Source: Rosistilla ulvae
GTDB lineage: Bacteria; Planctomycetota; Planctomycetia; Pirellulales; Pirellulaceae
Reading direction: 5' to 3'
Length of the DNA: 64,000 bases
NCBI RefSeq assembly: GCF_007741475.1
Contig: NZ_CP036261.1
Span: 5,209,798 to 5,273,797, forward strand
This document shows, one piece after another, positions 1-64,000 of the stretch. The first letter of the stretch is position 1. Every line of letters begins with the position of its first letter. The notes under the pieces are model-generated. The model was not told the DNA's origin. It searched no databases and worked only from the letters and a program-made list of their open reading frames with translations. The position numbers and the translations under genes are program-made.

Positions 1-2045
1 ATCAAGATTGGATCCGCGGCAATGCTATCGATCTCCGACCAGCCTTCATCGGCGATCGCTTCGCCTAGTTCGGCCACTCGGCGGAAGTCTCCCAGACCGG
101 CCCGCGTGCCCAGCAAACGATGCCGTAAATGCCAGCAAAGCACATCGATCGCAGCACGTGTTGTCGGATCGGACTGCTGTGCCCCATACATACTGGTACA
201 CAGCATCACGACGGCATCTTGGAGACGCTGTGAGATTCCGGCCATCGCACACTGTCGATCCGCCAGCTTCAACTGGAACTGCCGCATCGTTGCGGAGATT
301 TCAAAACAGACGCCACTCAGATAGTGCTGAGCAAACTGGGCATGTGTCCGTAATTCCTGCGGCATCAGGTCCAACGAATCGAGGGTTCGCCCTCTCCATC
401 GCTGCCCCATGTACCAACCCGCGTACTGCGTCAACGGCCCCTTCAAACGCCAGGCGTGCAGCGGATTGACGGGGTTGGGATGCGTGATTCCAGCCGCTTG
501 GACGGCTCGACCAATCGGTTCGAAGAAATCTTTGCCATGCTGTTTGACTAACGATTTGAAAAATGCCATCCCCAACATCTCTCCTTCCCCTTCGTAGATA
601 CAAGGGGCCAGAAATTCGTGCACGTTGTCGCCAAACGTGTGTCCATGCAGGAACGATCGCCCGCCATGAGTCTTCATATAGAGTTCGATCGCCGCTTCCT
701 TCAGCGCTTCGCTGCCGAAGATCTTAGCGATGATACATTCCATCTCGCCGCGATAGCCCATATCGATCAAGCCACCACACCAATGCACCAACGCATCGCA
801 ACCCACGATCAGGCCAGCCATGTGGCCGATCCGTCGTTGCACCAATTCACGGCGATCGATCGATTGGCCATATGTGTGACGATACGAAGCCCAAGGGAGC
901 ATGCTGGCCAACATCGAACGCATCGTTCCGGCCGCGTTGGCACACAAGGAAACGCGTCCAAGGTTCAGCCCGTGATATGCAATCGTCAGCCCGTCGCCCG
1001 CAACGGGACGCAGTAAATTTGCGGCCGGAACGCGGAAGTCGCGGAAGACCAAACCATTGTTGTGCGCACGACGAAGCGCATACAAACCGTAGCGTTTCAT
1101 TTGAAAGTGCTCATCCTCTTGCTGCGGCAATTCCGCAATCAAGACAGCTGGTTGTTCATCGATCCGACAAACCAACCCGATTGTCCGTCCGGGAACGGCA
1201 TTGGTGATAAACAGCTTCTCGCCATTGACCACATATTCGTCGCCATCCAAAAACGCTGTCGTTCGCAGCGCCGTCAGATCGCTTCCCGCCCCCGGTTCGG
1301 TCAACGCAAACGCCGACAAACGGGAACCATCCGCCAAGCCCGGCAGAAAGCGTGCCTTCTGCTGTGGGGTGCCAAAGGTCCGCAACGGATCGACGGCACC
1401 GATACAACCGTGGACCGACGCCAACCCCGCGACGGTTGGTTCGATCGTCGCCATTTCGATCAAAAACTTGGCGAAGTGTTGAAATCGCAGCCCACTGCCG
1501 CCATGCTCCCCACCGACCAACATCCCCCAATACCCGGCCTCCCCAAGGCTAGTCAGAACGGAATCGGAGATCTTATTCTGATCGTCGTAGATCGTTCCAT
1601 CCGCGATCGCGTCGCGAACCACCTTGAGACATCGGTCCATCATTCGACGCGTCCCTTGGGGAACTTCGCTTTCGGGCAGCGAGAACAACTCCGACACCAC
1701 ATGCCGTTGCCAAACGCTACGATGTATCGGGCTGTTGGCGGTTTGATATTGAGCGGCGAACAACGCTTCGACTTGGTCGTCCGCCGTGTCGAGCACGCCG
1801 GTTCGACGCGCCTCATCATCGCTCTTGCCCCCCAACCGCAAAGCCGTCTCCGCAAACGATCCCCCCGCGGCAACTCGATTCGCCGAACCGTTATTCGCCG
1901 CCCCATCCCTCCTCTTCGAGGCTTCCGACGGCTGTTGCGGTGCTGTTTCGGAACGAACCTCCGCGGCAAGTTTCGATAAAGATTCGCCTCGTTCCTGCTC
2001 TTCCAGCATCTCGTCGTAGCTTTTGTTATGGATATCAAGGCTCAT
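1..2045 (-). CDS. Acyl-CoA dehydrogenase, C-terminus cut by window edge
   Basis: Flavoenzyme expected to catalyse the first, alpha-beta desaturating step of fatty acid beta-oxidation. The minus frame is open from the ATG at 2045 to the left edge, giving more than 680 residues, so it belongs to the long acyl-CoA dehydrogenases rather than the usual 380-residue form. The first ~100 residues are low-complexity and variable. Then come the N-terminal helical domain, the family signature AFALTEPGAGSD, and CIYEGEGEM, where the Glu corresponds to the usual catalytic base. A C-terminal extension follows. The start is set by GGAGGAGAG a few bases upstream. It is the last visible gene of a beta-oxidation operon, 88 bp after the FadJ-like gene. 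Substrate chain length cannot be read from the sequence. Confidence 0.9.
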   Translation of the reverse strand, partial: MSLDIHNKSYDEMLEEQERGESLSKLAAEVRSETAPQQPSEASKRRDGAANNGSANRVAAGGSFAETALRLGGKSDDEARRTGVLDTADDQVEALFAAQYQTANSPIHRSVWQRHVVSELFSLPESEVPQGTRRMMDRCLKVVRDAIADGTIYDDQNKISDSVLTSLGEAGYWGMLVGGEHGGSGLRFQHFAKFLIEMATIEPTVAGLASVHGCIGAVDPLRTFGTPQQKARFLPGLADGSRLSAFALTEPGAGSDLTALRTTAFLDGDEYVVNGEKLFITNAVPGRTIGLVCRIDEQPAVLIAELPQQEDEHFQMKRYGLYALRRAHNNGLVFRDFRVPAANLLRPVAGDGLTIAYHGLNLGRVSLCANAAGTMRSMLASMLPWASYRHTYGQSIDRRELVQRRIGHMAGLIVGCDALVHWCGGLIDMGYRGEMECIIAKIFGSEALKEAAIELYMKTHGGRSFLHGHTFGDNVHEFLAPCIYEGEGEMLGMAFFKSLVKQHGKDFFEPIGRAVQAAGITHPNPVNPLHAWRLKGPLTQYAGWYMGQRWRGRTLDSLDLMPQELRTHAQFAQHYLSGVCFEISATMRQFQLKLADRQCAMAGISQRLQDAVVMLCTSMYGAQQSDPTTRAAIDVLCWHLRHRLLGTRAGLGDFRRVAELGEAIADEGWSEIDSIAADPIL

Positions 2046-2133
2046 CGATCTCTCCTCCAGGTATGAAACCAGTCGCACAACTCATTGTTTCCACAGCAGG
2101 CTTGGGGGCGGTGCCGCCCTCAAGCCGCATAGA

Positions 2134-4365
2134 CTAATGCCGCGTCAAACGTTGACTGCCGAAGCCCGAGCGATCTTCGGAACTGGCGTACAGCGTTCCA
2201 CCAGTTGACGCCAGTTCTTCCAATCGCGTCGCCGGTTCAAAGCGGATGCCGTACATCACCTCCAACGCCTTCATGTTCCGAGCAATCGCTTTCCAGCCGA
2301 GGCCTTCGGCCATGCTCAACGGGCCTCCCCGAAACGGTGCAAACCCAGTTCCCAGGACCATCGCCAAATCGACCATCCAAGCCTCGGCGACGACGCGTTG
2401 CTGCAAGCACTGGACCGATTCATTGATCAACGGATAGATCAGCCGACGTTGCATATCGCTTAATCCATCGGTTGCCATATCCAGATGTGGAACCATCGTC
2501 GTCGGCACGCCGTTGGTGATCGCTTTCATCGGCGACGGAGCCCCGCGGTGCTTGCCATCGTACCGGTAGAACCCCTGCCCGCTTTTGCAACCGATCCATC
2601 CAGCGGCAACCATTTTGCCGAGCAGCGTGACGACGCGTTCATTGTCTCGGAGCACCGAATCGAGTGCTCCCGATACGTGATACGCGACGTCTATTCCAAC
2701 CTGATCTAACAGTTCCAACGGCCCCATCGGCATTCCGAATCGGCGAGCCTCCCGGTCGATCGCCTCGGCTTCCATCCCATCGCAGATCATCTGAATCGCT
2801 TCGCCGATGTAGGGAAACAAGATTCGATTGACCAGAAATCCGGGCGTGTCGGAGGTGACGATCGGCGTCTTGCCGAGTGAACGGACAAATTGCACCAGTT
2901 CATCCACGACCGCGTCGCTGGTGGCCGATGCGCGCACGACTTCGACCAACTCCATCCGATGGACCGGATTAAAGAAGTGCAAACCGCCGACTTGCTGCGG
3001 ACGATTGGAGGCGTCGGCCATGTGAGCGATCGACAGCGATGACGTATTGGAGGTCAACACACCGTGTGGGTTAACGACTTTACTTAACTCTCGAAAAACT
3101 TTGGCCTTCACATCGTCGCGTTCGACGACAGCTTCGATCACCAGATCGACACTCTCCAATGGGTCCCAATCGCAGGTTGCTGAAATACGTCCCATCGCGG
3201 CTTGCGCATCGGCGGCCGGCAACCGCCCGCTGGCCACAAGTCCGGACATCGAACGTTCGATTCGGCTCATCCCCGCCGCAACCAACTCCTCGCTGATCTC
3301 CTTGATCACGACATGGTACCGATGCATCGCCGCCAGCTGTGCAATTCCCGCCCCCATCACTCCCGATCCGATCACTCCAATTTTGTGAAACGTGGGATGA
3401 GCGGAGAACGGTTGATCCGCCGCCTCACGGTTTGCAGGGGAACGCCAAGTGGCAACCGAACGAGCTCGTTCGCGGCGGAAAAACAGCTCCAACAGGTTGC
3501 GACAGGTTGGCGTCTCGATCAATCGGCTGAATTCAGATCGCTCGGTGGCGAAACCATCACCTTTGCGTTTCAGCCCCGCTTCGACGGCGCGAATCGCTGC
3601 GGAAATCGCGGGATAGTGAGCACTCTCGCGAGCCGTCTGGTTTCGAGCGCGATGCAAGACGATCCGGCGACCGATCGACGTGTGATCGAAGAACCGTGAT
3701 GCCAAGCTCTTCCGTGGCTTATGTTGAGGCAGGTAGGGGCGTTTGAGCAATTGCTGGATGAATTGATCGACCGCGGATTTCCAATTCCCTTCCCCCGCGA
3801 TGCGATCGACCAGACCGATTTCGAACGCCTTGCCAGCCGTCATTTTTTTGCCTTGCAAGATCATCGGCAACGATTGAAGTAACCCCACGCGGCGCGGCAA
3901 GCGTTGAGTTCCGCCCCATCCGGGGATAACTCCCAATTGCACCTCGGGCAATCCGAATCGTGTCGAGCTGCTCTCCTGCGCAATCCGGTATCGACAGGCC
4001 AATGCAAATTCCAAACCGCCTCCTAGACAAGGTCCCGAAATCACAGCCAGCGTCGGCACGTCTAAACTTGCGATCCGCGTGAACAACGCTTGGCCAGTCG
4101 CCAAAGCCTCCTCCACCTCCACGACCGTCAACTGAGCGATCTTAGAAACATCTGCTCCCGCCATAAATCCGCTCTCATGAGCGCTGCGGAAGACGATCAA
4201 TTTTGCCAACCGGTCCTCCTCCAATTCGCCGACGATCTGCCGCAGTTCGGTAATCACTTCGTCATCAAAGACGTTTACCGATCGGGTTGCATGTTGGATC
4301 CAAACCGTCACCACATCGCGATCGTCGCGATAGACGCCAAAATGTTTGTAGGTGTTGCCATTCAT
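2134..4365 (-). CDS. fadJ: FadJ/FadB-like enoyl-CoA hydratase / 3-hydroxyacyl-CoA dehydrogenase fusion
   Basis: Bifunctional beta-oxidation enzyme of about 743 residues carrying out hydration of enoyl-CoA and NAD-dependent oxidation of 3-hydroxyacyl-CoA. The N-terminal crotonase domain (about 1-220) shows the oxyanion-hole segments SGFMAGADVSKI and GPCLGGGLEFALACRYRIA. A 3-hydroxyacyl-CoA dehydrogenase domain begins near 325 with the Rossmann motif IGVIGSGVMGAGIAQLA and contains the conserved GGLHFFNPVHRMELVEV, followed by the C-terminal helical dimerisation repeats. The in-frame TTG at 4368 directly precedes the ATG at 4365; I chose the ATG, which has AGAGAAG upstream. The gene lies 57 bp after the thiolase stop in the same operon. 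Choice of fadJ over fadB is by general resemblance only. Confidence 0.92.
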   Translation of the reverse strand: MNGNTYKHFGVYRDDRDVVTVWIQHATRSVNVFDDEVITELRQIVGELEEDRLAKLIVFRSAHESGFMAGADVSKIAQLTVVEVEEALATGQALFTRIASLDVPTLAVISGPCLGGGLEFALACRYRIAQESSSTRFGLPEVQLGVIPGWGGTQRLPRRVGLLQSLPMILQGKKMTAGKAFEIGLVDRIAGEGNWKSAVDQFIQQLLKRPYLPQHKPRKSLASRFFDHTSIGRRIVLHRARNQTARESAHYPAISAAIRAVEAGLKRKGDGFATERSEFSRLIETPTCRNLLELFFRRERARSVATWRSPANREAADQPFSAHPTFHKIGVIGSGVMGAGIAQLAAMHRYHVVIKEISEELVAAGMSRIERSMSGLVASGRLPAADAQAAMGRISATCDWDPLESVDLVIEAVVERDDVKAKVFRELSKVVNPHGVLTSNTSSLSIAHMADASNRPQQVGGLHFFNPVHRMELVEVVRASATSDAVVDELVQFVRSLGKTPIVTSDTPGFLVNRILFPYIGEAIQMICDGMEAEAIDREARRFGMPMGPLELLDQVGIDVAYHVSGALDSVLRDNERVVTLLGKMVAAGWIGCKSGQGFYRYDGKHRGAPSPMKAITNGVPTTMVPHLDMATDGLSDMQRRLIYPLINESVQCLQQRVVAEAWMVDLAMVLGTGFAPFRGGPLSMAEGLGWKAIARNMKALEVMYGIRFEPATRLEELASTGGTLYASSEDRSGFGSQRLTRH

Positions 4366-4422
4366 CAATTCTTCTCTCCCAGTGTCTGGCCTGGTACTGC
4401 CGAATCGACAGCACCAAGCGGT

Positions 4423-5706
4423 TTACGTTTCCACAACCATTGCAAAACCTTGCCCGCCGCCGATGCACAGGGTTGCCAACCCACGCTGCATTCCACGCTC
4501 GCGGAGCGCCCGCAACAACGTGATTACCATCCGCGTTCCCGTCGTCCCCACCGGGTGTCCCAACGCAATCGCCCCCCCGTGCACGTTCAAACGATCGACC
4601 GGCAGTTCGCCCATCGGGCTACTCAGGTCGAGTTCCTGACGGGCAAACGCCGTCGACTGCATCGCTGCCAAGCAGGCCAGGACCTGAGCGGCGAAGGCTT
4701 CGTTGATCTCAAACAGATCGAAATCGGACAGTGTCAAACCGGTCTGCTTCAGCAACTTTGCCGTCGCATAGACAGGGCCCAGCCCCATCCGCCGCGGATC
4801 GCATCCAGCGATCGCATAGGCGGTGATGCGTCCCAGGGGCGGGTGCGTTTTCGCCAAATCATCGTCCGCATCGACTAACAAAACCGCAGCCGCACCATCG
4901 GTTAACGGGCAACTGTTTCCCGCCGTCACGGTCCCGTGGGGATCGAAAATCGGTTTCAGTTTCCGCAGCTGTCCGATCGATTGGTTCGCTCGTGGCCCGT
5001 CATCTTTGTCAATGGTCCGCCCCGCGAATTCGATCGGTGTGATCTCGCCCGATAGAAAACATTGCTCGCGAGCAGAGACGGCCTTTTGATGGCTCTGCAA
5101 CGCAAACGCATCCTGATCGTCTCGGCTGATTGCAAACTCTTTCGCCAACACCTCCGCGGTCTCCCCCATGTTCAATCCACTGACCGGATCGGTCAGTCCC
5201 AACATCACACCCGCAACCGGTTTGAAGTGTCGGGGGCGCAGCTTTGCCAAAATCGCCAACTTCGATCCAATCCGCTTGCTGCGGCTCAATTGCATCAACA
5301 GCTTCGCTGCCGAAGGGCGGACCAACAGCGGGATCCCGGACATCGACTCCGTTCCGCCAGCGACGACCACGCGGGCCCGCGATTCGCGAATGATCTGCCA
5401 CCCCGACAAGATCGACTCCATCCCCGATCCACAGTTGCGATTCACCGTGTGCGCGATGCGATCGTGGGGAATCCCCGCTTGCAGCGCGACCACACGAGCG
5501 ATGTTGGCTGAATCGGCCGGTCCGGAGACGTTGCCAAACACAAGTTCTTCCACCTGGTCAGGTTTCAATTGAGCTTGAGACAACGCGGCCGCAACGGCAG
5601 CCCGCCCCAATTCTGCGGCCGAGACATCGTTCATCGCTCCATACGCTTTGGCAAATGGCGTCCGTTGTCCAGCGAGAATCGCGATTGGCTTGAGTGGTTC
5701 GATCAT
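4423..5706 (-). CDS. fadI: Acetyl-CoA acyltransferase (thiolase, FadA/FadI type)
   Basis: Thiolase of 427 residues that cleaves 3-ketoacyl-CoA with CoA in the last step of beta-oxidation. Catalytic residues are visible: nucleophile Cys92 in NRNCGSGMES, the active-site His in the C-terminal GGAIALGHPVGTTGTRM, and the second Cys in LCIGGGQG. The frame is open further upstream, but the ATG at 5706 is the likely start because the family's N-terminal beta strand (PIAILAGQRTPF) follows at once, AAGGAGA lies just upstream, and the ATG overlaps the TGA of the upstream synthetase gene (ATGA), implying translational coupling. Pairing with a FadJ-like partner suggests a two-subunit trifunctional system. 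Confidence 0.92.
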   Translation of the reverse strand: MIEPLKPIAILAGQRTPFAKAYGAMNDVSAAELGRAAVAAALSQAQLKPDQVEELVFGNVSGPADSANIARVVALQAGIPHDRIAHTVNRNCGSGMESILSGWQIIRESRARVVVAGGTESMSGIPLLVRPSAAKLLMQLSRSKRIGSKLAILAKLRPRHFKPVAGVMLGLTDPVSGLNMGETAEVLAKEFAISRDDQDAFALQSHQKAVSAREQCFLSGEITPIEFAGRTIDKDDGPRANQSIGQLRKLKPIFDPHGTVTAGNSCPLTDGAAAVLLVDADDDLAKTHPPLGRITAYAIAGCDPRRMGLGPVYATAKLLKQTGLTLSDFDLFEINEAFAAQVLACLAAMQSTAFARQELDLSSPMGELPVDRLNVHGGAIALGHPVGTTGTRMVITLLRALRERGMQRGLATLCIGGGQGFAMVVET

Positions 5707-7394
5707 TTCAAGTCTCCTTCGCGCAGATGGCGGCGCAGCACCTTGCCCAGAAAATTCCGAGGCAGATCGTGTTCGCAACGTTCAAAAATCCGCGGCCGTT
5801 TGTGCGCCGCAAGATGCTGGTGGCAATAGGCTTCCAACGCCGCAACGTCCCACGCAGCCCCCTTCTTCATGACGAGAAACGCTTTCACGATTTCGCCACG
5901 CTGCGCGTCGGGGGCCCCGACCACCGCAGCATCCTGCACACCAGGACAGGCACGCAATTTGCGTTCCACCTCGCGCGGATAGACGTTAAACCCCGAGGTG
6001 ATGATCAGATCCTTTTTGCGTTCGTGAATTTCATACAAGCCGTCGGCGCGGATCCGAGCGAGATCGCCGGTGAACAACCAACCGTCGCGGATTGCATGCT
6101 GCGTCTCGACCGGATCGTTCCAATACCCGAGCATCACCTGCGGACCGCGAACCACCAGTTCTCCCACTTCCCCCCGCGGCAAATCGATCATACCGGTCTC
6201 CTGGTCGACGATTCGCGCGTCGGTATCGGGCAGAGGCAGCCCAATCGTTCCGTGCCGCGCGGTCGCGTTGAGCGGGCCAACATGGGTGACGGGGGACGCC
6301 TCGCTCAATCCATAACCTTCCACGACCAATGCGCCGGTGTGTTCGGCAAATTCGATGGCCACTTCCTCGGGCAATGGGGCGCCGCCGGAGATCACCCACT
6401 TGATCGAATCGAGCCGCGCTGGCCGCTTCCGCAGTTGTTCGTTCATCGCCACCAACATCGCGGGGACCGCATGAAAGACCGTTGGTCGATGGCGTTGCAT
6501 CAACTCGATCGTGCGATAGGTGTTGAACCGATGGTGAAGTACGATCGTGGCAACCAACGCCGCACCGCCGAGTACGGTCGTCGACAATCCGTAGCTGTGA
6601 AAGAAGGGGAGCACGCCGGTCAAACGTTCGCGACCGATCTGCGCCCCGGCCCAGTAATACTGTTGCCAAGCGTTGGCGACCAGATTGCGATGGCTCAGCG
6701 TGACCGCTTTGGCTTGCCCCGTGGTCCCTCCCGTCGGCAGAATGTAGGCAGCATCGGTCGCCGGATCGCAGAGCGCGGTGTCGAACAATGGTTCGGCGCG
6801 GTTGAGTTCATCCCAAAACCATGCCGCACTGTCGCTGCCCGAAATCCACCACTGACCGGTACGCTGGTGCCGCATATACAGGTAACCAAGCTGTTCCAGC
6901 GGTCCGAGTTGCGGACGCACCGACACAAGCAATATCTTGCGTGGTCGGTGCGAACCGTAAAGTGTATGCGAGAGCATGTCTAAACTGATCACCACTTGGC
7001 AATCGGTTTCGGCCAGCAATCGGTCGACCTCCTCTTCGACCATCAAGGGGCTGATTGCGACCGCGATCCCCCCGACGCGCCAGATTCCATTGACCGCAAT
7101 GATGTACTCGGGAACGTTTGGCAACAACAATCCAACGCGATCCCCCGGCCGAATCCCCAATTCCTTTAATACCGCCGCCATCCGCATCGCGTCGCGATTG
7201 AGTTGGCGGTATTGCCACTTGGTCTCGTAATAGATGCAAGCATCGCGGTCGGGCATCAGCCCCGCAGCTCGATGCAGCAAGCCCCAGGCGGGAAAGTTGG
7301 GGTACTGCAGCTTCCGTGGTGGAAGCGCGAACTGCGAGTCCTCTGTCGTCGTTCGATCGTAGCTTTGTTGCAGATTCGAAGAGACCGTAGCCAT
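5703..7394 (-). CDS. fadD: Long-chain acyl-CoA synthetase (AMP-binding family)
   Basis: ANL-superfamily enzyme of about 563 residues that adenylates a fatty acid and transfers it to CoA, feeding the downstream oxidation genes. Motifs: the P-loop-like YILPTGGTTGQAKAVTLSH, the A5 segment VEGYGLSEASPVTHVGP, the A7/A8 hinge GWLFTGDLARI followed by ERKKDLIITSGFNVYP, and the catalytic Lys near the end in RNFLGKVLRRHL. The ATG at 7394 is preferred, with GAGG upstream; a GTG at 7409 would add five residues. First gene of the operon, so the promoter should lie in the long upstream gap. Assignment to fatty-acid rather than another carboxylate substrate rests on context. Confidence 0.9.
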   Translation of the reverse strand: MATVSSNLQQSYDRTTTEDSQFALPPRKLQYPNFPAWGLLHRAAGLMPDRDACIYYETKWQYRQLNRDAMRMAAVLKELGIRPGDRVGLLLPNVPEYIIAVNGIWRVGGIAVAISPLMVEEEVDRLLAETDCQVVISLDMLSHTLYGSHRPRKILLVSVRPQLGPLEQLGYLYMRHQRTGQWWISGSDSAAWFWDELNRAEPLFDTALCDPATDAAYILPTGGTTGQAKAVTLSHRNLVANAWQQYYWAGAQIGRERLTGVLPFFHSYGLSTTVLGGAALVATIVLHHRFNTYRTIELMQRHRPTVFHAVPAMLVAMNEQLRKRPARLDSIKWVISGGAPLPEEVAIEFAEHTGALVVEGYGLSEASPVTHVGPLNATARHGTIGLPLPDTDARIVDQETGMIDLPRGEVGELVVRGPQVMLGYWNDPVETQHAIRDGWLFTGDLARIRADGLYEIHERKKDLIITSGFNVYPREVERKLRACPGVQDAAVVGAPDAQRGEIVKAFLVMKKGAAWDVAALEAYCHQHLAAHKRPRIFERCEHDLPRNFLGKVLRRHLREGDLK

Positions 7395-8791
7395 GGTGCA
7401 CCTCAACACAAGAAAGAAGCCCGTCCCTTCCGTGGCCCGTCGCCATCCGATAGCCGGACGGCGATTCCAGTTGTGTTGTTGGTGAGCCCTAACGGCCCTT
7501 GATGCAGGCCGAGCTGTCCTAAGTCAGCATACGAAATCGACGTTTACCGGCCCCGAATTGGGGCTGGCTGGCAGAGAAAATTCTCCGCCACGGACTCCGT
7601 TCGCCGACTTAGGAAGATCGTCTCGCAACGACGCTCGGCACTTGTGCAATCAATCTTGTGTGTCGGCATAACATTCAAAAACTGCCGACACGGCATAATG
7701 AAGTAATGCGATCAAATATGAGGTCGCTCGACCTCGAGATAACTCGACCTACGAAGCTGGCATCGAGAATGCAACGTTGAAGAGGGCCGAAAAGCTGAAT
7801 GAATGCAAGGCAATGAATCGAATGAATCAATCACGACCCGCTAAGTTGATCTCAATGCCTTAATCGTAGCGTCAACGCGCCCCTGGTCAACATTACGAAG
7901 GTGGATTAAGCCACAAAGCCGCTGTATAGAAGGAGTTATCGCGTTTAGACATCAAGGGCAAACGCTGGACTCTCCCGAGCATCTTTCATTGCAGCGTCCG
8001 AAAAAAGGGAGCCAGCAAGGTCCATGAAACATCTGCTTTAGATGTCGATTCGTCCCCCCTATCGCACGCCAATCTTCGACATTGAAAATCAGGGCGAATG
8101 CCAAACGGCGAGCACGTGAACCGCGATTACACCCGACGACGACACCGGCACCCATTAAAGCCAGTTTCTCCACCAGTAGACCAACGAAAGAGATTCGATT
8201 CGGATCATTGCTGAACATTGGGTAGAGAGTTTGTCTCCACCGCTCCAAATCCCTTTTTGTCCCCAAAACTTGATTGGAATTCACCATTCGCTGCACCGGT
8301 CCGCCAACGCGGCATGCTTCGATTATCGATGCGTTGGCCAAAGGTTCATGACCGCGGGAAGGAGGATAATCGTGGAACGGGACCTACGCTTTTCGTTGCA
8401 GGCGGGGAACACAGCCTTGTGTCCATTTGGACAATGGCCAAAACATCACGGATAGAACCGACCGATCGTCCTCCAAATTGCTACGTGTGCAGATGTTCGC
8501 TGATACGATTTCGCAAGCGACACTCTCATGAAATTTCCCCAAAGAGGCACCTCACACACCGCGACGCACCCCCAAAAACAACTAGAATCAACGCAAGTCA
8601 TGAACGAATCGTATCCAGCGATCTTCTGACCTAACGACACTGGTCCCGATTCGCTTAACTTCACTCCGGATTACCAAGCCCCCTGCGTTTTTTGGTTACC
8701 GATCGTTGGCCAGCTTGAACCGATCAAAGCGCACTCACCAACAATCGACGCGCGTTTGTTAACTCCCAAACTCTTACTTGTGAGGTTGACG
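7395..8791. other. Long intergenic region between the fad operon and the PEP-CTERM gene
   Basis: About 1.4 kb with no supported gene. Short open frames exist on both strands (for example 7952-8341 minus) but none has recognisable domain, a good ribosome binding site or homopolymer-free coding bias like the neighbours. The left part should hold the promoter of the beta-oxidation operon; a 9-bp inverted repeat at 7660-7691 is listed separately. It may contain decayed sequence. Confidence 0.6.
7660..7691. promoter_or_regulatory. Inverted repeat upstream of the beta-oxidation operon
   Basis: GTGTCGGCA at 7660-7668 is exactly complementary in reverse to TGCCGACAC at 7683-7691, with a 14-nt AT-rich spacer. 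It lies about 270 bp upstream of the acyl-CoA synthetase start. It could be a regulator site or a weak hairpin; no T-run follows. Distance to the gene makes an operator role uncertain. Confidence 0.3.
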
Positions 8792-9547
8792 ATGAAGCCA
8801 TTGCTGCTTTCCATTGCGATCTTGACGCTGCAAAGTTCTGCAGCGCTCTGCGACATCATTGCCCACTACAATTTCAATGACAGTTCGCGCAACAGCACCG
8901 ACACCAACGCACTTACGATAGCTTCCTCCATTACAAGCCAGGCCACAGGACCACATAGCGGAAGCTTCGGATTCATGAGCACACCCGCAGGTGCAGTCAG
9001 CCCTGCCTTGGTGTGGTCAGCGATTGGTGAAAGAGAACCAAGCACTACCTACTTCGAGTTCGACATTGACCTTGCTGTAGGCACATCGGCTGTCTCGTTT
9101 GAATCGCTTCATTTTGATGCCTTTGTCGCAGACACTCTCGGTAACACAACAGCCTTCGACTACAACCTCTACTGGAGCACCGATGGATTTTCCACGACCA
9201 TAGGATCCGGGGCGGGCCCAAGCATCTCAGGAACTGGAGCGCAAAATACGACTTCGCCGCTCAATTTCGATCTTTCCGGCCTTGCTCCCCAGTCATCCAC
9301 GGTAACCTTCCGCCTCGATCCCGTATTCGCGAGCGGTTCGTCCGAAAACGGCGCTGGCTCCCAACGACGGGGAGCGATCGACAACGTCACGCTCAACGGA
9401 ACCGCAACGGCTGCTGTCCCAGAGCCGTCGACTTTGATCCTGTGTTCTTTGGCCGGCGTCTTCGGAATCTTCAGGCGATCCAGCCGTACTACCGGACCAT
9501 CGTCGCGTCGGGGATCATGCGGGAAACCTGCTTTGTCTGAATGTTAA
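8792..9547 (+). CDS. PEP-CTERM sorted secreted protein
   Basis: Predicted exported protein of 251 residues. It opens with a signal peptide (MKPLLLSIAILTLQSSAALC), continues as a Ser/Thr/Gly-rich beta-type domain, and carries VPEPSTLILCSLAGVFGIFRR near the C-terminus: the PEP motif, a short hydrophobic stretch and Arg residues expected for recognition by an exosortase. Unusually, about 20 residues follow the Arg cluster, so the frame end may have drifted. The ATG at 8792 has GTGAGG upstream and starts the signal peptide directly; earlier in-frame starts only add a poor leader. Isolated gene, no operon partners. Function of the body is unknown. Confidence 0.75.
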   Translation: MKPLLLSIAILTLQSSAALCDIIAHYNFNDSSRNSTDTNALTIASSITSQATGPHSGSFGFMSTPAGAVSPALVWSAIGEREPSTTYFEFDIDLAVGTSAVSFESLHFDAFVADTLGNTTAFDYNLYWSTDGFSTTIGSGAGPSISGTGAQNTTSPLNFDLSGLAPQSSTVTFRLDPVFASGSSENGAGSQRRGAIDNVTLNGTATAAVPEPSTLILCSLAGVFGIFRRSSRTTGPSSRRGSCGKPALSEC

Positions 9548-9599
9548 TAGCGCGGTCGATATCGAAACGGCGTTTCGTTGTCCCATCGATCGCGAGACC

Positions 9600-10910
9600 T
9601 CATCCAGCCAAACGACGGGCGAATTCCGGTTTCGTGTCGCGGAGGATCTCGAGGATCTGTTTTCGCATCTCCGCCGTCAGGTGTTCGTCCTCGGGAGATT
9701 CGACGGTCCCTTGCAGAATGCCCGCCAGTTTGTCGAGCACGCGGGTACGGACTTCGTCGGGCAGTCCATCGAAGGCGGGAGAGTAGATCAGGTAGCTGCA
9801 CGGGTACTGGAACAGCCGTTGTTTTAAGTCGAGGTCGCGGAGCGAACGCCCCTTGGAATCCTTGATGCCACGATCTATGAAATCGTTGGCAAACGTGCTG
9901 CTGCCCGCAACGCGATCGCTCAGTTCGAATTCGTCACGCATCAAAAGGTAGCGCAGCACGCGCTCTGCCGACGCGGCGATCCGCCGGTTGGCGCTCTCGC
10001 TGATGTGTCCCTCTTCGCGTTCCAGAAACTTGTTCATCTGAAACGATTGATGCAACGCCTGACGCGTTTCATAGTTCGCCGCGGCGATCGCGTTGTGCAT
10101 CTGCGTTTGATGCTCCAGCACCATCAGCGCGACGATATCGCTGTGCGGCGACAGGTAGCGGTTGGTCGAGAGCAAGGTGTCGAGGGTCTGCAGATTTGCA
10201 CCTCGGTCGAGCTCCGGTTCGCGACTCTCCGCTTCGCTGAACAGCATGTTCCCCATGTGCCGCATCGTGCCGTGCTGCCCCGTCACATACCATCCACCCC
10301 AACGCTCCTCCAACGGGCTCGTCTGGTCGGTCGTGAACGTACCGCTCCCCAAAATCGGTTGGCCATCGGAATCGGGATAGACGCTGCGGACCAAATATCC
10401 AGGAACATATTGGGTGCGGCTGCTGGCGTGACACGAGAGGCATTGGCCGCGATCGCGCACAAATTTTGGCGGCTTCGATTCGGTCTGCTCGAGCGTGTAG
10501 AAGGTCGCACCCTGCTGTGGATCGGTCGCCGCGATCTCCAACACATCGCCGCGCACGCACCAACCGACGTAGACGTCGTCGTTAAAGTAAAGTGCTCTCG
10601 GAGTCCGCGGTGCAATGCGGGAACGCTGCAAACTGGTCTTCGAAAAGACGAGCGTCTGCGAACTGATCGGGACATCTAAAGCTTCGAGCACCGACTCCAG
10701 ATAGCCGTGCTGCCGATCGAACTGAAGCTGCAGTTCGCCCGATTCGATCTTCGCCGACAACTGAGTAATCCGATCGTCGACCGAAGCCTTGTGGTAATCG
10801 ATCGGCGGGCTTTCGTACGTGTCCGTTTGCGCGTTGGCGGGGGAGGGAACAGAGAACAAGCCGATACTCAACAGAGCTGCTGAGCGGATGATTCGGAGTA
10901 CTTTGGTCAT
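9600..10910 (-). CDS. Secreted c-type haem-motif protein, unknown function
   Basis: Exported protein of about 436 residues with a signal peptide (residues 1-28, ending PANAQ) and a single CxxCH haem c motif, CLSCH at 157-161. The rest is predicted soluble, with several His and Met residues after the motif that could act as axial ligands. I know no family name; it resembles the mono-haem periplasmic proteins of planctomycetes. It diverges from an Rrf2 regulator gene and, like the DUF3365 haem protein on the other side of that regulator, carries one haem site, suggesting a shared redox or stress role. The ATG at 10910 is chosen because the signal peptide starts there; the open frame upstream lacks such a feature. 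Confidence 0.7.
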   Translation of the reverse strand: MTKVLRIIRSAALLSIGLFSVPSPANAQTDTYESPPIDYHKASVDDRITQLSAKIESGELQLQFDRQHGYLESVLEALDVPISSQTLVFSKTSLQRSRIAPRTPRALYFNDDVYVGWCVRGDVLEIAATDPQQGATFYTLEQTESKPPKFVRDRGQCLSCHASSRTQYVPGYLVRSVYPDSDGQPILGSGTFTTDQTSPLEERWGGWYVTGQHGTMRHMGNMLFSEAESREPELDRGANLQTLDTLLSTNRYLSPHSDIVALMVLEHQTQMHNAIAAANYETRQALHQSFQMNKFLEREEGHISESANRRIAASAERVLRYLLMRDEFELSDRVAGSSTFANDFIDRGIKDSKGRSLRDLDLKQRLFQYPCSYLIYSPAFDGLPDEVRTRVLDKLAGILQGTVESPEDEHLTAEMRKQILEILRDTKPEFARRLAG

Positions 10911-11009
10911 GAGATCTTTTGCTCCAGCAACGCTTTGAAGGTGGGGAGGGGACTGGGCGGAGATCACGCCTGGCGTTGATCGGGGACGGCAAGTTAGTCT
11001 GAGGGGCAC

Positions 11010-11036
11010 CAGGTTCGCGAAATGGTTGCGAACCTG
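11010..11036. promoter_or_regulatory. Candidate operator for the Rrf2 regulator
   Basis: CAGGTTCGC at 11010-11018 and GCGAACCTG at 11028-11036 form a perfect 9-bp inverted repeat with a 9-nt spacer. It lies in the 222-bp divergent region between the haem-protein gene (start 10910) and the rrf2 gene (start 11133). A second, shorter dyad (CCTGT-N8-ACAGG, 11062-11079) follows. Rrf2 proteins bind dyads as dimers, so autoregulation and control of the divergent gene are plausible. Confidence 0.45.
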
Positions 11037-11132
11037 CACCAAAGTGTATAGAATTGAGCCTCCTGTGTCAAGAAACAGGTCGATTTCTGCTGCCGAGACC
11101 TGGTCCTTGCGAGCCCATCGAGAGAAGCCAAC

Positions 11133-11552
11133 ATGCTTTCTAAAACAGCTGAATACGCGCTGCGAGCGGTCGCCTGCTTGGGAGCCCAGCCGGGAACGAC
11201 TTCTCCCGCCGACGCGCTGGCGGAAAAAACGAAAGTTCCCCGTCGCTATCTAAACCGCGTGTTGCAGGATCTTGCCGCGGCGGGGTTGGTTCAATCGCGG
11301 CCCGGTCCAGGGGGCGGTTATCTGTTGGCTCGCGATACGGGAGAGGTCACGATCTTGGAGGTCGTCAACGCAGTCGGGCCGTTGGAGCGGATTCGCAAAT
11401 GTCCGTTGGGACTCGCTTCCCATACCGAACTGTGTCCGCTGCATGCGGAACTCGATCGCGCTTATGCCGCGACAGAAGAGGCGTTTCAAGGTGTCACGAT
11501 TAAACAGTTGGTCGAATCGACCAGCCCCATCGTGCCGCTGTGTGAAGTTTAA
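11133..11552 (+). CDS. Rrf2 family transcriptional regulator
   Basis: DNA-binding protein of 139 residues, the usual size for Rrf2/IscR/NsrR. The N-terminal winged helix has the family pattern [17 protein letters not shown] and the wing segment [11 protein letters not shown]. Cysteines at 15, 90 and 101 include the C-terminal pair in [16 protein letters not shown], matching the position where Fe-S-binding members hold their cluster, although the spacing of the last pair is wider than in NsrR. It may therefore sense redox state, NO or iron. The gene diverges from a haem-motif protein gene and is followed 21 bp later by a DUF3365 haem protein, which makes a small sensor-target locus likely. Confidence 0.88.
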
Positions 11553-11573
11553 TCAACGTGTAGGAGAGTGGCG

Positions 11574-12152
11574 ATGTGGTTCCGCGGGTTGTTGAGTCTG
11601 ATGTGTGCGATTGCTGTGATCTGTGTACCGTTGCAGGTCGGCCGCAGCGATCCTCCCGCCGCAGAAAAAACAGAGCCCGAAGCGAAGGCGATTCCTGATG
11701 CACTGCGGATGCCGGTCGCGGAGGCTCGCCAACGCGCCCGGCTGATGCACGACATCTACGCCGCCACACTCGATGTGATGCACCACCGCTATTTCCATGG
11801 GGGGCGAGCGATTGTGCCGGCCCGTGCGATGGAGGACATCTTCGAAGAGATTCAGCGCGACTCCCACACCGAAGCGCGTTGGATTTCGGTCAATCTGAAA
11901 CCGATGAGCATTCATCACAAACCGAAGACGAAATTTGAACAGCACGCCGCCGACGAGATTGCCAAGGGAGAGCCAGCTGTCGACATCGTCGAAGACGGCT
12001 ACTATCGCCGCGCCACCGCGATCCCAATGTCGGGCGGATGCATCGGTTGCCACGATGGGTTCTTTAAGAAGCCCACAAAAGAAGCCAAGTTCACGGGGCT
12101 TGTGATTAGCATTCCCGTAATCGACCAGCCCCACGGCGCCGGCGAGAAGTAG
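11574..12152 (+). CDS. DUF3365 (Tll0287-like) periplasmic haem protein
   Basis: Exported protein of 192 residues with an N-terminal signal segment (about 1-24) and a C-terminal CxxCH motif, CIGCH at 156-160. The layout, with a helical N-terminal part, the repeated His residues in MHHRYFHGG, and a late haem motif in an SGGCIGCHDGFF context, fits the DUF3365/Tll0287-like family, a sensor-like haem c fold. TAGGAGAG stands just before the ATG at 11574, which decides the start over the GTG at 11568. It follows the Rrf2 gene with a short gap and probably shares its transcript. The strong hairpin at 12207 ends the unit. Confidence 0.7.
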   Translation: MWFRGLLSLMCAIAVICVPLQVGRSDPPAAEKTEPEAKAIPDALRMPVAEARQRARLMHDIYAATLDVMHHRYFHGGRAIVPARAMEDIFEEIQRDSHTEARWISVNLKPMSIHHKPKTKFEQHAADEIAKGEPAVDIVEDGYYRRATAIPMSGGCIGCHDGFFKKPTKEAKFTGLVISIPVIDQPHGAGEK

Positions 12153-12206
12153 TTTGGCAGAAGAGCGCACGGATCGGAAATGCGTGTGGTTCCGTCGCGC
12201 ATAAAA

Positions 12207-12241
12207 AAAGACTCCTCACACTGAATGTGTGAGGAGTCTTT
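12207..12241. terminator. Bidirectional intrinsic terminator
   Basis: A perfect 15-bp stem (AAAGACTCCTCACAC / GTGTGAGGAGTCTTT) with a TGAAT loop, an A-run before and a T-run after. It sits between the convergent DUF3365 and DUF1559 genes and should stop transcription from both sides. Confidence 0.85.
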
Positions 12242-12272
12242 TCGTTAATCGCGTGAATTCGAAGTAGTGAAA

Positions 12273-13271
12273 CTACGGCAGGGTTACAGGACGACCGTCA
12301 TCACGAGCGATCAGCTTGTTGTAAACGTTGTCATATCCGCCGTGCAGATTCATTTGATAGTTGGAACTGGTCACGCTGGTTTCGGCGTTCATTTCAAACT
12401 CAACGGTTTCGGCGATAAAGTGAACACTGCCGTCACAGAAGACAAACATCGCTCCTCCCGGATGCATGCTGGAGAAGCCTTGTTGGCAACGCCATGAATC
12501 TTGCAAAGTGTTCATCTTCACGATTCCAGTGCCGACAACCGCAGAAGTCCAACCGGTGTTCTTTTTGTCGCCGATCCCAAAAACCGTTCCGGCAGCTTCG
12601 ATTCGCAGGTTGCCGTTGGGAGCGCGGTGCTGCCAGCGCCGTTCGCCCACTGCGATCGTGTTGGCAGTACCGTCGATGATGTCGCGGAATGCTGCGTTGT
12701 CGTTCTCTTCAAAAGGCCCTTTTTCGCCGGGGCTAGGGTTGTCGCGAGGTTCCCAAGTATCGTTGCTGGCGACGTAGTTGCTGGTTGCGATTTGTGCGTC
12801 ACTTGCACCGCCGAGCCCGGAGTGCATTTTGCGTTCGGCGTGCGTGTTGATATCGGGAGCGATATCCGACGGACAGCGGAACGCGGCGACGGGCGATTGC
12901 ATCAGCGTCAACAGATCGGGGGTGTTTGCAGCGTCGTGCAACTTGATCGTCCCGACCTGCAACGCATCGAACAACGGTTGTTGTTCAACAAAGGGCAGGA
13001 TCGATGCACCCCAACCCCAGTACGATTTGTCCAGCGTGGCAACGCCCGCCTCGCCACTGTTCGCCAACCAAGCAGCAGGAAACTTTTTGTAGGTGTCGTG
13101 GTAGTTGTGCAATGCCAAACCAATCTGCTTCAGATTGTTGCTGCACTGCATCCGCCGGGCCGCTTCGCGAGCCGCTTGGACTGCGGGAAGCAACAGCCCA
13201 ACCAAGATGCCGATGATCGCAATGACCACCAACAATTCCACTAACGTAAAACCTGAATGACGACGTTTCAT
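12273..13271 (-). CDS. DUF1559 prepilin-like secreted protein
   Basis: Member of the expanded planctomycete DUF1559 family, 332 residues. It begins with a type IV prepilin leader and hydrophobic helix (GFTLVELLVVIAIIGILVG), where prepilin peptidase would cut after the Gly. The family hallmarks follow: the QAAREAARRMQCSNNLKQIG helix, a central beta-rich domain, and the C-terminal H-x-G...FCDGSVHF segment. GGAGGTTATAAG before the ATG at 13271 fixes the start. These proteins are thought to form pseudopilus-like surface structures, but the role of single members is not known. A small lipoprotein gene lies upstream on the same strand. Confidence 0.93.
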   Translation of the reverse strand: MKRRHSGFTLVELLVVIAIIGILVGLLLPAVQAAREAARRMQCSNNLKQIGLALHNYHDTYKKFPAAWLANSGEAGVATLDKSYWGWGASILPFVEQQPLFDALQVGTIKLHDAANTPDLLTLMQSPVAAFRCPSDIAPDINTHAERKMHSGLGGASDAQIATSNYVASNDTWEPRDNPSPGEKGPFEENDNAAFRDIIDGTANTIAVGERRWQHRAPNGNLRIEAAGTVFGIGDKKNTGWTSAVVGTGIVKMNTLQDSWRCQQGFSSMHPGGAMFVFCDGSVHFIAETVEFEMNAETSVTSSNYQMNLHGGYDNVYNKLIARDDGRPVTLP

Positions 13272-13462
13272 CTTATAACCTCCACAAAATCGAACAAATA
13301 GAAAAGCACTTAGAACCTATTAAGAACAGTTGAGTGGTGAATCGACTTCACGAATCTCGAACTGCGTATGGAACTTCAAAAAAACAACAGCAACGGAGTG
13401 CCGCAATTCCACAACACGGCGAATTAGCACCACTCCCAATGCCCTCCGTTGAACCCAACCGG

Positions 13463-13627
13463 TCAACGCGATGGGGTTGGAGTCGACTCCATTTGGCCCG
13501 GCGAAGGAGTCACGACATCGGGGGTTGGGTAATAGTTTTCGTTAGGGTCGGCTGGGGGCTCCTGGCACCCAGCGATCAAACCAAAACATAGAACGGCAAG
13601 CGATAAACAGGCACGCATCGTATTCAT
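13463..13627 (-). CDS. Small lipoprotein upstream of the DUF1559 gene
   Basis: Short protein of 54 residues starting at the ATG at 13627, with a lipoprotein signal peptide (MRACLSLAVLCFGLIAGC; lipobox LIAGC) and a Pro/Thr-rich tail of about 33 residues. Such small, proline-rich lipoproteins are often found beside DUF1559 genes in planctomycetes, and here the two share strand with a 191-bp gap. An alternative start four codons later (13618) would also keep the signal peptide. Function unknown. Confidence 0.65.
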   Translation of the reverse strand: MNTMRACLSLAVLCFGLIAGCQEPPADPNENYYPTPDVVTPSPGQMESTPTPSR

Positions 13628-14622
13628 GAATGACAACCCCAATATTCCCTGGATGGTGAAACGATTGTTTCGGAAAAGTATCCGTATCGCAGCGGCGAAG
13701 ACCCTGCAAAACAAGCTGTTTGGTGATGACTGGAAATCGACGGCCCAAGTGTTTGCATCGAGTGCCTACGTCGAGCGTCGCCTGAATGAACCTCGAGAAA
13801 AGTGCTGTCGAATGAGGTCAATCAAATTTGCATTTGTGATGAGCGGAACGTTTTGAATCTTAGACACGAGTGAGGAATTAGGAAAGTGTCTTTCTTGAGC
13901 ATCCAACAAGACGTTACGCCTGGCTACTCGTCACTGCGCCCCGGTTTAAGTGGGCTTCCCGCCCGGTAGATGTCAGACTGTAATAATTTGCCACGCCTCA
14001 AACCGCCCCCCTCAGAGCACGCCTCGCATCCACGACGCGTGGACCGATCAACACCGCTCACTTGCCGATCAAACATTGCCAAAGATACCACCCACCTGGA
14101 GTCCGGTGCGTGGCCGCCATGATTTGCGATTTTCGCAACCACAACAGGCTAAAAGTTTTATTTTTTTGGGTTCTGCATTTTGGACGAGACTCGACACTAT
14201 CGGTTACGAGCAAAAAAGGCCCTTGGGCCCACCGTTCTCGCCGCTAAAGCAGTTCAGGGATTGCGTCGGTTCAAATCCGGTGTGCTGCAAACATCCCACC
14301 GCACTGATCGTCCGTTCGGACGTCTTATTATAAGCTGCGGAGCCTTGGAGATTGGGGAGGGCAAAATCTAATCGCCCCATTGCACGACCTGATTCCCACT
14401 GAAAGCTGGGAAAACGGTCGATCCAGACCTTCCGACTGGCCCATTCGATGTGGCGTAAGTCCATATTTGCGAATGGCTTAAGGATCGTGCGACCATGTTT
14501 AGACAGCCCGTTTTCAACTTTTGCTTCGGCAGAGATCTGCTGCGTAAACCTGCATTTCCGAAAAAATGCTGTCACACTGGAGGGCATCGCGACATGGTAA
14601 TGGCAAGCAACGAAAGGGAACG
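13628..14622. other. Intergenic region before the ECF sigma gene
   Basis: About 1 kb without a supported gene. Several frames of 60-130 codons are open but show no domain, signal peptide or ribosome binding site. It should contain the promoters of the lipoprotein gene and of the sigma-factor cluster; I could not pick out clear -35/-10 elements. Confidence 0.55.
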
Positions 14623-15141
14623 ATGCAACGCAGTGACTTCACAAAGATCGTCTTAGAGCACCAAGGCCGCATTCGGATGTTTATCCGGATGTTGGGTGCG
14701 GCGCCAGATGCTGTCGACGACCTGGCCCAGGATGTCTTTGTGATCGCGTACGAACGGCTGGAGATGCTCGAAGATATCGATCAGGCCGGTCCCTGGCTGC
14801 GTGCGATCGCCCGGAATTTGGTCCGCAACGAGTCGAGGAAATCGACTCGCCGCCGCCGAGTGGTCAACACCTCGCTAACCGACGTGATGCTGGGATTGGC
14901 CGACGAGCCGGATTCGGACGCTTGGACCGAAGAGTGGTTCGCCGCGTTGAAGGTCTGCTTGGAAAAGCTGCCTCAACACGGCCGAGCGTTGGTCGACGGC
15001 CGGTATCAGCAGGGGCAAAACGCATCCCAGCTGGCCGACCAAACCGACATGACCCCCGCAGCGGTGCGACAAGCGCTGTCGCGATTTCGGGGATTGTTGC
15101 GGCAATGCGTAGAAACTCGATTCCAGCAGGCGGGCGGATGA
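14623..15141 (+). CDS. ECF sigma factor, planctomycete type
   Basis: RNA polymerase sigma factor of 172 residues with region 2 (EHQGRIRMFIRMLGAAPDAVDDLAQDVFVIAY) and region 4 (helix-turn-helix near QLADQTDMTPAAVRQALSRFRGLL). The family commonly precedes FecR-LamG and PSCyt genes in the planctomycete-verrucomicrobia group. The ATG at 14623 has AAAGGGAACG upstream; the open frame before it is not conserved-looking. Its TGA overlaps the ATG of the next gene (ATGA), so the FecR-like protein, a probable membrane partner, is translationally coupled. It probably drives the cluster behind it. Confidence 0.88.
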   Translation: MQRSDFTKIVLEHQGRIRMFIRMLGAAPDAVDDLAQDVFVIAYERLEMLEDIDQAGPWLRAIARNLVRNESRKSTRRRRVVNTSLTDVMLGLADEPDSDAWTEEWFAALKVCLEKLPQHGRALVDGRYQQGQNASQLADQTDMTPAAVRQALSRFRGLLRQCVETRFQQAGG

Positions 15142-16853
15142 ACGAACATACCTTTGATGAACTGCTGAGCCAGTTTTTGGATGACGCGATCGGTGACGAG
15201 GATCTCGATCGCTTGGGAAAGATGATCGCGGGCGATGAATCGCTGCGGCAGCGGTATCGCGAAGAGGTCCAGATGGCCGAGGCTCTGGCGATGGTTGCCG
15301 GAGAAGATCGGTCGGCGGAGCTGTTCGCGGAGCGATTGGATCAACGGCTGGAAGCCGAATCGCAGAAGTTCGACTTCCTTAACCGAGTGCTCAATCGTTC
15401 CGGGAAGCTTGCCGAACGGAGCGTTATCCGCCGTTGGGCTCCCATCGTCGCAGGTGCCTTGGCGGCCAGCATCGTGATCGCGTTTGGCGCTGGACTGTCG
15501 ACTGGCCTGTGGCAGGGGCGGCATTCAGCACCCTCGATCGCCAATGCCGCGGGCGGACAATTGCCCGAACCGCCTCAACCAGCGGTCATCCCTCAGGAAC
15601 CTGTCGACGATTCGGTAGCGATTCTCAAGCAAGTCGTCGACGTCACCTGGACTGGAACAAATCAATACGAGGTGGGTGATTCGGTCTCTCCACGCGAGAT
15701 CATCGAGCTCGAATCGGGCTTGGTGCAAATGCAGTTCTTCCGCGGTGCGACGCTGACGCTGGAAGGTCCGGCGCGGTTGGAGATCAACGCCCCGGATCAA
15801 GTCATGTTGCACTCGGGACAGGCTTGGGCTCAGGTCCCCGTGCCGGCTCGCGGCTTCACCGTCCTAACCTCCGAAACCAAGATCGTCGACCTCGGGACCG
15901 AGTTTGGCGTTTCGGCGACTCCCGGTCAGCGGACGGAGGTTCGCGTCTTCGATGGTTTGGTCGAATTGTACGAACCGGCGAGCAAGCCGGATGGCGACAT
16001 GTTGCACTCGTTGGAAACCGGGCAAGCGATCAGCGTCGACGTCCAGGGACGCTCGACGCCGCTGTCGGATCAGGTCACGGCGATGCCTTCGGAATTGTTG
16101 CTGCGTGAAAAACGTTCGCAGCAGATCCGCGAAGGCTATCGCCGCTGGCAACGCTGGAGCGAGGAGTTCCGCGACGACCCGCGACTGCTGCTTTATTACA
16201 ACTTTGAATCTCCAGATGCCACGACATCGACGCTTCGCAACCAAGCTTCCGACACGCGGAAGCTGGACGGAGCGGTTGTTGGGGGCGCGTGGACACAGGG
16301 TCGCTGGCCGCAAAAGGGAGCGTTGGACTTCAAACGCCCCAGCGATCGCGTTCGGTTCCATGTGGCCGGCGACTTCGAATCGCTCACGCTGGCCGCTTGG
16401 GTCCGCGTCGATGGCCTCGACCGAATGCTCAGCTCGCTCCTTTTGACCGACCAGTGGGACAATGGCGAAGTGCATTGGCAGTTCGACCAATTGGGCCAAT
16501 TGGGACTTTCGGTCGGTGGTGCCCCCGACGTCAAGTGGCGGTACACGCAACCGTTAGTCGACCTGACTCAGCTGGGCCAATGGATCCATGTCGCATCGGT
16601 CTTCGATGGCGGTCGGCAAACGGTTCGCCATTACTTTAATGGCCAGCGAGTTGGCGACGAAGAATCGCTACAATTTGACGGCCGGTTGCGGATCGGCAAC
16701 GCGGAACTTGGCAACTGGGGGCGACCGCAATGGCAAGGCTCCCAAGCGATCCGCAATTTCAACGGTCGCATGGACGAATTCATCTTGATCGATGGCGCGT
16801 TGCAAGACGCGGAAATTTTGGAAATCTACGAAACGGGCAATCCCAATCGCTAA
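15138..16853 (+). CDS. FecR domain / LamG domain membrane protein
   Basis: Protein of 571 residues. A cytoplasmic N-terminal part of about 100 residues, probably contacting the sigma factor, is followed by one membrane helix (about 100-122, WAPIVAGALAASIVIAFGAG). A FecR-like beta domain follows (about 180-300, with TLTLEGPARLEINAP and FTVLTSETKIVDLGTEFGV), and a laminin-G/ConA-like domain at the C-terminus (about 350-565). The topology suits a periplasmic sensor that controls the sigma factor, as in FecR systems, but with a glycan-binding-like lectin domain added. The start overlaps the sigma-factor stop. It precedes the PSCyt gene by 13 bp. Confidence 0.88.
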   Translation: MNEHTFDELLSQFLDDAIGDEDLDRLGKMIAGDESLRQRYREEVQMAEALAMVAGEDRSAELFAERLDQRLEAESQKFDFLNRVLNRSGKLAERSVIRRWAPIVAGALAASIVIAFGAGLSTGLWQGRHSAPSIANAAGGQLPEPPQPAVIPQEPVDDSVAILKQVVDVTWTGTNQYEVGDSVSPREIIELESGLVQMQFFRGATLTLEGPARLEINAPDQVMLHSGQAWAQVPVPARGFTVLTSETKIVDLGTEFGVSATPGQRTEVRVFDGLVELYEPASKPDGDMLHSLETGQAISVDVQGRSTPLSDQVTAMPSELLLREKRSQQIREGYRRWQRWSEEFRDDPRLLLYYNFESPDATTSTLRNQASDTRKLDGAVVGGAWTQGRWPQKGALDFKRPSDRVRFHVAGDFESLTLAAWVRVDGLDRMLSSLLLTDQWDNGEVHWQFDQLGQLGLSVGGAPDVKWRYTQPLVDLTQLGQWIHVASVFDGGRQTVRHYFNGQRVGDEESLQFDGRLRIGNAELGNWGRPQWQGSQAIRNFNGRMDEFILIDGALQDAEILEIYETGNPNR

Positions 16854-16866
16854 CGTGGTAGAAGTT

Positions 16867-19458
16867 ATGACATCCCGCCTTAACAGTCAGCATCCCCTCC
16901 CTCCCCCTCCCCAAACGACACTGCTGACGGCGAATCTCGCTGTGTGTCGCTGGACCATTTTGAAAACGCTCGTTCTGACAGCCGCCTGCTTGGCGGTTGG
17001 CAATCTGGCTTGGGCCGACGATCCGGTCGATGCCGCTGCCAAACCGAGCGACGCCCCCGTCGATGCTGCCAAGCAGATGGCGTTCTTCGAAACGAAGATC
17101 CGCCCGTTGTTGGCGGAGCGATGTTACGATTGCCACGATGAGAACACGGCGGAATCGGAACTGCGAGTCGATACATATGAAGGGATGATCACCGGCGGTT
17201 TGGCCGGGCCCGCTTTAATCCCCGGAAAGCCGCAGGGCAGTTTGATCGTCGCGGCGGTCGGTTATCGCGACAGCACGTTGCAGATGCCGCCCGATGAAAA
17301 GCTGTCCGACGCCGAGATCGCCGACCTGACGCGATGGGTCGAAATGGGAGCACCTCACCCCAGCCGCGACGGGATGCAAACGATCAAGCCACGCGGCGAT
17401 GTCGATCTGGAAAAGGGGCGACAACACTGGGCATTCCGCCCGGTCGCGAAGGTCGATCCGCCAACGGTCAACCAAACCAGCCCGGCGATCGCGGCTGAAG
17501 AGCGTCGCGACGTACCGGTGCGGCATCCGATCGATGCCTTTCTGCTGTCGCGACTGGAAGCCGAGGGGCTGCAACGGGTGCCCGCAGCCGACAAGAGGAC
17601 ACTGATTCGCCGCGCCACTTTTGATCTGACCGGGCTGCCACCAACGCCAGCGGAGATCGAGGGTTTCTTGGCCGATGATTCCGAGGAAGCGTTCGCCAAC
17701 GTGATCGATCGCTTGCTGTCGTCGCCTCATTATGGTGAGCGTTGGGGCCGGCACTGGTTAGATGTCGCCCGATACGCCGATTCCAACGGGTTGGACGAAA
17801 ATGTTGTCCATGGCCACGCTTGGCGTTACCGCGATTATGTCGTCAACGCGTTTAATAAAGACAAGCCGTACAATGAATTTGTTGTCGAGCAACTCGCCGG
17901 CGATCTCTTGCCACCACGAGACGAGATCGCTCGCGAGCACGAACGTCTGATCGCAACGGGCTACCTGGTGTTGGGGCCCAAGGTTTTGGCGGAACAGGAT
18001 GAAGCCAAGATGGAGATGGACATCATCGATGAACAGCTCGACACGATCGGCCGCAGCATGTTGGGGCTGACACTTGGATGCGCTCGCTGCCACACGCACA
18101 AGTTTGATCCGATCAGCCACCACGACTACTACGGGTTGGCCGGGATCTTCAAAAGCACCAAGAGCATGGACAGCTACAAGACCGTAGCGAAGTGGCACGA
18201 GAATCTGATCGAGACGCCGGAAGAAGAGCAGCGTTACAACGAGCATCTCGCCGAAGTCGCCGCGCAAGAAAAGAAGATCGCCGAAGTCATCGCCGAGGCG
18301 ACGAAGCTGCTGGAGAAGCCGGACAGCGAATTGGCGTTAGCTCAACGCGAGAAAAAGTTCCCTGCCGAAACGACGGCTGTTCTGAAAGCCGAACGCGAGA
18401 CGCTGAAGAAGCTGAAGGATTCGGCTCCCGAACGCCCGATGGCGATGGGAGTGATCGATGGCGAAGTCGCCGACACGAGTGTTCATTTGCGAGGCAGTCA
18501 TTTAACGCTGGGCGATGTCGTGCCGCGTCGGTTCCCCGAGGTGCTGGCGTCGACAGACCAACCGCCATTGCCGCCGGAGACCAGCGGTCGGCTGCAGTTC
18601 GCCCAGTGGTTGACCAACGGCCAACATCCGTTGACGGCACGCGTGATGGTCAACCGAATCTGGCACGGCCATTTCGGCAAGGGGCTGGTGACGACTGTCG
18701 ACAACTTTGGTTTGCAAGGGGCTCCGCCGACGCATCCGGAACTATTGGATTGGCTTGCGAATCAATTTGTTGAATCGGGCTGGTCGATCAAGACGATGCA
18801 TCGCACGATCATGCTCTCGGAAGCCTATCAACGCAGCAGCCAACACCATCCCAAGAACGTGGAAGCCGATCCAGGCAACTCGCTGTACTGGCGGTTCAAC
18901 CTTCGCCGGTTGGAGGCCGAAGCGATCCGCGACAGTCTGTTGGCGGTTAGTGGCCAATTGGACCGGACCGTTGGCGGAAACATCTCGCAGTACAAAAACC
19001 GCGAGTATGTCTTCAACCACACCTCGCAAGATAAATCGACCTACGACAGCTACCGTCGTTCGATCTACGTCCCGGTGATCCGGAACCATCTGTACGACAT
19101 GTTCCAGTTGTTCGATTACAGCGACGCGAGCGTGCTCAACGGAAATCGCAATGTCAGCACGATCGCACCGCAAGCGTTGTTCCTGATGAACTCCGAATGG
19201 GTTTCCGAGCTCGCGCTGTCGATCGCCGATCGCCTGCTGCAGGACAGCAGCGATCCCGCCACGCGGATCGATCAGCTGTACATGCAGTCGTTTGGCCGGC
19301 CGGCGACCGCCGACGAACGGGACCGCTCGCTCGACTTTGTTTCGCAGTTCGCATCGCTATCGAAAACGCCGACCGACCGCGAGGAAGCGGAACGTCAGGC
19401 GTGGCAGCGATTGTGCCAAGCGATTGTTGCATCCAGTGAATTTGTTTACATCCGATAG
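16867..19458 (+). CDS. PSCyt1-DUF1549-DUF1553 secreted cytochrome-like protein
   Basis: Large exported protein, 863 residues, of a family greatly expanded in planctomycetes. After a leader and a hydrophobic helix (about 30-50) comes the planctomycete cytochrome c domain with CYDCH at 86-90, then DUF1549 (PSCyt2) with a second CxxCH near 404 in LGCARCHTHKFDPI, and a C-terminal DUF1553 (PSD1) domain with NRIWHGHFGKGLV and RRLEAEAIRDSLLAVSGQLD. A role in periplasmic redox linked to complex polysaccharide breakdown has been proposed for the family; the reaction is not known. It sits between the FecR-LamG gene and a DUF1501 gene, as is usual, and the DUF1501 gene begins 8 bp after its stop. Confidence 0.92.
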   Translation: MTSRLNSQHPLPPPPQTTLLTANLAVCRWTILKTLVLTAACLAVGNLAWADDPVDAAAKPSDAPVDAAKQMAFFETKIRPLLAERCYDCHDENTAESELRVDTYEGMITGGLAGPALIPGKPQGSLIVAAVGYRDSTLQMPPDEKLSDAEIADLTRWVEMGAPHPSRDGMQTIKPRGDVDLEKGRQHWAFRPVAKVDPPTVNQTSPAIAAEERRDVPVRHPIDAFLLSRLEAEGLQRVPAADKRTLIRRATFDLTGLPPTPAEIEGFLADDSEEAFANVIDRLLSSPHYGERWGRHWLDVARYADSNGLDENVVHGHAWRYRDYVVNAFNKDKPYNEFVVEQLAGDLLPPRDEIAREHERLIATGYLVLGPKVLAEQDEAKMEMDIIDEQLDTIGRSMLGLTLGCARCHTHKFDPISHHDYYGLAGIFKSTKSMDSYKTVAKWHENLIETPEEEQRYNEHLAEVAAQEKKIAEVIAEATKLLEKPDSELALAQREKKFPAETTAVLKAERETLKKLKDSAPERPMAMGVIDGEVADTSVHLRGSHLTLGDVVPRRFPEVLASTDQPPLPPETSGRLQFAQWLTNGQHPLTARVMVNRIWHGHFGKGLVTTVDNFGLQGAPPTHPELLDWLANQFVESGWSIKTMHRTIMLSEAYQRSSQHHPKNVEADPGNSLYWRFNLRRLEAEAIRDSLLAVSGQLDRTVGGNISQYKNREYVFNHTSQDKSTYDSYRRSIYVPVIRNHLYDMFQLFDYSDASVLNGNRNVSTIAPQALFLMNSEWVSELALSIADRLLQDSSDPATRIDQLYMQSFGRPATADERDRSLDFVSQFASLSKTPTDREEAERQAWQRLCQAIVASSEFVYIR

Positions 19459-19466
19459 GTAGAGCC

Positions 19467-20876
19467 ATGAATTTTTCACGACGACAACTATTGAAGACGA
19501 CCGGAGCGGGTTTCGGATCGCTGGCCTTGGCATCGCTGTTGGCTGAAGAGTCGCAGGGAAGCAACCTGCCCGGACTGTCGGGTTCCGAACGGGCGCCGCA
19601 CTTTGCGCCGCGTGCCCGCCGGGTGATCTTCCTGTTTATGAAAGGTGGTCCGTCGCACATGGACACCTTCGATTACAAGCCGCAGTTGCAGAAGGACGAT
19701 GGCAAGCCGTTGCCCTTCGAAAAGCCGCGGGTCCAGTTTGCACCGACCGGTAATCTGCTGGGATCGCCGTGGAAGTTCAAGCGGTACGGCGAGAGTGGGA
19801 TCGCGGTCAGCGAGCTGTTCCCGCATGTCGCAGAATGTGTCGACGATCTGTGCATTATCAATTCGATGTACGGTTCCAACTCGGCTCACGGCGGTGCCTG
19901 TCTGAAGATCCACACCGGCAGCGATGTGTTTGTGCGGCCGAGCATGGGATCGTGGATCTCGTATGGCTTAGGGACGGAAAACCAGAACCTGCCGGGCTTC
20001 ATCACGATCTGTCCGACTTTGGCTCATGGCGGCACCAAAAACTGGAGCTCCGCGTTCCTGCCCGCCAGCCACACTGGGATTCCGCTGGGGAACGCTAGCC
20101 AGCCGTCGGATCAAGCTCGCGTCAAATATATGCAGAACGCGAATCTCGACCGAGCGAGCCAACGGATGCAACTGGAACTGATGCAATCGATGAACCAGAA
20201 CTTTCTCGATTCGACCGGCCCCGATTCCGCATTGGAAGCGAGGATCAAATCGTTCGAGTTGGCGTTCCGAATGCAGACCGAAATGCCCGACGCGTTGGAC
20301 CTCGCGGCGGAGACAAAACCCACGCACGATCTGTACGGACTTGACGATCCGAAGACCGCTGACTTTGGCCGCCAGTGCCTGATGGCGCGGCGATTTGTCG
20401 AGCGTGGCGTGCGGTTTGTGCAAGTCACGCACAGCAATACCGAGGTCCAATGGGACCAGCACGGTTCGCTGCGGAAGGGGCACGAGCAGAACGCGAAGGA
20501 GGTCGACAAACCGATCGCCGGTCTGTTGCGCGATCTCAAGGCTCGTGGCCTGTTGAAGGATACGCTGGTCCTGTGGGGAGGCGAATTCGGCCGGACACCG
20601 ACCTGCCAGGGAAGCGGCAACGATGGCCGCGATCACAATCCCGAAGGCTTCACGATGTGGATGGCTGGTGCCGGAGTGCGGCCTGGGATTCAGTACGGTG
20701 CGACCGACGATTACGGCTATTACGCTACCGTCGACAAGGTCCACGTGCACGATCTTCACGCCACGCTTTTGCATCTGATGGGCTTGGATCACACACGGCT
20801 GACCTACCGCCACGCCGGCCGCGATTTCCGACTGACCGACGTCGCTGGTAAAGTCGTGAAAGGAATTTTGACGTAG
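19467..20876 (+). CDS. DUF1501 Tat-exported protein
   Basis: Protein of 469 residues with a twin-arginine signal peptide (NFSRRQLLKTTGAGFGSLALASLL) and the DUF1501 fold, related to alkaline-phosphatase/sulfatase-type enzymes. Typical segments are RVIFLFMKGGPSHMDTFDYKP, YGSNSAHGGACLKIHTGSD and the late LWGGEFGRTP...DHNPEGFTMWMAGAGV, whose Asp, His and Glu residues look like metal ligands. It is the last gene of the sigma/FecR/PSCyt cluster and is nearly always paired with the DUF1549/DUF1553 partner. Substrate unknown; the pairing suggests joint action on sulfated or phosphorylated polymers. Confidence 0.92.
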   Translation: MNFSRRQLLKTTGAGFGSLALASLLAEESQGSNLPGLSGSERAPHFAPRARRVIFLFMKGGPSHMDTFDYKPQLQKDDGKPLPFEKPRVQFAPTGNLLGSPWKFKRYGESGIAVSELFPHVAECVDDLCIINSMYGSNSAHGGACLKIHTGSDVFVRPSMGSWISYGLGTENQNLPGFITICPTLAHGGTKNWSSAFLPASHTGIPLGNASQPSDQARVKYMQNANLDRASQRMQLELMQSMNQNFLDSTGPDSALEARIKSFELAFRMQTEMPDALDLAAETKPTHDLYGLDDPKTADFGRQCLMARRFVERGVRFVQVTHSNTEVQWDQHGSLRKGHEQNAKEVDKPIAGLLRDLKARGLLKDTLVLWGGEFGRTPTCQGSGNDGRDHNPEGFTMWMAGAGVRPGIQYGATDDYGYYATVDKVHVHDLHATLLHLMGLDHTRLTYRHAGRDFRLTDVAGKVVKGILT

Positions 20877-20970
20877 GCTGGCGCCTCGTCGAATAGAACT
20901 TCGCGGCGGCGGGGGCTTTGCGCGATGGGGTCGGTTGGTACAGAATGGTTGCCATTTAAAGGAGTACCAT

Positions 20971-22131
20971 TTGTCAACCGACATCAATCGAATTGAAGCA
21001 CTCGCCGCGGCTGAAACCTTAGTCGTTAAGGTCGGCACGCGCGTTCTAACATCTCCCGACGGCTGTCTCGATCGCGAGCGGATCGCGATCCTCGCCGAAC
21101 AATTATGCAAAGTCATGGACACCGGGCGTACCGTCGTGCTGGTCAGCAGCGGTGCTGTCGGCGCGGGTATCGGCAAGCTGGGATTGACTGAGCGACCGCG
21201 GATGCTGGCCGATCTGCAAGCCGTCGCAGCCATCGGGCAAACCGACCTGATGCAAGCCTATCAACACGCCTTCGCCCAACATGGGCGGCACGCGGCACAG
21301 GTCCTTTTGACCGCCGAGGATCTGCGAAATCGTTCCAGCTTTTTGAACCTTCGGAATGCGCTGCGACAGATCGCTGCTTACAAAGCGGTTCCGATCATCA
21401 ACGAAAACGACAGCGTCGCGGTCGAAGAACTGATGACCACCTTTGGCGACAACGATCGCTTAGCCGCTTCGGTCGCCAGTCTGATCAACGATGCGATGTT
21501 GGTGATCCTGACCGACATCGACGGCCTGCACACCTGCCACCCCAGCGATCCAAACAGCAAGCGGATGTCGACGGTTGAAACGATCAACCACGAGGTAATT
21601 GCGATGGCTTGCGACACTCAAAACAGTGTCAGCAAAGGTGGCATGAGCAGCAAGCTTGTCGCCGCTCAGATCGCCACCTCCCACGGTCACTCGGTGATCA
21701 TCGGCCCCGGCCGCGACGATCGCGTGTTGGAAAAGATCTTGGCAGGCGAATCGATCGGAACGCTGTTTCAACCCGAAGAGAAAGCGATCCGCGGCCGGTT
21801 GCGGTGGATCGATTCCGCTGCGGCACTGGCGGGTGAACTGCACGTCGACGCGGGAGCCGCCCGCGCGGTGGGTGATCGCGGGAAGAGCCTGTTGGCGATC
21901 GGAATCCGCCGCGTCGAGGGAGTGTTTGATCGCGGCGAAGTCGTTGCCATCATCGACCCACAGGGGGCCGAGATCGCTCGTGGTCTGATCAACTACACCT
22001 CCGAAGAAGCGACAAAAATCATCGGCTTGCCCAGCGGTCAGATCGCCGACGTTCTAGGCCACTGTCCCTATGACACGGTGATCCACTGCGACAACATCGC
22101 AACCAACAGCGGACTGCCGCTGCCACGCTAA
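20971..22131 (+). CDS. proB: Glutamate 5-kinase with PUA domain
   Basis: First enzyme of proline synthesis: ATP-dependent phosphorylation of glutamate. The 386-residue protein has the amino-acid-kinase fold (LVVKVGTRVL, SSGAVGAGIGKLGL, IINENDSVAVEELMTTFGDND, ILTDIDGLHT, GGMSSKLVAAQIATSHGHSVI) followed by a PUA domain of about 100 residues at the C-terminus. The likely start is the TTG at 20971, since AAAGGAG lies six bases before it and the kinase core begins soon after; another TTG at 20935 is possible but less well placed. No proA gene is adjacent. The gene stands alone between the DUF1501 and PQQ-type genes. Confidence 0.93.
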   Translation: MSTDINRIEALAAAETLVVKVGTRVLTSPDGCLDRERIAILAEQLCKVMDTGRTVVLVSSGAVGAGIGKLGLTERPRMLADLQAVAAIGQTDLMQAYQHAFAQHGRHAAQVLLTAEDLRNRSSFLNLRNALRQIAAYKAVPIINENDSVAVEELMTTFGDNDRLAASVASLINDAMLVILTDIDGLHTCHPSDPNSKRMSTVETINHEVIAMACDTQNSVSKGGMSSKLVAAQIATSHGHSVIIGPGRDDRVLEKILAGESIGTLFQPEEKAIRGRLRWIDSAAALAGELHVDAGAARAVGDRGKSLLAIGIRRVEGVFDRGEVVAIIDPQGAEIARGLINYTSEEATKIIGLPSGQIADVLGHCPYDTVIHCDNIATNSGLPLPR

Positions 22132-22286
22132 AACGGCAGCACGTCAGGCAACACAAGGTGCGACGTAAGCAGCCTGGCTGCACTGCCTTTTCATCTTGGA
22201 AAAACTTGCGTTTCACTTCGGCGCAGCGTAGAACATCGGTCCAGCTTTTGCGATCGATCCTCACGCCCACAGCCCTGGTCCCACCG

Positions 22287-23573
22287 ATGAAACTGCTGCT
22301 GCGAACCTGTGTCGCTTTGTTGCTAGTCCTTTCTATCGAACCCGCTGACGCCGAACAGTGGCCTGGCTGGCGCGGACCTCGCGGCGATGGCAGTAGCTTG
22401 GAATCGAAGCCGCCAACCGATTGGGACGGTGCGACGGGGAAGAACATCCTTTGGACAAAGGACTTGCCCGGCACGGGGCACGGATCGCCGATCGTCTGGA
22501 ACGACAAACTCTTTCTTGTAACCTGCATCGAGGACCAACACGATCGCCAACTGTTGTGCATCAGCACCGCGACGGGCGAGACGCTTTGGAAGTCGACAGT
22601 CTTTAACGCACCGTTGGAGACCAAGCATTCACTGAACAGCTTCGCCAGCAGCACTCCGGCGACCGATGGCGATCAAGTCGTTGCGGTTTTCCTGGAAGTC
22701 GATGGCAGCAAGGCTCCAGCCAAAAACGTCGGCAAGGCGAGGAACCTCACCCCCGGCAAGATCGTCGTCGCGGCATACGACTTGGCGGGCAAACAGCGTT
22801 GGTTGGCGCGGCCGGGAGTCTTCAGCAGCGTCCATGGATTCTGCAGCAATCCCGTTCTATTTGGCGATCTGGTGATCATCAACGGCGATCACGATGGCGA
22901 TTCATTCCTCGTGGCGTTGGATCGCAACACGGGGAAAACGGTATGGAAGGTTCCGCGTCGGCATCAAACACGCAGTTATGCGACGCCGCTGATCCGCGAG
23001 GTCGACGGCGCGGACCAGCTTGTGTTGCCGGGTAGCATGGCGGTTACAAGTTTTAACCCGCGGGATGGTTCGACGCTGTGGACCGTCGAAGGGCCGACCG
23101 AACAGTTTGTCGCCTCGCCGGTCTACGACGGCAAACACTTCTTCGTAACCGCGGGCTATCCAACGCATCACGTCGTCGCGATCCGCCCCGACGGACACGA
23201 TGATGTTAGCGATTCGCATGTCACATGGCACAGCACCGACGTCCGCAGCTATGTCCCTTCGCCGATCCTGGCCGGTCAGTTTCTGATCGTGGCTGATGAT
23301 CGCGGAACAGCAAATTGTTACGATACCGCGACGGGAGAACGCTTCTGGAATGTGCGACTGGGACGCAAATTCAGCGCGTCGCCGGTGATGGCTGCTGGGA
23401 AGGTCTTCCTGTTAGCCGAAGATGGCACGATGCACATTGTGCAACCGGGGAAAGAGTTCCAACAGATCGCCGAACCGCAACTGGGCGAGCGAGCGTTTGC
23501 ATCGCCTGCGATCGCCGACGGCCGAATCTACATTCGCGGTGAGCAGCGATTGTTTGCGATCGGAGAGAAGTAG
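22287..23573 (+). CDS. Secreted PQQ-like beta-propeller protein
   Basis: Exported protein of 428 residues with a signal peptide (about 1-22) and a body of PQQ-type beta-propeller repeats (blades marked by W and GxxxW patterns such as ATGETLWKSTVFNAP, NTGKTVWKVP and DGSTLWTVEGPTEQ). The opening WPGWRGPRGDG is a standard start for a large planctomycete group of these proteins. No catalytic residues of quinoprotein dehydrogenases are evident, so a binding or scaffold role is more likely than an enzyme. ATG 22287 begins the signal peptide; the longer frame is a leader without support. Confidence 0.85.
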   Translation: MKLLLRTCVALLLVLSIEPADAEQWPGWRGPRGDGSSLESKPPTDWDGATGKNILWTKDLPGTGHGSPIVWNDKLFLVTCIEDQHDRQLLCISTATGETLWKSTVFNAPLETKHSLNSFASSTPATDGDQVVAVFLEVDGSKAPAKNVGKARNLTPGKIVVAAYDLAGKQRWLARPGVFSSVHGFCSNPVLFGDLVIINGDHDGDSFLVALDRNTGKTVWKVPRRHQTRSYATPLIREVDGADQLVLPGSMAVTSFNPRDGSTLWTVEGPTEQFVASPVYDGKHFFVTAGYPTHHVVAIRPDGHDDVSDSHVTWHSTDVRSYVPSPILAGQFLIVADDRGTANCYDTATGERFWNVRLGRKFSASPVMAAGKVFLLAEDGTMHIVQPGKEFQQIAEPQLGERAFASPAIADGRIYIRGEQRLFAIGEK

Positions 23574-23587
23574 AACGCACCCCGACT

Positions 23588-23663
23588 CGTTTAACCGCGG
23601 TGGCAACGCCCCGCGCGTTCGACCTCAATCCGACGCGCGGCCCGATGGGCACGCGGTTAAACG
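23588..23663. repeat. Nested inverted repeat between convergent genes
   Basis: An outer 12-bp arm (CGTTTAACCGCG at 23588-23599 and its reverse complement at 23652-23663) encloses an inner 8-bp arm (CCGCGCGT at 23611-23618, ACGCGCGG at 23633-23640), giving a potential 76-nt branched hairpin. It lies in the 118-bp gap between convergent genes. It may act as a two-way terminator or be a single REP-like element; no T-run is present. Confidence 0.5.
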
Positions 23664-23691
23664 CACCGCACCACCGACACCGACGACTGCC

Positions 23692-24894
23692 TTAGTGATA
23701 GCTGCCGCGGCCAAACTGTGGATGGACTTTCCTCAGCACGCGTTTCGACCACTCTTTGCCAGGCAACGCCTTGAGCGTTCGCAGCATCCCACCGCGCAGT
23801 CGCCGCGTGTGCCAGGAAGCTGGCGAGACACAAATCGCTCCGTGCGGCACGCTATCGATCACGTTGTTTAGCGTCCACTTGTATGGTAGTTCGCCGTAGC
23901 CGAAATCGATTTTGTCGATTTGGTTGGCATCCGCCTGGCGAACGATTTCCAGAAACAACGCTGTCCCTGGGGATGCGTACCCGAAGGCCTGATCGTAGAC
24001 CGGGAACCAATAGTGCAGCAGTTTGCCCTCTTGCATTCCCATGTGCATCGCGACCAATTTGTCTCCCGCGTAGAGCGCTGACAAACGCCCTTCCAGCTGA
24101 CCATCTCGCGTCAGCATCAAATGCAGCAGATTGCGTATCCATTCGACCGAGAAGATGTCAAAAATCCGCGTCCGTTGATATTGCTCGCGTTTGAGTTGAA
24201 TCAGACGATCGAGTACCGCCGGATCGGTCGACGCATACTCCAACCGCAATGGGCCTTCCTCGCGGACCAGCTTTTTCGTTTTTCGCCGCTGCTTAAAAAT
24301 TGTCTTGCGATTTTGCTCCAACCAGTGGTCATAGCGAAGATCCGATGCGGTCAGATCACATAAAAACGCTTTGGTCCATCCAAAAGCATGCTCTTGGGCA
24401 TCGTTAGTCGATGAAAACAGAGCATGGTATTCGTACCCGGTGGCATCGAGATCGGTCAGCACCCCGCGCCAATCGATCGTAGAATCGGGAGCACAGATTA
24501 AACCATGAGCGTCGTTGATCGTGCGGCCGATGGGAAACAATGATCGGCCGCTGCGATGGTAGGGCAAAAAACCGATCGGTACGCCCGATTGTTCGATGAT
24601 CGCCACATAACAGTCGTCGCGAACTTGATTGACAGCCTGCGTAAACTCAGACGAAAAGAAGGGACTGTAGAACGCCGGATTGCTCGATCGCAACGCGTCC
24701 CAAACGGCGACCAATGAATCGTCCAAACAGCTTGCATGAATCGAATGAACGCGGTGTTTTCTCGCTCCATTTGACAGCGGTGATTGACCGAGTTCGTTGC
24801 TGCGACCCGCTGACGACTGCGTTGGTTGATTGAGAGAGTCGGCCAGAGGCATAGGTTGAATCAACGGCAAGGTTGTGGCCTGGGAAGCATGCAC
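23692..24894 (-). CDS. CelD/BcsL-like GNAT acetyltransferase
   Basis: Protein of about 400 residues resembling the CelD family (GNAT superfamily), linked elsewhere to cellulose or exopolysaccharide synthesis. Visible family features are the FYSPFFSSEFTQAV segment, the GVPIGFLPYHR strand pair, a helical linker rich in basic residues (NRKTIFKQRRKTKKLVREEG) and the terminal part with LVAMHMGMQEGKLLHYWFPVYD and KIDFGYGELPYKWTL. The substrate is not known. The first possible start is a GTG at 24894; an ATG at 24852 would drop 14 residues. It is monocistronic and convergent with the PQQ-type gene. Confidence 0.7.
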   Translation of the reverse strand: MHASQATTLPLIQPMPLADSLNQPTQSSAGRSNELGQSPLSNGARKHRVHSIHASCLDDSLVAVWDALRSSNPAFYSPFFSSEFTQAVNQVRDDCYVAIIEQSGVPIGFLPYHRSGRSLFPIGRTINDAHGLICAPDSTIDWRGVLTDLDATGYEYHALFSSTNDAQEHAFGWTKAFLCDLTASDLRYDHWLEQNRKTIFKQRRKTKKLVREEGPLRLEYASTDPAVLDRLIQLKREQYQRTRIFDIFSVEWIRNLLHLMLTRDGQLEGRLSALYAGDKLVAMHMGMQEGKLLHYWFPVYDQAFGYASPGTALFLEIVRQADANQIDKIDFGYGELPYKWTLNNVIDSVPHGAICVSPASWHTRRLRGGMLRTLKALPGKEWSKRVLRKVHPQFGRGSYH

Positions 24895-25036
24895 GTAAGT
24901 TCAGCTCAATTAGATTAATTGAGATTTGGCCGGCATCAAGTGCGGAGATACCGACAAACCACTGGATTTCGGCGAATAAAAACACCCCATAGTTGGGGGC
25001 AAGGCAAGCTCTCAATTCCGTTGGGGCCCAAAAAAT

Positions 25037-25069
25037 AAAGGGACAGCTTCGCGTGGAAGCTGCCCCTTT
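25037..25069. terminator. Intrinsic terminator after the SHD1 repeat protein gene
   Basis: Stem AAAGGGACAGCTTC / GAAGCTGCCCCTTT with a GCGTG loop and one mismatch. For the minus-strand gene ending at 25112 it lies 40-75 bp downstream and reads into an A/T-rich tail. Confidence 0.75.
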
Positions 25070-25111
25070 CTTCGTCGTTCGCCATTCCGCTGCCAAGCAA
25101 CGGAGGACGAT

Positions 25112-27286
25112 TTAGTTGCTGACCAAACGCAATATCGGCGTGTTGAGCGACTTGGCAACATGGCCAACATAGTCGGCATCGACCGGGCTGAGACGTCGCA
25201 TCGGCACGGTGCAGGTGCGACCATTGGTCTTGAGCAGCTTGACGAAATCGGTACCGATCACGACCAACCGCCCCTCGGTTTCAAAGGTGCTGGTGTTGTC
25301 CTTCCAAACTCGCATCGAAAGATCGCCAAACGGATCGTCCGCCGCTTCCTTCCCTTCGTCCCCTGACTTGGGCTCACCAAACAGGTCGTCGAACCCTTCG
25401 GCTGGCTTCGCTTCGGTCGCCGGTGCCGCATCGTCTGCAGGAGGAGTCCCGAACAGATCGTCAGCTGGAGCCGGTTCTGCTGCAGGAGGAGTCCCGAACA
25501 GGTCGTCAGCTGGAGCCGGTTCCGCTGCAGGAGGAGTTCCGAACAGGTCGTCAGCTGGAGCTGGTTCCGCTGCAGGAGGAGTTCCGAACAGGTCGTCAGC
25601 TGGAGCTGGTTCTGCTGCAGGAGGAGTTCCGAACAGGTCGTCAGCTGGAGCTGGTTCTGCAGGTGCAGCCTTGCCCGGTTCACCAAACAGGTCATCGGCA
25701 GCCGCAGGTGTCTCGGCTGGCGTATCAAACAGATCGTCCGCAGGAGCTTCCTTCATCGGTTCGGCAGGAGCCGCACCAAAGGGATCGTCCGACGCGGGGG
25801 CCGGTTCCGATGGAGCACCAAAGGGATCGTCGGCCGCTGGCTTCGGATCAGCCGCTGGCTTTGGTTCCGATGGAGCACCAAACAGATCGTCCGCGGGAGC
25901 TTCCTTCATCGGTTCGGCTGGAGCCGCACCAAAGGGATCGTCCGACGCGGGGGCCGGTTCCGATGGAGCACTAAAGGGATCGTCGGCAGCTGGCTTCGGA
26001 TCAGCCGCTGGCTTTGGTTCCGATGGAGCACCAAACAGATCGTCCGCAGGAGCTTCCTTCATCGGTTCGGCAGGAGCCGCACCAAAGGGATCGTCAGCTG
26101 CTGGTTTAGGTTCAGCTGGTGCACCAAAGGGATCGTCGGCCGCAGCCTTGGGTTCAGCTGGTGCAGCTTCGGGTTCAGCGGGAGCAGCAAAGGGATCGTC
26201 AGCGGGAGCCTCTTTCATTGGTTCGGCTGGAGCCGCACCAAAGGGATCGTCAGCTGGTGCCGCCTTAGGTTCAGCGGGTGCACCAAAGGGATCGTCGGCC
26301 GCAGCCTTAGGTTCAGCGGGTGCAGCTTCGGGTTCAACGGGAGCTGCAAAGGGATCGTCAGCTGGAGCCTCTTTCATTGGTTCGACAGGAGCCGCACCAA
26401 AGGGATCGTCAGCTGGTGCCGCCTTGGGTTCAGCTGGTGCCGCCTTAGGTTCAGCCGGTGCTGCCTTGGGTTCAGCCGGTACTGCCTTGGGTTCAGCCGG
26501 TGCTGCCTTAGGTTCAGCGGGTGCTGCCTTAGGTTCAGCCGGTACTGCCTTGGGTTCAGCCGGTCCTGCCTTAGGTTCAGCTGGTGCTGCCTTGGGTTCA
26601 GCTGGTGCTGCCTTAGGTTCAGCGGGTGCTGCCTTAGGTTCAGCCGGTGCTGCCTTAGGTTCAGCTGGTGCTGCCTTGGGTTCAGCCGGTGCTGGTTCTT
26701 TGGCTTGCTCATTAAACGGATTGGGCGTTTCGGCGGGCATTGGTTCAGGATTGACAGGCTTTGGAGCCGGCTTGGGCTCCGCTGGCATCGGTTCCAACGC
26801 GGTCGCAGGTTGAATCTCCTGCTCGGGTTCATCATTCACATCCGCATCGACGCTCTTCTCGTCCACAGGTGCTGGAGTCGGTGGCGTTTCTTCGCTTGCA
26901 TCTGCCGACGGTGGCAATGTGAGAACGGTTTGCGGTTCGGCGGGAGCCGCGTGGCCATACGACCCGGTTTTGCAGATCGGACAGTTGTCGGCGGGGTAGG
27001 TTGGGATTTCCGAAGTGGTTGCCGGTGCCGGAGCACAGGAAACCGCGTTTCCGCAAGCCGACGATGAGACGATGGCGGGAGCACATCCGACCGATCGCGA
27101 CACGACGGGGACGGGCTTGCAGCTGGGAGCGCAATAGACCGGAGCACAGGACGCGGGACATGGGCAACAGCAATTCGATGCCGCGGGTGCAAAGCAACCG
27201 GCAATCGCATACGGTGGCACGGCCATGATGACGGTCAGCGTCGTGACGATCATCACGCTCAGCTGACGGCGAATTCGTCGATTCAT
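25112..27286 (-). CDS. Secreted Pro/Ala-rich repeat protein with C-terminal SHD1 domain
   Basis: Protein of 724 residues. A signal peptide (about 1-30) is followed by a Cys-rich stretch (CCCPCPASCAPVYCAPSC, about 40-60). Next comes a long low-complexity region: roughly a dozen PAEPKAA heptads, then units built on DDPFGAP or DDLFGAP with PMKEAPADD, and five near-identical 15-residue units PPAAEPAPADDLFGT. The last ~65 residues (MRVWKDNTSTFETEGRLVVI...GRTCTVPMRRLSPVDADYV) match the SHD1 pattern common in planctomycetes. SHD1 in yeast Sla1 binds NPFxD peptides, and this protein itself holds NPFNE and many DPF/DLF units. The ATG at 27286 has GGAG upstream; a TTG at 27292 is the alternative. Function unknown. 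Confidence 0.75.
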   Translation of the reverse strand: MNRRIRRQLSVMIVTTLTVIMAVPPYAIAGCFAPAASNCCCPCPASCAPVYCAPSCKPVPVVSRSVGCAPAIVSSSACGNAVSCAPAPATTSEIPTYPADNCPICKTGSYGHAAPAEPQTVLTLPPSADASEETPPTPAPVDEKSVDADVNDEPEQEIQPATALEPMPAEPKPAPKPVNPEPMPAETPNPFNEQAKEPAPAEPKAAPAEPKAAPAEPKAAPAEPKAAPAEPKAAPAEPKAGPAEPKAVPAEPKAAPAEPKAAPAEPKAVPAEPKAAPAEPKAAPAEPKAAPADDPFGAAPVEPMKEAPADDPFAAPVEPEAAPAEPKAAADDPFGAPAEPKAAPADDPFGAAPAEPMKEAPADDPFAAPAEPEAAPAEPKAAADDPFGAPAEPKPAADDPFGAAPAEPMKEAPADDLFGAPSEPKPAADPKPAADDPFSAPSEPAPASDDPFGAAPAEPMKEAPADDLFGAPSEPKPAADPKPAADDPFGAPSEPAPASDDPFGAAPAEPMKEAPADDLFDTPAETPAAADDLFGEPGKAAPAEPAPADDLFGTPPAAEPAPADDLFGTPPAAEPAPADDLFGTPPAAEPAPADDLFGTPPAAEPAPADDLFGTPPADDAAPATEAKPAEGFDDLFGEPKSGDEGKEAADDPFGDLSMRVWKDNTSTFETEGRLVVIGTDFVKLLKTNGRTCTVPMRRLSPVDADYVGHVAKSLNTPILRLVSN
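25440..26700. repeat. Tandem in-frame repeats coding the PAEPKAA and DDLFG/DDPFG units
   Basis: Within the SHD1 protein gene, 21-bp units (encoding PAEPKAA) dominate 26400-26700, longer units of 100-200 bp with DDPFGA/DDLFGA fill 25700-26400, and five 45-bp units occupy about 25440-25660. Near-identity of copies indicates recent expansion and likely length variation between strains. The repeats also keep a long plus-strand frame open by chance. Confidence 0.9.
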
Positions 27287-27701
27287 TATCAACAGTCTCC
27301 AGGGAAAGCGACTCTAACTTGTGGTGTTTGCGACGGTCGACCAGATGCCAGTCGGGGAGGTTGGGTCGGCTGCCGTGCCGCGCGCGGTGGCGGTGGGTTT
27401 GTGACCTTATGCTAGTTGTCGATTCGGGCAGCAGCAAGCAATCGGGGCCGATGGGAAGCAGAAAATCCGGTTGATACCGATCATTGCAACCTCAGGGTAA
27501 CTATGCTTGAAGCGGACGATTCCGATTTTTTGGTCACGGGGTCAGCCGGTCAGAAGCGACCGTGGGAACGCGAATTGGGATCCTCAGCAGTCGCGGTGGC
27601 TGCAATCCTCTATACAAAAAGCGGTTTCCAAACCTATCCTCTAAATATAGGACACAAACTGGGTGTGTCAGATTTTCGAGCCCACTTGATCGACAGCGAC
27701 G
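27287..27701. promoter_or_regulatory. Divergent intergenic region
   Basis: A 415-bp gap between the divergent SHD1-protein and flippase-like genes that should carry both promoters. No other gene is supported; I could not define promoter elements with confidence. Confidence 0.5.
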
Positions 27702-28736
27702 ATGAACACCACACCCAGTAAAACGACGTCTCCCAAGACGGTGCTGCTGACGGTCGCCAAGTTTGGTGTGCCCGTTGGCATCGTCTGGTACCTCGTTTCC
27801 CAGATCCAACCGCAGCAGTGGTCGGCGCTGCAGAATTCGCCAAAGCAATATTCTCTGCTCGCGATGGCGCTGCTGATCGGGCTCAGCGCAACGCTGCTCA
27901 GCTATGTTCGCTGGTGGCTGTTAGTTCGCTCACACAACATCCCGCTGACTCCCACCGAAGGGATCCGTTTGGCAGCGATCGGATTTCTGTTGAACTTTGT
28001 TTCGATCGGAGCCGTCGGGGGCGATCTCTTCAAAGCCTACTTTCTGGCCCGCCGCACGCCGGGCAAGAAGATCGAGGTCTTTGCGACGGCGCTGGTCGAT
28101 CGCGTTGTTGGGCTGTACGGTTTGCTAGTGGTCGCGTCGGTCGCTTTATGGATGATCGGCGACTCGCTGGCCGGAGACGACGTGACGTTGATCCGCGCCG
28201 TCGTCTACACGCTGACCTTGGCGGGAGCTGCTTTTATGCTGGGCGTTGTCCTGGGCGGATCCCTGATCGACCGAGCGCTCGACCGAATCTTAAACGTCCC
28301 GATGGTCGGCCCATTTGTGCACCGCATCGCCGATCCGCTGCGAGCTTTCCGGCATCACACCGCCGCCTTCATGGTGACGATCGGGATGTCGGTGGTCGTG
28401 CATATACTGTTAGGCGTGGCGATCTATTTCATCGCCGCCGGCCTCTACGAACATCCCCCCACGCTCGCCGAACATATGGTGATCGTGCCGATCGCCAATG
28501 CAGTCGCCGGGCTGCCGATCTCGTTGGCTGGGATCGGAGTGTTCGAGGGCGCATTGGACCACTTATACGCCAAGCTACCGACGACGCCGACCGACGCGTC
28601 GGGAACGATCGTCGGCCTGGTCTACGAAATCGTCAAGATCGCGATCGCGATGATCGGTATCGTTTTCTATTGGACCGGGCAACGGGAGGTTCGCGAATCG
28701 TTCCAAGCCGTCGCCGCTTCCGACGACGAAACCTAA
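27702..28736 (+). CDS. Flippase-like integral membrane protein (LPG synthase TM family)
   Basis: Polytopic membrane protein of 344 residues with about seven to eight hydrophobic helices and the family core NFVSIGAVGGDLFKAYFLARR, followed by DRVVGLYGLLVV. This fits the UPF0104 / lysylphosphatidylglycerol-synthase transmembrane family (PF03706), whose members move lipids or lipid-linked molecules across the membrane. The C-terminal part has PISLAGIGVFEGALDHLY, another conserved segment. There is no attached synthase domain. It ends 1 bp from the convergent methyltransferase gene. Substrate unknown. Confidence 0.82.
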   Translation: MNTTPSKTTSPKTVLLTVAKFGVPVGIVWYLVSQIQPQQWSALQNSPKQYSLLAMALLIGLSATLLSYVRWWLLVRSHNIPLTPTEGIRLAAIGFLLNFVSIGAVGGDLFKAYFLARRTPGKKIEVFATALVDRVVGLYGLLVVASVALWMIGDSLAGDDVTLIRAVVYTLTLAGAAFMLGVVLGGSLIDRALDRILNVPMVGPFVHRIADPLRAFRHHTAAFMVTIGMSVVVHILLGVAIYFIAAGLYEHPPTLAEHMVIVPIANAVAGLPISLAGIGVFEGALDHLYAKLPTTPTDASGTIVGLVYEIVKIAIAMIGIVFYWTGQREVRESFQAVAASDDET

Positions 28737-28737
28737 A

Positions 28738-29541
28738 TCAGTCGCGGCGACAGACAGCCACAAATCCGCCGGCTCGCACGCGAGGCAACACCCGCCGCAG
28801 CGGAAGCACTCCACTGGCGGTCAGGTTCAGCGGAAAGATCTGTTCGATCTGAAACCCTGCCTGCCGCAAGTCGGCTTTCAGTTCACTCAAGCCGAAGTTG
28901 TGCAGGAACATGTTCGGAAGACCGCGATATTGATAGACCCGATCGCCAAATTCTTGATCGCCTCGCTTGCGGCCGGACCACCACGAACGGCACAACCACC
29001 GGAGGCCGGCGGGATCGTAAAGCGACGACCAGATATTGTGAACGTGCAGCACAAACTTGCCGCCCGGCTTGAGGATCCGCCGCGTGTGGGCAAGCGCTGC
29101 GATTCGGTTCGCCCGGCCGCGGATCATCCCCAGGGTGCTGAACAGCGAAACCGCATGCTCGACACAATTGTCAGCGATCCCGTTCAGGTCGACAAGATTC
29201 GCCCTAACCGAAGCGATCGGCAACGCCTGAGTTTGCGCTTTCTGCTGAACCACTTCCAACATGTGCTGACTCAGATCGATCGCCAGCCCGCGATAACCGC
29301 TCGCTGCTAATGCGACCAACGCCCTCCCGGTGCCGCAGCCCAGGTCGGCGACGGTCGCTCGCCCCTGCGAATCGGGCGGGGGCAGATGCTGCAAAACCAA
29401 CTGCTGATCTAGCGCGAACAGCGGATGATCGGCGAAGTATTGGTCATACTCTGTTGCGATCGCCGGTCGCGCGGCATAATCCCAGGTTCCTGGGCTCACG
29501 CCCGCAGGCAACTGCCACGAAGGAATCGATTCAATTTGCAC
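28738..29541 (-). CDS. Class I SAM-dependent methyltransferase
   Basis: Protein of 267 residues with the Rossmann-type SAM site motif I VADLGCGTGRALVALA (about 64-79), followed by GLAIDLSQHMLEVVQ (acidic end of strand 2) and the later motif HTRRILKPGGKFVLHVHNIWSS. The substrate is unknown; the form resembles methyltransferases that act on small molecules or lipids. It converges on the flippase-like gene. Upstream it is about 250 bp from the divergent gap gene, so the two may have adjacent promoters. Confidence 0.85.
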   Translation of the reverse strand: MQIESIPSWQLPAGVSPGTWDYAARPAIATEYDQYFADHPLFALDQQLVLQHLPPPDSQGRATVADLGCGTGRALVALAASGYRGLAIDLSQHMLEVVQQKAQTQALPIASVRANLVDLNGIADNCVEHAVSLFSTLGMIRGRANRIAALAHTRRILKPGGKFVLHVHNIWSSLYDPAGLRWLCRSWWSGRKRGDQEFGDRVYQYRGLPNMFLHNFGLSELKADLRQAGFQIEQIFPLNLTASGVLPLRRVLPRVRAGGFVAVCRRD

Positions 29542-29611
29542 GCACAGCTCAAACGGTTAGAGACAACAAGGGTTCCGGTTGACACACAACCGGCCTACTA
29601 GGGAACGATGA

Positions 29612-30820
<1,209 letters not shown>

Positions 30821-30872
30821 TCCAACCGATTACGTAGCCAAACGCAAATAACGCAAAACTGCGAATTGCCAG

Positions 30873-30906
30873 AAAAACCCTCGTTCCCAAAGAACGAGGG
30901 TTTTTT
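30873..30906 (+). terminator. Intrinsic terminator of gap
   Basis: A 14-bp stem AAAAACCCTCGTTC / GAACGAGGGTTTTT with a CCAAA loop and a continuing T-run, about 50 bp after the gap stop codon. Confidence 0.9.
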
Positions 30907-30944
30907 ATTTGCCCCAACAACAATCCCAACGGACCGACCATTCA

Positions 30945-31190
30945 CCCAGGCCCAATCGGGCCGCCCCCATGTCAGCCCAGGGCAACGCCCTGGGAAAACG
31001 CCGCCAAACAAACACCCACAAATTCCCAAGGCCCAACGGGCCGGCACCACGCCAGCCCAGGGCAACGCCCTGGGAAAACGCCGCCAAACAAACACCCACA
31101 AATTCCCAAGACCCAACGGGCCGGCCCCACGCCAGCCCAGGGCAACGCCCTGGGAAAACGCGGCCAAACAAACGATCCCAGCCCCAACGG
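30945..31190. repeat. Three tandem 80-bp repeats with REP-like palindrome
   Basis: Three head-to-tail copies, period exactly 80 bp, each centred on the 19-nt dyad CCCAGGGCAACGCCCTGGG (30976-30994, 31056-31074, 31136-31154). Between the dyads lie GCCCAACGGGCC-type sequences and CAAACAAACACCCACAAATTCC. They belong with the neighbouring RAYT transposase. Confidence 0.85.
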
Positions 31191-31235
31191 GGCGGCCCTA
31201 ACTCGATCGCACAACGCCACACCAACGACGCCATC

Positions 31236-31345
31236 GATCCGCCCCGTTGGGGCTCCGCCGTGAATGGGCGCGTTCAAAAACCCGGGGCGTTGCACTGGGC
31301 TGACATAGCGCTGCCCACTTCGGGGCGTCAAACCGACCGATTCTC
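31236..31345. repeat. REP/BIME-type repeat, opposite orientation, copy 1
   Basis: Begins CCGCCCCGTTGGGGCTCCGCCGTG, contains an imperfect version of the central dyad (CCCGGGGCGTTGCACTGGG) and ends CACTTCGGGGCGTCAAACCG. The same unit recurs at 32003-32105 and 32356-32460. Its hairpin elements are the reverse complements of those in the 80-bp tandem units. Confidence 0.8.
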
Positions 31346-31428
31346 CCGAACCACGCACACGTTTCATCACCGCACACGCCACGAAACAAAACACACGCCC
31401 ATTCCTCGGACACAAACGACGTTCCCCC

Positions 31429-31887
31429 TCAATCCCAAACATAGCGTTCGTCGATCTCCAGCCCATGGCGGCGACATAACTCGCGAAACTCCTCCTCGAA
31501 CGTCATCTTTCGATGGTGTTCCTGTTGGTTCGCGATATACCGCTTCACATCGTCGATGTTCGATTCGCTGACGGAGAATGCTCCGTAACCCGACTGCCAC
31601 GAAAATGACTTCAGCCCCGTCGCTTGCTTCTTTAACCACTTGCTGGTTTCCGTCTTCATCTCCTGAGCGACATCTGCGAGCGCAAACTTTCGGCTCAGTA
31701 AAAGCAACGCATGAACATGGTCCTCGACCCCACCAATCTTTATGGCCGGGGAATCGACGTTGTCGCGAAGGATTGTCGCCATGTAAGCATACAACTGCTC
31801 GCGAAGTTCCAACGGATCCAACAACGGTTTGCGGTGTTTCGTCGAAAACACGAAATGGATCGCAACCTTGGCTAGCGACTGAGACAT
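31429..31887 (-). CDS. REP-associated IS200-like transposase (RAYT, Y1 HUH)
   Basis: Single-strand DNA transposase-like protein of 152 residues. The HUH metal-binding motif is DHVHAL (His57 and His59) after AIKIGGVED, and the nucleophile Tyr117 lies in VKRYIANQQEHH, a pattern typical of IS200/RAYT enzymes. The length is that of IS200 TnpA. No TnpB/IscB-like gene is adjacent. On both sides stand palindromic REP-like repeats, as expected for a RAYT that maintains or spreads them. All catalytic residues look present, so it may be active. Confidence 0.88.
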   Translation of the reverse strand: MSQSLAKVAIHFVFSTKHRKPLLDPLELREQLYAYMATILRDNVDSPAIKIGGVEDHVHALLLLSRKFALADVAQEMKTETSKWLKKQATGLKSFSWQSGYGAFSVSESNIDDVKRYIANQQEHHRKMTFEEEFRELCRRHGLEIDERYVWD

Positions 31888-31979
31888 TGATCAGCTCACG
31901 AAGAGGAGTCCGCAGCGCGTGGAATTCAATCATTGTAGCCAACACATACCGCATGGAACAACAAGTCGGATGGAGGGAC

Positions 31980-32465
31980 ACCGCTCCGCTCGGTGGCGTA
32001 GAACCGCCCCGTTGGGGCTCCGCCGTGGATGGGCGCGTTCAAAAACCCAGGGCGTTGCCCTGGGCTGACATAGGACTGCCCCTGTTGGGGCGTCGAACCG
32101 CCGATTCCCAATATGCATCATCAACGCCACGCATACAAACCGCATAACGCGCACGGTTTAATCCCCCCCACACACGGATCTCAGTCACCGTACGCGAAAC
32201 CGAACAACACACCCGCCCATTCTCCAGGCCCAACGGGGCCGGCACCACGCCAACCCAGGGCAACGCCCTGGGTGAACGGCTACAAACAAACGATCCTAGC
32301 CCTATTGGGGCGGCCCTAACTCGATTGCACAACGCGACACCGACCATGACGTAGAACCGCCCCGCTGGGGCTCCGCGGGCGATGGGCCCGCCCCGAACCC
32401 CAGGGCGTTGCCCTGGGCTGACGTACCGCTGCCCACTTCGGGGCGTCAAACCGCCGATTCCCGCC
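31980..32465. repeat. REP/BIME-type repeats, downstream cluster
   Basis: Three further REP-like units in mixed orientation: the GTT-type unit at about 32003-32105 (dyad 32046-32064), the AAC-type unit at about 32228-32300 (dyad 32254-32272), and the GTT-type unit at about 32356-32460 (dyad 32399-32417). Opposed pairs like these form BIME-type structures. Confidence 0.8.
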
Positions 32466-32532
32466 GAAACAACATGCTCTGGTAAAACGGTACGACCAAA
32501 CGCCATCGCGTTCGACGGGACCGTTGGCAAAA

Positions 32533-34554
32533 TCAATCGCTCGCTTTTTCTTGCAACGCCTTGGTGCCGGCGTCCAAGGTGGCGATGATCTTTTCGACGT
32601 CGTAGACGCATCCGTTCCACGTCCCGCCGCCGACTTGTTGCAGCGCGGCCCAGAGTCGTGAATCGTCGGGCATCTTGACGTCGACAGCCAATTGCGGATG
32701 CGGCGACCTCGATGCGAGCAGCGTTTCGGCTTCCGCTGGCGTTAGCGATTTGTCAGCGGTCCCGATTAGGTTCACGCTGCCGTGCAATCCGATTCGATCG
32801 ACAACGACTTCGATCTGGTCGCCGTCCTGGACGCGGCCGATCGGTCCTCCCGCCAATGCCTCCGGGCCGACATGGCCGATGCACGCGCCGGTGCTGACGC
32901 CCGAGAACCGGGCGTCGGTGACAAGCGCCACATGTTTGCCCCAGGGCAAGAACTTCAAGGCCGACGTGATTTGATAGGTCTCCTCCATGCCGCTCCCCAG
33001 CGGGCCGCGGCCGATCAACACCACAACATCTCCCGCCTGAACCGGTTGGGGATGGTTCCCCTTGATCGCCGCGATCGCATCGCGTTCGCTGACAAAGACC
33101 CGCGCCGGGCCGGCCTTGCGATAGACGCCATCGTCGCCAACGACGCTCGGATCGATCGATGTCGATTTGATCACCGATCCCTCGGGACAAAGATTCCCCT
33201 GCGGGAAGCAGACGGTGCTGGTCAGTCCACGTTTTTTAGCGGTTGCCGGAGGGATGATCACATCGTCGGGATCGACGCGATCGGATTCGATCAAACGCTG
33301 CCGCAACGCGCGCCGACGAGCCGACTGCGGCCAGGCGTCGAGGATCTCGTTCCAACTGACGCCGGCGACCGTCATCGCATCGCCGCGCAACAGCCCCAAC
33401 TCGCGGAGATGCCACATGATTTCCGGAACGCCGCCGGCCAGGAACAACCGAACCGTCGGATGCCCGACGGGGCCGTTGGGCAAAACATCGACGAACCGCG
33501 CGACCAATTTATTGACTTGGTGCCAGTCGTCGACAGTCGGTGACCGCAGCCCAGCCGCCTGAGCGACCGCGGGAATGTGCAGCAAGAGATTCGTCGAACC
33601 GCCGCAGGCCGCGTGAACCAACATCGCGTTGTAGATCGAATCGTCGGTTACGATATCGGCCAGCGTGAGCCCGCGAGCATCCAAGGCCATCAGACTGCGA
33701 GCACTCTGCCGCGCGATGTCCAACCAAATCGGCTGGCCGCTGGGTGCAAGGGCCGCATGCGGAACGGTCAGCCCCATCGCCTCGGCGACAACTTGGCTGG
33801 TCGCTGCGGTTCCCAGGAACTGGCAACCGCCGCCAGGCGATCCGCATGCGCGGCAGCCTTCCAGACCGGCCTGTTCCAGCGAGATTTCGCCTTGCGAATA
33901 CCGAGCCCCAATCGTTTGCACTTTGCCCGCATCCTCGCCGACCGTCGGCGGCAGCGTCACGCCGCCGGGAACGATCACGCTGGGCAAGTGCTTCGTCCCG
34001 CAAACTGCCAGCATCATCGCTGGCAAACCTTTGTCACACGTCGCGACGCCCAACACACCGCGGCGGCGAGGCAACGAACGGATCAACCGACGCATCACGA
34101 TCGCCGCATCGTTGCGATAGGGCAGGCTGTCGAACATCCCGTTGGTTCCCTGCGATCGGCCGTCGCAAGGGTCGCTGCAGAAAGCGGCAAACGGGACCCC
34201 ACCAGCCTCCGAAAACTGCTCGGCTGCCGCTTGAACCAACAGCCCAACTTCCCAGTGTCCGGTGTGATAGCCCAGGGCGATCGGCGTCCCATCGTGATCG
34301 CGAACGCCTCCCTGCGTACTCAGACACAAATACTGAGGTCCCATCATGCGAGCCGGATCCCAGCCCATGCCGGCGTTTTGCGTCAGTCCAAACAGATCGC
34401 CGCTGCTCCAAGAGCGAAGGATCTCATCGGTCAACGGCAACTGACCACTTGGCCCCGACGCCGACGTGACCACCGACGCCGCGACGTCGCCGCCATCGAG
34501 ATGTTGGTCGAGCGAAAACAAACTGTCGTCGGGATAGTTAAACGCGGGAGGCAA
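32533..34554 (-). CDS. IlvD/Edd-family sugar-acid dehydratase, YjhG/YagF type
   Basis: Fe-S-dependent dehydratase of about 673 residues. The whole length follows the YjhG/YagF (D-xylonate dehydratase) group: [80 protein letters not shown], and in the C-terminal domain [28 protein letters not shown]. Candidate cluster ligands are Cys in SDPCDGR, TCDKGLP and [11 protein letters not shown]. Expected product is a 2-keto-3-deoxy sugar acid. The best available start is a TTG at 34554 without a strong ribosome binding site; no upstream ATG is in frame. The aldo-keto reductase gene lies just upstream. Confidence 0.87.
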
Positions 34555-34591
34555 TGGATCACTCGCAATAAAGGCAAAATGTTGGTGGGCA

Positions 34592-34671
34592 AACGGTTTG
34601 ACTATTCATAGATAGGGCAAAACGTATTCGGTCCAACGGTTTTACTATTCATAGATAGGGCAAAACGTATT
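34592..34671. repeat. Tandem duplication of the 3' end of the aldo-keto reductase gene
   Basis: Two copies of a 37-bp segment (34592-34628 and 34635-34671), period 43 bp and one mismatch. The right copy is the last nine codons plus stop of the reductase (NTFCPIYE) and a few following bases; the left copy repeats it in the gap before the dehydratase gene. Confidence 0.9.
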
Positions 34672-35625
34672 AAAGGCTGCTTGGCAGAAGACGCCGGGGT
34701 CATTGTAGCGTTGATTGCGATTGAGCCCGTCGATCGTTGCCATCTCCGCGTCGCTGAGGCTGAAGTCGAAGAGGCTGAAGTTTTCGGCCAGCCTCTCCGT
34801 TTTTGTGGTTTTCGGAATCACCGCGGTTCCGCGTTGCACGCCCCAACGCAACAACACTTGGGCTGGGGAGCGATCGTGAGCGGCGGCGATCGCCCGGATC
34901 GGTTCGATCTGCAGCAGCGAATCGGATCCGTCGGCCATCCCGATCTCGTGGTAGGAGAGTGCTCCCAGAGGCGAGAAAGCGGTGTAGGCGATCTGTTCTT
35001 CCCGGCAGAACTGGAAGAGTTTTTCCTGGGTCAGGTAGGGATGCGTTTCGACTTGCAAGACCGCCGGCGGATCGTTGGCGTAGGCGAGCATATCGCGGAG
35101 CAGGGCGATGTTGAAATTGCAGACGCCGATCTCTTTGACTAGCCCGGATTGTTTCAGTTGCTCCATCGCGGCCCAGGTCTCGGCGACCGAGACGCGATCG
35201 ATCGCCATCTTCGGCTCGGCCGCTTCGGGATCGAAGAACCACCCCGGCGGATACCGTTGCTCGGGCGAAACGTATCGCAGCGGGATCGGGAAGTGGATCA
35301 GATAGAGATCGAGGTAATCGAGCTGCAGATCGTCGAGCGTTTTGCGGCAGGCGGCTTCGACATGTTCGCTGCGATGAAACGTATTCCACAGCTTCGACGT
35401 CACCCACAGATCCTCGCGGCTGCAGACGCCGCTGTCCATTACTCCCCGCAGCCCGTCGCCGACTTCGCGTTCGTTCCCATAATCGCAAGCGCTATCGAAA
35501 TGGCGGTAACCGACTTCGGCAGCCGCTTGAACTAAAGAGGCGCACTGTTCGTTGGGGATTTTCCACATTCCGAGACCAAGAACGGGCAATTGGGCTCCAG
35601 AGCGAAGCGATAGCGAGGGAATCAT
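34645..35625 (-). CDS. Aldo-keto reductase
   Basis: NAD(P)H-dependent oxidoreductase of 326 residues with a TIM-barrel fold. The catalytic tetrad is visible: Asp and Tyr in SACDYGNEREVGDGL, Lys in WVTSKLWNT and His in LYLIHFPIPL, plus the cofactor segment AVIPKTTKTERLAENF near the end. The ATG at 35625 gives the standard N-terminus (SLSLRSGAQLPVLGLGMWKI); the frame upstream is open but not family-like. It is codirectional with the YjhG-like dehydratase gene, with about 90 bp between them, so a joint role in sugar or sugar-acid conversion is plausible. Confidence 0.9.
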   Translation of the reverse strand: MIPSLSLRSGAQLPVLGLGMWKIPNEQCASLVQAAAEVGYRHFDSACDYGNEREVGDGLRGVMDSGVCSREDLWVTSKLWNTFHRSEHVEAACRKTLDDLQLDYLDLYLIHFPIPLRYVSPEQRYPPGWFFDPEAAEPKMAIDRVSVAETWAAMEQLKQSGLVKEIGVCNFNIALLRDMLAYANDPPAVLQVETHPYLTQEKLFQFCREEQIAYTAFSPLGALSYHEIGMADGSDSLLQIEPIRAIAAAHDRSPAQVLLRWGVQRGTAVIPKTTKTERLAENFSLFDFSLSDAEMATIDGLNRNQRYNDPGVFCQAAFNTFCPIYE

Positions 35626-35907
35626 GTCAAGCGATCCGTGGCGGGAGGGAAACGGGCAAGAGCGAAATGGCAGGTGGATAGCTTGGCAAATCGCTTGTCG
35701 ATTGCAAGGCCTTCGCTGCACGGACCTTTCTGAGCCGCGGCCTCGCGGCTGCTGAATACTGCGTTTTGACGCGGAAAACGCACGCGGCGGGATGAGGTTG
35801 ATTTTAGGCAAGTTCTTCACCTACTATCCGCAGCGGATGCCAGAGTGCTGGTAACATATAAGTAATGCACCGCAAGGCTGTTTCGTCAGCCAGAGGAGAG
35901 TTGAATA

Positions 35908-36522
35908 ATGCCCCTGCCTATCGATGTTGACGCGATCGTCCAATTACAAGCGGATGCTGTGGAGCAGTGGCATCGCGGCCCGATCGCGAACCCGTACACC
36001 GATTTCATGCAGCTGGTTTGCCAGCAACACGAACACAATTATCGCCTGTGGCACCAGGAAGATATCGCCCGGGCAAAGGATGTTTCCGACGCCGAGATCG
36101 CTCAAGTCAAGCGGAACATCGACGGCCTAAACCAGAAACGGAACGACTGGATCGAAAAACTGGACGATTCGATCACCTTGTTGCTGGCTCAACAGGGCGT
36201 CGAAACCGCCGAAGGTGCCCCGATCAACACCGAGACTTCCGGCAGCGCGATCGACCGGCTGTCGATCATGTCGCTGCGGTTGTACCACTATGAAGAGCAA
36301 CTCGAACGCGACGACGCCTCCGATGAGCACCGCGAATTGGTCACCCAACGGATCGAACTCTGCCGGCAACAACAGGGAGATCTTTCCAATTCGCTGAAAG
36401 AATTGTTGGTCGATCTGTTCGCCGGACGCAAGGCGCACCGAACCTATCGCCAGATGAAGATGTATAATGATCCGACACTGAACCCGTATTTGTACGCCGC
36501 CCAAAAGCTGCGCGCTGGTTGA
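35908..36522 (+). CDS. DUF4254 protein
   Basis: Soluble, mostly helical protein of 204 residues matching the DUF4254 family: the opening with HRGPIANPYTDFMQLVCQQHEHNYRLWHQED, the central NQKRNDWIEKLDDSI, and the terminal segment AHRTYRQMKMYNDPTLNPYLY. The family is found in planctomycetes and Bacteroidetes, sometimes near glycan synthesis genes. There is no signal peptide and no catalytic motif I can name. GAGGAGAG stands before the ATG at 35908. The downstream PDZ gene is on the same strand, 53 bp away. Confidence 0.82.
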   Translation: MPLPIDVDAIVQLQADAVEQWHRGPIANPYTDFMQLVCQQHEHNYRLWHQEDIARAKDVSDAEIAQVKRNIDGLNQKRNDWIEKLDDSITLLLAQQGVETAEGAPINTETSGSAIDRLSIMSLRLYHYEEQLERDDASDEHRELVTQRIELCRQQQGDLSNSLKELLVDLFAGRKAHRTYRQMKMYNDPTLNPYLYAAQKLRAG

Positions 36523-36575
36523 ATCGAAGTCCTCCCCACGGCTGCCGCGAAGCCACATCAGCAGGTCGAACTATC

Positions 36576-37829
36576 ATGAGGCTGAATCTATTCAAGTGCT
36601 CCACGCTAGTCATCTTGCTGGTCGTTGCAGTCTCGGTTTGTCGCGGCGACGAAGCCGACACGTCGCCGGTCGCTCCCGCTGAACAAGCGTCAGCGACAGC
36701 TAACACCGATGCTCCGATGCATCGATGGGTCTCTCAACTCTCCTCGCCCCAATACCGACTGCGCGAACTCGCAACGACGCGACTGCTGTTGGCCGGTTCG
36801 GCCGCCGTTCCCGCGTTGGAAGCAGGGCTTCGGGACGGCGACCTTGAAACGACATCGCGAATCCTTTCGGTGCTGCGGAAGATGTCGGTCGCTTTTGATC
36901 CGCAACAACAAACGCGAGATCTCGCTTGGGAATCGCTGGAACGCGTCGGCGCCGCAGGTGCTTCGTCCGCCGCAACTCGGGCTCAATTGGCGATGGACGA
37001 AGTTCGCGACGACCGCAAAGAACGGGCGATGGAAGTCCTGACCGGGTCAGGCATCTTCATCGGCTTTGGCGAATACCATTTGGCGTCCTCGGTCGTCAGC
37101 AACAACTACCACATGCGGATCCCGAAAGACTGGTCAGGGAACGTCGCAACGCTCTCCTGGCTCACCTGGCTGCATGGTGTGGAGACTGTCATTTTGAGTG
37201 GTGACAAGATCACGGCGGAAGTCGTCGATCACGTGGCAACCATTCCCGACATGAAGAATTTGGTCATTCGCGACACCACGATCTCCGTCGACGATATCAA
37301 GGGACTGATAGACCTAACGCGGTTGGATCATTTCCAATTGGTCAATGTTTCGGCAGGTGACGAATTCATCGACACGCTTGCCCAATTGCCGCTGCGTCGC
37401 GGTTTGACTTTGTTCGGAACCGACATCACGTTGGAAGGTTACGAACGCCTGAAGTCGTCGTTTCCAAATCTGGAGATTCAGTGCCGCGGCGGATTCCTGG
37501 GAGTCCGATGCAGCCCGCTGAATCCAAACTGCGAAGTCGGTACGGTGGAACCCAATACCGCCGCGGCCGAGGCGGGGGTGCGTTCGGGAGATGTAATCAC
37601 CAAGTTTGGCGAATTCGATGTCAAATCGTTTGCCGATCTACAAGCGGCGATCGCCAAACAGACAGCTGCCGAAAAACCGATCCCAATGCAGATCAACAGG
37701 ATCGTGGAAGAACAGGTCGAGGTCGAACTCCCCAACGAGGAAGGTGAACCGACGCCGAAGTTGATTCGCACCATCCGGCGACAAAAAACCTTCACACTGA
37801 CAGTTAAACTGAAGCGTCAGTTTCCGTAG
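36576..37829 (+). CDS. Secreted HEAT-like / PDZ domain protein
   Basis: Exported protein of 417 residues. A signal peptide (about 1-24) precedes a helical HEAT-like segment (RWVSQLSSPQYRLRELATTRLL, about 50-135), a leucine-repeat-like middle section (about 190-300, with TLSWLTWLHGVETVILSG and DMKNLVIRDTTIS) and a C-terminal PDZ domain (about 305-385, FLGVRCSP ... AAEAGVRSGDVITKFGEFDV). No protease domain is attached, so it probably binds partners in the periplasm. The ATG at 36576 starts the signal peptide. Its 3' end overlaps that of the convergent UPF0434-like gene by 26 bp. Confidence 0.78.
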   Translation: MRLNLFKCSTLVILLVVAVSVCRGDEADTSPVAPAEQASATANTDAPMHRWVSQLSSPQYRLRELATTRLLLAGSAAVPALEAGLRDGDLETTSRILSVLRKMSVAFDPQQQTRDLAWESLERVGAAGASSAATRAQLAMDEVRDDRKERAMEVLTGSGIFIGFGEYHLASSVVSNNYHMRIPKDWSGNVATLSWLTWLHGVETVILSGDKITAEVVDHVATIPDMKNLVIRDTTISVDDIKGLIDLTRLDHFQLVNVSAGDEFIDTLAQLPLRRGLTLFGTDITLEGYERLKSSFPNLEIQCRGGFLGVRCSPLNPNCEVGTVEPNTAAAEAGVRSGDVITKFGEFDVKSFADLQAAIAKQTAAEKPIPMQINRIVEEQVEVELPNEEGEPTPKLIRTIRRQKTFTLTVKLKRQFP

Positions 37830-38097
37830 TTTCCGCCCCTGCAGACGCCGCGGCGATCGGAATCGCTTCGTCCGGAATCAACGTCGGAATGTCAGCCCAA
37901 ACCGGATAGATCAGCGTTCCGTCGGCGTTGATCAATCCCGACTCGAGCGGTCGCTGCACCGGGCGGTCGATCCGATTGCGAGCCTCTCCAGCGGAAACCC
38001 GCTGGTTGATCTGCTGGATCAATTCGTCGGCGGCTACCGCCAGCGTCGACTGAGTGACGGGGCAGCGAATATATTCGAACAGGCTTGGGTCGATCAC
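37804..38097 (-). CDS. UPF0434/Trm112-like small protein
   Basis: Protein of 97 residues with the Trm112p-like beginning IDPSLFEYIRCPVTQSTLAV and the closing LINADGTLIYPVWADIPTLIPDEAI, as in the YcaR/UPF0434 group. Only one Cys (in RCPVT) is kept, so it probably lacks the four-Cys zinc site. Relatives bind and stabilise methyltransferases or support lipid A genes. The start is the GTG at 38097, where the family N-terminus begins; the long open frame upstream carries no known sequence. It converges on, and overlaps, the PDZ gene. Confidence 0.78.
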   Translation of the reverse strand: MIDPSLFEYIRCPVTQSTLAVAADELIQQINQRVSAGEARNRIDRPVQRPLESGLINADGTLIYPVWADIPTLIPDEAIPIAAASAGAETTETDASV

Positions 38098-38667
38098 GGC
38101 GGGGGTTCCATAGAGGGATTCAAACGCTCCTCGGTTGGACCGATTATAGCTGAAGCACGCTCGGATGTCCCTAAGCTCAGGGGTGTTCAACTGGGCAAAA
38201 CAAGATTTCGGCAGCCGTCGGCAGCAGCTGCCCAGATCGATGGGCAACCTCAGCGACCGACAACGATGATGTATCGTAACGATCTGCCGTGACGCGAAAT
38301 CGGCGGCGACAGAGCGGTTGTAAAATCGAAATTTTTCTTTGCCCATCGGCAAAACTGACCTAGAGTTTCCATTGGGCAAATCAACCGTTGTCCGGGGGAT
38401 TTGTCTTCAGCGTTTGTGTTGCGGGACGACGCTTCGCCGACCTGCGATTGTGCGATCGCGGGCCGGCGAAGCTATTTTTATGCAGCCTTGCCACGCCCCT
38501 CTCCACCGACGCCCCCAACACCGCCTTTCGGCGAGGTTCCCACCTGCATCGTCGCTCCGACCTCCATGGTTAGGGCTGTTATGTCTTTGTGCTTTGGCAA
38601 ATGCCCCGGCACGCGCTAGCGAATCGCCACAAGCTCACGCACCGATTGGTTGTGGTACGATGTTGGC
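38098..38667. other. Intergenic region
   Basis: 570 bp between the divergent UPF0434-like and DUF255 genes. Short open frames on both strands show no domain or ribosome binding site. It should hold both promoters; nothing else was recognised. Confidence 0.5.
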
Positions 38668-40659
38668 ATGTCGCACGCACCTACCTCCCGATCGGTTGTC
38701 TTTCGCCCCTTCCCTGCCGCGGTGTTTTGCATCGCGGTGCTGATCGCAATCGTCCTGCCGGGACGACCGGCCGGGGCCGATGAGCCGCCGGGCAAGCAGC
38801 ATCCGCCAAATCGTTTAGCTGCCGAAACCAGTCCCTATCTGTTGCAGCACGCTCGCAATCCGGTCGACTGGTACCCGTGGGGCGACGAAGCGTTTGCCAA
38901 AGCCAAGGCGGAGAACAAACCGATTTTTCTGTCGGTCGGCTACAGCAGCTGTCACTGGTGCCACGTGATGGAACGCGAATCGTTCGAGGATGTGGAGATT
39001 GCGAAATACCTGAACGAGCACTTCGTTTGTATCAAGGTCGATCGCGAGGAGCGGCCCGACGTCGATGCGATCTACATGCAAGCGGTCCAACTGTTGACGC
39101 AGCGCGGCGGCTGGCCGATGTCGGTCTTTATGACAACCGACGCAAAACCATTTTACGGCGGCAGCTACTTCCCCGCCCGCGATGGCGATCGCGAAGGAGC
39201 CCCCGGCTTTCTCTCGTTGATCCAGGCGATCCAGACGGCTTGGGAACGGGACCAGGAACAGATCCTTGCCAGCGGCGACCAGATGACCGATGCGCTGCAG
39301 AAGCAGATGGACCTGGCATCGGTCCTTCCCGCCGCAAAGCCTTCGGTAGGACTGGTCACACGCGTCGGGCAGCGTCTGGCCGAAGAGTATGATGCCGAAC
39401 ACGGCGGATTCGGATTTGTCGAAAACCAATCGAATCGCCCGAAGTTCCCCGAGCCTTCGAACCTCTTCTACCTGCTGCACCGGGCAACCGACGAATCGCT
39501 CGACGAACCGGTTCGCGACCAAGCCCTTGCGATGCTTACCCGCACGCTCGACAAGATGGCTGCCGGCGGGATCCAGGATCATTTGGGCGGCGGTTTCCAT
39601 CGCTACAGCGTCGATCGATTCTGGTATATCCCACACTTTGAAAAGATGCTCTACGACAACGGCCAGCTGGCCAGCGTCTACGCTCGAGCGTTCGCATTGA
39701 CCGGCAATCCCGAATACCGCTGGGTGGTCGAGGATCTGTTGGCTTGGTCGTCGCGCGAGATGCTGTCGCCCGAAGGAGGCTTCTATTCGGCGATCGATGC
39801 CGACAGCGAAGGGGAAGAGGGAGCTTTCTATCGTTGGACGAAAGACGATCTGAAAGCGTTTTCTGCCGATCCAAACTACGCCCGATTTGCGGCGACTTAT
39901 CAACTGGATGGCGAGCCAAATTTTGAAGGCGAATTCTTCGTGCCACAGACCGACGAACCGCTGGCAACGATTGCGAAACCTTTGAGTCTCGATGCGGCCT
40001 CGTTGCGAGAGACGCTTGCGCCATTGCGAGCCACGATGCTGGCGGATCGCGCGGAACGAACCGCTCCGATAACCGACACCAAGATCTTGACGTCCTGGAA
40101 CGGTTTAATGATCCGTGGCTACGCCGATGCCGGTCGTCTGCTGGATCAGCTCGAATACGTAGAGGTCGCTAAACGAGCAGCCACGTTTGTGTTGAAATCG
40201 TTGCGGCAACCCGACGGCACGCTCCTGCGAACCTATTCAGCCGGCCAGGCCAAGCTTAACGCCTACGTCGACGATTATGCATTTTTCGTCGACGGATTGA
40301 TCGCGATCCATCAAGCGACGGGCGAGCCGCAGTGGCTCGACGATGCGAGAACACTCACCGACATTCAGATCGCCCAGTTCTGGGATGAACAACGCGACGG
40401 CTTCTATTTCACCTCGCAGGATCATCAATCGTTGATCGCGCGGGCGAAAGATCCCGTCGACAGCGCGATCCCATCGGGGAACAGCGTCGCCGCCGAGAAC
40501 CTTTTGTATCTCGACGAGCACATCGAATCGCCGACACAATATCGCGACTACGCCCAGCGAACGATCGCAAATGTGGCTGGTCTGCTGAAACGCTCTCCCA
40601 CATCGGCGCCTCGCGCGGCGGTCTCGATGGCCAAGATCCTTGCTGAAACCAAACCATGA
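38668..40659 (+). CDS. DUF255 thioredoxin-like / six-hairpin protein (YyaL family)
   Basis: Protein of 663 residues, full length for the YyaL/SSP411 (spermatogenesis-associated protein 20) family. After a signal-like hydrophobic segment (about 12-35) comes the DUF255 thioredoxin-like domain, opening with [24 protein letters not shown] and containing the CxxC-type [14 protein letters not shown]. The large C-terminal (alpha/alpha)6-barrel part, similar to N-acylglucosamine epimerases, includes [22 protein letters not shown]. Enzyme activity is unproven. The TGA overlaps the glpD start (ATGA), linking its translation to glycerol metabolism genes, which is not an arrangement I know for this family. 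Confidence 0.9.
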
Positions 40660-42215
40660 ATGACCCGATCCTGATCCTCGGCGGCGGCATCAACGGCGTC
40701 GCGATCGCGCGACAACTGTTGATCAATGGCCAATCGGTCGTGTTGGTCGATTCGGCCGACATCGCTTCGGGGGCGACTGCCTATTCCAGTCGCCTGATCC
40801 ACGGCGGGCTGCGATATTTAGAATACGCCGAAGTGAGTTTGGTCCGCGAATCGTTGGACGAACGCTCGCGGTTGCTGAAGCTGGCGCCGCAGTTTGTCAA
40901 ACCGTTGGAACTGTTCATCCCCAGCCAGTCGCGGTTGGGCGGTGCGGTCGCGGCGACGCGGAACTTCCTTGGGATACCGGCCAAACGCTCCACTCCCAAG
41001 CCGCGTGGAGCTTGGTTGGTCCAGGTCGGATTGACGATGTACGATCTGTTCGCGCGAGCCAGCACGTTGCCCAAACATCGCCGCCGCAAATTGACAGCCC
41101 CCGACGTCCCCCCTGTCGATCCAAAGCGTTACGGTTGGCTCAGCTCCTACTACGACGCCCAGATCCGATTTCCCGAACGGTTTGTCGTCGGCATGATCGC
41201 CGATTGCGAAGCGTTGGCAAAACAACACGACGTCACGTTTGAACTGCTGACCTACCACATGACACATCGCGATGACGCGACGCTGCGACTGGAGCCTCAG
41301 CTTGCGTATCCACCGGCGGCAACGAGGACGCTTCAACCACGAGCTGTCGTGAACGCGACGGGATCGTATGTCGATCGCGCGTTGAAGAAGATCGACGTTG
41401 ATTCGAAGCGATTGATGGGAGGGACTAAGGGAAGTCATCTGATCACGTTCCATCCACAGCTGCGTCAGCTGCTCGCCGGCGGTGGCGTTTATGCGGAAGC
41501 AGACGACGGCCGGCCGGTCTTTTTGCTCCCCTTCGGCGACTGCTGCTTGATCGGCACGACCGATATCTTCTTCGACGAAAACCCCGCCAAAGCGATAGCT
41601 TCCGACGAGGAGCTCGACTACCTTGTCGCTGTCGTCAATTCGCTGTTTCCGCAAACGGGATTCAGTCGCCAAGATATCGAATGCTTTTACTGTGGCGTGC
41701 GGCCGCTACCGTATCGCGAGAGCGGCAAGTCAGCCGCTTCGGTAACGCGGAACCATATCCTGCACGACCATCCCGACCAACCGTGGCCGATGCTGTCGAT
41801 TATCGGTGGCAAACTGACCACCTGCCGCAGCTTGGCCGAAGAGACGGCCGAGTGGTTGGCCGAACGAGTCGGTTTTGAGGTGCAAGACCTTGGCCGCGAT
41901 CGTCCATTTCCCGGTCACGAGGATTGCCGCCAAGCGTCATCTGCGGCCGACGATGGTGAAATGCTTGTCGGCACCCAGATTCCGCTGGCCGTTGTCGATG
42001 CGATCATCGCCGACGAACACGTTCGCCGCTTGGGCGATTTGGTGGAGCGTCGGTTGATGTTGCTGTATCATCCACGGCTGTCGCGAGCCACGTTAGACCA
42101 ACTGACATCGCGAATGGTGGCGGCCGGAATCTTGGAAGCCGCGAGCGTGGGGCAGGAAGTTGCTGAGTGTGAGCAGCGCTTGATAACGATGTTTGGAAAA
42201 CAGGTGGCGAGTTGA
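40656..42215 (+). CDS. glpD: Glycerol-3-phosphate dehydrogenase, FAD-dependent
   Basis: Membrane-associated flavoenzyme, 519 residues, oxidising glycerol-3-phosphate to dihydroxyacetone phosphate with electron transfer to quinone. The N-terminal FAD site is [18 protein letters not shown], followed by [20 protein letters not shown], the typical flavin-contact signature of GlpD. Further conserved parts are GTKGSHLI and the C-terminal [17 protein letters not shown]. Start codon overlaps the DUF255 gene stop, and its own TGA overlaps the TTG of glpK. Together with the kinase it makes the standard glycerol uptake-to-glycolysis route; no glpF or regulator is adjacent. Confidence 0.95.
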
Positions 42216-43708
42216 AGAAGACAAAATTCATTTTGGCATTGGACCAAGGGACAACCTCCAGTCGAGCGATCCTGTTCGATCATTCGGGACAGATTCGTGG
42301 AGTGGCTCAGCGGGAGTTTCGGCAGATCCTGCCGCAACCGGGGCACGTTGAACACGATCCTGAGGAGATCTGGAGCAGCCAACTGGCAGTCGCTCGCCAA
42401 GTGATGGAGGAAGCGAAACTAACGCACGACGACATCGCTGCGATTGGGATCACCAACCAACGCGAAACGGTTGTTGTCTGGGACCGCGAGACGGGCAAGC
42501 CGATTCAAAATGCGATCGTTTGGCAGTCGCGGATCACCGCCGATCTTTGCGATCAATTGACGCGTGACGGAATGGCGGACACCTTCCGAAACAAGACAGG
42601 GCTTTTGATCGATCCCTATTTTTCGGGGACCAAAATAAAGTACATCCTCGATCGTCACACCGGATTGCGAGCGCGAGCCGAACGAGGCGAGGTCCTGTTT
42701 GGTACCGTCGATTCGTTTTTGTTGTGGCGGTTGACCGGCGGGAAGCATGTTACCGATTACAGCAACGCCAGCCGAACGCTGCTGTACAACATCCATGACC
42801 TCGACTGGGACGACGAACTGCTTACGGCGCTCGACATTCCGCGCGCGATGTTGCCCGAAGTGCTCCCATCGAGCGGCAGTTTTGGCGAAACGAAGGATGA
42901 GTTTTTTGGGGGGCCAATCGCGATCGCAGGTGTTGCCGGCGACCAACAGGCGGCGACCTTTGGGCAGGGTTGCTTCGAAGAGGGAAGCGCCAAGAACACC
43001 TACGGCACCGGATGTTTCATGTTGATGAATATCGGCGAAACACCGGAGCTTTCTGACAACCGATTGCTCACCACGATCGGCTGGGGAATCGATGGCAAGG
43101 TGACCTATTGCCTGGAAGGATCGGTTTTTGTCGCCGGAGCGATCGTGCAGTGGTTGCGAGATGGGCTGGGAATTATCGCGGAATCGGGCGACGTCGAAGC
43201 GCTGGCATCGAAGGTCGACGGTGCGGACGACGTGATCGTTGTGCCCGCCTTGGTTGGGCTGGGAGCACCGCACTGGGACCCTCATGCCCGCGGAGCGATC
43301 CTGGGAATCTCACGCGGCACCACGGCGGCTCATATCGCTCGAGCGTCGATCGAATCGATGGCCTTTCAGACCCGCGATGTGCTCGACGCGATGCAGCAGG
43401 ACGCCGGGACTAAGCTTAAAATTCTGAAGGTCGATGGCGGGGCTTGCTGCAACGACGCGTTGATGCAGTTCCAAGCCGACATCTTGGATACCGTGGTGCA
43501 ACGCCCGAAGGTCAGCGAGACAACGGCTTTGGGAGCCGCGTATCTGGCGGGACTTGCCGTCGGCTATTGGAAAAATCTGAAAGCCGTCAAAGAGAACTGG
43601 GCGCTTGATCGCGAGTTCACGCCCGCGATGGATTCCAAAATTCGCGAGTCGCGGTATCACAAGTGGCAAACGGCCGTCGAACGCTCCAAAGGCTGGGCGA
43701 ACTCGTAG
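42212..43708 (+). CDS. glpK: Glycerol kinase
   Basis: FGGY-family kinase of 498 residues making glycerol-3-phosphate for GlpD. Family motifs: [18 protein letters not shown] at the N-terminus, the substrate segment [25 protein letters not shown], and the C-terminal ATP-site motif [16 protein letters not shown]. The start is the TTG at 42212, which overlaps the glpD stop (TTGA) with AGGTGG upstream; residue two onward matches the family. Gene order glpD-glpK with both overlaps shows one transcript with coupled translation. The gene downstream is convergent. Confidence 0.96.
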
Positions 43709-43714
43709 GCCGGA

Positions 43715-44734
43715 TCAGCCCTGCTTGATCCCCAACATCCGGTCCAACGAATCGGCGGTCTGGTAGACCAACGCTTCGGGGAAGTGTTGGTAGGGATGGA
43801 AGTATTCGAACGTGAGGTAGCTGTCGTAGCCGATCTGGTCGAAGGCGGCCAGCACCGCGGGCCAGTTCGTCGTCCCATCCAACAGCGGGCGGAAGGCCTC
43901 CAGCGAATGGTCGCTTCCCTTTTTTGTGAACTCTTTTAAATGAACGTTCTTGATTCGCTTGCCCAAGATCGGAATCCAGTGCTCGGGGAACTGGTACTCC
44001 ATAATGTTGCCGGTGTCGAAATGGACTTTCACATGTTCGCTGGAGAAGCTGTCGACAAAGTCGGCCATCTCCATCGGCGACATCAAAAAGCCGTTGAAGA
44101 AGATGTTCTCCATGTTCAGCGAAACGTTGAGCTTTTCGGCTTGCGGTAACAGTTTCCCGATCGCTTCGCGGGCCCGGCGATCGCAGACATCGTTGGGCGT
44201 CGGATCGTGATCGGCTCGCCACGGCATGTGGACCGCTCCGGGAACAACTAACAAATTTTCCGTCCCCAGATCGTGAGCGGCTTGCGTCATTTTGCCGGCC
44301 AGCTCCATTCCGCGCGCTCGCTCGGCGGGATCGTTGCTGGTCAGCGGAAACGGCCAGAACAGGAACGAACAGACGCCGCTGATCGCAATCCCGATCTCGT
44401 CGGCCATCCGACGGATCGCATGGAATTCTTTGGTTCCCGACTTGGGTGACAGTTCGCTGTCGAGATCGTAATTAAGTTCGATGCCATCGAACCCGGCAGC
44501 TTTGGCAAGTTCCATACACTGCCGCAGCGACATTTTATCGGGATAGGGGAAGGCCCACAAATTGATCGACTTCTTCATCGCATACCGGGGCCGCGGCGGA
44601 GTGGCCGATTCTCCCTGAACCGCTGTCGATCCCGCTCCATCGGCTCGGCTGGCGACAGCCCAGGCGGCGCTGCCAAAAGCTGCATAGGTCAACAGATCGC
44701 GTCGTTTCAGGGAGGATTCGGGTTGCATCGGCAT
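43715..44734 (-). CDS. Tat-exported sugar phosphate isomerase/epimerase-like TIM-barrel protein
   Basis: Protein of about 339 residues with a twin-arginine-type leader (SSLKRRDLLTYAAFGSAAWAVASRA) and a xylose-isomerase-like TIM barrel (AP endonuclease family 2). Candidate metal ligands are Glu in FDGIELNYD, the Glu in LNMENIFFNGF, the Asp/His around HVKVHFDTGNIMEY and the Glu in LTFEYFHPY. It resembles hydroxypyruvate-isomerase-like proteins that are numerous in planctomycetes. Substrate unknown. It lies divergent from the GntR/SSS pair, with a perfect palindrome in the shared upstream region, hinting at common control. Confidence 0.82.
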   Translation of the reverse strand: MPMQPESSLKRRDLLTYAAFGSAAWAVASRADGAGSTAVQGESATPPRPRYAMKKSINLWAFPYPDKMSLRQCMELAKAAGFDGIELNYDLDSELSPKSGTKEFHAIRRMADEIGIAISGVCSFLFWPFPLTSNDPAERARGMELAGKMTQAAHDLGTENLLVVPGAVHMPWRADHDPTPNDVCDRRAREAIGKLLPQAEKLNVSLNMENIFFNGFLMSPMEMADFVDSFSSEHVKVHFDTGNIMEYQFPEHWIPILGKRIKNVHLKEFTKKGSDHSLEAFRPLLDGTTNWPAVLAAFDQIGYDSYLTFEYFHPYQHFPEALVYQTADSLDRMLGIKQG

Positions 44735-44862
44735 CGCCTATCGAGATCGAGAATACGGGGCCCCCAAAGCACATCGGTTGCGATATGATACCACAACGGG
44801 AATCGCAGCGTCGCGACAAATGAGCGGTGTAGCAACGCTTGCTGTGAGAGAGTCTTCCGCTT

Positions 44863-44874
44863 AGTCTATAGACT
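44863..44874. promoter_or_regulatory. Palindrome, candidate GntR operator
   Basis: AGTCTATAGACT is a perfect 12-bp palindrome, 79 bp before the GntR start and about 130 bp before the divergent isomerase gene. FCD-type GntR regulators bind short palindromes of this size, so self-control and control of the divergent gene are plausible. Confidence 0.45.
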
Positions 44875-44952
44875 TGCGGCAATCGATACTCCGCAATGGC
44901 TTCGCTGTGGTCTTCTACTCATCCTCTAATTCTGTCGCCAGAGAATCTACCG

Positions 44953-45633
44953 ATGACAGTCGAAACCAATGCAGGCCGCGTCTATCGCCATCTCCGCAGC
45001 AAGTTGCTGGCGGGGGAATTCGAACCGGGAACGCGGCTGTTGTATGGACCGATCGGCAAGGAATTAGGGATCAGCGCGACGCCGGTTCGCGAAGCGGTTG
45101 GGCAATTGGTCAACGAAGGGCTTGTCGATCTGGTGCCTCAGCTCGGCGCGATCGTTCGCAAGATCGACCGCGATGAATTGATCGAACTGTATGAGGTTCG
45201 CGAAGCGATCGAACCGTACGCTGCAGCTCGGGCAGCAGAGCGAGCGGCGACGAAGCAGTTGAATCAGATTAAGGCACAAGTCGACCGGATGCTCGCGTTG
45301 ACCGATCAACTGGCCAATTCCAGTTCCGAATTCGCCAACAAACGGATGACCGCCCAGTTTGAGAAAGCCGACTTTGCCTTCCACATGTTGATCATCGAAG
45401 CGACCGGCAACCAAGCGCTCGCGCGAACGGCGGTCCGTTCGCACGTGTTGACTCGCGTGTTCGGAATCCGCCGCCACCGCTACGATGTCGCCACGATGCG
45501 CAGCACCTGCGACGACCATCTCCAGATTCTGACGGCAATCCAAGCGGGCGATGTCAAAAAATCACGCTCTGCCTCGGCGACGCATATCAGCCGCGGGCTC
45601 AAAGCCTCACTCCAAGCAATCGACGAAAGTTAG
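44953..45633 (+). CDS. GntR family regulator with FCD domain
   Basis: Transcription factor of 226 residues. The N-terminal winged helix-turn-helix reads GRVYRHLRSKLLAGEFEPGTRL...IGKELGISATPVREAVGQL, a standard GntR signature, and the C-terminal FCD ligand-binding domain starts near DELIELYEVREAIEPYAAARAA and includes FHMLIIEATGN with its metal-ligand His. The ATG at 44953 is the only start giving a family-like N-terminus. It ends 3 bp before the SSS symporter gene, so it probably senses the transported substrate or a product of it. Confidence 0.9.
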   Translation: MTVETNAGRVYRHLRSKLLAGEFEPGTRLLYGPIGKELGISATPVREAVGQLVNEGLVDLVPQLGAIVRKIDRDELIELYEVREAIEPYAAARAAERAATKQLNQIKAQVDRMLALTDQLANSSSEFANKRMTAQFEKADFAFHMLIIEATGNQALARTAVRSHVLTRVFGIRRHRYDVATMRSTCDDHLQILTAIQAGDVKKSRSASATHISRGLKASLQAIDES

Positions 45634-45636
45634 ACC

Positions 45637-47280
45637 ATGCAAGCGCAATTCACGATCATCGATTGGTCGGTACTGATCCTCTATTTTGTCGGCGTGATCG
45701 GCATCGGACTCTACTTCTCCGGGAACAGCCGGTCGTCGGACAACTTCACCACCGGCGGCCGTTCGCTTCCCGGTTGGCTGTGCGGACTGTCGATCTTCGC
45801 GACCTTTTTGAGCAGCATCAGCTACCTGGCGTTGCCGGGCAAATCGTTTGTCGACAATTGGAATCCGTTTGTCTTCTCGCTAGCCCTGCCGCTCGCTGCG
45901 CTGGTCGCGGTACGGTACTTCGTTCCGTTATACCGTTCGACCGGCGAGGTCTCCGCCTACGCGCTGCTGGAACGTCGCTTCGGCGCCTGGGCGCGTGTCT
46001 ATGCCAGCGCGTTCTATCTGCTGTATCAGATCGCTCGGATCGGCGTGGTGATGTATCTGATGGCGCTGCCGATGGCGGTGATCTTCGGTTGGGACATCCG
46101 TTGGATTATCGTCTGCACCGGAATCGTCGTGACCGTCTACGCGTTCATCGGCGGGATCGTGGCGGTGATCTGGGCCGATGCGATCCAGGCGATCGTGCTG
46201 TTGGCCGGAGCGTTGATCGCCGTGGCGGTGATTTTGGTCGGTCTTCCCGAAGGTCCTGGGCAGGTCTTTCAAATCGCAAACGATTCCGAAAAGTTCTCCC
46301 TTGGCAGCAGCGAGATCTGGACTGTTTCGCAGCCAACGATTTGGATCGTGCTGCTGTTTGGACTGTTCGAAAACTTGAAGAACTTTGGTATCGATCAGAG
46401 CTACATCCAACGCTACATCGCGGCGAAGAGCGATCGCGATGCGGCTCGCAGTCTATGGATCAGCGCCGGACTGTACGTTCCGGTCAGCGCGTTGTTCTTC
46501 TTCATCGGGACATCTCTGTTCGCCTGGTACTCCAGCTATCCCGACGACCTCGACCAAGTCCGGCAGATCGTCGCTCGCCAGCTATTGATGCAGCAAGGCG
46601 TCGATCCGGAGTTCACCCTGTCGGCCGACAACGTCGAAATCTACTCGCCCAGCTATCAGGAACAGCTATCCACGACCGCGGCTTCGCTTACGCCGCGCGA
46701 TCTGGGTGACCGCGTCTTCCCGCACTTCATCTCGGCTCACCTGCCGCAGGGGCTCTCGGGACTGTTGATCGCCGCGGTCTTTGCTGCCGCGATGAGCACC
46801 GTCTCCACCTCGCTGAACTCTTCGGCGACGTTGGTGATGAGCGACTTCTACCAGCGATTTTTTCGCCCCGAAGCGACCGATCGGCAACGGATGCGGGTGC
46901 TGCACGTCGCGACCGTCGTCTGGGGCCTGATGGGGACGGGGATGGCGATCGCCCTGGTTCGGTTGACCGAAAGTGCGCTGGACGTCTGGTGGACGTTGTC
47001 GAGCGTTTTGGGAAGCGGGATCGTGGGACTGTTCTTACTCGGGCTGATCAGCCAACGAGCGAACAGTCGAGCCGCGATCACAGCGGTCGGCAGCGGTTCG
47101 CTTGTGATCGCGTGGATGGTGCTGTCGACAAGCGGTCTGTGGCCGGAGGAGCTGGCCGAATTACAGAGCCCGTTTCACCAGTTCTTGGTGATCGTTGTGG
47201 GAACGGTAAGCATCGTTGTGATCGGATGCATTGCCGGGCTGGCGACGAGCGGCATGCGGCCGCCGGCGAAGGATGCTTAA
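45637..47280 (+). CDS. Sodium:solute symporter (SSS family)
   Basis: Polytopic membrane transporter of 547 residues with about 13 helices, matching the sodium/solute symporter family: the first helix WSVLILYFVGVIGIGLYFS, then SDNFTTGGRSLPGWLCGLSIFATFLSS, and AAVFAAAMSTVSTSLNSSATLVMSDFY in the helix 8 region with the Na-site Ser residues. The substrate is probably a sugar, sugar acid or similar organic solute. It is cotranscribed with the GntR gene (3-bp gap) and its TAA overlaps that of the convergent phosphoesterase gene. The divergent sugar isomerase-like gene supports a carbohydrate role. Confidence 0.9.
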   Translation: MQAQFTIIDWSVLILYFVGVIGIGLYFSGNSRSSDNFTTGGRSLPGWLCGLSIFATFLSSISYLALPGKSFVDNWNPFVFSLALPLAALVAVRYFVPLYRSTGEVSAYALLERRFGAWARVYASAFYLLYQIARIGVVMYLMALPMAVIFGWDIRWIIVCTGIVVTVYAFIGGIVAVIWADAIQAIVLLAGALIAVAVILVGLPEGPGQVFQIANDSEKFSLGSSEIWTVSQPTIWIVLLFGLFENLKNFGIDQSYIQRYIAAKSDRDAARSLWISAGLYVPVSALFFFIGTSLFAWYSSYPDDLDQVRQIVARQLLMQQGVDPEFTLSADNVEIYSPSYQEQLSTTAASLTPRDLGDRVFPHFISAHLPQGLSGLLIAAVFAAAMSTVSTSLNSSATLVMSDFYQRFFRPEATDRQRMRVLHVATVVWGLMGTGMAIALVRLTESALDVWWTLSSVLGSGIVGLFLLGLISQRANSRAAITAVGSGSLVIAWMVLSTSGLWPEELAELQSPFHQFLVIVVGTVSIVVIGCIAGLATSGMRPPAKDA

Positions 47281-48026
47281 CGGCCCTCGCGGAGCCGATA
47301 GCCAAGGAAGTTATCGAGGTCGGCTTCGGCTTCGATCATCCGAACCGTCTTTTCGATGTCGTATTCGACGCGGCGGAATTCCAGCCGATGATCTTCGACG
47401 ATCACGTAACAGCTGCGCGGATCGCCATCTCGCGGTTGCCCAACGCTACCGACATTGACCATCGCCTTCTTCCCCGACAGTTCGTAAACGTGACCGGTTT
47501 CATCGGGGCGAACGAATTGATTCTCGTGCGTGAAGACCCCCGGGACGTGGGTGTGCCCCTGGAAGCAGACCTCGGGAACCATCGAGAAGATCTTTTCCAT
47601 CTTGCGAGGATTGTAGGTGTCCTCGGGAAAGACGTATTCGGTCGTTGGTCCCCGCGCCGAACCGTGGACATATAACATGCCGCCGCGGCGATAGGTCCGC
47701 GGCAGATTGCACAGCAGATCCAAACGGCGGCGGCTGGCCTCTTTGTCGGTGCCGTTTTCCAGCTGGCGCCGGGTCCAGAAGATCGCTTGTTCGGCGGCGG
47801 CGTTGAAACCTTCGGGATCGAACAGCGCGCTGAGATCGTGATTGCCGAGAATCGTGAATTCGAATCCCGCCACGACGTCCAAGCACTCACATGGTTGCGG
47901 ACCGTAGCCCACCACATCTCCAAGACAGGCGATGGAGTCGACGTTTTGCTCGGCGATGTCGGCGAGCACGGCTTGAAGCGCGACAAGGTTTCCGTGGATG
48001 TCGCTAACGATCGCCTGACGCGGCAT
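47277..48026 (-). CDS. Calcineurin-like metallophosphoesterase, copy 1
   Basis: Protein of 249 residues with the metallophosphoesterase motifs in order: SDIHGN (D-x-H), GDVVGYGPQP (GDxxGYG), LGNHD (GNHD), and the late GHTHVPG (GHxH). The family, YfcE-like or ApaH-like, acts on phosphodiesters or nucleotides; here the substrate is not known. It has a close paralog immediately upstream on the same strand, with which it shares motif spacing and C-terminal sequence (IEFRRVEYDIEKT), so the pair arose by tandem duplication. Soluble, no signal peptide. Confidence 0.88.
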   Translation of the reverse strand: MPRQAIVSDIHGNLVALQAVLADIAEQNVDSIACLGDVVGYGPQPCECLDVVAGFEFTILGNHDLSALFDPEGFNAAAEQAIFWTRRQLENGTDKEASRRRLDLLCNLPRTYRRGGMLYVHGSARGPTTEYVFPEDTYNPRKMEKIFSMVPEVCFQGHTHVPGVFTHENQFVRPDETGHVYELSGKKAMVNVGSVGQPRDGDPRSCYVIVEDHRLEFRRVEYDIEKTVRMIEAEADLDNFLGYRLREGR

Positions 48027-48146
48027 GGAGTATTCCTAGTTTCAATCAGCCGCGACGGCGGCTGGTGTTGCAGCAGGGGGCTAGCCCCGGCAGATTATTC
48101 AAATCGAGCATCGGCTGGAGTCTCGCAGTTCCAAGCCGTGTCGTCT

Positions 48147-48899
48147 TTACCGCCCCAGTTTAATACGATCACCCAACATGTTGGCAAGATCGGGTTCGTC
48201 GTAAATTTTCTGAGCCGTTTTTTCGACGTCGTATTCGATCCGCCGAAACTCGATCTTCATCGATTCGTCGTCCAAGACGACGTAGCAGGAGCGGCGATCT
48301 TCATCGCGCGGCTGTCCAACGCTGCCCACGTTGACCATCATCTTCTCGGGACCCAGCTGGTATTCGTAATTGCATTCCTCGGGCGTCAGGAACTCACACT
48401 GCGTCGTGAACACACCTGGAAGGTGGGTGTGGCCTTGGAAGCTGTAATGTTCGATACGAGCGAACAAGATTTCCATCTTCCGCTGATCGTAGACATATTC
48501 GGGGAAGACGTATTCGTTGGTTGGATCGCGGCTGCTGCCGTGGACGAACATAAACGGTTCGGCTTTGTGTAGACGGGGCAGGGTGCCAAGAAAATCCCAG
48601 CGGCGATTCGATTCGCTGGCCGGGCCGCTGTCCAATTTGTCGCGCGTCCAATAAATCGCTTGCAGGGCGACGGGATTGAAGCCATCGGGATCGAACAGCG
48701 CCGCCTGATCGTGGTTGCCCAGGATCGTAATGGCACAGCGTTTCATCACGAGATCCAGGCATTCGCATGGATTGGGACCGTAGCCGATAATGTCCCCTAA
48801 ACAGACAATTTCGCTGATGTCTTGCGAATCGATATCGGCAAGGACAGCGCGCAGGGCTTCCAGATTTCCATGGATATCGCTAATCAGAGCTCGCTTCAC
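48147..48899 (-). CDS. Calcineurin-like metallophosphoesterase, copy 2
   Basis: Paralog of the downstream gene, 250 residues, with the same motif set: [35 protein letters not shown]. The C-terminus [19 protein letters not shown] is nearly that of copy 1. All metal-binding residues are kept in both copies, so neither is obviously dead. The pair is 120 bp apart, with a small GC-rich palindrome (GGGGCTAGCCCC) between. Divergent from tsaB. Different substrates or expression may explain retention of both. Confidence 0.88.
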
Positions 48900-49047
48900 G
48901 CTAATGCACCTCGTGGATGGAACGCTTGTTCAAGGGGAAACTATAGCCCGTCGTTGTAGAGAGTTCCACCACATGCTATTCCTCTTGTCCCTCGTTACGG
49001 GAAACAAGCTATTGTAAATTCTACGTTTTTCCGGGCACAATCCCACA

Positions 49048-49842
49048 ATGATCTGGCATTTGGCAATTGAAACAAGCGGGCGTGAAGCCTCGATCGCCTT
49101 GTTACAAGGCAATCACCTGGTCCGCGAACTGAATTTGACGGTCGAGCAGCGCACAACGGCCAGCTTTGCCCCCGCGATTCAGACCTTACTGCAGTCGATT
49201 CCGGCCGGCGATCCGCCGCTGGGCCTGGTCAGTGTCTCGGTGGGACCGGGATCGTTCACCGGGCTGCGGATCGGAGTGACCGCGGCAAAAACGCTCTGTT
49301 TTGCTTTGAAAGCCGACCTTGTCGCCGTCGATTCGCTGGCGATCATCTGCCAGCAGCAGCGGGAAGCTTGGCTGGCGAACCCCGAGCAATTCCCCGCGGC
49401 GGCGCGACGGATCGCCGTCTGCACCAACGCTTATCGTGGCCAGTTGTTCATCCGCACCGAGCCCCTGGACGCACAAATCGACCCGGCCGATACCGCGACT
49501 GAAATTGTCGACCGAAGCCGATGGGATGATTTACAGGCGGCGATGGACATTTACGCGGTAGGACGCCGCGTTGCGGAACCGCTGCCGAATCGGGACGCTT
49601 CGGCAACGGAACCTTCCGCCGCCAGCGAGGTCGAATATGGGACGACCTTTGATGGCTGGCCGCGGCCGATGGCGGCGACGCTTGGACGGCTCGCTTGGAA
49701 GATGTATCAATCAGGCAAGCGGGACGATTACTGGTCGTTGGTGCCGCGTTACCTTCGTAAGAGTGCTGCCGAAGAAATGGCGGACGAAAAAGACAATCGC
49801 CAAAATTCGGCTGGCACGTATTCGCAAGCAAAGAAAATTTGA
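49048..49842 (+). CDS. tsaB: tRNA threonylcarbamoyladenosine biosynthesis protein TsaB
   Basis: Component of the t6A37 tRNA modification machinery, partner of TsaD and TsaE; 264 residues. The ASKHA-type N-terminus LAIETSGREASIALL and the conserved VGPGSFTGLRIGVTAAKTL (about 67-85) identify the family. The C-terminal extension of about 100 residues beyond the core is longer than in E. coli TsaB (231 residues) and looks loosely structured. No other t6A gene is adjacent. The NagB/PIG-L gene follows 48 bp after the stop and might be cotranscribed. Confidence 0.9.
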   Translation: MIWHLAIETSGREASIALLQGNHLVRELNLTVEQRTTASFAPAIQTLLQSIPAGDPPLGLVSVSVGPGSFTGLRIGVTAAKTLCFALKADLVAVDSLAIICQQQREAWLANPEQFPAAARRIAVCTNAYRGQLFIRTEPLDAQIDPADTATEIVDRSRWDDLQAAMDIYAVGRRVAEPLPNRDASATEPSAASEVEYGTTFDGWPRPMAATLGRLAWKMYQSGKRDDYWSLVPRYLRKSAAEEMADEKDNRQNSAGTYSQAKKI

Positions 49843-49890
49843 CACAATTGATGCGGCTCGATTGTCCCCTTTCCACCCAAGGCCGATCCC

Positions 49891-51792
49891 TTGCTCGCAT
49901 CCAGCTCCAGTTCTACCGCTCCCGACCACAGCCGCTTTGTCGACGGAACCGCCGTCACCACGCTCGCCTTTGATCGCAGTGGCGATCTCGCCGCGTACGC
50001 CGCCGCCGCGATCGCTGAATCGATTCAATCGCACAATCAAGCTGGCAAGCAGACCGTCTTGGGATTGGTGACCGGTTCGACCCCCACAGGCACGTACCGC
50101 GAATTGATCCGGTTGCACCGCGAGCAAAAGCTCGACTTCTCCAACGTCAAGATCTATCTGTTGGGCGAATACATCGGGCTGAATCCCGAGAGTCCGCAGA
50201 GCCATCTGACTTCGATTCGCCACTATCTGACCGACCACGTTAACATCCCCGCGGAAAACGTGTTGGTCCCCGACACGACCGTCAGCGTCGACCGGATCGA
50301 ATCGGTCTGCAACGCTTACGAACAAGCGATTCAGGACGACGGCGGATTGGACATCGTCGTCTGTGGCATCGGTCGCAACGGGCACGTCGTGTTCAACGAG
50401 CCTTTCAGCATTCGCAACAGCCATACGCGGATGTGTACGCTCGATCCGGTCACCCGCCGTGCCGCCGCGAGCGACTTCTTCGGCGAGGAGTACGTTCCGA
50501 CCCACGCCGTCACCGCTGGCTTGGAAACGATCCTCAACGCTCGCAAGATCCTTTGCCTGGCGTTGGGAGAACACAAGGCCGGGCTGGTCCGCGAAGCGTT
50601 TGAAGGGGGAATCACCGATCGCGTTCCCGCCAGCTTCCTGCAAGAACATCCCAACCTCGAACTGTTGCTGGACCAACCCGCCGCGGGGATGCTGACCGGC
50701 ATCGCGACCCCGTGGTTGTTGGGCAATATGTCGTGGGACGAACCGATGATCAAACGGGCGGTCCTGTGGCTCAGCGAAGTCGCCGGCAAGGCGCTGCTAA
50801 AACTGGACGACAACGATTTCCGCGTCAACGACCTGCATCAACTGCTGCGTCACTACGGTCCCGCCGAACGATTGGCTCATCGCGTCTTTCGGATGATGAT
50901 GGACACGATCGATTACCATCCGGCAGGTCGCGACGATCAGGTCTGCTTGTGCTTCAGCCCCCATCCCGACGACGACGTGATCAGCATGGGCGGCACTTTG
51001 ATCCGCTTGGTCGAAGACGGCCATCAGACGCATGTCGCTTATATGACCAGCGGCAACATCGCCGTCTTCGATCACGACGCGCTCCGCGTCGCCGATCTGG
51101 TGACCGAATACAACCGGCTGTTCAACATCGATCTTGATCGGTCGGCGGAAGTTGAAAAACAGGTCCGCCGCGGTCTCGATTCCAAGCAACCGGGGCAGCC
51201 CGATTGCGAGGAGATCCAGCGAATCAAAGGCCTGATCCGGTGGAGCGAAGCTCGTGCGGCGGCTGTCAAAGCGGGCTGCCAAGAAGAGAACTTGCACTTC
51301 TTGGACCTCCCCTTCTACCGCACCGGAACGGTCACCAAAAATCCGGTCGGCGAAGACGACGTGCAGATCATTTACGATCTGTTGCTGAAAGTGAAACCAC
51401 ACGTCGTCTTTGTCGCTGGCGATCTGGCCGACCCTCACGGCACGCACCGCGTTTGCGCCGAAGCGATCTTCCTGGCGTTGGGACGATTGAAGGAAAAGAA
51501 TCAACCGGTTCCCGAAGTGCTGCTGTACCGCGGGGCTTGGCAGGAATACGCGTTGCACGAGATCGAGATCGCGGTACCGTTGAGTCCCGACGATTTGGAG
51601 CTGAAGCGCAAAGCGATCTTCATGCACGAGAGCCAGAAGGACGAAGCCTTGTTCCCCGGCAGCGATCCACGCGAATTCTGGCAGCGTGCCGAGGACCGCA
51701 ACCGCGGCACCGCCGACGCTTACAACCAATGTGGGCTGCCAGAATATTACGCGTTGGAAGCCTTCACGCGCTGGAACGGCGAACCGATCTAA
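49891..51792 (+). CDS. nagB: Glucosamine-6-phosphate deaminase fused to PIG-L/LmbE deacetylase
   Basis: Fusion protein of 633 residues. The N-terminal NagB domain (about 1-290) converts glucosamine-6-phosphate to fructose-6-phosphate and ammonia; it shows VTGSTPTGTYRELIRLH, the ring-opening site IVVCGIGRNGHVVFNEP and KILCLALGEHKAG. The C-terminal half (about 345-633) is a PIG-L/LmbE-like deacetylase with the zinc motif SPHPDDDVISMGGT and the later DPHGTHRVCAEA. Such fusions occur in Bacteroidetes and planctomycetes and may combine deacetylation with deamination of amino sugars. The start is the TTG at 49891 with AAGG before it; no ATG fits. Convergent with the RND gene (4-bp overlap). Confidence 0.88.
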   Translation: MLASSSSSTAPDHSRFVDGTAVTTLAFDRSGDLAAYAAAAIAESIQSHNQAGKQTVLGLVTGSTPTGTYRELIRLHREQKLDFSNVKIYLLGEYIGLNPESPQSHLTSIRHYLTDHVNIPAENVLVPDTTVSVDRIESVCNAYEQAIQDDGGLDIVVCGIGRNGHVVFNEPFSIRNSHTRMCTLDPVTRRAAASDFFGEEYVPTHAVTAGLETILNARKILCLALGEHKAGLVREAFEGGITDRVPASFLQEHPNLELLLDQPAAGMLTGIATPWLLGNMSWDEPMIKRAVLWLSEVAGKALLKLDDNDFRVNDLHQLLRHYGPAERLAHRVFRMMMDTIDYHPAGRDDQVCLCFSPHPDDDVISMGGTLIRLVEDGHQTHVAYMTSGNIAVFDHDALRVADLVTEYNRLFNIDLDRSAEVEKQVRRGLDSKQPGQPDCEEIQRIKGLIRWSEARAAAVKAGCQEENLHFLDLPFYRTGTVTKNPVGEDDVQIIYDLLLKVKPHVVFVAGDLADPHGTHRVCAEAIFLALGRLKEKNQPVPEVLLYRGAWQEYALHEIEIAVPLSPDDLELKRKAIFMHESQKDEALFPGSDPREFWQRAEDRNRGTADAYNQCGLPEYYALEAFTRWNGEPI

Positions 51793-54044
51793 CGCGTTGG
51801 CACCATCGCGCGGCGAGGCCAGCGAAGCGGAGCCCGCTTGCGAAATGCAACCATCAGCAGCGCAGGCAACAGAATCAGATCGCCGATCAACGCGGCGATC
51901 ATCGTGATGCAACAGAGGGCTGAGAACAACTTGATCGCGGGCATTGGATTCAACAGCATCGATCCAAATCCAGCGACCAAGATCCCAGTCGTCAGCAGCA
52001 GCGCTGGCCCGACGCGGAGCATCGTGATGCGAACCGATTCGGCGACCGATCGTGTCGGTCTGCGATCCTGTTGAAAGTGCGTGATCACATGGATCGTGTC
52101 GTCGACCGCCAGGCCAAGGCACAGCGAAAAGGTCAGCGCCGAAGTGATCTGCAGCGGATAGCCCAAGATCGATAATCCGGCGGCGGTGATCAACAGCGGC
52201 AACATGTTGGGGATGAAGCTGATCAGTCCAATCAACAGCGATCGAAACTGGATCGACATCACTGCGAAGATCAAGACGCTGGCCGCCGATAGGCTGCGAG
52301 CCAAGTCGCCGATTACAGCTCGCATGTTTTGCGCCGCAGCGACGACGGTGCCGGTGACTTCGATTTCGAAATCGGGATGTGTTGCCATGATCGGTTGCAG
52401 TTCGGCATCCAACCGCAACAGACGCTCCTCCAACGCGATCGCTCCATCGTTGGGAACCCGCGTGCTGACTAACATCTGCCGCTGAACCGGGTTAAAAATT
52501 CGATCGACAGCGCCACGACGTCCTTCGATGAATTGATACTTCTCCTCCCATGAGCGCCCCGGGAATCCGGCCAACGTGTTGTAGATCGACGCTGGCGGGG
52601 CGAAGCCCGCCGTGGTCTTCACGGCTTTGGAAACCCGCCCGGCAACGACGTTGATCTCCGACGCCGGGAACGACAACGTCTCGGGCCAGCGGATGATGAT
52701 CAGAACCGGCAGGGCGCCGCCAAGCTCCGCATCGGCAAGCCGCAGCGCCTCGTTAGTCTCATCCGCCTCGGGGATCGCTTCGGTCCAGCGGATGTCGACT
52801 TTCTGATCGATGGCAAACGGCAACATCGCAAAAAAGGCAACGATTCCCAGCAGCGAAACGCGGATCGGAACCCGCAGCGGCATCCGCGAAACTCCCGCCA
52901 TCATCCCTTCCATCCACGGGACGCTGCTCCCGCGGCGGCTGTGCAAATGCGATTCGGGCAGGAAGCGAATCGCCAACGGCAGCACGCAAAGATCGGCGAT
53001 CAAGGCCGCCGCTGCGCCGATCCCGGCCCATAAACCAAACTCAGCGACCGCATCCAACCGCGACAATCGCAGCGAACCAAAACCGATCATCGTCGTCAGC
53101 GAAGTCAATAGACACGCCGGGCCGACTCGCAACAACGACGCATAGATCGCGCGGCGTCGCGTATGCCCGGCCGCCAAGCGTCGATTCGCTGCCAACAGCA
53201 GATGGATCGCGTCGGTCAGGCCGATCACGAAGATCAGCGAAGGGAGCGAACTTGTCAGACCGCCAACGGCGACTCCGCACCAGCCCATCAAGCCAAACGT
53301 CCAGATCGATCCGAGCGTCGGCCCCAACATGCAGACGCCAACCGGAGCCAGGCCACGGAACAGCAGCAGCGACGCGGTCATGCCGGCGATCATGGCAAAG
53401 GCCGATCCGTAAAACAGCGATCCTTGGATCGAAGACAACACGCCGTCGCGAATCGCCGGATGCCCCGCTTTCCAAACGCGCAGACCGCTGTCGGTTTCAA
53501 AGCCTTCGATCACGGTGTCGATCGGTGCGATCGCCGATCCGATCTGCGACTGCGTTAGATCGCTTCCTTTTAACAGCACCCAGAAGACCATCAGTTCGCC
53601 GCTGTCGCTGATCAATTGACCCGCGGCCGACGGATGCGATGTCAGGTCGTGGCGAATCTTTTCCGCGTCCCAGCCCGGCGGAATCGCTTCGGGCAGCACC
53701 GGCAACATCGCGCTGCCGCGGCGCAAATCGAAGACGCTTGCGACTCCGGCGACATCTTCAAGCGATTGCAATTGATCGCGAAGGCCGCGCAAGCGATCGA
53801 TCGATCGCGGTTCTAACAGACGATCCCCTTCGATCATCAACAACAGATCGTTGTCATCGGGACCGAAGACCTCGTGCAGATCGCTCAGCTGATGACTGGA
53901 GCGGTCGTTGGACGAAAAGACAGCGTTGGGCGAGGTGTCGAAGCGAAGTCGCAGCAGGCCCATGCCACAGCCGACGGTCACCGCCAGCACGATGCACAAG
54001 AAGAGGATCGGCTGACCGACAGTCAATCGCGCCCAGATTCGCAT
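51789..54044 (-). CDS. RND-superfamily exporter (MMPL/SSD type)
   Basis: Inner membrane protein of 751 residues with two sets of about six transmembrane helices, each after one N-terminal helix and a large periplasmic domain, as in the hydrophobe/amphiphile and MMPL branches of RND pumps. The first set includes LPSLIFVIGLTDAIHLLLAANRRL and the second ALTFSLCLGLAVDDTIHVITHFQQD, both with the conserved Asp of the helix-4 proton path. No membrane fusion or outer membrane partner is adjacent. The substrate may be lipid-like. It converges on the NagB/PIG-L gene with a 4-bp overlap. Confidence 0.85.
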   Translation of the reverse strand: MRIWARLTVGQPILFLCIVLAVTVGCGMGLLRLRFDTSPNAVFSSNDRSSHQLSDLHEVFGPDDNDLLLMIEGDRLLEPRSIDRLRGLRDQLQSLEDVAGVASVFDLRRGSAMLPVLPEAIPPGWDAEKIRHDLTSHPSAAGQLISDSGELMVFWVLLKGSDLTQSQIGSAIAPIDTVIEGFETDSGLRVWKAGHPAIRDGVLSSIQGSLFYGSAFAMIAGMTASLLLFRGLAPVGVCMLGPTLGSIWTFGLMGWCGVAVGGLTSSLPSLIFVIGLTDAIHLLLAANRRLAAGHTRRRAIYASLLRVGPACLLTSLTTMIGFGSLRLSRLDAVAEFGLWAGIGAAAALIADLCVLPLAIRFLPESHLHSRRGSSVPWMEGMMAGVSRMPLRVPIRVSLLGIVAFFAMLPFAIDQKVDIRWTEAIPEADETNEALRLADAELGGALPVLIIIRWPETLSFPASEINVVAGRVSKAVKTTAGFAPPASIYNTLAGFPGRSWEEKYQFIEGRRGAVDRIFNPVQRQMLVSTRVPNDGAIALEERLLRLDAELQPIMATHPDFEIEVTGTVVAAAQNMRAVIGDLARSLSAASVLIFAVMSIQFRSLLIGLISFIPNMLPLLITAAGLSILGYPLQITSALTFSLCLGLAVDDTIHVITHFQQDRRPTRSVAESVRITMLRVGPALLLTTGILVAGFGSMLLNPMPAIKLFSALCCITMIAALIGDLILLPALLMVAFRKRAPLRWPRRAMVPTR

Positions 54045-54091
54045 CCGTCGTGTTCTCCCTAACCGACTTCAAGCTTCGCCAAACGCAGGTG

Positions 54092-54484
54092 CTACAGGTC
54101 GGTTTGGTGGCGAGATTCGGGAGTCGAGACATCCAGAGAACCATCCGAACCGCGGTCGACTCGCACCCTCGGCGTGTCGACTTCGACGTCGCCATCGTGA
54201 TTCGCTTTGACCTTCACGTTAGGCGTCTTCACATCGACGCCGCGTCCCGATTCGTGATTGACTTCGACGTCACCGGCTTTTACGTCGACACGCTGCCCCG
54301 GTTTCACGTTGACATCGACGCCCGGCGCATCGACCTGAACGCCGTTCTCCGCATCGTAAGAGAAACCACCTCCAGGCCATTTGATATCGATGCCATCGGA
54401 TTTCTCCGACTTTTGCGACGACTGGTCATCGCAACCGGTAAGCAAAACAGCGAGACCGATCAATGCGACAGAGAAAGCTTTCAT
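54092..54484 (-). CDS. Lipoprotein with repetitive beta-type sequence
   Basis: Exported lipoprotein of 130 residues. Signal peptide and lipobox: AFSVALIGLAVLLTGC. The mature part is highly repetitive in pattern, with DV/VDV at regular intervals and alternating V-x-V runs (DAPGVDVNVKPGQRVDVKAG, VEVNHESGRGVDVKTP), suggesting a beta-solenoid or extended beta sheet, rich in acidic residues. No known domain. The ATG at 54484 is the only start that gives the signal peptide. It is upstream of, and codirectional with, the RND gene (47-bp gap) and may be its partner or only a neighbour. Confidence 0.72.
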   Translation of the reverse strand: MKAFSVALIGLAVLLTGCDDQSSQKSEKSDGIDIKWPGGGFSYDAENGVQVDAPGVDVNVKPGQRVDVKAGDVEVNHESGRGVDVKTPNVKVKANHDGDVEVDTPRVRVDRGSDGSLDVSTPESRHQTDL

Positions 54485-54617
54485 GGCAGTTGCCGAATGG
54501 GAGGTGAATGGGCGTAAACGTAAATTAGCCGACGAATTCAACGTACCGGATTGGGGTGCGGCTGAACAGATCGGATCAGCCCAGGATCGCAGCCCCAATC
54601 ACCCCGCAACGCTCGCT

Positions 54618-56528
54618 CTATTCGCTCTTCAGCCCAAAGCTGGCCATGTGTAGACCGCTGGTATCGTCGTAGGCGAACGAACCGGCCGGGGCCATATATT
54701 GAGTGAAAACCGAAAGCGGCGGCAGGTCGTTGTCCTCCAATGCTTGGTGGAACATCTTGGCGACCGGATTGTTTTCGGCCAGTCGACGCAGCCCCTCACG
54801 CATCGGCGGTGCCTTCAGCATTTCGTAAACAGCCCGGAACGATTCTTCGGGACGGGTGAAAGAGAACATGAACGGCGGGCGACCGTCCAATTGACCCGAC
54901 AGTTCCCCGGCGATCAAATCGTATTCGATCAGATTCGAGATCGCGCCCGGTCCGTTCCCCGTTTCAGTTTTGATCGCCTGTTCCAGGAACTGGCGACTGT
55001 CGGTGTAAACCAAATGATCTCCCACGATCGCAATGTGCGGCTGCCCGCTACGCATGTATTCTTGCATCGCCTCGGGAATCTTCGCCTCGCGTCCAGCATA
55101 CAGCGTCACTCCGGCAAACTTCTCCTCATTCCAGTCGGGCAGATTGGCCATCGCTTTGCCGAGCGTCTCCTCTGCGGCGACAGGATCTTTCAATTGAGCG
55201 CCAAACAAGTTGACTTGGCTTCCAAATCGGGCTGGCGTTTCAATCCATCGCGACGTGGTGAAGCGTCCGGTCAATTGAGTGATCAGGTCGGTCTGCAGAT
55301 CGACTTTCAGCTGGCGGTTCGCTTTCCCAAAGATATCTTCGTTAAAGCTGCCTGCACCACGGATCTGATCGTAGACACGTCGCGCACCATCGAGTGACTT
55401 TTCGACTTCCCAGTTGAGCGCCATGAATCCAGTAGCATCGGCGGGGACAAAGCTAGGCGGTCCGACGGGGCCCTGTTGCGGCCGTACGACCGACAGCACT
55501 CCGCCGCGTCGCGGATCCAACAACAGATGCACGTGCGAGATCGTTTCGAAGCGTTTTCCCCCGGTGAAAATACTGCCGCCGATCCCCTTGATTCCCTCGA
55601 GCCCCAGGTTCTGGATGATGAACAGGACCATACCCGCCCCGCCGCCGGCAGCCGTCGCTTTGTCGAGGATTCCATACGGATCGGCGTAGAAGGTCAGCTG
55701 AGGACGCGTCTCTTCCGTTCCTACGCAGTGGCTCATCACAGTCGTAAAGTTCGAGTTGCCCGATAGGCGTTCGTCGTTGAGCGATCCCTTCCAACGCATC
55801 AATATGTCGCGGACCGAATCGAGATCGCTGCCGATGACCAAAGTGTCCTCGTGGATTAAGTAGTGCATCGATTGCGGGCGATTGCCGCGCTGCAGCGAAA
55901 CGATCTCGACGTCCTGTTCGGTTGCCACGGTCCGGCGGAATCCATTTTTTGTCATCTGCCCTTCAGCGGTCTCCAACAATCGACGCAGCACGGGCGTTTG
56001 GTCTCCCGATTCGATGATCGCAACGACGCCAAAGGCGAGTCGCGTCGTCAGCCGCTGTTCCCGGCTTTTTTGCTGCAAACGCTCGCGGATCGCTTCGGGC
56101 GACTCATCGTCGGCCCCAGGCTTGGTTTCCGTCGCATCGCCGTCGGCCGGCGTCTGTTTCATCCGCTGAATCCGCGCCTCGGCATCGCTCGGCACCAACG
56201 CGACCGAAAGCTCTCCCTGGGAGATCGCGAGCAATTCGTCCAACGTCACGCCAAGCTGCTCGCTCAGATTGGCGAACAAATCCTGAGCCCCTGTATAGAC
56301 TTGGGATACCAACGGACGGACCTGCGGATCGGCAGCCATTCGCCCGGCGGATGATTCTCGCAAGATCTGGCGGTAAGCGGCGGTATCGTCGATCCGGAAA
56401 TAGGCCAGAGAATCGCTCGGCAGCAACCGTGGGGCGGTCGGCCGCGGTTCGGACTGGCCGAGCGAAACCGATACGGTCAATAGCGATAGCAGGCATGCGG
56501 ATATTCCGCAGCGGATGGAGAAAAGCAT
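54618..56528 (-). CDS. Large secreted protein, unknown function
   Basis: Exported protein of 636 residues with a signal peptide (about 1-24: CGISACLLSLLTVSVSLGQ). The body has no catalytic motif I can name. The opening PRLLPSDSLAYFRIDDTAAYRQILRES and later GELSVALVP, TLVIGSDLDSVRDIL resemble the DUF3352-like proteins whose members begin with a low-potential strand and score for lipid-binding-like folds; this is a guess. The same kind of protein is seen in many Pirellulaceae. It precedes the lipoprotein and RND genes on the same strand with a 130-bp gap. The longer frame upstream of 56528 lacks a signal peptide. Confidence 0.6.
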   Translation of the reverse strand: MLFSIRCGISACLLSLLTVSVSLGQSEPRPTAPRLLPSDSLAYFRIDDTAAYRQILRESSAGRMAADPQVRPLVSQVYTGAQDLFANLSEQLGVTLDELLAISQGELSVALVPSDAEARIQRMKQTPADGDATETKPGADDESPEAIRERLQQKSREQRLTTRLAFGVVAIIESGDQTPVLRRLLETAEGQMTKNGFRRTVATEQDVEIVSLQRGNRPQSMHYLIHEDTLVIGSDLDSVRDILMRWKGSLNDERLSGNSNFTTVMSHCVGTEETRPQLTFYADPYGILDKATAAGGGAGMVLFIIQNLGLEGIKGIGGSIFTGGKRFETISHVHLLLDPRRGGVLSVVRPQQGPVGPPSFVPADATGFMALNWEVEKSLDGARRVYDQIRGAGSFNEDIFGKANRQLKVDLQTDLITQLTGRFTTSRWIETPARFGSQVNLFGAQLKDPVAAEETLGKAMANLPDWNEEKFAGVTLYAGREAKIPEAMQEYMRSGQPHIAIVGDHLVYTDSRQFLEQAIKTETGNGPGAISNLIEYDLIAGELSGQLDGRPPFMFSFTRPEESFRAVYEMLKAPPMREGLRRLAENNPVAKMFHQALEDNDLPPLSVFTQYMAPAGSFAYDDTSGLHMASFGLKSE

Positions 56529-56780
56529 TCGTAGGCCACCTGTTGGAAGATTTGAGTTACCGGGTCGAGCGGACTCAATTTGGGGGGAGTGCTCGCGTGA
56601 ATCCATTGTATTCGTGGGTTTATTGCCGCACTTGGCCGACACAAGAATAATTTTTGGCATCTTTGCGATAATCGATACAATCGGTTACTGAGGTCGCAAG
56701 TTTGTGCGGCATGTTCGCTACAGCCGAAATCATGAGTACGATGGTTGTATAAGTTTCAAACCGCATTTCGAGCCAACCCG

Positions 56781-57434
56781 ATGAAGCATCTGATCACCAT
56801 CAGCATCCTGCTGACAGCACCTGGATTGGTGGCGAGCGTCCACGCTCAAGGGAACACCGCCAATTCAGGAGGAAACGCGGCCACCACGGGGCAAGCCGCC
56901 AACGGCGAATTGGCGACGATCGACGTCGACACGGCGTTTGCCGGGGGCGTGCAGCGCGATGGCACGATCGGTGCCTCCGGAAGTACCGTCCCGGCGTTCA
57001 GCACTCAGGGCCAAGCGGCTGCCGGCAGCACCGGAGCGCGATCGACCGCGTTGGGTGGCGGTGCGATGGGAGGAGCCTTTGGCGGGGCGTTCAATCAATT
57101 GTTCGGCGCCGGGGCTCAAGGTCAGTCGCAAGCGAACCAGAAAACCTTTCGCACGCGTCTCCGCGGCGACATCGAAGTTACCCGGCCGAGTGTGGCCTCG
57201 CGGCAATCGACGATTCAAAATCGCTTGGTCAATCTGCCCGTCGCTGCTCGCATGACCGAGGTCCGTTTGAAAATGAACGACCGCACCGCCGTGCTATCGG
57301 GAAGCGTCAAGACGGAGAAAGATCGTCGCATGGCAGAGATGCTGATGCGTCTGGAACCGGGCGTGTCGAAAGTCGACAACCGCTTGATCGTCGAAGGCTT
57401 GGGCGAACTGATTCCTCCCGGTTCGGCTGAGTAG
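56781..57434 (+). CDS. Secreted BON-domain protein
   Basis: Exported protein of 217 residues. After a signal peptide (about 1-23) and a Gly/Ala/Gln-rich spacer (about 24-125) comes a BON-like domain at the C-terminus: RQSTIQNRLVNLP, then MTEVRLKMNDRTAVLSGSVKTEKDRRMAEMLMRLEPGVSKVDNRLIVE. BON domains bind membranes or phospholipids and are found in envelope stress proteins such as OsmY. The start ATG at 56781 opens the signal peptide. The mtfA gene follows 11 bp after the stop, pointing to cotranscription. Confidence 0.8.
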   Translation: MKHLITISILLTAPGLVASVHAQGNTANSGGNAATTGQAANGELATIDVDTAFAGGVQRDGTIGASGSTVPAFSTQGQAAAGSTGARSTALGGGAMGGAFGGAFNQLFGAGAQGQSQANQKTFRTRLRGDIEVTRPSVASRQSTIQNRLVNLPVAARMTEVRLKMNDRTAVLSGSVKTEKDRRMAEMLMRLEPGVSKVDNRLIVEGLGELIPPGSAE

Positions 57435-57445
57435 GCGACGCTGCG

Positions 57446-58225
57446 ATGATTTTCAGCTGGATTGCACGGCGGCGGCGCGACCGCATTCGTCGGCAACCGA
57501 TGCGCAGCGATTGGTCGCAGATCATCGATCGCAACGTAGCTTATGTGCATCGGTTGAACCGCGACGAGCGAGCCAAGCTCGAATCGGACGCTCTTGTTTT
57601 CATCGCCGAAAAGAACTGGGAAGGCTGTCAGGGCCTTACCATCAGCGATGAGATCCGCGTCACGATCGCAGCCCAGATCAGCCTGCTGTGCCTCGGCTTC
57701 AACGATCAATTCTTCGACATGGTTCAATCGATCCTCGTCTATCCCGACGTCTATACGGGCAAGAGTCACACGTCGCTCGGATCGGGAGTCTTGATGGAAG
57801 GCGTCTCGCATCGCGAGGGAGAGGCTTGGTATCGCGGTCCAGTCATCCTTTCCTGGGCCGATGTGATGGAGGATGGCGTCCGCGACAACGATGGCAACAA
57901 TCTGGTGCTGCATGAATTTGCACATCAACTGGATATGCTCAACGGACGCGTCGTCGATGGAACGCCGCCACTGGAAACACAAGCTCAGTTCGACCGTTGG
58001 CAAGCGATCATCGACCGCGAGTACGAACAATTGGTATCCGATTGCCAATACGGACGCTCTCACGTGTTCGACAGCTACGGCGCCGAACATATAAGCGAAT
58101 TCTTCGCCGTCGCCACCGAAACCTTCTTCGAACGCCCGCTATCGTTCCGCGCCCGACATCCGGAACTGTACGAGATCTTCTCGCAGTACTATCGCCAAAA
58201 TCCCGCCGCGCGTTTCGACGGCTAG
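57446..58225 (+). CDS. mtfA: MtfA-like zinc metallopeptidase
   Basis: Protein of 259 residues of the MtfA (Mlc titration factor A) peptidase family. The zinc motif is HEFAHQLD (156-163), with a further Glu in HISEFFAVATETFFERP downstream as expected. E. coli MtfA is of the same length and binds the glucose repressor Mlc; whether a similar partner exists here is not known. N-terminal basic stretch MIFSWIARRRRDRIRR has no clear signal peptide. It lies 11 bp behind the BON gene. Immediately after it the accessory region begins. Confidence 0.9.
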   Translation: MIFSWIARRRRDRIRRQPMRSDWSQIIDRNVAYVHRLNRDERAKLESDALVFIAEKNWEGCQGLTISDEIRVTIAAQISLLCLGFNDQFFDMVQSILVYPDVYTGKSHTSLGSGVLMEGVSHREGEAWYRGPVILSWADVMEDGVRDNDGNNLVLHEFAHQLDMLNGRVVDGTPPLETQAQFDRWQAIIDREYEQLVSDCQYGRSHVFDSYGAEHISEFFAVATETFFERPLSFRARHPELYEIFSQYYRQNPAARFDG

Positions 58226-58399
58226 ATCGCTCTCTCCGGCACCGAGTATTCCGTCGCCTTAATGGGAACAGGTTCGATCCGCAGGTTCGCACGACGGGAA
58301 TCGGCTCTTCAAGAATTCGCGTCGTCGCGTCGCTGACCTGCTTGATTCGCGTTATCCGATTTGGGATCAGACGATTCAGGGATAGCCACACTTTGCCCA

Positions 58400-58430
58400 T
58401 CATTTTTTGGATGTCCCCTTCCGGATCTGC
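58400..58430. repeat. Partial copy of the flanking repeat
   Basis: CATTTTTTGGATGTCCCCTT followed by CCGGATCTGC matches the last ~30 bases of the longer repeat at 58494-58613 and 63155-63275. Confidence 0.6.
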
Positions 58431-58493
58431 ACCTGTTCCGGATCGATCACCTCACCCCGCAATTGCCGAGCCATCACAAAGCCCTCCAGTGGT

Positions 58494-58613
58494 CAACCGA
58501 AAGCAAAAGAAGATACCGCGACGTAGGCGTTTCTCGCAGTGCCGTATTTATGTAATTCAGGGCATCCGCCCCTGCAACGGCAATCATTTTGTGGTTGTCC
58601 CCTTCGGGACTTC
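58494..58613. repeat. Left direct repeat flanking the defence-like block
   Basis: About 120 bp beginning CAACCGAAAGCAAAAGAA and ending CATTTTGTGG...CGGGACTTC. By eye it agrees with 63155-63275 at roughly four fifths of positions, in the same orientation. The segment GTCCCCTTCGGGAC inside forms a small hairpin. Origin unknown: decayed mobile-element end, recombination site or dispersed repeat. Confidence 0.75.
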
Positions 58614-58675
58614 CCAAATTTGCCTGTGCCCAAAATCACAAATTTCAATTCAATCAATTTGTCTCTGCGACAAAG

Positions 58676-59599
58676 CTAGAACCGGGAAAGCTGATTGAAA
58701 CACTCGTGTTCGTTGAGGTGTTCGTCGACAAAGAAACGCATGTCCTCATGTGTTGCTCTGCCAACGAACGATTTCAGGTGCGAAAAGGTCATAATCTCCA
58801 AGTGGCCGAATCGGAATTCGGGACCAGCGATTGAAATGCCGGATGGTGTGTAGTCGACGAAAAACGACGTTCGATCCACTGGCGCCGGAGGTTGCGTCTG
58901 AACACCGCTGTCATCGAAGTCGACGACGAAGAGCCGATCGTCCGGAACCACCAAGATCGGGACGATCCAATTGATGACGATCGCTTTTTCATCGGAGTAG
59001 CCGTTCACTACTTCGGGCAGCATTGCGGTTGCGGACTGCAAAGCCTGTGTCCAACGCGGATAAATTTCCTTGTCTCCGCCTCTGATGTTTCCGTTGCGGT
59101 CCTTGGTAATGCACTCGGCCGACTTGCCCACAAATTCTCCAGACGAATACATGCTGCGGCTCGGCTGAAATTCCAACGTGCAAGCCTTAGGAAACTGACC
59201 TGTCTCGCTCGAGAGAATTGGCAATGCTTGTTCATGCTGGATTGCTTCCCGGACGACGTTTCGATCACCGCAAGTTCTAGCGACAACACAGTGTCCGGCT
59301 TCATACGCGGACCGTGGCGAACGGTAAACCAGCATGGGCGCGAACTCACTCAGGCACTTGCACTCAATCGCCATGCGAAGCCTGACAGGAAGGTAGCCAT
59401 CGACAAGGTTAAGATCGGCGGTTAAGTCAAACTGACGTGGCTTGCGCTCGATTGGGTCGTCGTACGTTCCACCATGGCGGTAGCGAAGTCGTTTAGCGGC
59501 AAAGAGCTTACGTACTTGCATCTCGAAGGCAAACGAGGAATCCTTTTCAAGAAACTTGACGATGTCGGCCTGCGATGTCGGCGTGATTTCTCGTGTCAT
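58676..59599 (-). CDS. PD-(D/E)XK-like nuclease of the accessory block
   Basis: Protein of 307 residues with a candidate PD-(D/E)XK active site in its first 85 residues: Glu26 in the first helix (FAFEMQVRKLF), Asp58 in RKPRQFDLTADL and Glu79-Cys80-Lys81 in LRMAIECKCLSEF. This is the spacing of restriction-endonuclease-like folds and suggests DNA cleavage. The rest (IVINWIVPILVVPDDRLFVVDFDD and beyond) is not recognised. The gene is the last of a minus-strand run behind the lipase, E2 and CD-NTase fragment, with an 86-bp gap, so it may be part of the same defence operon, or an independent nuclease. No methyltransferase is nearby. Confidence 0.55.
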   Translation of the reverse strand: MTREITPTSQADIVKFLEKDSSFAFEMQVRKLFAAKRLRYRHGGTYDDPIERKPRQFDLTADLNLVDGYLPVRLRMAIECKCLSEFAPMLVYRSPRSAYEAGHCVVARTCGDRNVVREAIQHEQALPILSSETGQFPKACTLEFQPSRSMYSSGEFVGKSAECITKDRNGNIRGGDKEIYPRWTQALQSATAMLPEVVNGYSDEKAIVINWIVPILVVPDDRLFVVDFDDSGVQTQPPAPVDRTSFFVDYTPSGISIAGPEFRFGHLEIMTFSHLKSFVGRATHEDMRFFVDEHLNEHECFNQLSRF

Positions 59600-59685
59600 T
59601 TGGATTGCTGTTGGTCAAGTAGTTTTGAGAAGCGGAATCGGGCTTTGATTGCGAGAAGCCTGAACACGCCTATGCAATGTTGTTT

Positions 59686-60801
59686 TCATTTTTTCAAGAG
59701 CCCCAAGACCTGTTCGATATAGAAAACCATCGAATGGTCGGCGATGTAGGGTGAACTGCCTTGCAATAGCACTTCGCCGCGGTCGTTTACTTGCGGGGCG
59801 GGTTGCTGTTGATCCGTCACCCATTGCTGTAGCTCGACGTCGCTCGCCGGAGTGATCTCCGCAATGTCGGCTGGCTCTTCGGTATCACTGGGGGCTCCGA
59901 ACGCGACACGCTTTCGAGGCGATCGCTTCAATCCATCGGGCGTGAACCAAACCAAACGACCGCTGGGGCGGTAACTCGGTGGGATCCGTGCAACGAAGTC
60001 GTCGTTATTGACGAACCTCGCATATCGCCCAATCAGTTGATCGTCGATGTGGTCGGCTAGCGACTGGCGTGCGATCATCGGTTGCCCGAAAGTCATCACA
60101 CCAGCAACTTGCCGACCATTTGCATCGAAATCATGGGCGCAGCAAAGGGCAAGAGCACCGCCGAGGCTGTGACCGGTCACCCACAAATGCTGCACGTCGT
60201 GACCTCTCAGTGCCGTCTCGATTTGCCGCTTCAGCGTTTGGTATCGCGACCAGAATCCGGAGTGGACGTCGCCATCGGCGATGCGTGTTGGTGCTCGCGA
60301 AATGTTGGTTAGCCAATCGCCGGTTTGGTTCTCGCTGCCACGAAATGCGATGACGGCAACATCGTCTTGAATGGCCACGTAGCCAAGCATCGTGTTCGAC
60401 TCGACCGTCTCCACGGTATCGAAACCTAATCCACGCAGCGATCGACTCGCATCAACCGGCGTCTCGTAGGCGACGTCGCTGATCTCCGCCAGGACTTCGG
60501 AAGCTGGCCAATTGGCTGTCCCTTCGCTGTCCCACCACTGCCGCAGTTTCTCAACATCGGAGTCGGCGATGACGGGCGGCACGGGATCAATGTCCCACGG
60601 ATCGTCGTCGATGACGTCGATCCCACCTGGTGTCGAGTTAGCGACGATCGCTCCTGCGACCAGCAACAGCCCACCCAAAAATGTAGCGAAAGCGAACCAA
60701 TTACGGGGCGACTCGCCTTTCGTCAAACGGTAGAGCCCACCGCAACCGGCAATCGAAAACAAGACCCAGATGGGCCACAGGTTTGATGTCAGAAGATTCA
60801 T
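59686..60801 (-). CDS. Membrane-anchored class-3 lipase, candidate CBASS effector
   Basis: Protein of 371 residues. Two membrane segments (about 7-24 and 35-54) anchor it; the rest is an alpha/beta-hydrolase of the Lipase_3 family. Its catalytic triad is visible: Ser212 in VTGHSLGGALALC, Asp near 268 in FVNNDDFVARIPPSYRP, and His356 in YIADHSMVFYIEQVL. The strand-helix segment VAVIAFRGSENQTGDWLTN is the usual start of the lipase core. It should hydrolyse membrane lipids. It lies 37 bp behind the E2-like gene on the same strand. Phospholipases are known CBASS effectors (CapV, patatin type); a class-3 lipase with membrane helices in this place would be unusual. Confidence 0.75.
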   Translation of the reverse strand: MNLLTSNLWPIWVLFSIAGCGGLYRLTKGESPRNWFAFATFLGGLLLVAGAIVANSTPGGIDVIDDDPWDIDPVPPVIADSDVEKLRQWWDSEGTANWPASEVLAEISDVAYETPVDASRSLRGLGFDTVETVESNTMLGYVAIQDDVAVIAFRGSENQTGDWLTNISRAPTRIADGDVHSGFWSRYQTLKRQIETALRGHDVQHLWVTGHSLGGALALCCAHDFDANGRQVAGVMTFGQPMIARQSLADHIDDQLIGRYARFVNNDDFVARIPPSYRPSGRLVWFTPDGLKRSPRKRVAFGAPSDTEEPADIAEITPASDVELQQWVTDQQQPAPQVNDRGEVLLQGSSPYIADHSMVFYIEQVLGLLKK

Positions 60802-60838
60802 AATGCAACTCGATGGCTAAAAACAGAAGGAAAAGGCT

Positions 60839-61309
60839 TCATCTTGGATACAGAGCACACGCCTTGCTTCGTGTACGTTCGCATTCGGCCTCGTCCGGTT
60901 TGGGCGATCCATGGCCACTACCGCACCATTCACCGGTCCCAAGCCAAGTTTCGTAAAAGTAGAGCCATTCACTTGCCCACGGGATGATCGTGTCAGCCAT
61001 GAGCATTCCACGGTCCCACTCACCGGTTCCTGGCAAGTAGAGGCACAACGAACCGTCGCCGTACCGGTGGGGAATTGGATCGTCGGCGGGTTGAATCAAA
61101 TCAGGTGATCGTACAAATACCTTTGGAACTCGCTCCAGCGAGTAGTGCAATCGAATGTCGTAAACATCACTCAGTGTTGTCGGTTGAATTTGCATATCCC
61201 AACGAAGCCGGTTCCGCTTGACGCTGCCGACTCCATCAGGGAATTGACGCTTCAGCGCGCCCCACTGGGTCACTGCCGTGACGTTATTTGTTGCGTTTAG
61301 AGTCGCCAT
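60839..61309 (-). CDS. Stand-alone prokaryotic E2-like protein of the CBASS type
   Basis: Protein of 156 residues matching bacterial E2-like (ubiquitin-conjugating-fold) proteins of short type II CBASS. Signature: IPHRYGDGSLCLYLPGTGEW with Cys89 at the catalytic position, followed by ADTIIPWASEWLYFYETWLGTGEW. In CBASS these proteins conjugate or prime the CD-NTase through its C-terminus. It is a separate protein here, not fused to an E1. Its start overlaps the end of the CD-NTase fragment gene by 26 bp in another frame, implying coupling. No E1 or JAB peptidase gene is nearby, as expected for the short type. Recognition is by eye. Confidence 0.75.
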   Translation of the reverse strand: MATLNATNNVTAVTQWGALKRQFPDGVGSVKRNRLRWDMQIQPTTLSDVYDIRLHYSLERVPKVFVRSPDLIQPADDPIPHRYGDGSLCLYLPGTGEWDRGMLMADTIIPWASEWLYFYETWLGTGEWCGSGHGSPKPDEAECERTRSKACALYPR

Positions 61310-61691
61310 AGAACGTGTGTCCTCGAACGGGGGTCGTGTTCAGCATCGGTGCCGTGCCGGTGATGAGCGTTGCTGTGGAAGACGTCACCGCAAGTTTTCC
61401 GGACGACGAAGCCCGTTGAACGTCATAGCCGAGTGACTTCGCCGATGCTTCGACAACCTTTCGGCCCAAGGATTCCCCGAGAAGGTCGAGCACCCGATGA
61501 ATCCCGCCGCCCTTGAGCGCTTCCTCCAACTCAACACCAACTTGCTTAAGCCAATCGCGAAAATTAGTTTCACGATCGGGGTAGTCTTCGGCCTGCCAGC
61601 GGTCGGCAAAGTTCTCTGACGGATTGATTGGGTTCTCGACCCAGGCGACGCATTGGCCGTTAACCTTACGTTCTTTGATGTGGTCTGGCAT
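61284..61691 (-). pseudogene. C-terminal fragment of a CBASS CD-NTase
   Basis: Open frame of 135 residues whose sequence (VAWVENPINPSENFADRW, a helical middle, and the tail TTPVRGHTFYGD) matches the C-terminal third of SMODS/CD-NTase nucleotidyltransferases that make cyclic oligonucleotide signals. The catalytic N-terminal two thirds, with GSxxxxT and the DxD metal site, are missing: an in-frame TAA lies 18 bp before the ATG at 61691, and the sequence beyond belongs to a transposase on the other strand. The fragment keeps the C-terminus that E2 enzymes act on. It is either a broken gene or an unusual stand-alone target; breakage is more likely. Confidence 0.65.
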
Positions 61692-61812
61692 CCGGTGAAC
61701 CAGACCTGTTTAGGACAGGCATCTTTCATTGCCCACAGGCTGCATTGCAAATACGATTGCTTTATTGGGGGCGGAGCTTTTCAGACGGGGCGAATTGCGG
61801 AGGGCTTTTCCG

Positions 61813-62886
61813 ATGACTAAGGCTCGCAAGTATCTCGTCGATCCAGAGGTGACGCGGTGGTATCACTGCATCTCCCGCTGCGTGCGGCAAGCGTTTCTAT
61901 TCCACGACAAAGAGCAACCCGATCGACCTGACTGGCGACAGTGGATCGAGGATCGGCTGCAATTGCTCGATACGAACTTCGCCATTTCTGTGGGTGGATT
62001 TTCGGTCATGGACAATCATCTGCACGTGCTCTGCAGGCTCGATCCCGAGGATGCGGATCGCTGGAGTCCCCAAGAAGTCATGCGGCGATGGATCGCAGTC
62101 TACCCGCCCAAAAAGCTCAAGTCGGATGACGAAAAGGTTGTCCGGCAATGGGTCGAGAACCTGGCAAGGGACGAGCGCCGAGTGGCTCTGCTGCGCGATC
62201 GGCTCAAAAACCTCGGTTGGTTCATGAAGTCGCTCAAAGAACCGCTGGCAAGGCTGGCCAACAAAGCCGATGGCTGCCGTGGCACCTTTTGGGAATCGCG
62301 TTACAAGAGCATCGCGATCTTGGATGACGACGCGCTGCTGGCCACGAGTACCTACATCGATCTCAACCCGCTGGCGGCGGGACTCACGTCAACTCCAGAG
62401 CAGGGTTTGTACACATCGATACACCAACGTGTCGAGCATGTTTGCCAGAAGTGCGAAAAAGAAATCGAGCGGTTAAAGCCGGCCCGCCGGGGAAGTGTCG
62501 CCGCGAGCGTTGCCGCCGGCGCAATGGAGCAAGATCATTGGCTCGTCCCGTTCGAAGACCGGCGAGCCGCACAGCGCGCGGGGCGGGGCGAGTCGAGTTG
62601 CCGCGAGGGGATGTTGGAATCGTTTCCGCTGGGCAGCTATCTGCTATTACTAGACGCTACCGGCCGCATGTATCGCGATGGCAAAGCAAACATGGAAGCC
62701 GGAATGAAAGAAGTTTTCGAGCGACTGTCATCGACGCAAAGAGATTGGCAAGCTAAGACCGACAAGATGCTCCACAGCAAAAGTCTCCGCGGCAGCTTTT
62801 TTGCCACCAACAACGAGACCGTCGCCGCAGTCAAAACCGCAACCGGCCACCACTTCCGCAACCTATCGCCGCAGCCACCCGACTAG
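61813..62886 (+). CDS. Large RAYT-like Y1 transposase
   Basis: Protein of 357 residues of the REP-associated/Y1 HUH transposase group, in the longer form common in planctomycetes. It opens MTKARKYLVDPEVTRWYHCISRCVRQAFL; the HUH motif is MDNHLHVL (His69, His71) and the candidate nucleophile Tyr181 lies in STYIDLNPLAAG, with a fold-related GTFWESRYKSI just before. The start at 61813 has GGAGGG upstream. It is on the opposite strand to the CBASS-like genes, and its 5' region lies where the CD-NTase N-terminus should be. A short hairpin (TAGCCC...GGGCTA) is at 62884-62904, by its stop codon. Confidence 0.85.
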   Translation: MTKARKYLVDPEVTRWYHCISRCVRQAFLFHDKEQPDRPDWRQWIEDRLQLLDTNFAISVGGFSVMDNHLHVLCRLDPEDADRWSPQEVMRRWIAVYPPKKLKSDDEKVVRQWVENLARDERRVALLRDRLKNLGWFMKSLKEPLARLANKADGCRGTFWESRYKSIAILDDDALLATSTYIDLNPLAAGLTSTPEQGLYTSIHQRVEHVCQKCEKEIERLKPARRGSVAASVAAGAMEQDHWLVPFEDRRAAQRAGRGESSCREGMLESFPLGSYLLLLDATGRMYRDGKANMEAGMKEVFERLSSTQRDWQAKTDKMLHSKSLRGSFFATNNETVAAVKTATGHHFRNLSPQPPD

Positions 62887-63349
62887 CCCCCCTCCGTCGG
62901 GCTACCCCAACTGCAACATTCGACGTCACAGCGCTACCGCTAGGCAAGGCCCCCACAAATCCCATCCACCAACCAGCCCAGACCACACAAAGAGCAACGC
63001 CACACCCCACCAAAACCGCCCCTCCCAACTACGACACGCCCCCACCCCGCAACCCTCCAGCAGGAACCCCAAACACCCGCCAGAATTACTCAGCACGAAA
63101 GGAACATGCGTGTCCTTTTGCCTCCTCCCCTCTTTTGCCATCTTTTGCCCTTTTCAACCGAAAGCAAAAGAATGTACCGCGACGCCAGAGTTTCTCGCTG
63201 CGCCGTATCTACGTCATTCGAGGGTAGCGTCCCTTGCGACGGCAAGCATTTTGTGGAGGCCCCCTGCCGGACTTCATCTGCTTGATGGATTCGCGAAAAA
63301 AACTAAAGCGAGAATCAAATCTACATGGATTGCCAACGCACAAGTATCG
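62887..63349. other. A/C-skewed intergenic region
   Basis: 463 bp with no supported gene. From about 62945 to 63110 the plus strand is nearly all A and C with few G and T, a skew also present on both sides of the RAYT at 31.4 kb. The right part holds the direct repeat at 63155-63275. Confidence 0.6.
63155..63275. repeat. Right direct repeat flanking the defence-like block
   Basis: Second copy of the ~120-bp repeat, same orientation as 58494-58613; the first 18 bases (CAACCGAAAGCAAAAGAA) are identical and the following blocks (TACCGCGACG, TTTCTCGC, GCCGTAT, CATTTTGTGG) are kept. Confidence 0.75.
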
Positions 63350-64000
63350 CTACTGGTCGAGCCCTTCAAGCACTCGCCAGACGTTGCGATAGGTCATCCC
63401 TGTTTGTGTGCCGACGACTCTTTGCCAATCTTCAACTGACATTTCACGCAAAGCAGAACGTTTCACATCAATTGGTTTATCTATATCAGCTGTTCTAGAC
63501 GACGCGAAATGCATGGCCGCAGTTCGGGGAACACCTAGTAGACGATAAACGATTGCCGCGTCGGAATTTACCCCGTAGAAAACTCGAGAAGCGAGGTTCC
63601 GAAGTTCGGTTTGCCGTTCTTCAGGGAGCGAGCTTCCTGTGATTGAGAGCAATGCGCCCATTCCCCACGCTGCAGTTTGCGTCAATCGGCCAAACAAATT
63701 CCGCCCGCACTTTGTCATCGCATCCACCAAATCTCCTTCATCTTCAAGGAAGTAGCGTTTTGCGATGGACTTGACGGAATCCCCATTAACCCAGTCTTTC
63801 AGTATGTTGGCAAGACTATCGCCGTCAGGAACATCACCACCTGTTACAGCTTCAAGATTTTCACGCAACTCGGGAACTTTCAACAGAATGCCCATCATTG
63901 CCTGAAGATTCGAGTTACCCACACTAAACAACGTAGTGCCGTCCCACACATCGGAGGTCATTTTCTGTTCGCCGACTGCTTTAAGTACGGTAACGATACT
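63350..64000 (-). CDS. C-terminal part of a large protein, possibly a DEAD/DEAH helicase, cut by window edge
   Basis: The frame is open to the right edge (216 residues in view, codon-aligned at 64000), so the ATG at 63961 is probably internal. The helical C-terminal sequence, with LKDWVNGDSVKSIAKRYF, NLASRVFYGVNSDAAIVYRLLGVPR and a final MSVEDWQRVV...YRNVWRVLEGL, resembles by memory the end of long SF2 helicases found in defence islands (pattern WxxGxSIxxIAxxYF). No helicase motif is inside the window, so this is weak. It would add a helicase to a nuclease-containing accessory region. Confidence 0.4.
   Translation of the reverse strand, partial: SIVTVLKAVGEQKMTSDVWDGTTLFSVGNSNLQAMMGILLKVPELRENLEAVTGGDVPDGDSLANILKDWVNGDSVKSIAKRYFLEDEGDLVDAMTKCGRNLFGRLTQTAAWGMGALLSITGSSLPEERQTELRNLASRVFYGVNSDAAIVYRLLGVPRTAAMHFASSRTADIDKPIDVKRSALREMSVEDWQRVVGTQTGMTYRNVWRVLEGLDQ

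Follow-up and report, generated by a model that had tools for sequence, protein, structure and literature searches.

A locus in Rosistilla ulvae that still encodes the conjugating enzyme of a CBASS defense system is very probably the dead remnant of a short type II (E2-only) module, and this holds whether its missing part was lost by RAYT insertion with deletion or by replacement. The stretch of DNA analyzed (64,000 nucleotides; here called the window) covers C1:5209798-5273797 of a 7.48-Mb genome assembled as one contig. Of the module, the window has kept only the tail of a CD-NTase, an E2 gene, a lipase gene, and a gene for a 307-amino-acid (aa) protein; it has lost the genes for the HNH-SAVED effector, the HTH protein, and the M78 peptidase, together with two thirds of the CD-NTase, including its catalytic part. 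Because the synthase part is missing and searches of the genome recovered neither another CD-NTase nor a SAVED receptor, we read the locus as dead, and the best reading of the whole is the ordinary decay of an otherwise ordinary defense system.

The remnant of the CD-NTase (CdnG-like; 135 aa) lies at 61284-61691 on the minus strand, as identified by model PDLC00780 and by alignment to the intact proteins of two other genomes, G006 and G191. An earlier note on this DNA, made from the letters alone, had described a frame that begins abruptly and resembles the last third of the family. Both observations were correct: the first codon of the frame is ATG 61691, an in-frame TAA lies six codons upstream, and the frame aligns with residues 284 to 418 of the intact 418-aa CD-NTase found in the sister species G006 (133 of 135 residues identical). 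In the intact gene, the codon at ATG 61691 is an internal methionine; the TAA before it sits in inserted DNA. PADLOC oligonucleotide-cyclase models match the 135-aa frame (best, PDLC00780 at positions 268-387 of 388, 3.5e-23), with no noteworthy match to it in Pfam or NCBIfam. The conserved C-terminal HTFYGD is retained in the tail. The motifs GSFALGT (59), YDVDLV (76), and FHMDV (136) of the intact protein, which we take to be the active-site motifs of CD-NTase, all fall within the missing part; with residues 284 to 418 alone left, the locus lacks the nucleotidyltransferase active site of a working E2-only CBASS. The note had seen no catalytic remnant as far as 63350. Searching with tblastn at E≤1 extended this result to the whole window and ∼30 kb past its right edge, and the same catalytic-half query recovered the G006 gene at 100%.

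What did the locus look like before the loss? Besides our own genome, the 199-genome family sample contains two others of the genus, G006 and G072. The comparison with sister strains proposed in the earlier note revealed an uninterrupted 418-aa CD-NTase at the same chromosomal locus in G006, and the tail is therefore not a chance observation. In G006, a minus-strand operon encodes an HNH-SAVED effector (397 aa), the CD-NTase (418 aa), an E2 (156 aa), a lipase (371 aa), and a broken 307-aa gene, and the opposite strand carries an HTH protein (capH model, 2.6e-5) and an M78 peptidase that matches the capP model at 4.6e-5 and is fitted better by the RmrA model (7e-10). The G006 CD-NTase is recognized by PF18144 (SMODS) at 6.7e-8. 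Judged by its sequence, the module of G006 belongs to the E2-only CBASS systems. G191 has a homologous block that spans 6.1 kb at 87% identity; when the G191 flanks were compared with G006 DNA, no more homology was observed except 70 bp.

Window positions 38618-61702 are collinear with G006 5467519-5490595. Homology to G006 resumes at 67880 (window numbering extended past the edge), which is G006 5494222, and homology to G072 resumes earlier, at 67672. Approximately 3.6 kb of G006 sequence is absent, and ∼6.0 to 6.2 kb of other DNA stands in its stead. The inserted and the replaced stretches have no common 14-mer, and low-stringency blastn between them returned one match (64% over 114 bp, E 0.001) of part of the RAYT to part of the M78 gene, which we take as chance. 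The loss of the catalytic part was thus seen rightly in the earlier note, and the deletion proved larger, since it also took the HNH-SAVED, HTH, and M78 genes. Within the window and ∼30 kb beyond it, the G006 SAVED, HTH, and M78 proteins found no credible match (the sole match at E≤1 covered 20 HTH residues, E 0.51); in G006, these queries recovered their own genes at 100%.

The break itself falls at the end of a RAYT element. Collinear alignment and the junction sequences place it between 61702, the last base homologous to the intact G006 CD-NTase gene, and 61703, where foreign DNA begins. The element, delimited by inverted end motifs, runs from 61703 to 63150 on the plus strand; its right end can be placed only within 63116-63153, since a 122-bp repeat at 63154-63275 is the next recognizable feature. 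Its open frame, 61729-62886 (plus strand), encodes a RAYT-like (Y1 family) transposase, as judged from NF047646 and from the nearest copy in the same genome, and ATG 61813 is the more likely start of the gene than 61729. From ATG 61813 to ATG 61691 is 122 bp, in agreement with the opposite-strand neighbor and the spacing given in the earlier note. The protein scores 6.7e-10 and 39 bits against NCBIfam REP_Tyr_transpos (NF047646), where the model cutoff is 80, and it matches Pfam Y1_Tnp weakly, at 0.001 and below cutoff. The transposase gene lies between two inverted REP-like motifs, AGGACANGCAT, at 61712-61722 (plus) and 63106-63116 (minus), the only two in the window against 0.06 expected. 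CBASS homology stops at 61702, 10 bp outside the left motif. A small palindrome at 61705-61719 belongs to a class with two sites against 1.1 expected in our scan, which is not significant alone. By eye, similar motifs bracket the other RAYT copy of this genome and the copies of G006, and they are weakest in G072.

The element resembles known RAYT elements in having a putative Y1-like transposase gene with two inverted motifs, and a RAYT gene between two inverted REPs is a layout described in PMC2817692. Unlike elements with dispersed REPs, its end sequence is rare, and its NCBIfam match is below cutoff: the 15-bp left end TTTAGGACAGGCATC, at ≤1 mismatch, occurs at five sites in the 7.48-Mb genome, all within ∼250 bp of three RAYT copies (one site for a backward control pattern). 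REPs are therefore not abundant genome-wide; RAYTs whose REPs are gathered only near the gene are also described in PMC2817692. Six further places in the genome match the RAYT gene, one of which (3097402-3097542) adjoins another, and the closest copy, at 6101113-6102222, is 84% identical in protein. Does this repeat make the break an assembly or sequencing artifact? We give that explanation almost no credence. A copy at 84% protein identity could invite such an error, but the RAYT copies differ by ∼20% in DNA, which makes collapse unlikely, the genome is a single contig with completeness 100 and contamination 1.83, and the flanks are collinear with two relatives.

The course of events that we favor begins with the arrival of an intact module of ∼6.1 kb, like that of G006, at a hotspot bordered by the genes for an M90 peptidase and a SWIM-domain protein. 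A RAYT element would then have landed within the CD-NTase gene, and a loss of DNA to one side of the element would have removed the catalytic two thirds of the CD-NTase and the HNH-SAVED, HTH, and M78 genes. Without its synthase part, the system would make no cyclic nucleotide and, judging from the family, the E2 would be left without a working enzyme. The recency of the loss would explain why decay has so far spared the E2, lipase, and 307-aa genes. Insertion with deletion was also the scenario of the earlier note: the loss and its position at the RAYT are evident from the comparison with intact G006, and we infer the order of events and the role of the RAYT as deletion agent from the coincidence of the element's end with the breakpoint. 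The same coincidence is our reason for preferring insertion with deletion over replacement. On the other side, recent RAYT mobility lacks support, given that the nearest copy in the genome is only 84% identical in protein, and a deletion could have come first with the RAYT arriving later.

The RAYT stands at the break, as the earlier note had it, and it accounts for just the initial 1.4 kb of an unrelated stretch of ∼6 kb in which a candidate defense system lies. To its right, at 63350-64000 on the minus strand, lies the C-terminal part of a DEAD-box helicase (1,059 aa; PDC-M23B, HamB-like) whose gene continues past the window edge, as does that of a 262-aa partner. The helicase matches PDC-M23B at 1,364 bits and HamB models at 6.3e-65; it resembles HamB of Hachiman (HamAB), but PDC-M23B fits it far better. 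The partner is PDC-M23A (7.5e-97) and matched PDC-M23A models only, without a hit to HamA models at E≤0.01 or to Pfam families at E≤0.1. The PDC-M23 pair is a two-gene candidate defense system, and after it come the native flank and then the SWIM-domain gene (L002:13900-15354).

On the left, the border is an M90 metallopeptidase gene (57446-58225, plus strand; PF06167, 2.1e-80), present there in all three sampled genomes of the genus. Between the M90 and SWIM genes, our genome has the CBASS remnant and PDC-M23, G006 has the CBASS, and G072 has a 509-aa protein matching PD-Lambda-1 (4.8e-83) with an HTH protein that hits a WYL model (1.2e-8). Since each of the three species differs in content here, we regard the interval as a turnover hotspot. 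In G006, the CBASS is flanked by two 325-bp copies of the 3' end of the M90 gene, 98.5% identical (C1:5486926-5487250 and 5493827-5494151), likely a trace of the module's insertion. The window has its own repeat pair: the 122-bp copy at 63154-63275 and a second one between the M90 gene and the CBASS module at 58493-58613 (both plus strand, 80% identical). In a search of the genome, this repeat was found in these two places only, each just downstream of an operon (CBASS and PDC-M23). The pair may be an insertion trace matching the M90 duplication of G006, and the copy at 63154-63275 is possibly the 3' flank of the neighboring module.

These features bring up another route, in which homologous or illegitimate recombination replaced the front half of the CBASS with an incoming PDC-M23 block that already bore the RAYT at one edge. 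The RAYT would then be a passenger, and the locus would be dead too, so that our estimate for this route overlaps with the one for a dead remnant. We hold replacement to be possible, although not the probable course. The arrangement of RAYT, 122-bp repeat, and PDC-M23 genes in a row agrees with it, as do the different genes at the same site in three species and the repeat just downstream of both operons. Against it, the join coincides with the end of the RAYT, where it should be had the element formed the border of the event, and no other genome with the RAYT beside this M23 block was found among the 199 family genomes. In a DNA search with the RAYT plus M23 stretch, 20 of the 199 genomes matched, own included (at most two candidates scored per genome), and among the matches listed, all fell in the RAYT part, the exceptions being the native right flank (G072) and some short matches (G186 and G196). 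The helicase was found at E≤1e-80 in one other of the 199 genomes (own included), at 39% identity, with at most three candidates scored per genome.

The identity profile is consistent with recent exchange of the module. In 500-bp bins, identity to G006 is 98.5 to 99.8% over the CBASS remnant (seven bins, 58501-61702), 92.6 to 95.8% in the three bins just before it, and 91.6 to 99.0% over 39001-58500. Because nearly all of the surrounding chromosome is less similar to G006 than the remnant is, the remnant was probably exchanged recently. The argument is good and not absolute, as some earlier bins are also highly identical (48001-50500 reaches 96.6 to 99.0%).

The genes that remain are open. The E2-like gene of E2-only CBASS (60839-61309, minus strand; PDLC00864, 5.4e-46; PDB 8hsb_B E2, 7.2e-20) is intact, and its conserved Cys, within SLCLYLP, is present in nine of nine aligned E2s, so that this part of an E2-only CBASS is retained. 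The class 3 lipase gene (59686-60801, minus strand; PF01764, 1.7e-24) is likewise intact and occupies the same position in the G006 and G191 modules. The 307-aa module gene (58676-59599, minus strand) has no match at E≤1 in Pfam, PADLOC, or NCBIfam; it is open in the window and in G191, and in G006 two differences break its frame, one of 1 bp at 59193 and one in the codon at 58894.

Can these genes have been kept for a job of their own? The earlier note had offered, as its alternative to a dead system, that the E2 and tail now act elsewhere; we found no support for this. In one version, which we consider very unlikely, the tail and E2 would work jointly with the lipase and the 307-aa protein, as a free E2 substrate, a decoy, or something that inhibits an incoming CBASS. 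In a more specific one, unlikelier still, the tail would be made and joined by the E2 to a cell target, as a ubiquitin-like modifier or a decoy against incoming CBASS, and would be partnered by the lipase and the 307-aa protein. HTFYGD in the tail, the Cys in the E2, and four open frames fit such a role, and with their conserved motifs the open E2 and tail frames are compatible, as far as sequence goes, with activity. But 99% identity to G006 accounts for open frames without selection. Compared with G006, the tail, E2, and lipase show 12 differing codons, of which 6 change the amino acid and 6 are silent, with no stops; the same genes differ between G006 and G191 by 101 changing and 158 silent codons. 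G191 places five of the 12 changes, all five on the window's branch, numbers too small for a test. The start codon of the tail is an internal Met, and a scan above it returned no sigma-70-like promoter, which is a weak test in planctomycetes.

The earlier note had named conserved tail-only genes as one finding that would speak against its reading. None was found in the 41 other genomes with a PDLC00780 match, 23 from the family sample (24 of 199 genomes match at E≤0.001, own included) and 18 from a phylum sample (19 of 392 at E≤1e-6, own included; the samples partly overlap). In 33 of the 41 (21 family, 12 phylum) the match is strong, with a best E below 1e-50, and 30 of these have one uninterrupted stretch. 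The other three carry broken CD-NTases: G124 in two frames, G346 with an insert of ∼2.2 kb, and G369 with two stops. The matches in the remaining eight genomes are weak (G051 and G083; G218, G269, G303, G444, G464, and G467) and are not tails, because their matched ranges begin at profile positions 8-44. In 8 of the 33, tblastn with the E2 of G006 placed an E2 gene beside the CD-NTase (in loci of up to ∼4.2 kb, at least three of which end at contig ends). A search of genome contigs with the tail protein gave one locus, in Rhodopirellula europaea 6C. Plasmids searched with the G006 module gave one 98-bp match, with none to 58400-58640, and in plasmid relatives from Bradyrhizobium, Arthrobacter, and Sinorhizobium (3 of 33 matching records) the tail matched at the end of a gene of 388 to 399 aa. 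We see no sign of the tail-only gene as a kind of its own, and its absence from the 41 genomes counts against a retained function as well.

In G124, the E2-linked CD-NTase (L099 7967-9111) is split over two overlapping frames beside a gene that appears patatin-like by eye; the split is possibly a draft-assembly frameshift, or it is real. The G346 CD-NTase (L121 5016-8753) is cut by a 637-aa open reading frame with a DUF4277 domain, a probable transposase. It is like the window's CD-NTase in this interruption and differs in that both halves persist around the ∼2.2-kb insert. A narrow literature search returned no title on a transposon-inactivated CD-NTase remnant, and we make no wider claim about what is in print.

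The earlier note had also proposed a search for a second CD-NTase that the E2 could serve, and the outcome supports its suggestion of a dead system. PDLC00780 found only the tail in our genome at E≤0.001 (and matches in 0 of 14 control genomes), and PF18144 (SMODS) found nothing in it at E≤1, with matches in 5 of 14 controls, over cutoff in 2. A very divergent CD-NTase could escape these family models. The cyclic-nucleotide-sensing SAVED effector of a working CBASS, present in the G006 module, is likewise missing: PF18145 had no match in our genome at E≤1, against a weak control (matches in 3 of 14, over cutoff in 0).

Among the closest known systems is SmCdnG with its E2 (PDB 8hsb), presumably from Serratia. 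This E2-only CBASS likewise has a CdnG-like protein ending in TFYG[DE] (4.6e-27) and an adjoining E2 (7.2e-20), and E2-only CBASS with CdnG shares the HNH-SAVED effector with the intact G006 module. By comparison, the window is without the catalytic part and the effector and has the lipase and the 307-aa gene in addition. The best PDB match of the G006 CD-NTase is 9woo (1.3e-49), not 8hsb. Yan et al. in 2024 are said to have reported E2-only systems in which the conjugating enzyme acts on the cyclase C-terminus. For type II CBASS with Cap2, action of the conjugating enzyme on the cyclase C-terminus is described in PMC11153139. The CBASS loci of Sinorhizobium pMl2 and Bradyrhizobium pBs1S1b have an HTH or hypothetical gene with an ImmA/IrrE peptidase, a small gene in the E2 position, a full-length nucleotidyltransferase, and an HNH endonuclease or CBASS phospholipase. 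Unlike the window they are intact, with no adjacent annotated lipase_3, and the tail is ∼32 to 37% identical.

The locus offers a clean case of defense-gene turnover, in which one site has three contents and a half-deleted CBASS is broken at a RAYT end. It also carries a warning for annotation: calling the E2, or a "cyclase" from nothing more than its tail, would list a dead system among the live ones. The understanding of how CBASS works is unchanged by the remnant.

Three smaller observations concern the genes and DNA around it. A class 3 lipase lies inside the HNH-SAVED CBASS module of G006 and G191 as well as in the window and is without a match among PADLOC models; it is possibly a second effector of the module. 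By eye, ECK residues in the 307-aa protein are suggestive of a PD-(D/E)xK nuclease. Finally, short stretches between the M90 gene and the CBASS (58424-58605) match DNA near two other RAYT-like genes (67 bp at 90% and 66 bp at 80%), and further REP-like repeats may be scattered around this intergenic region.
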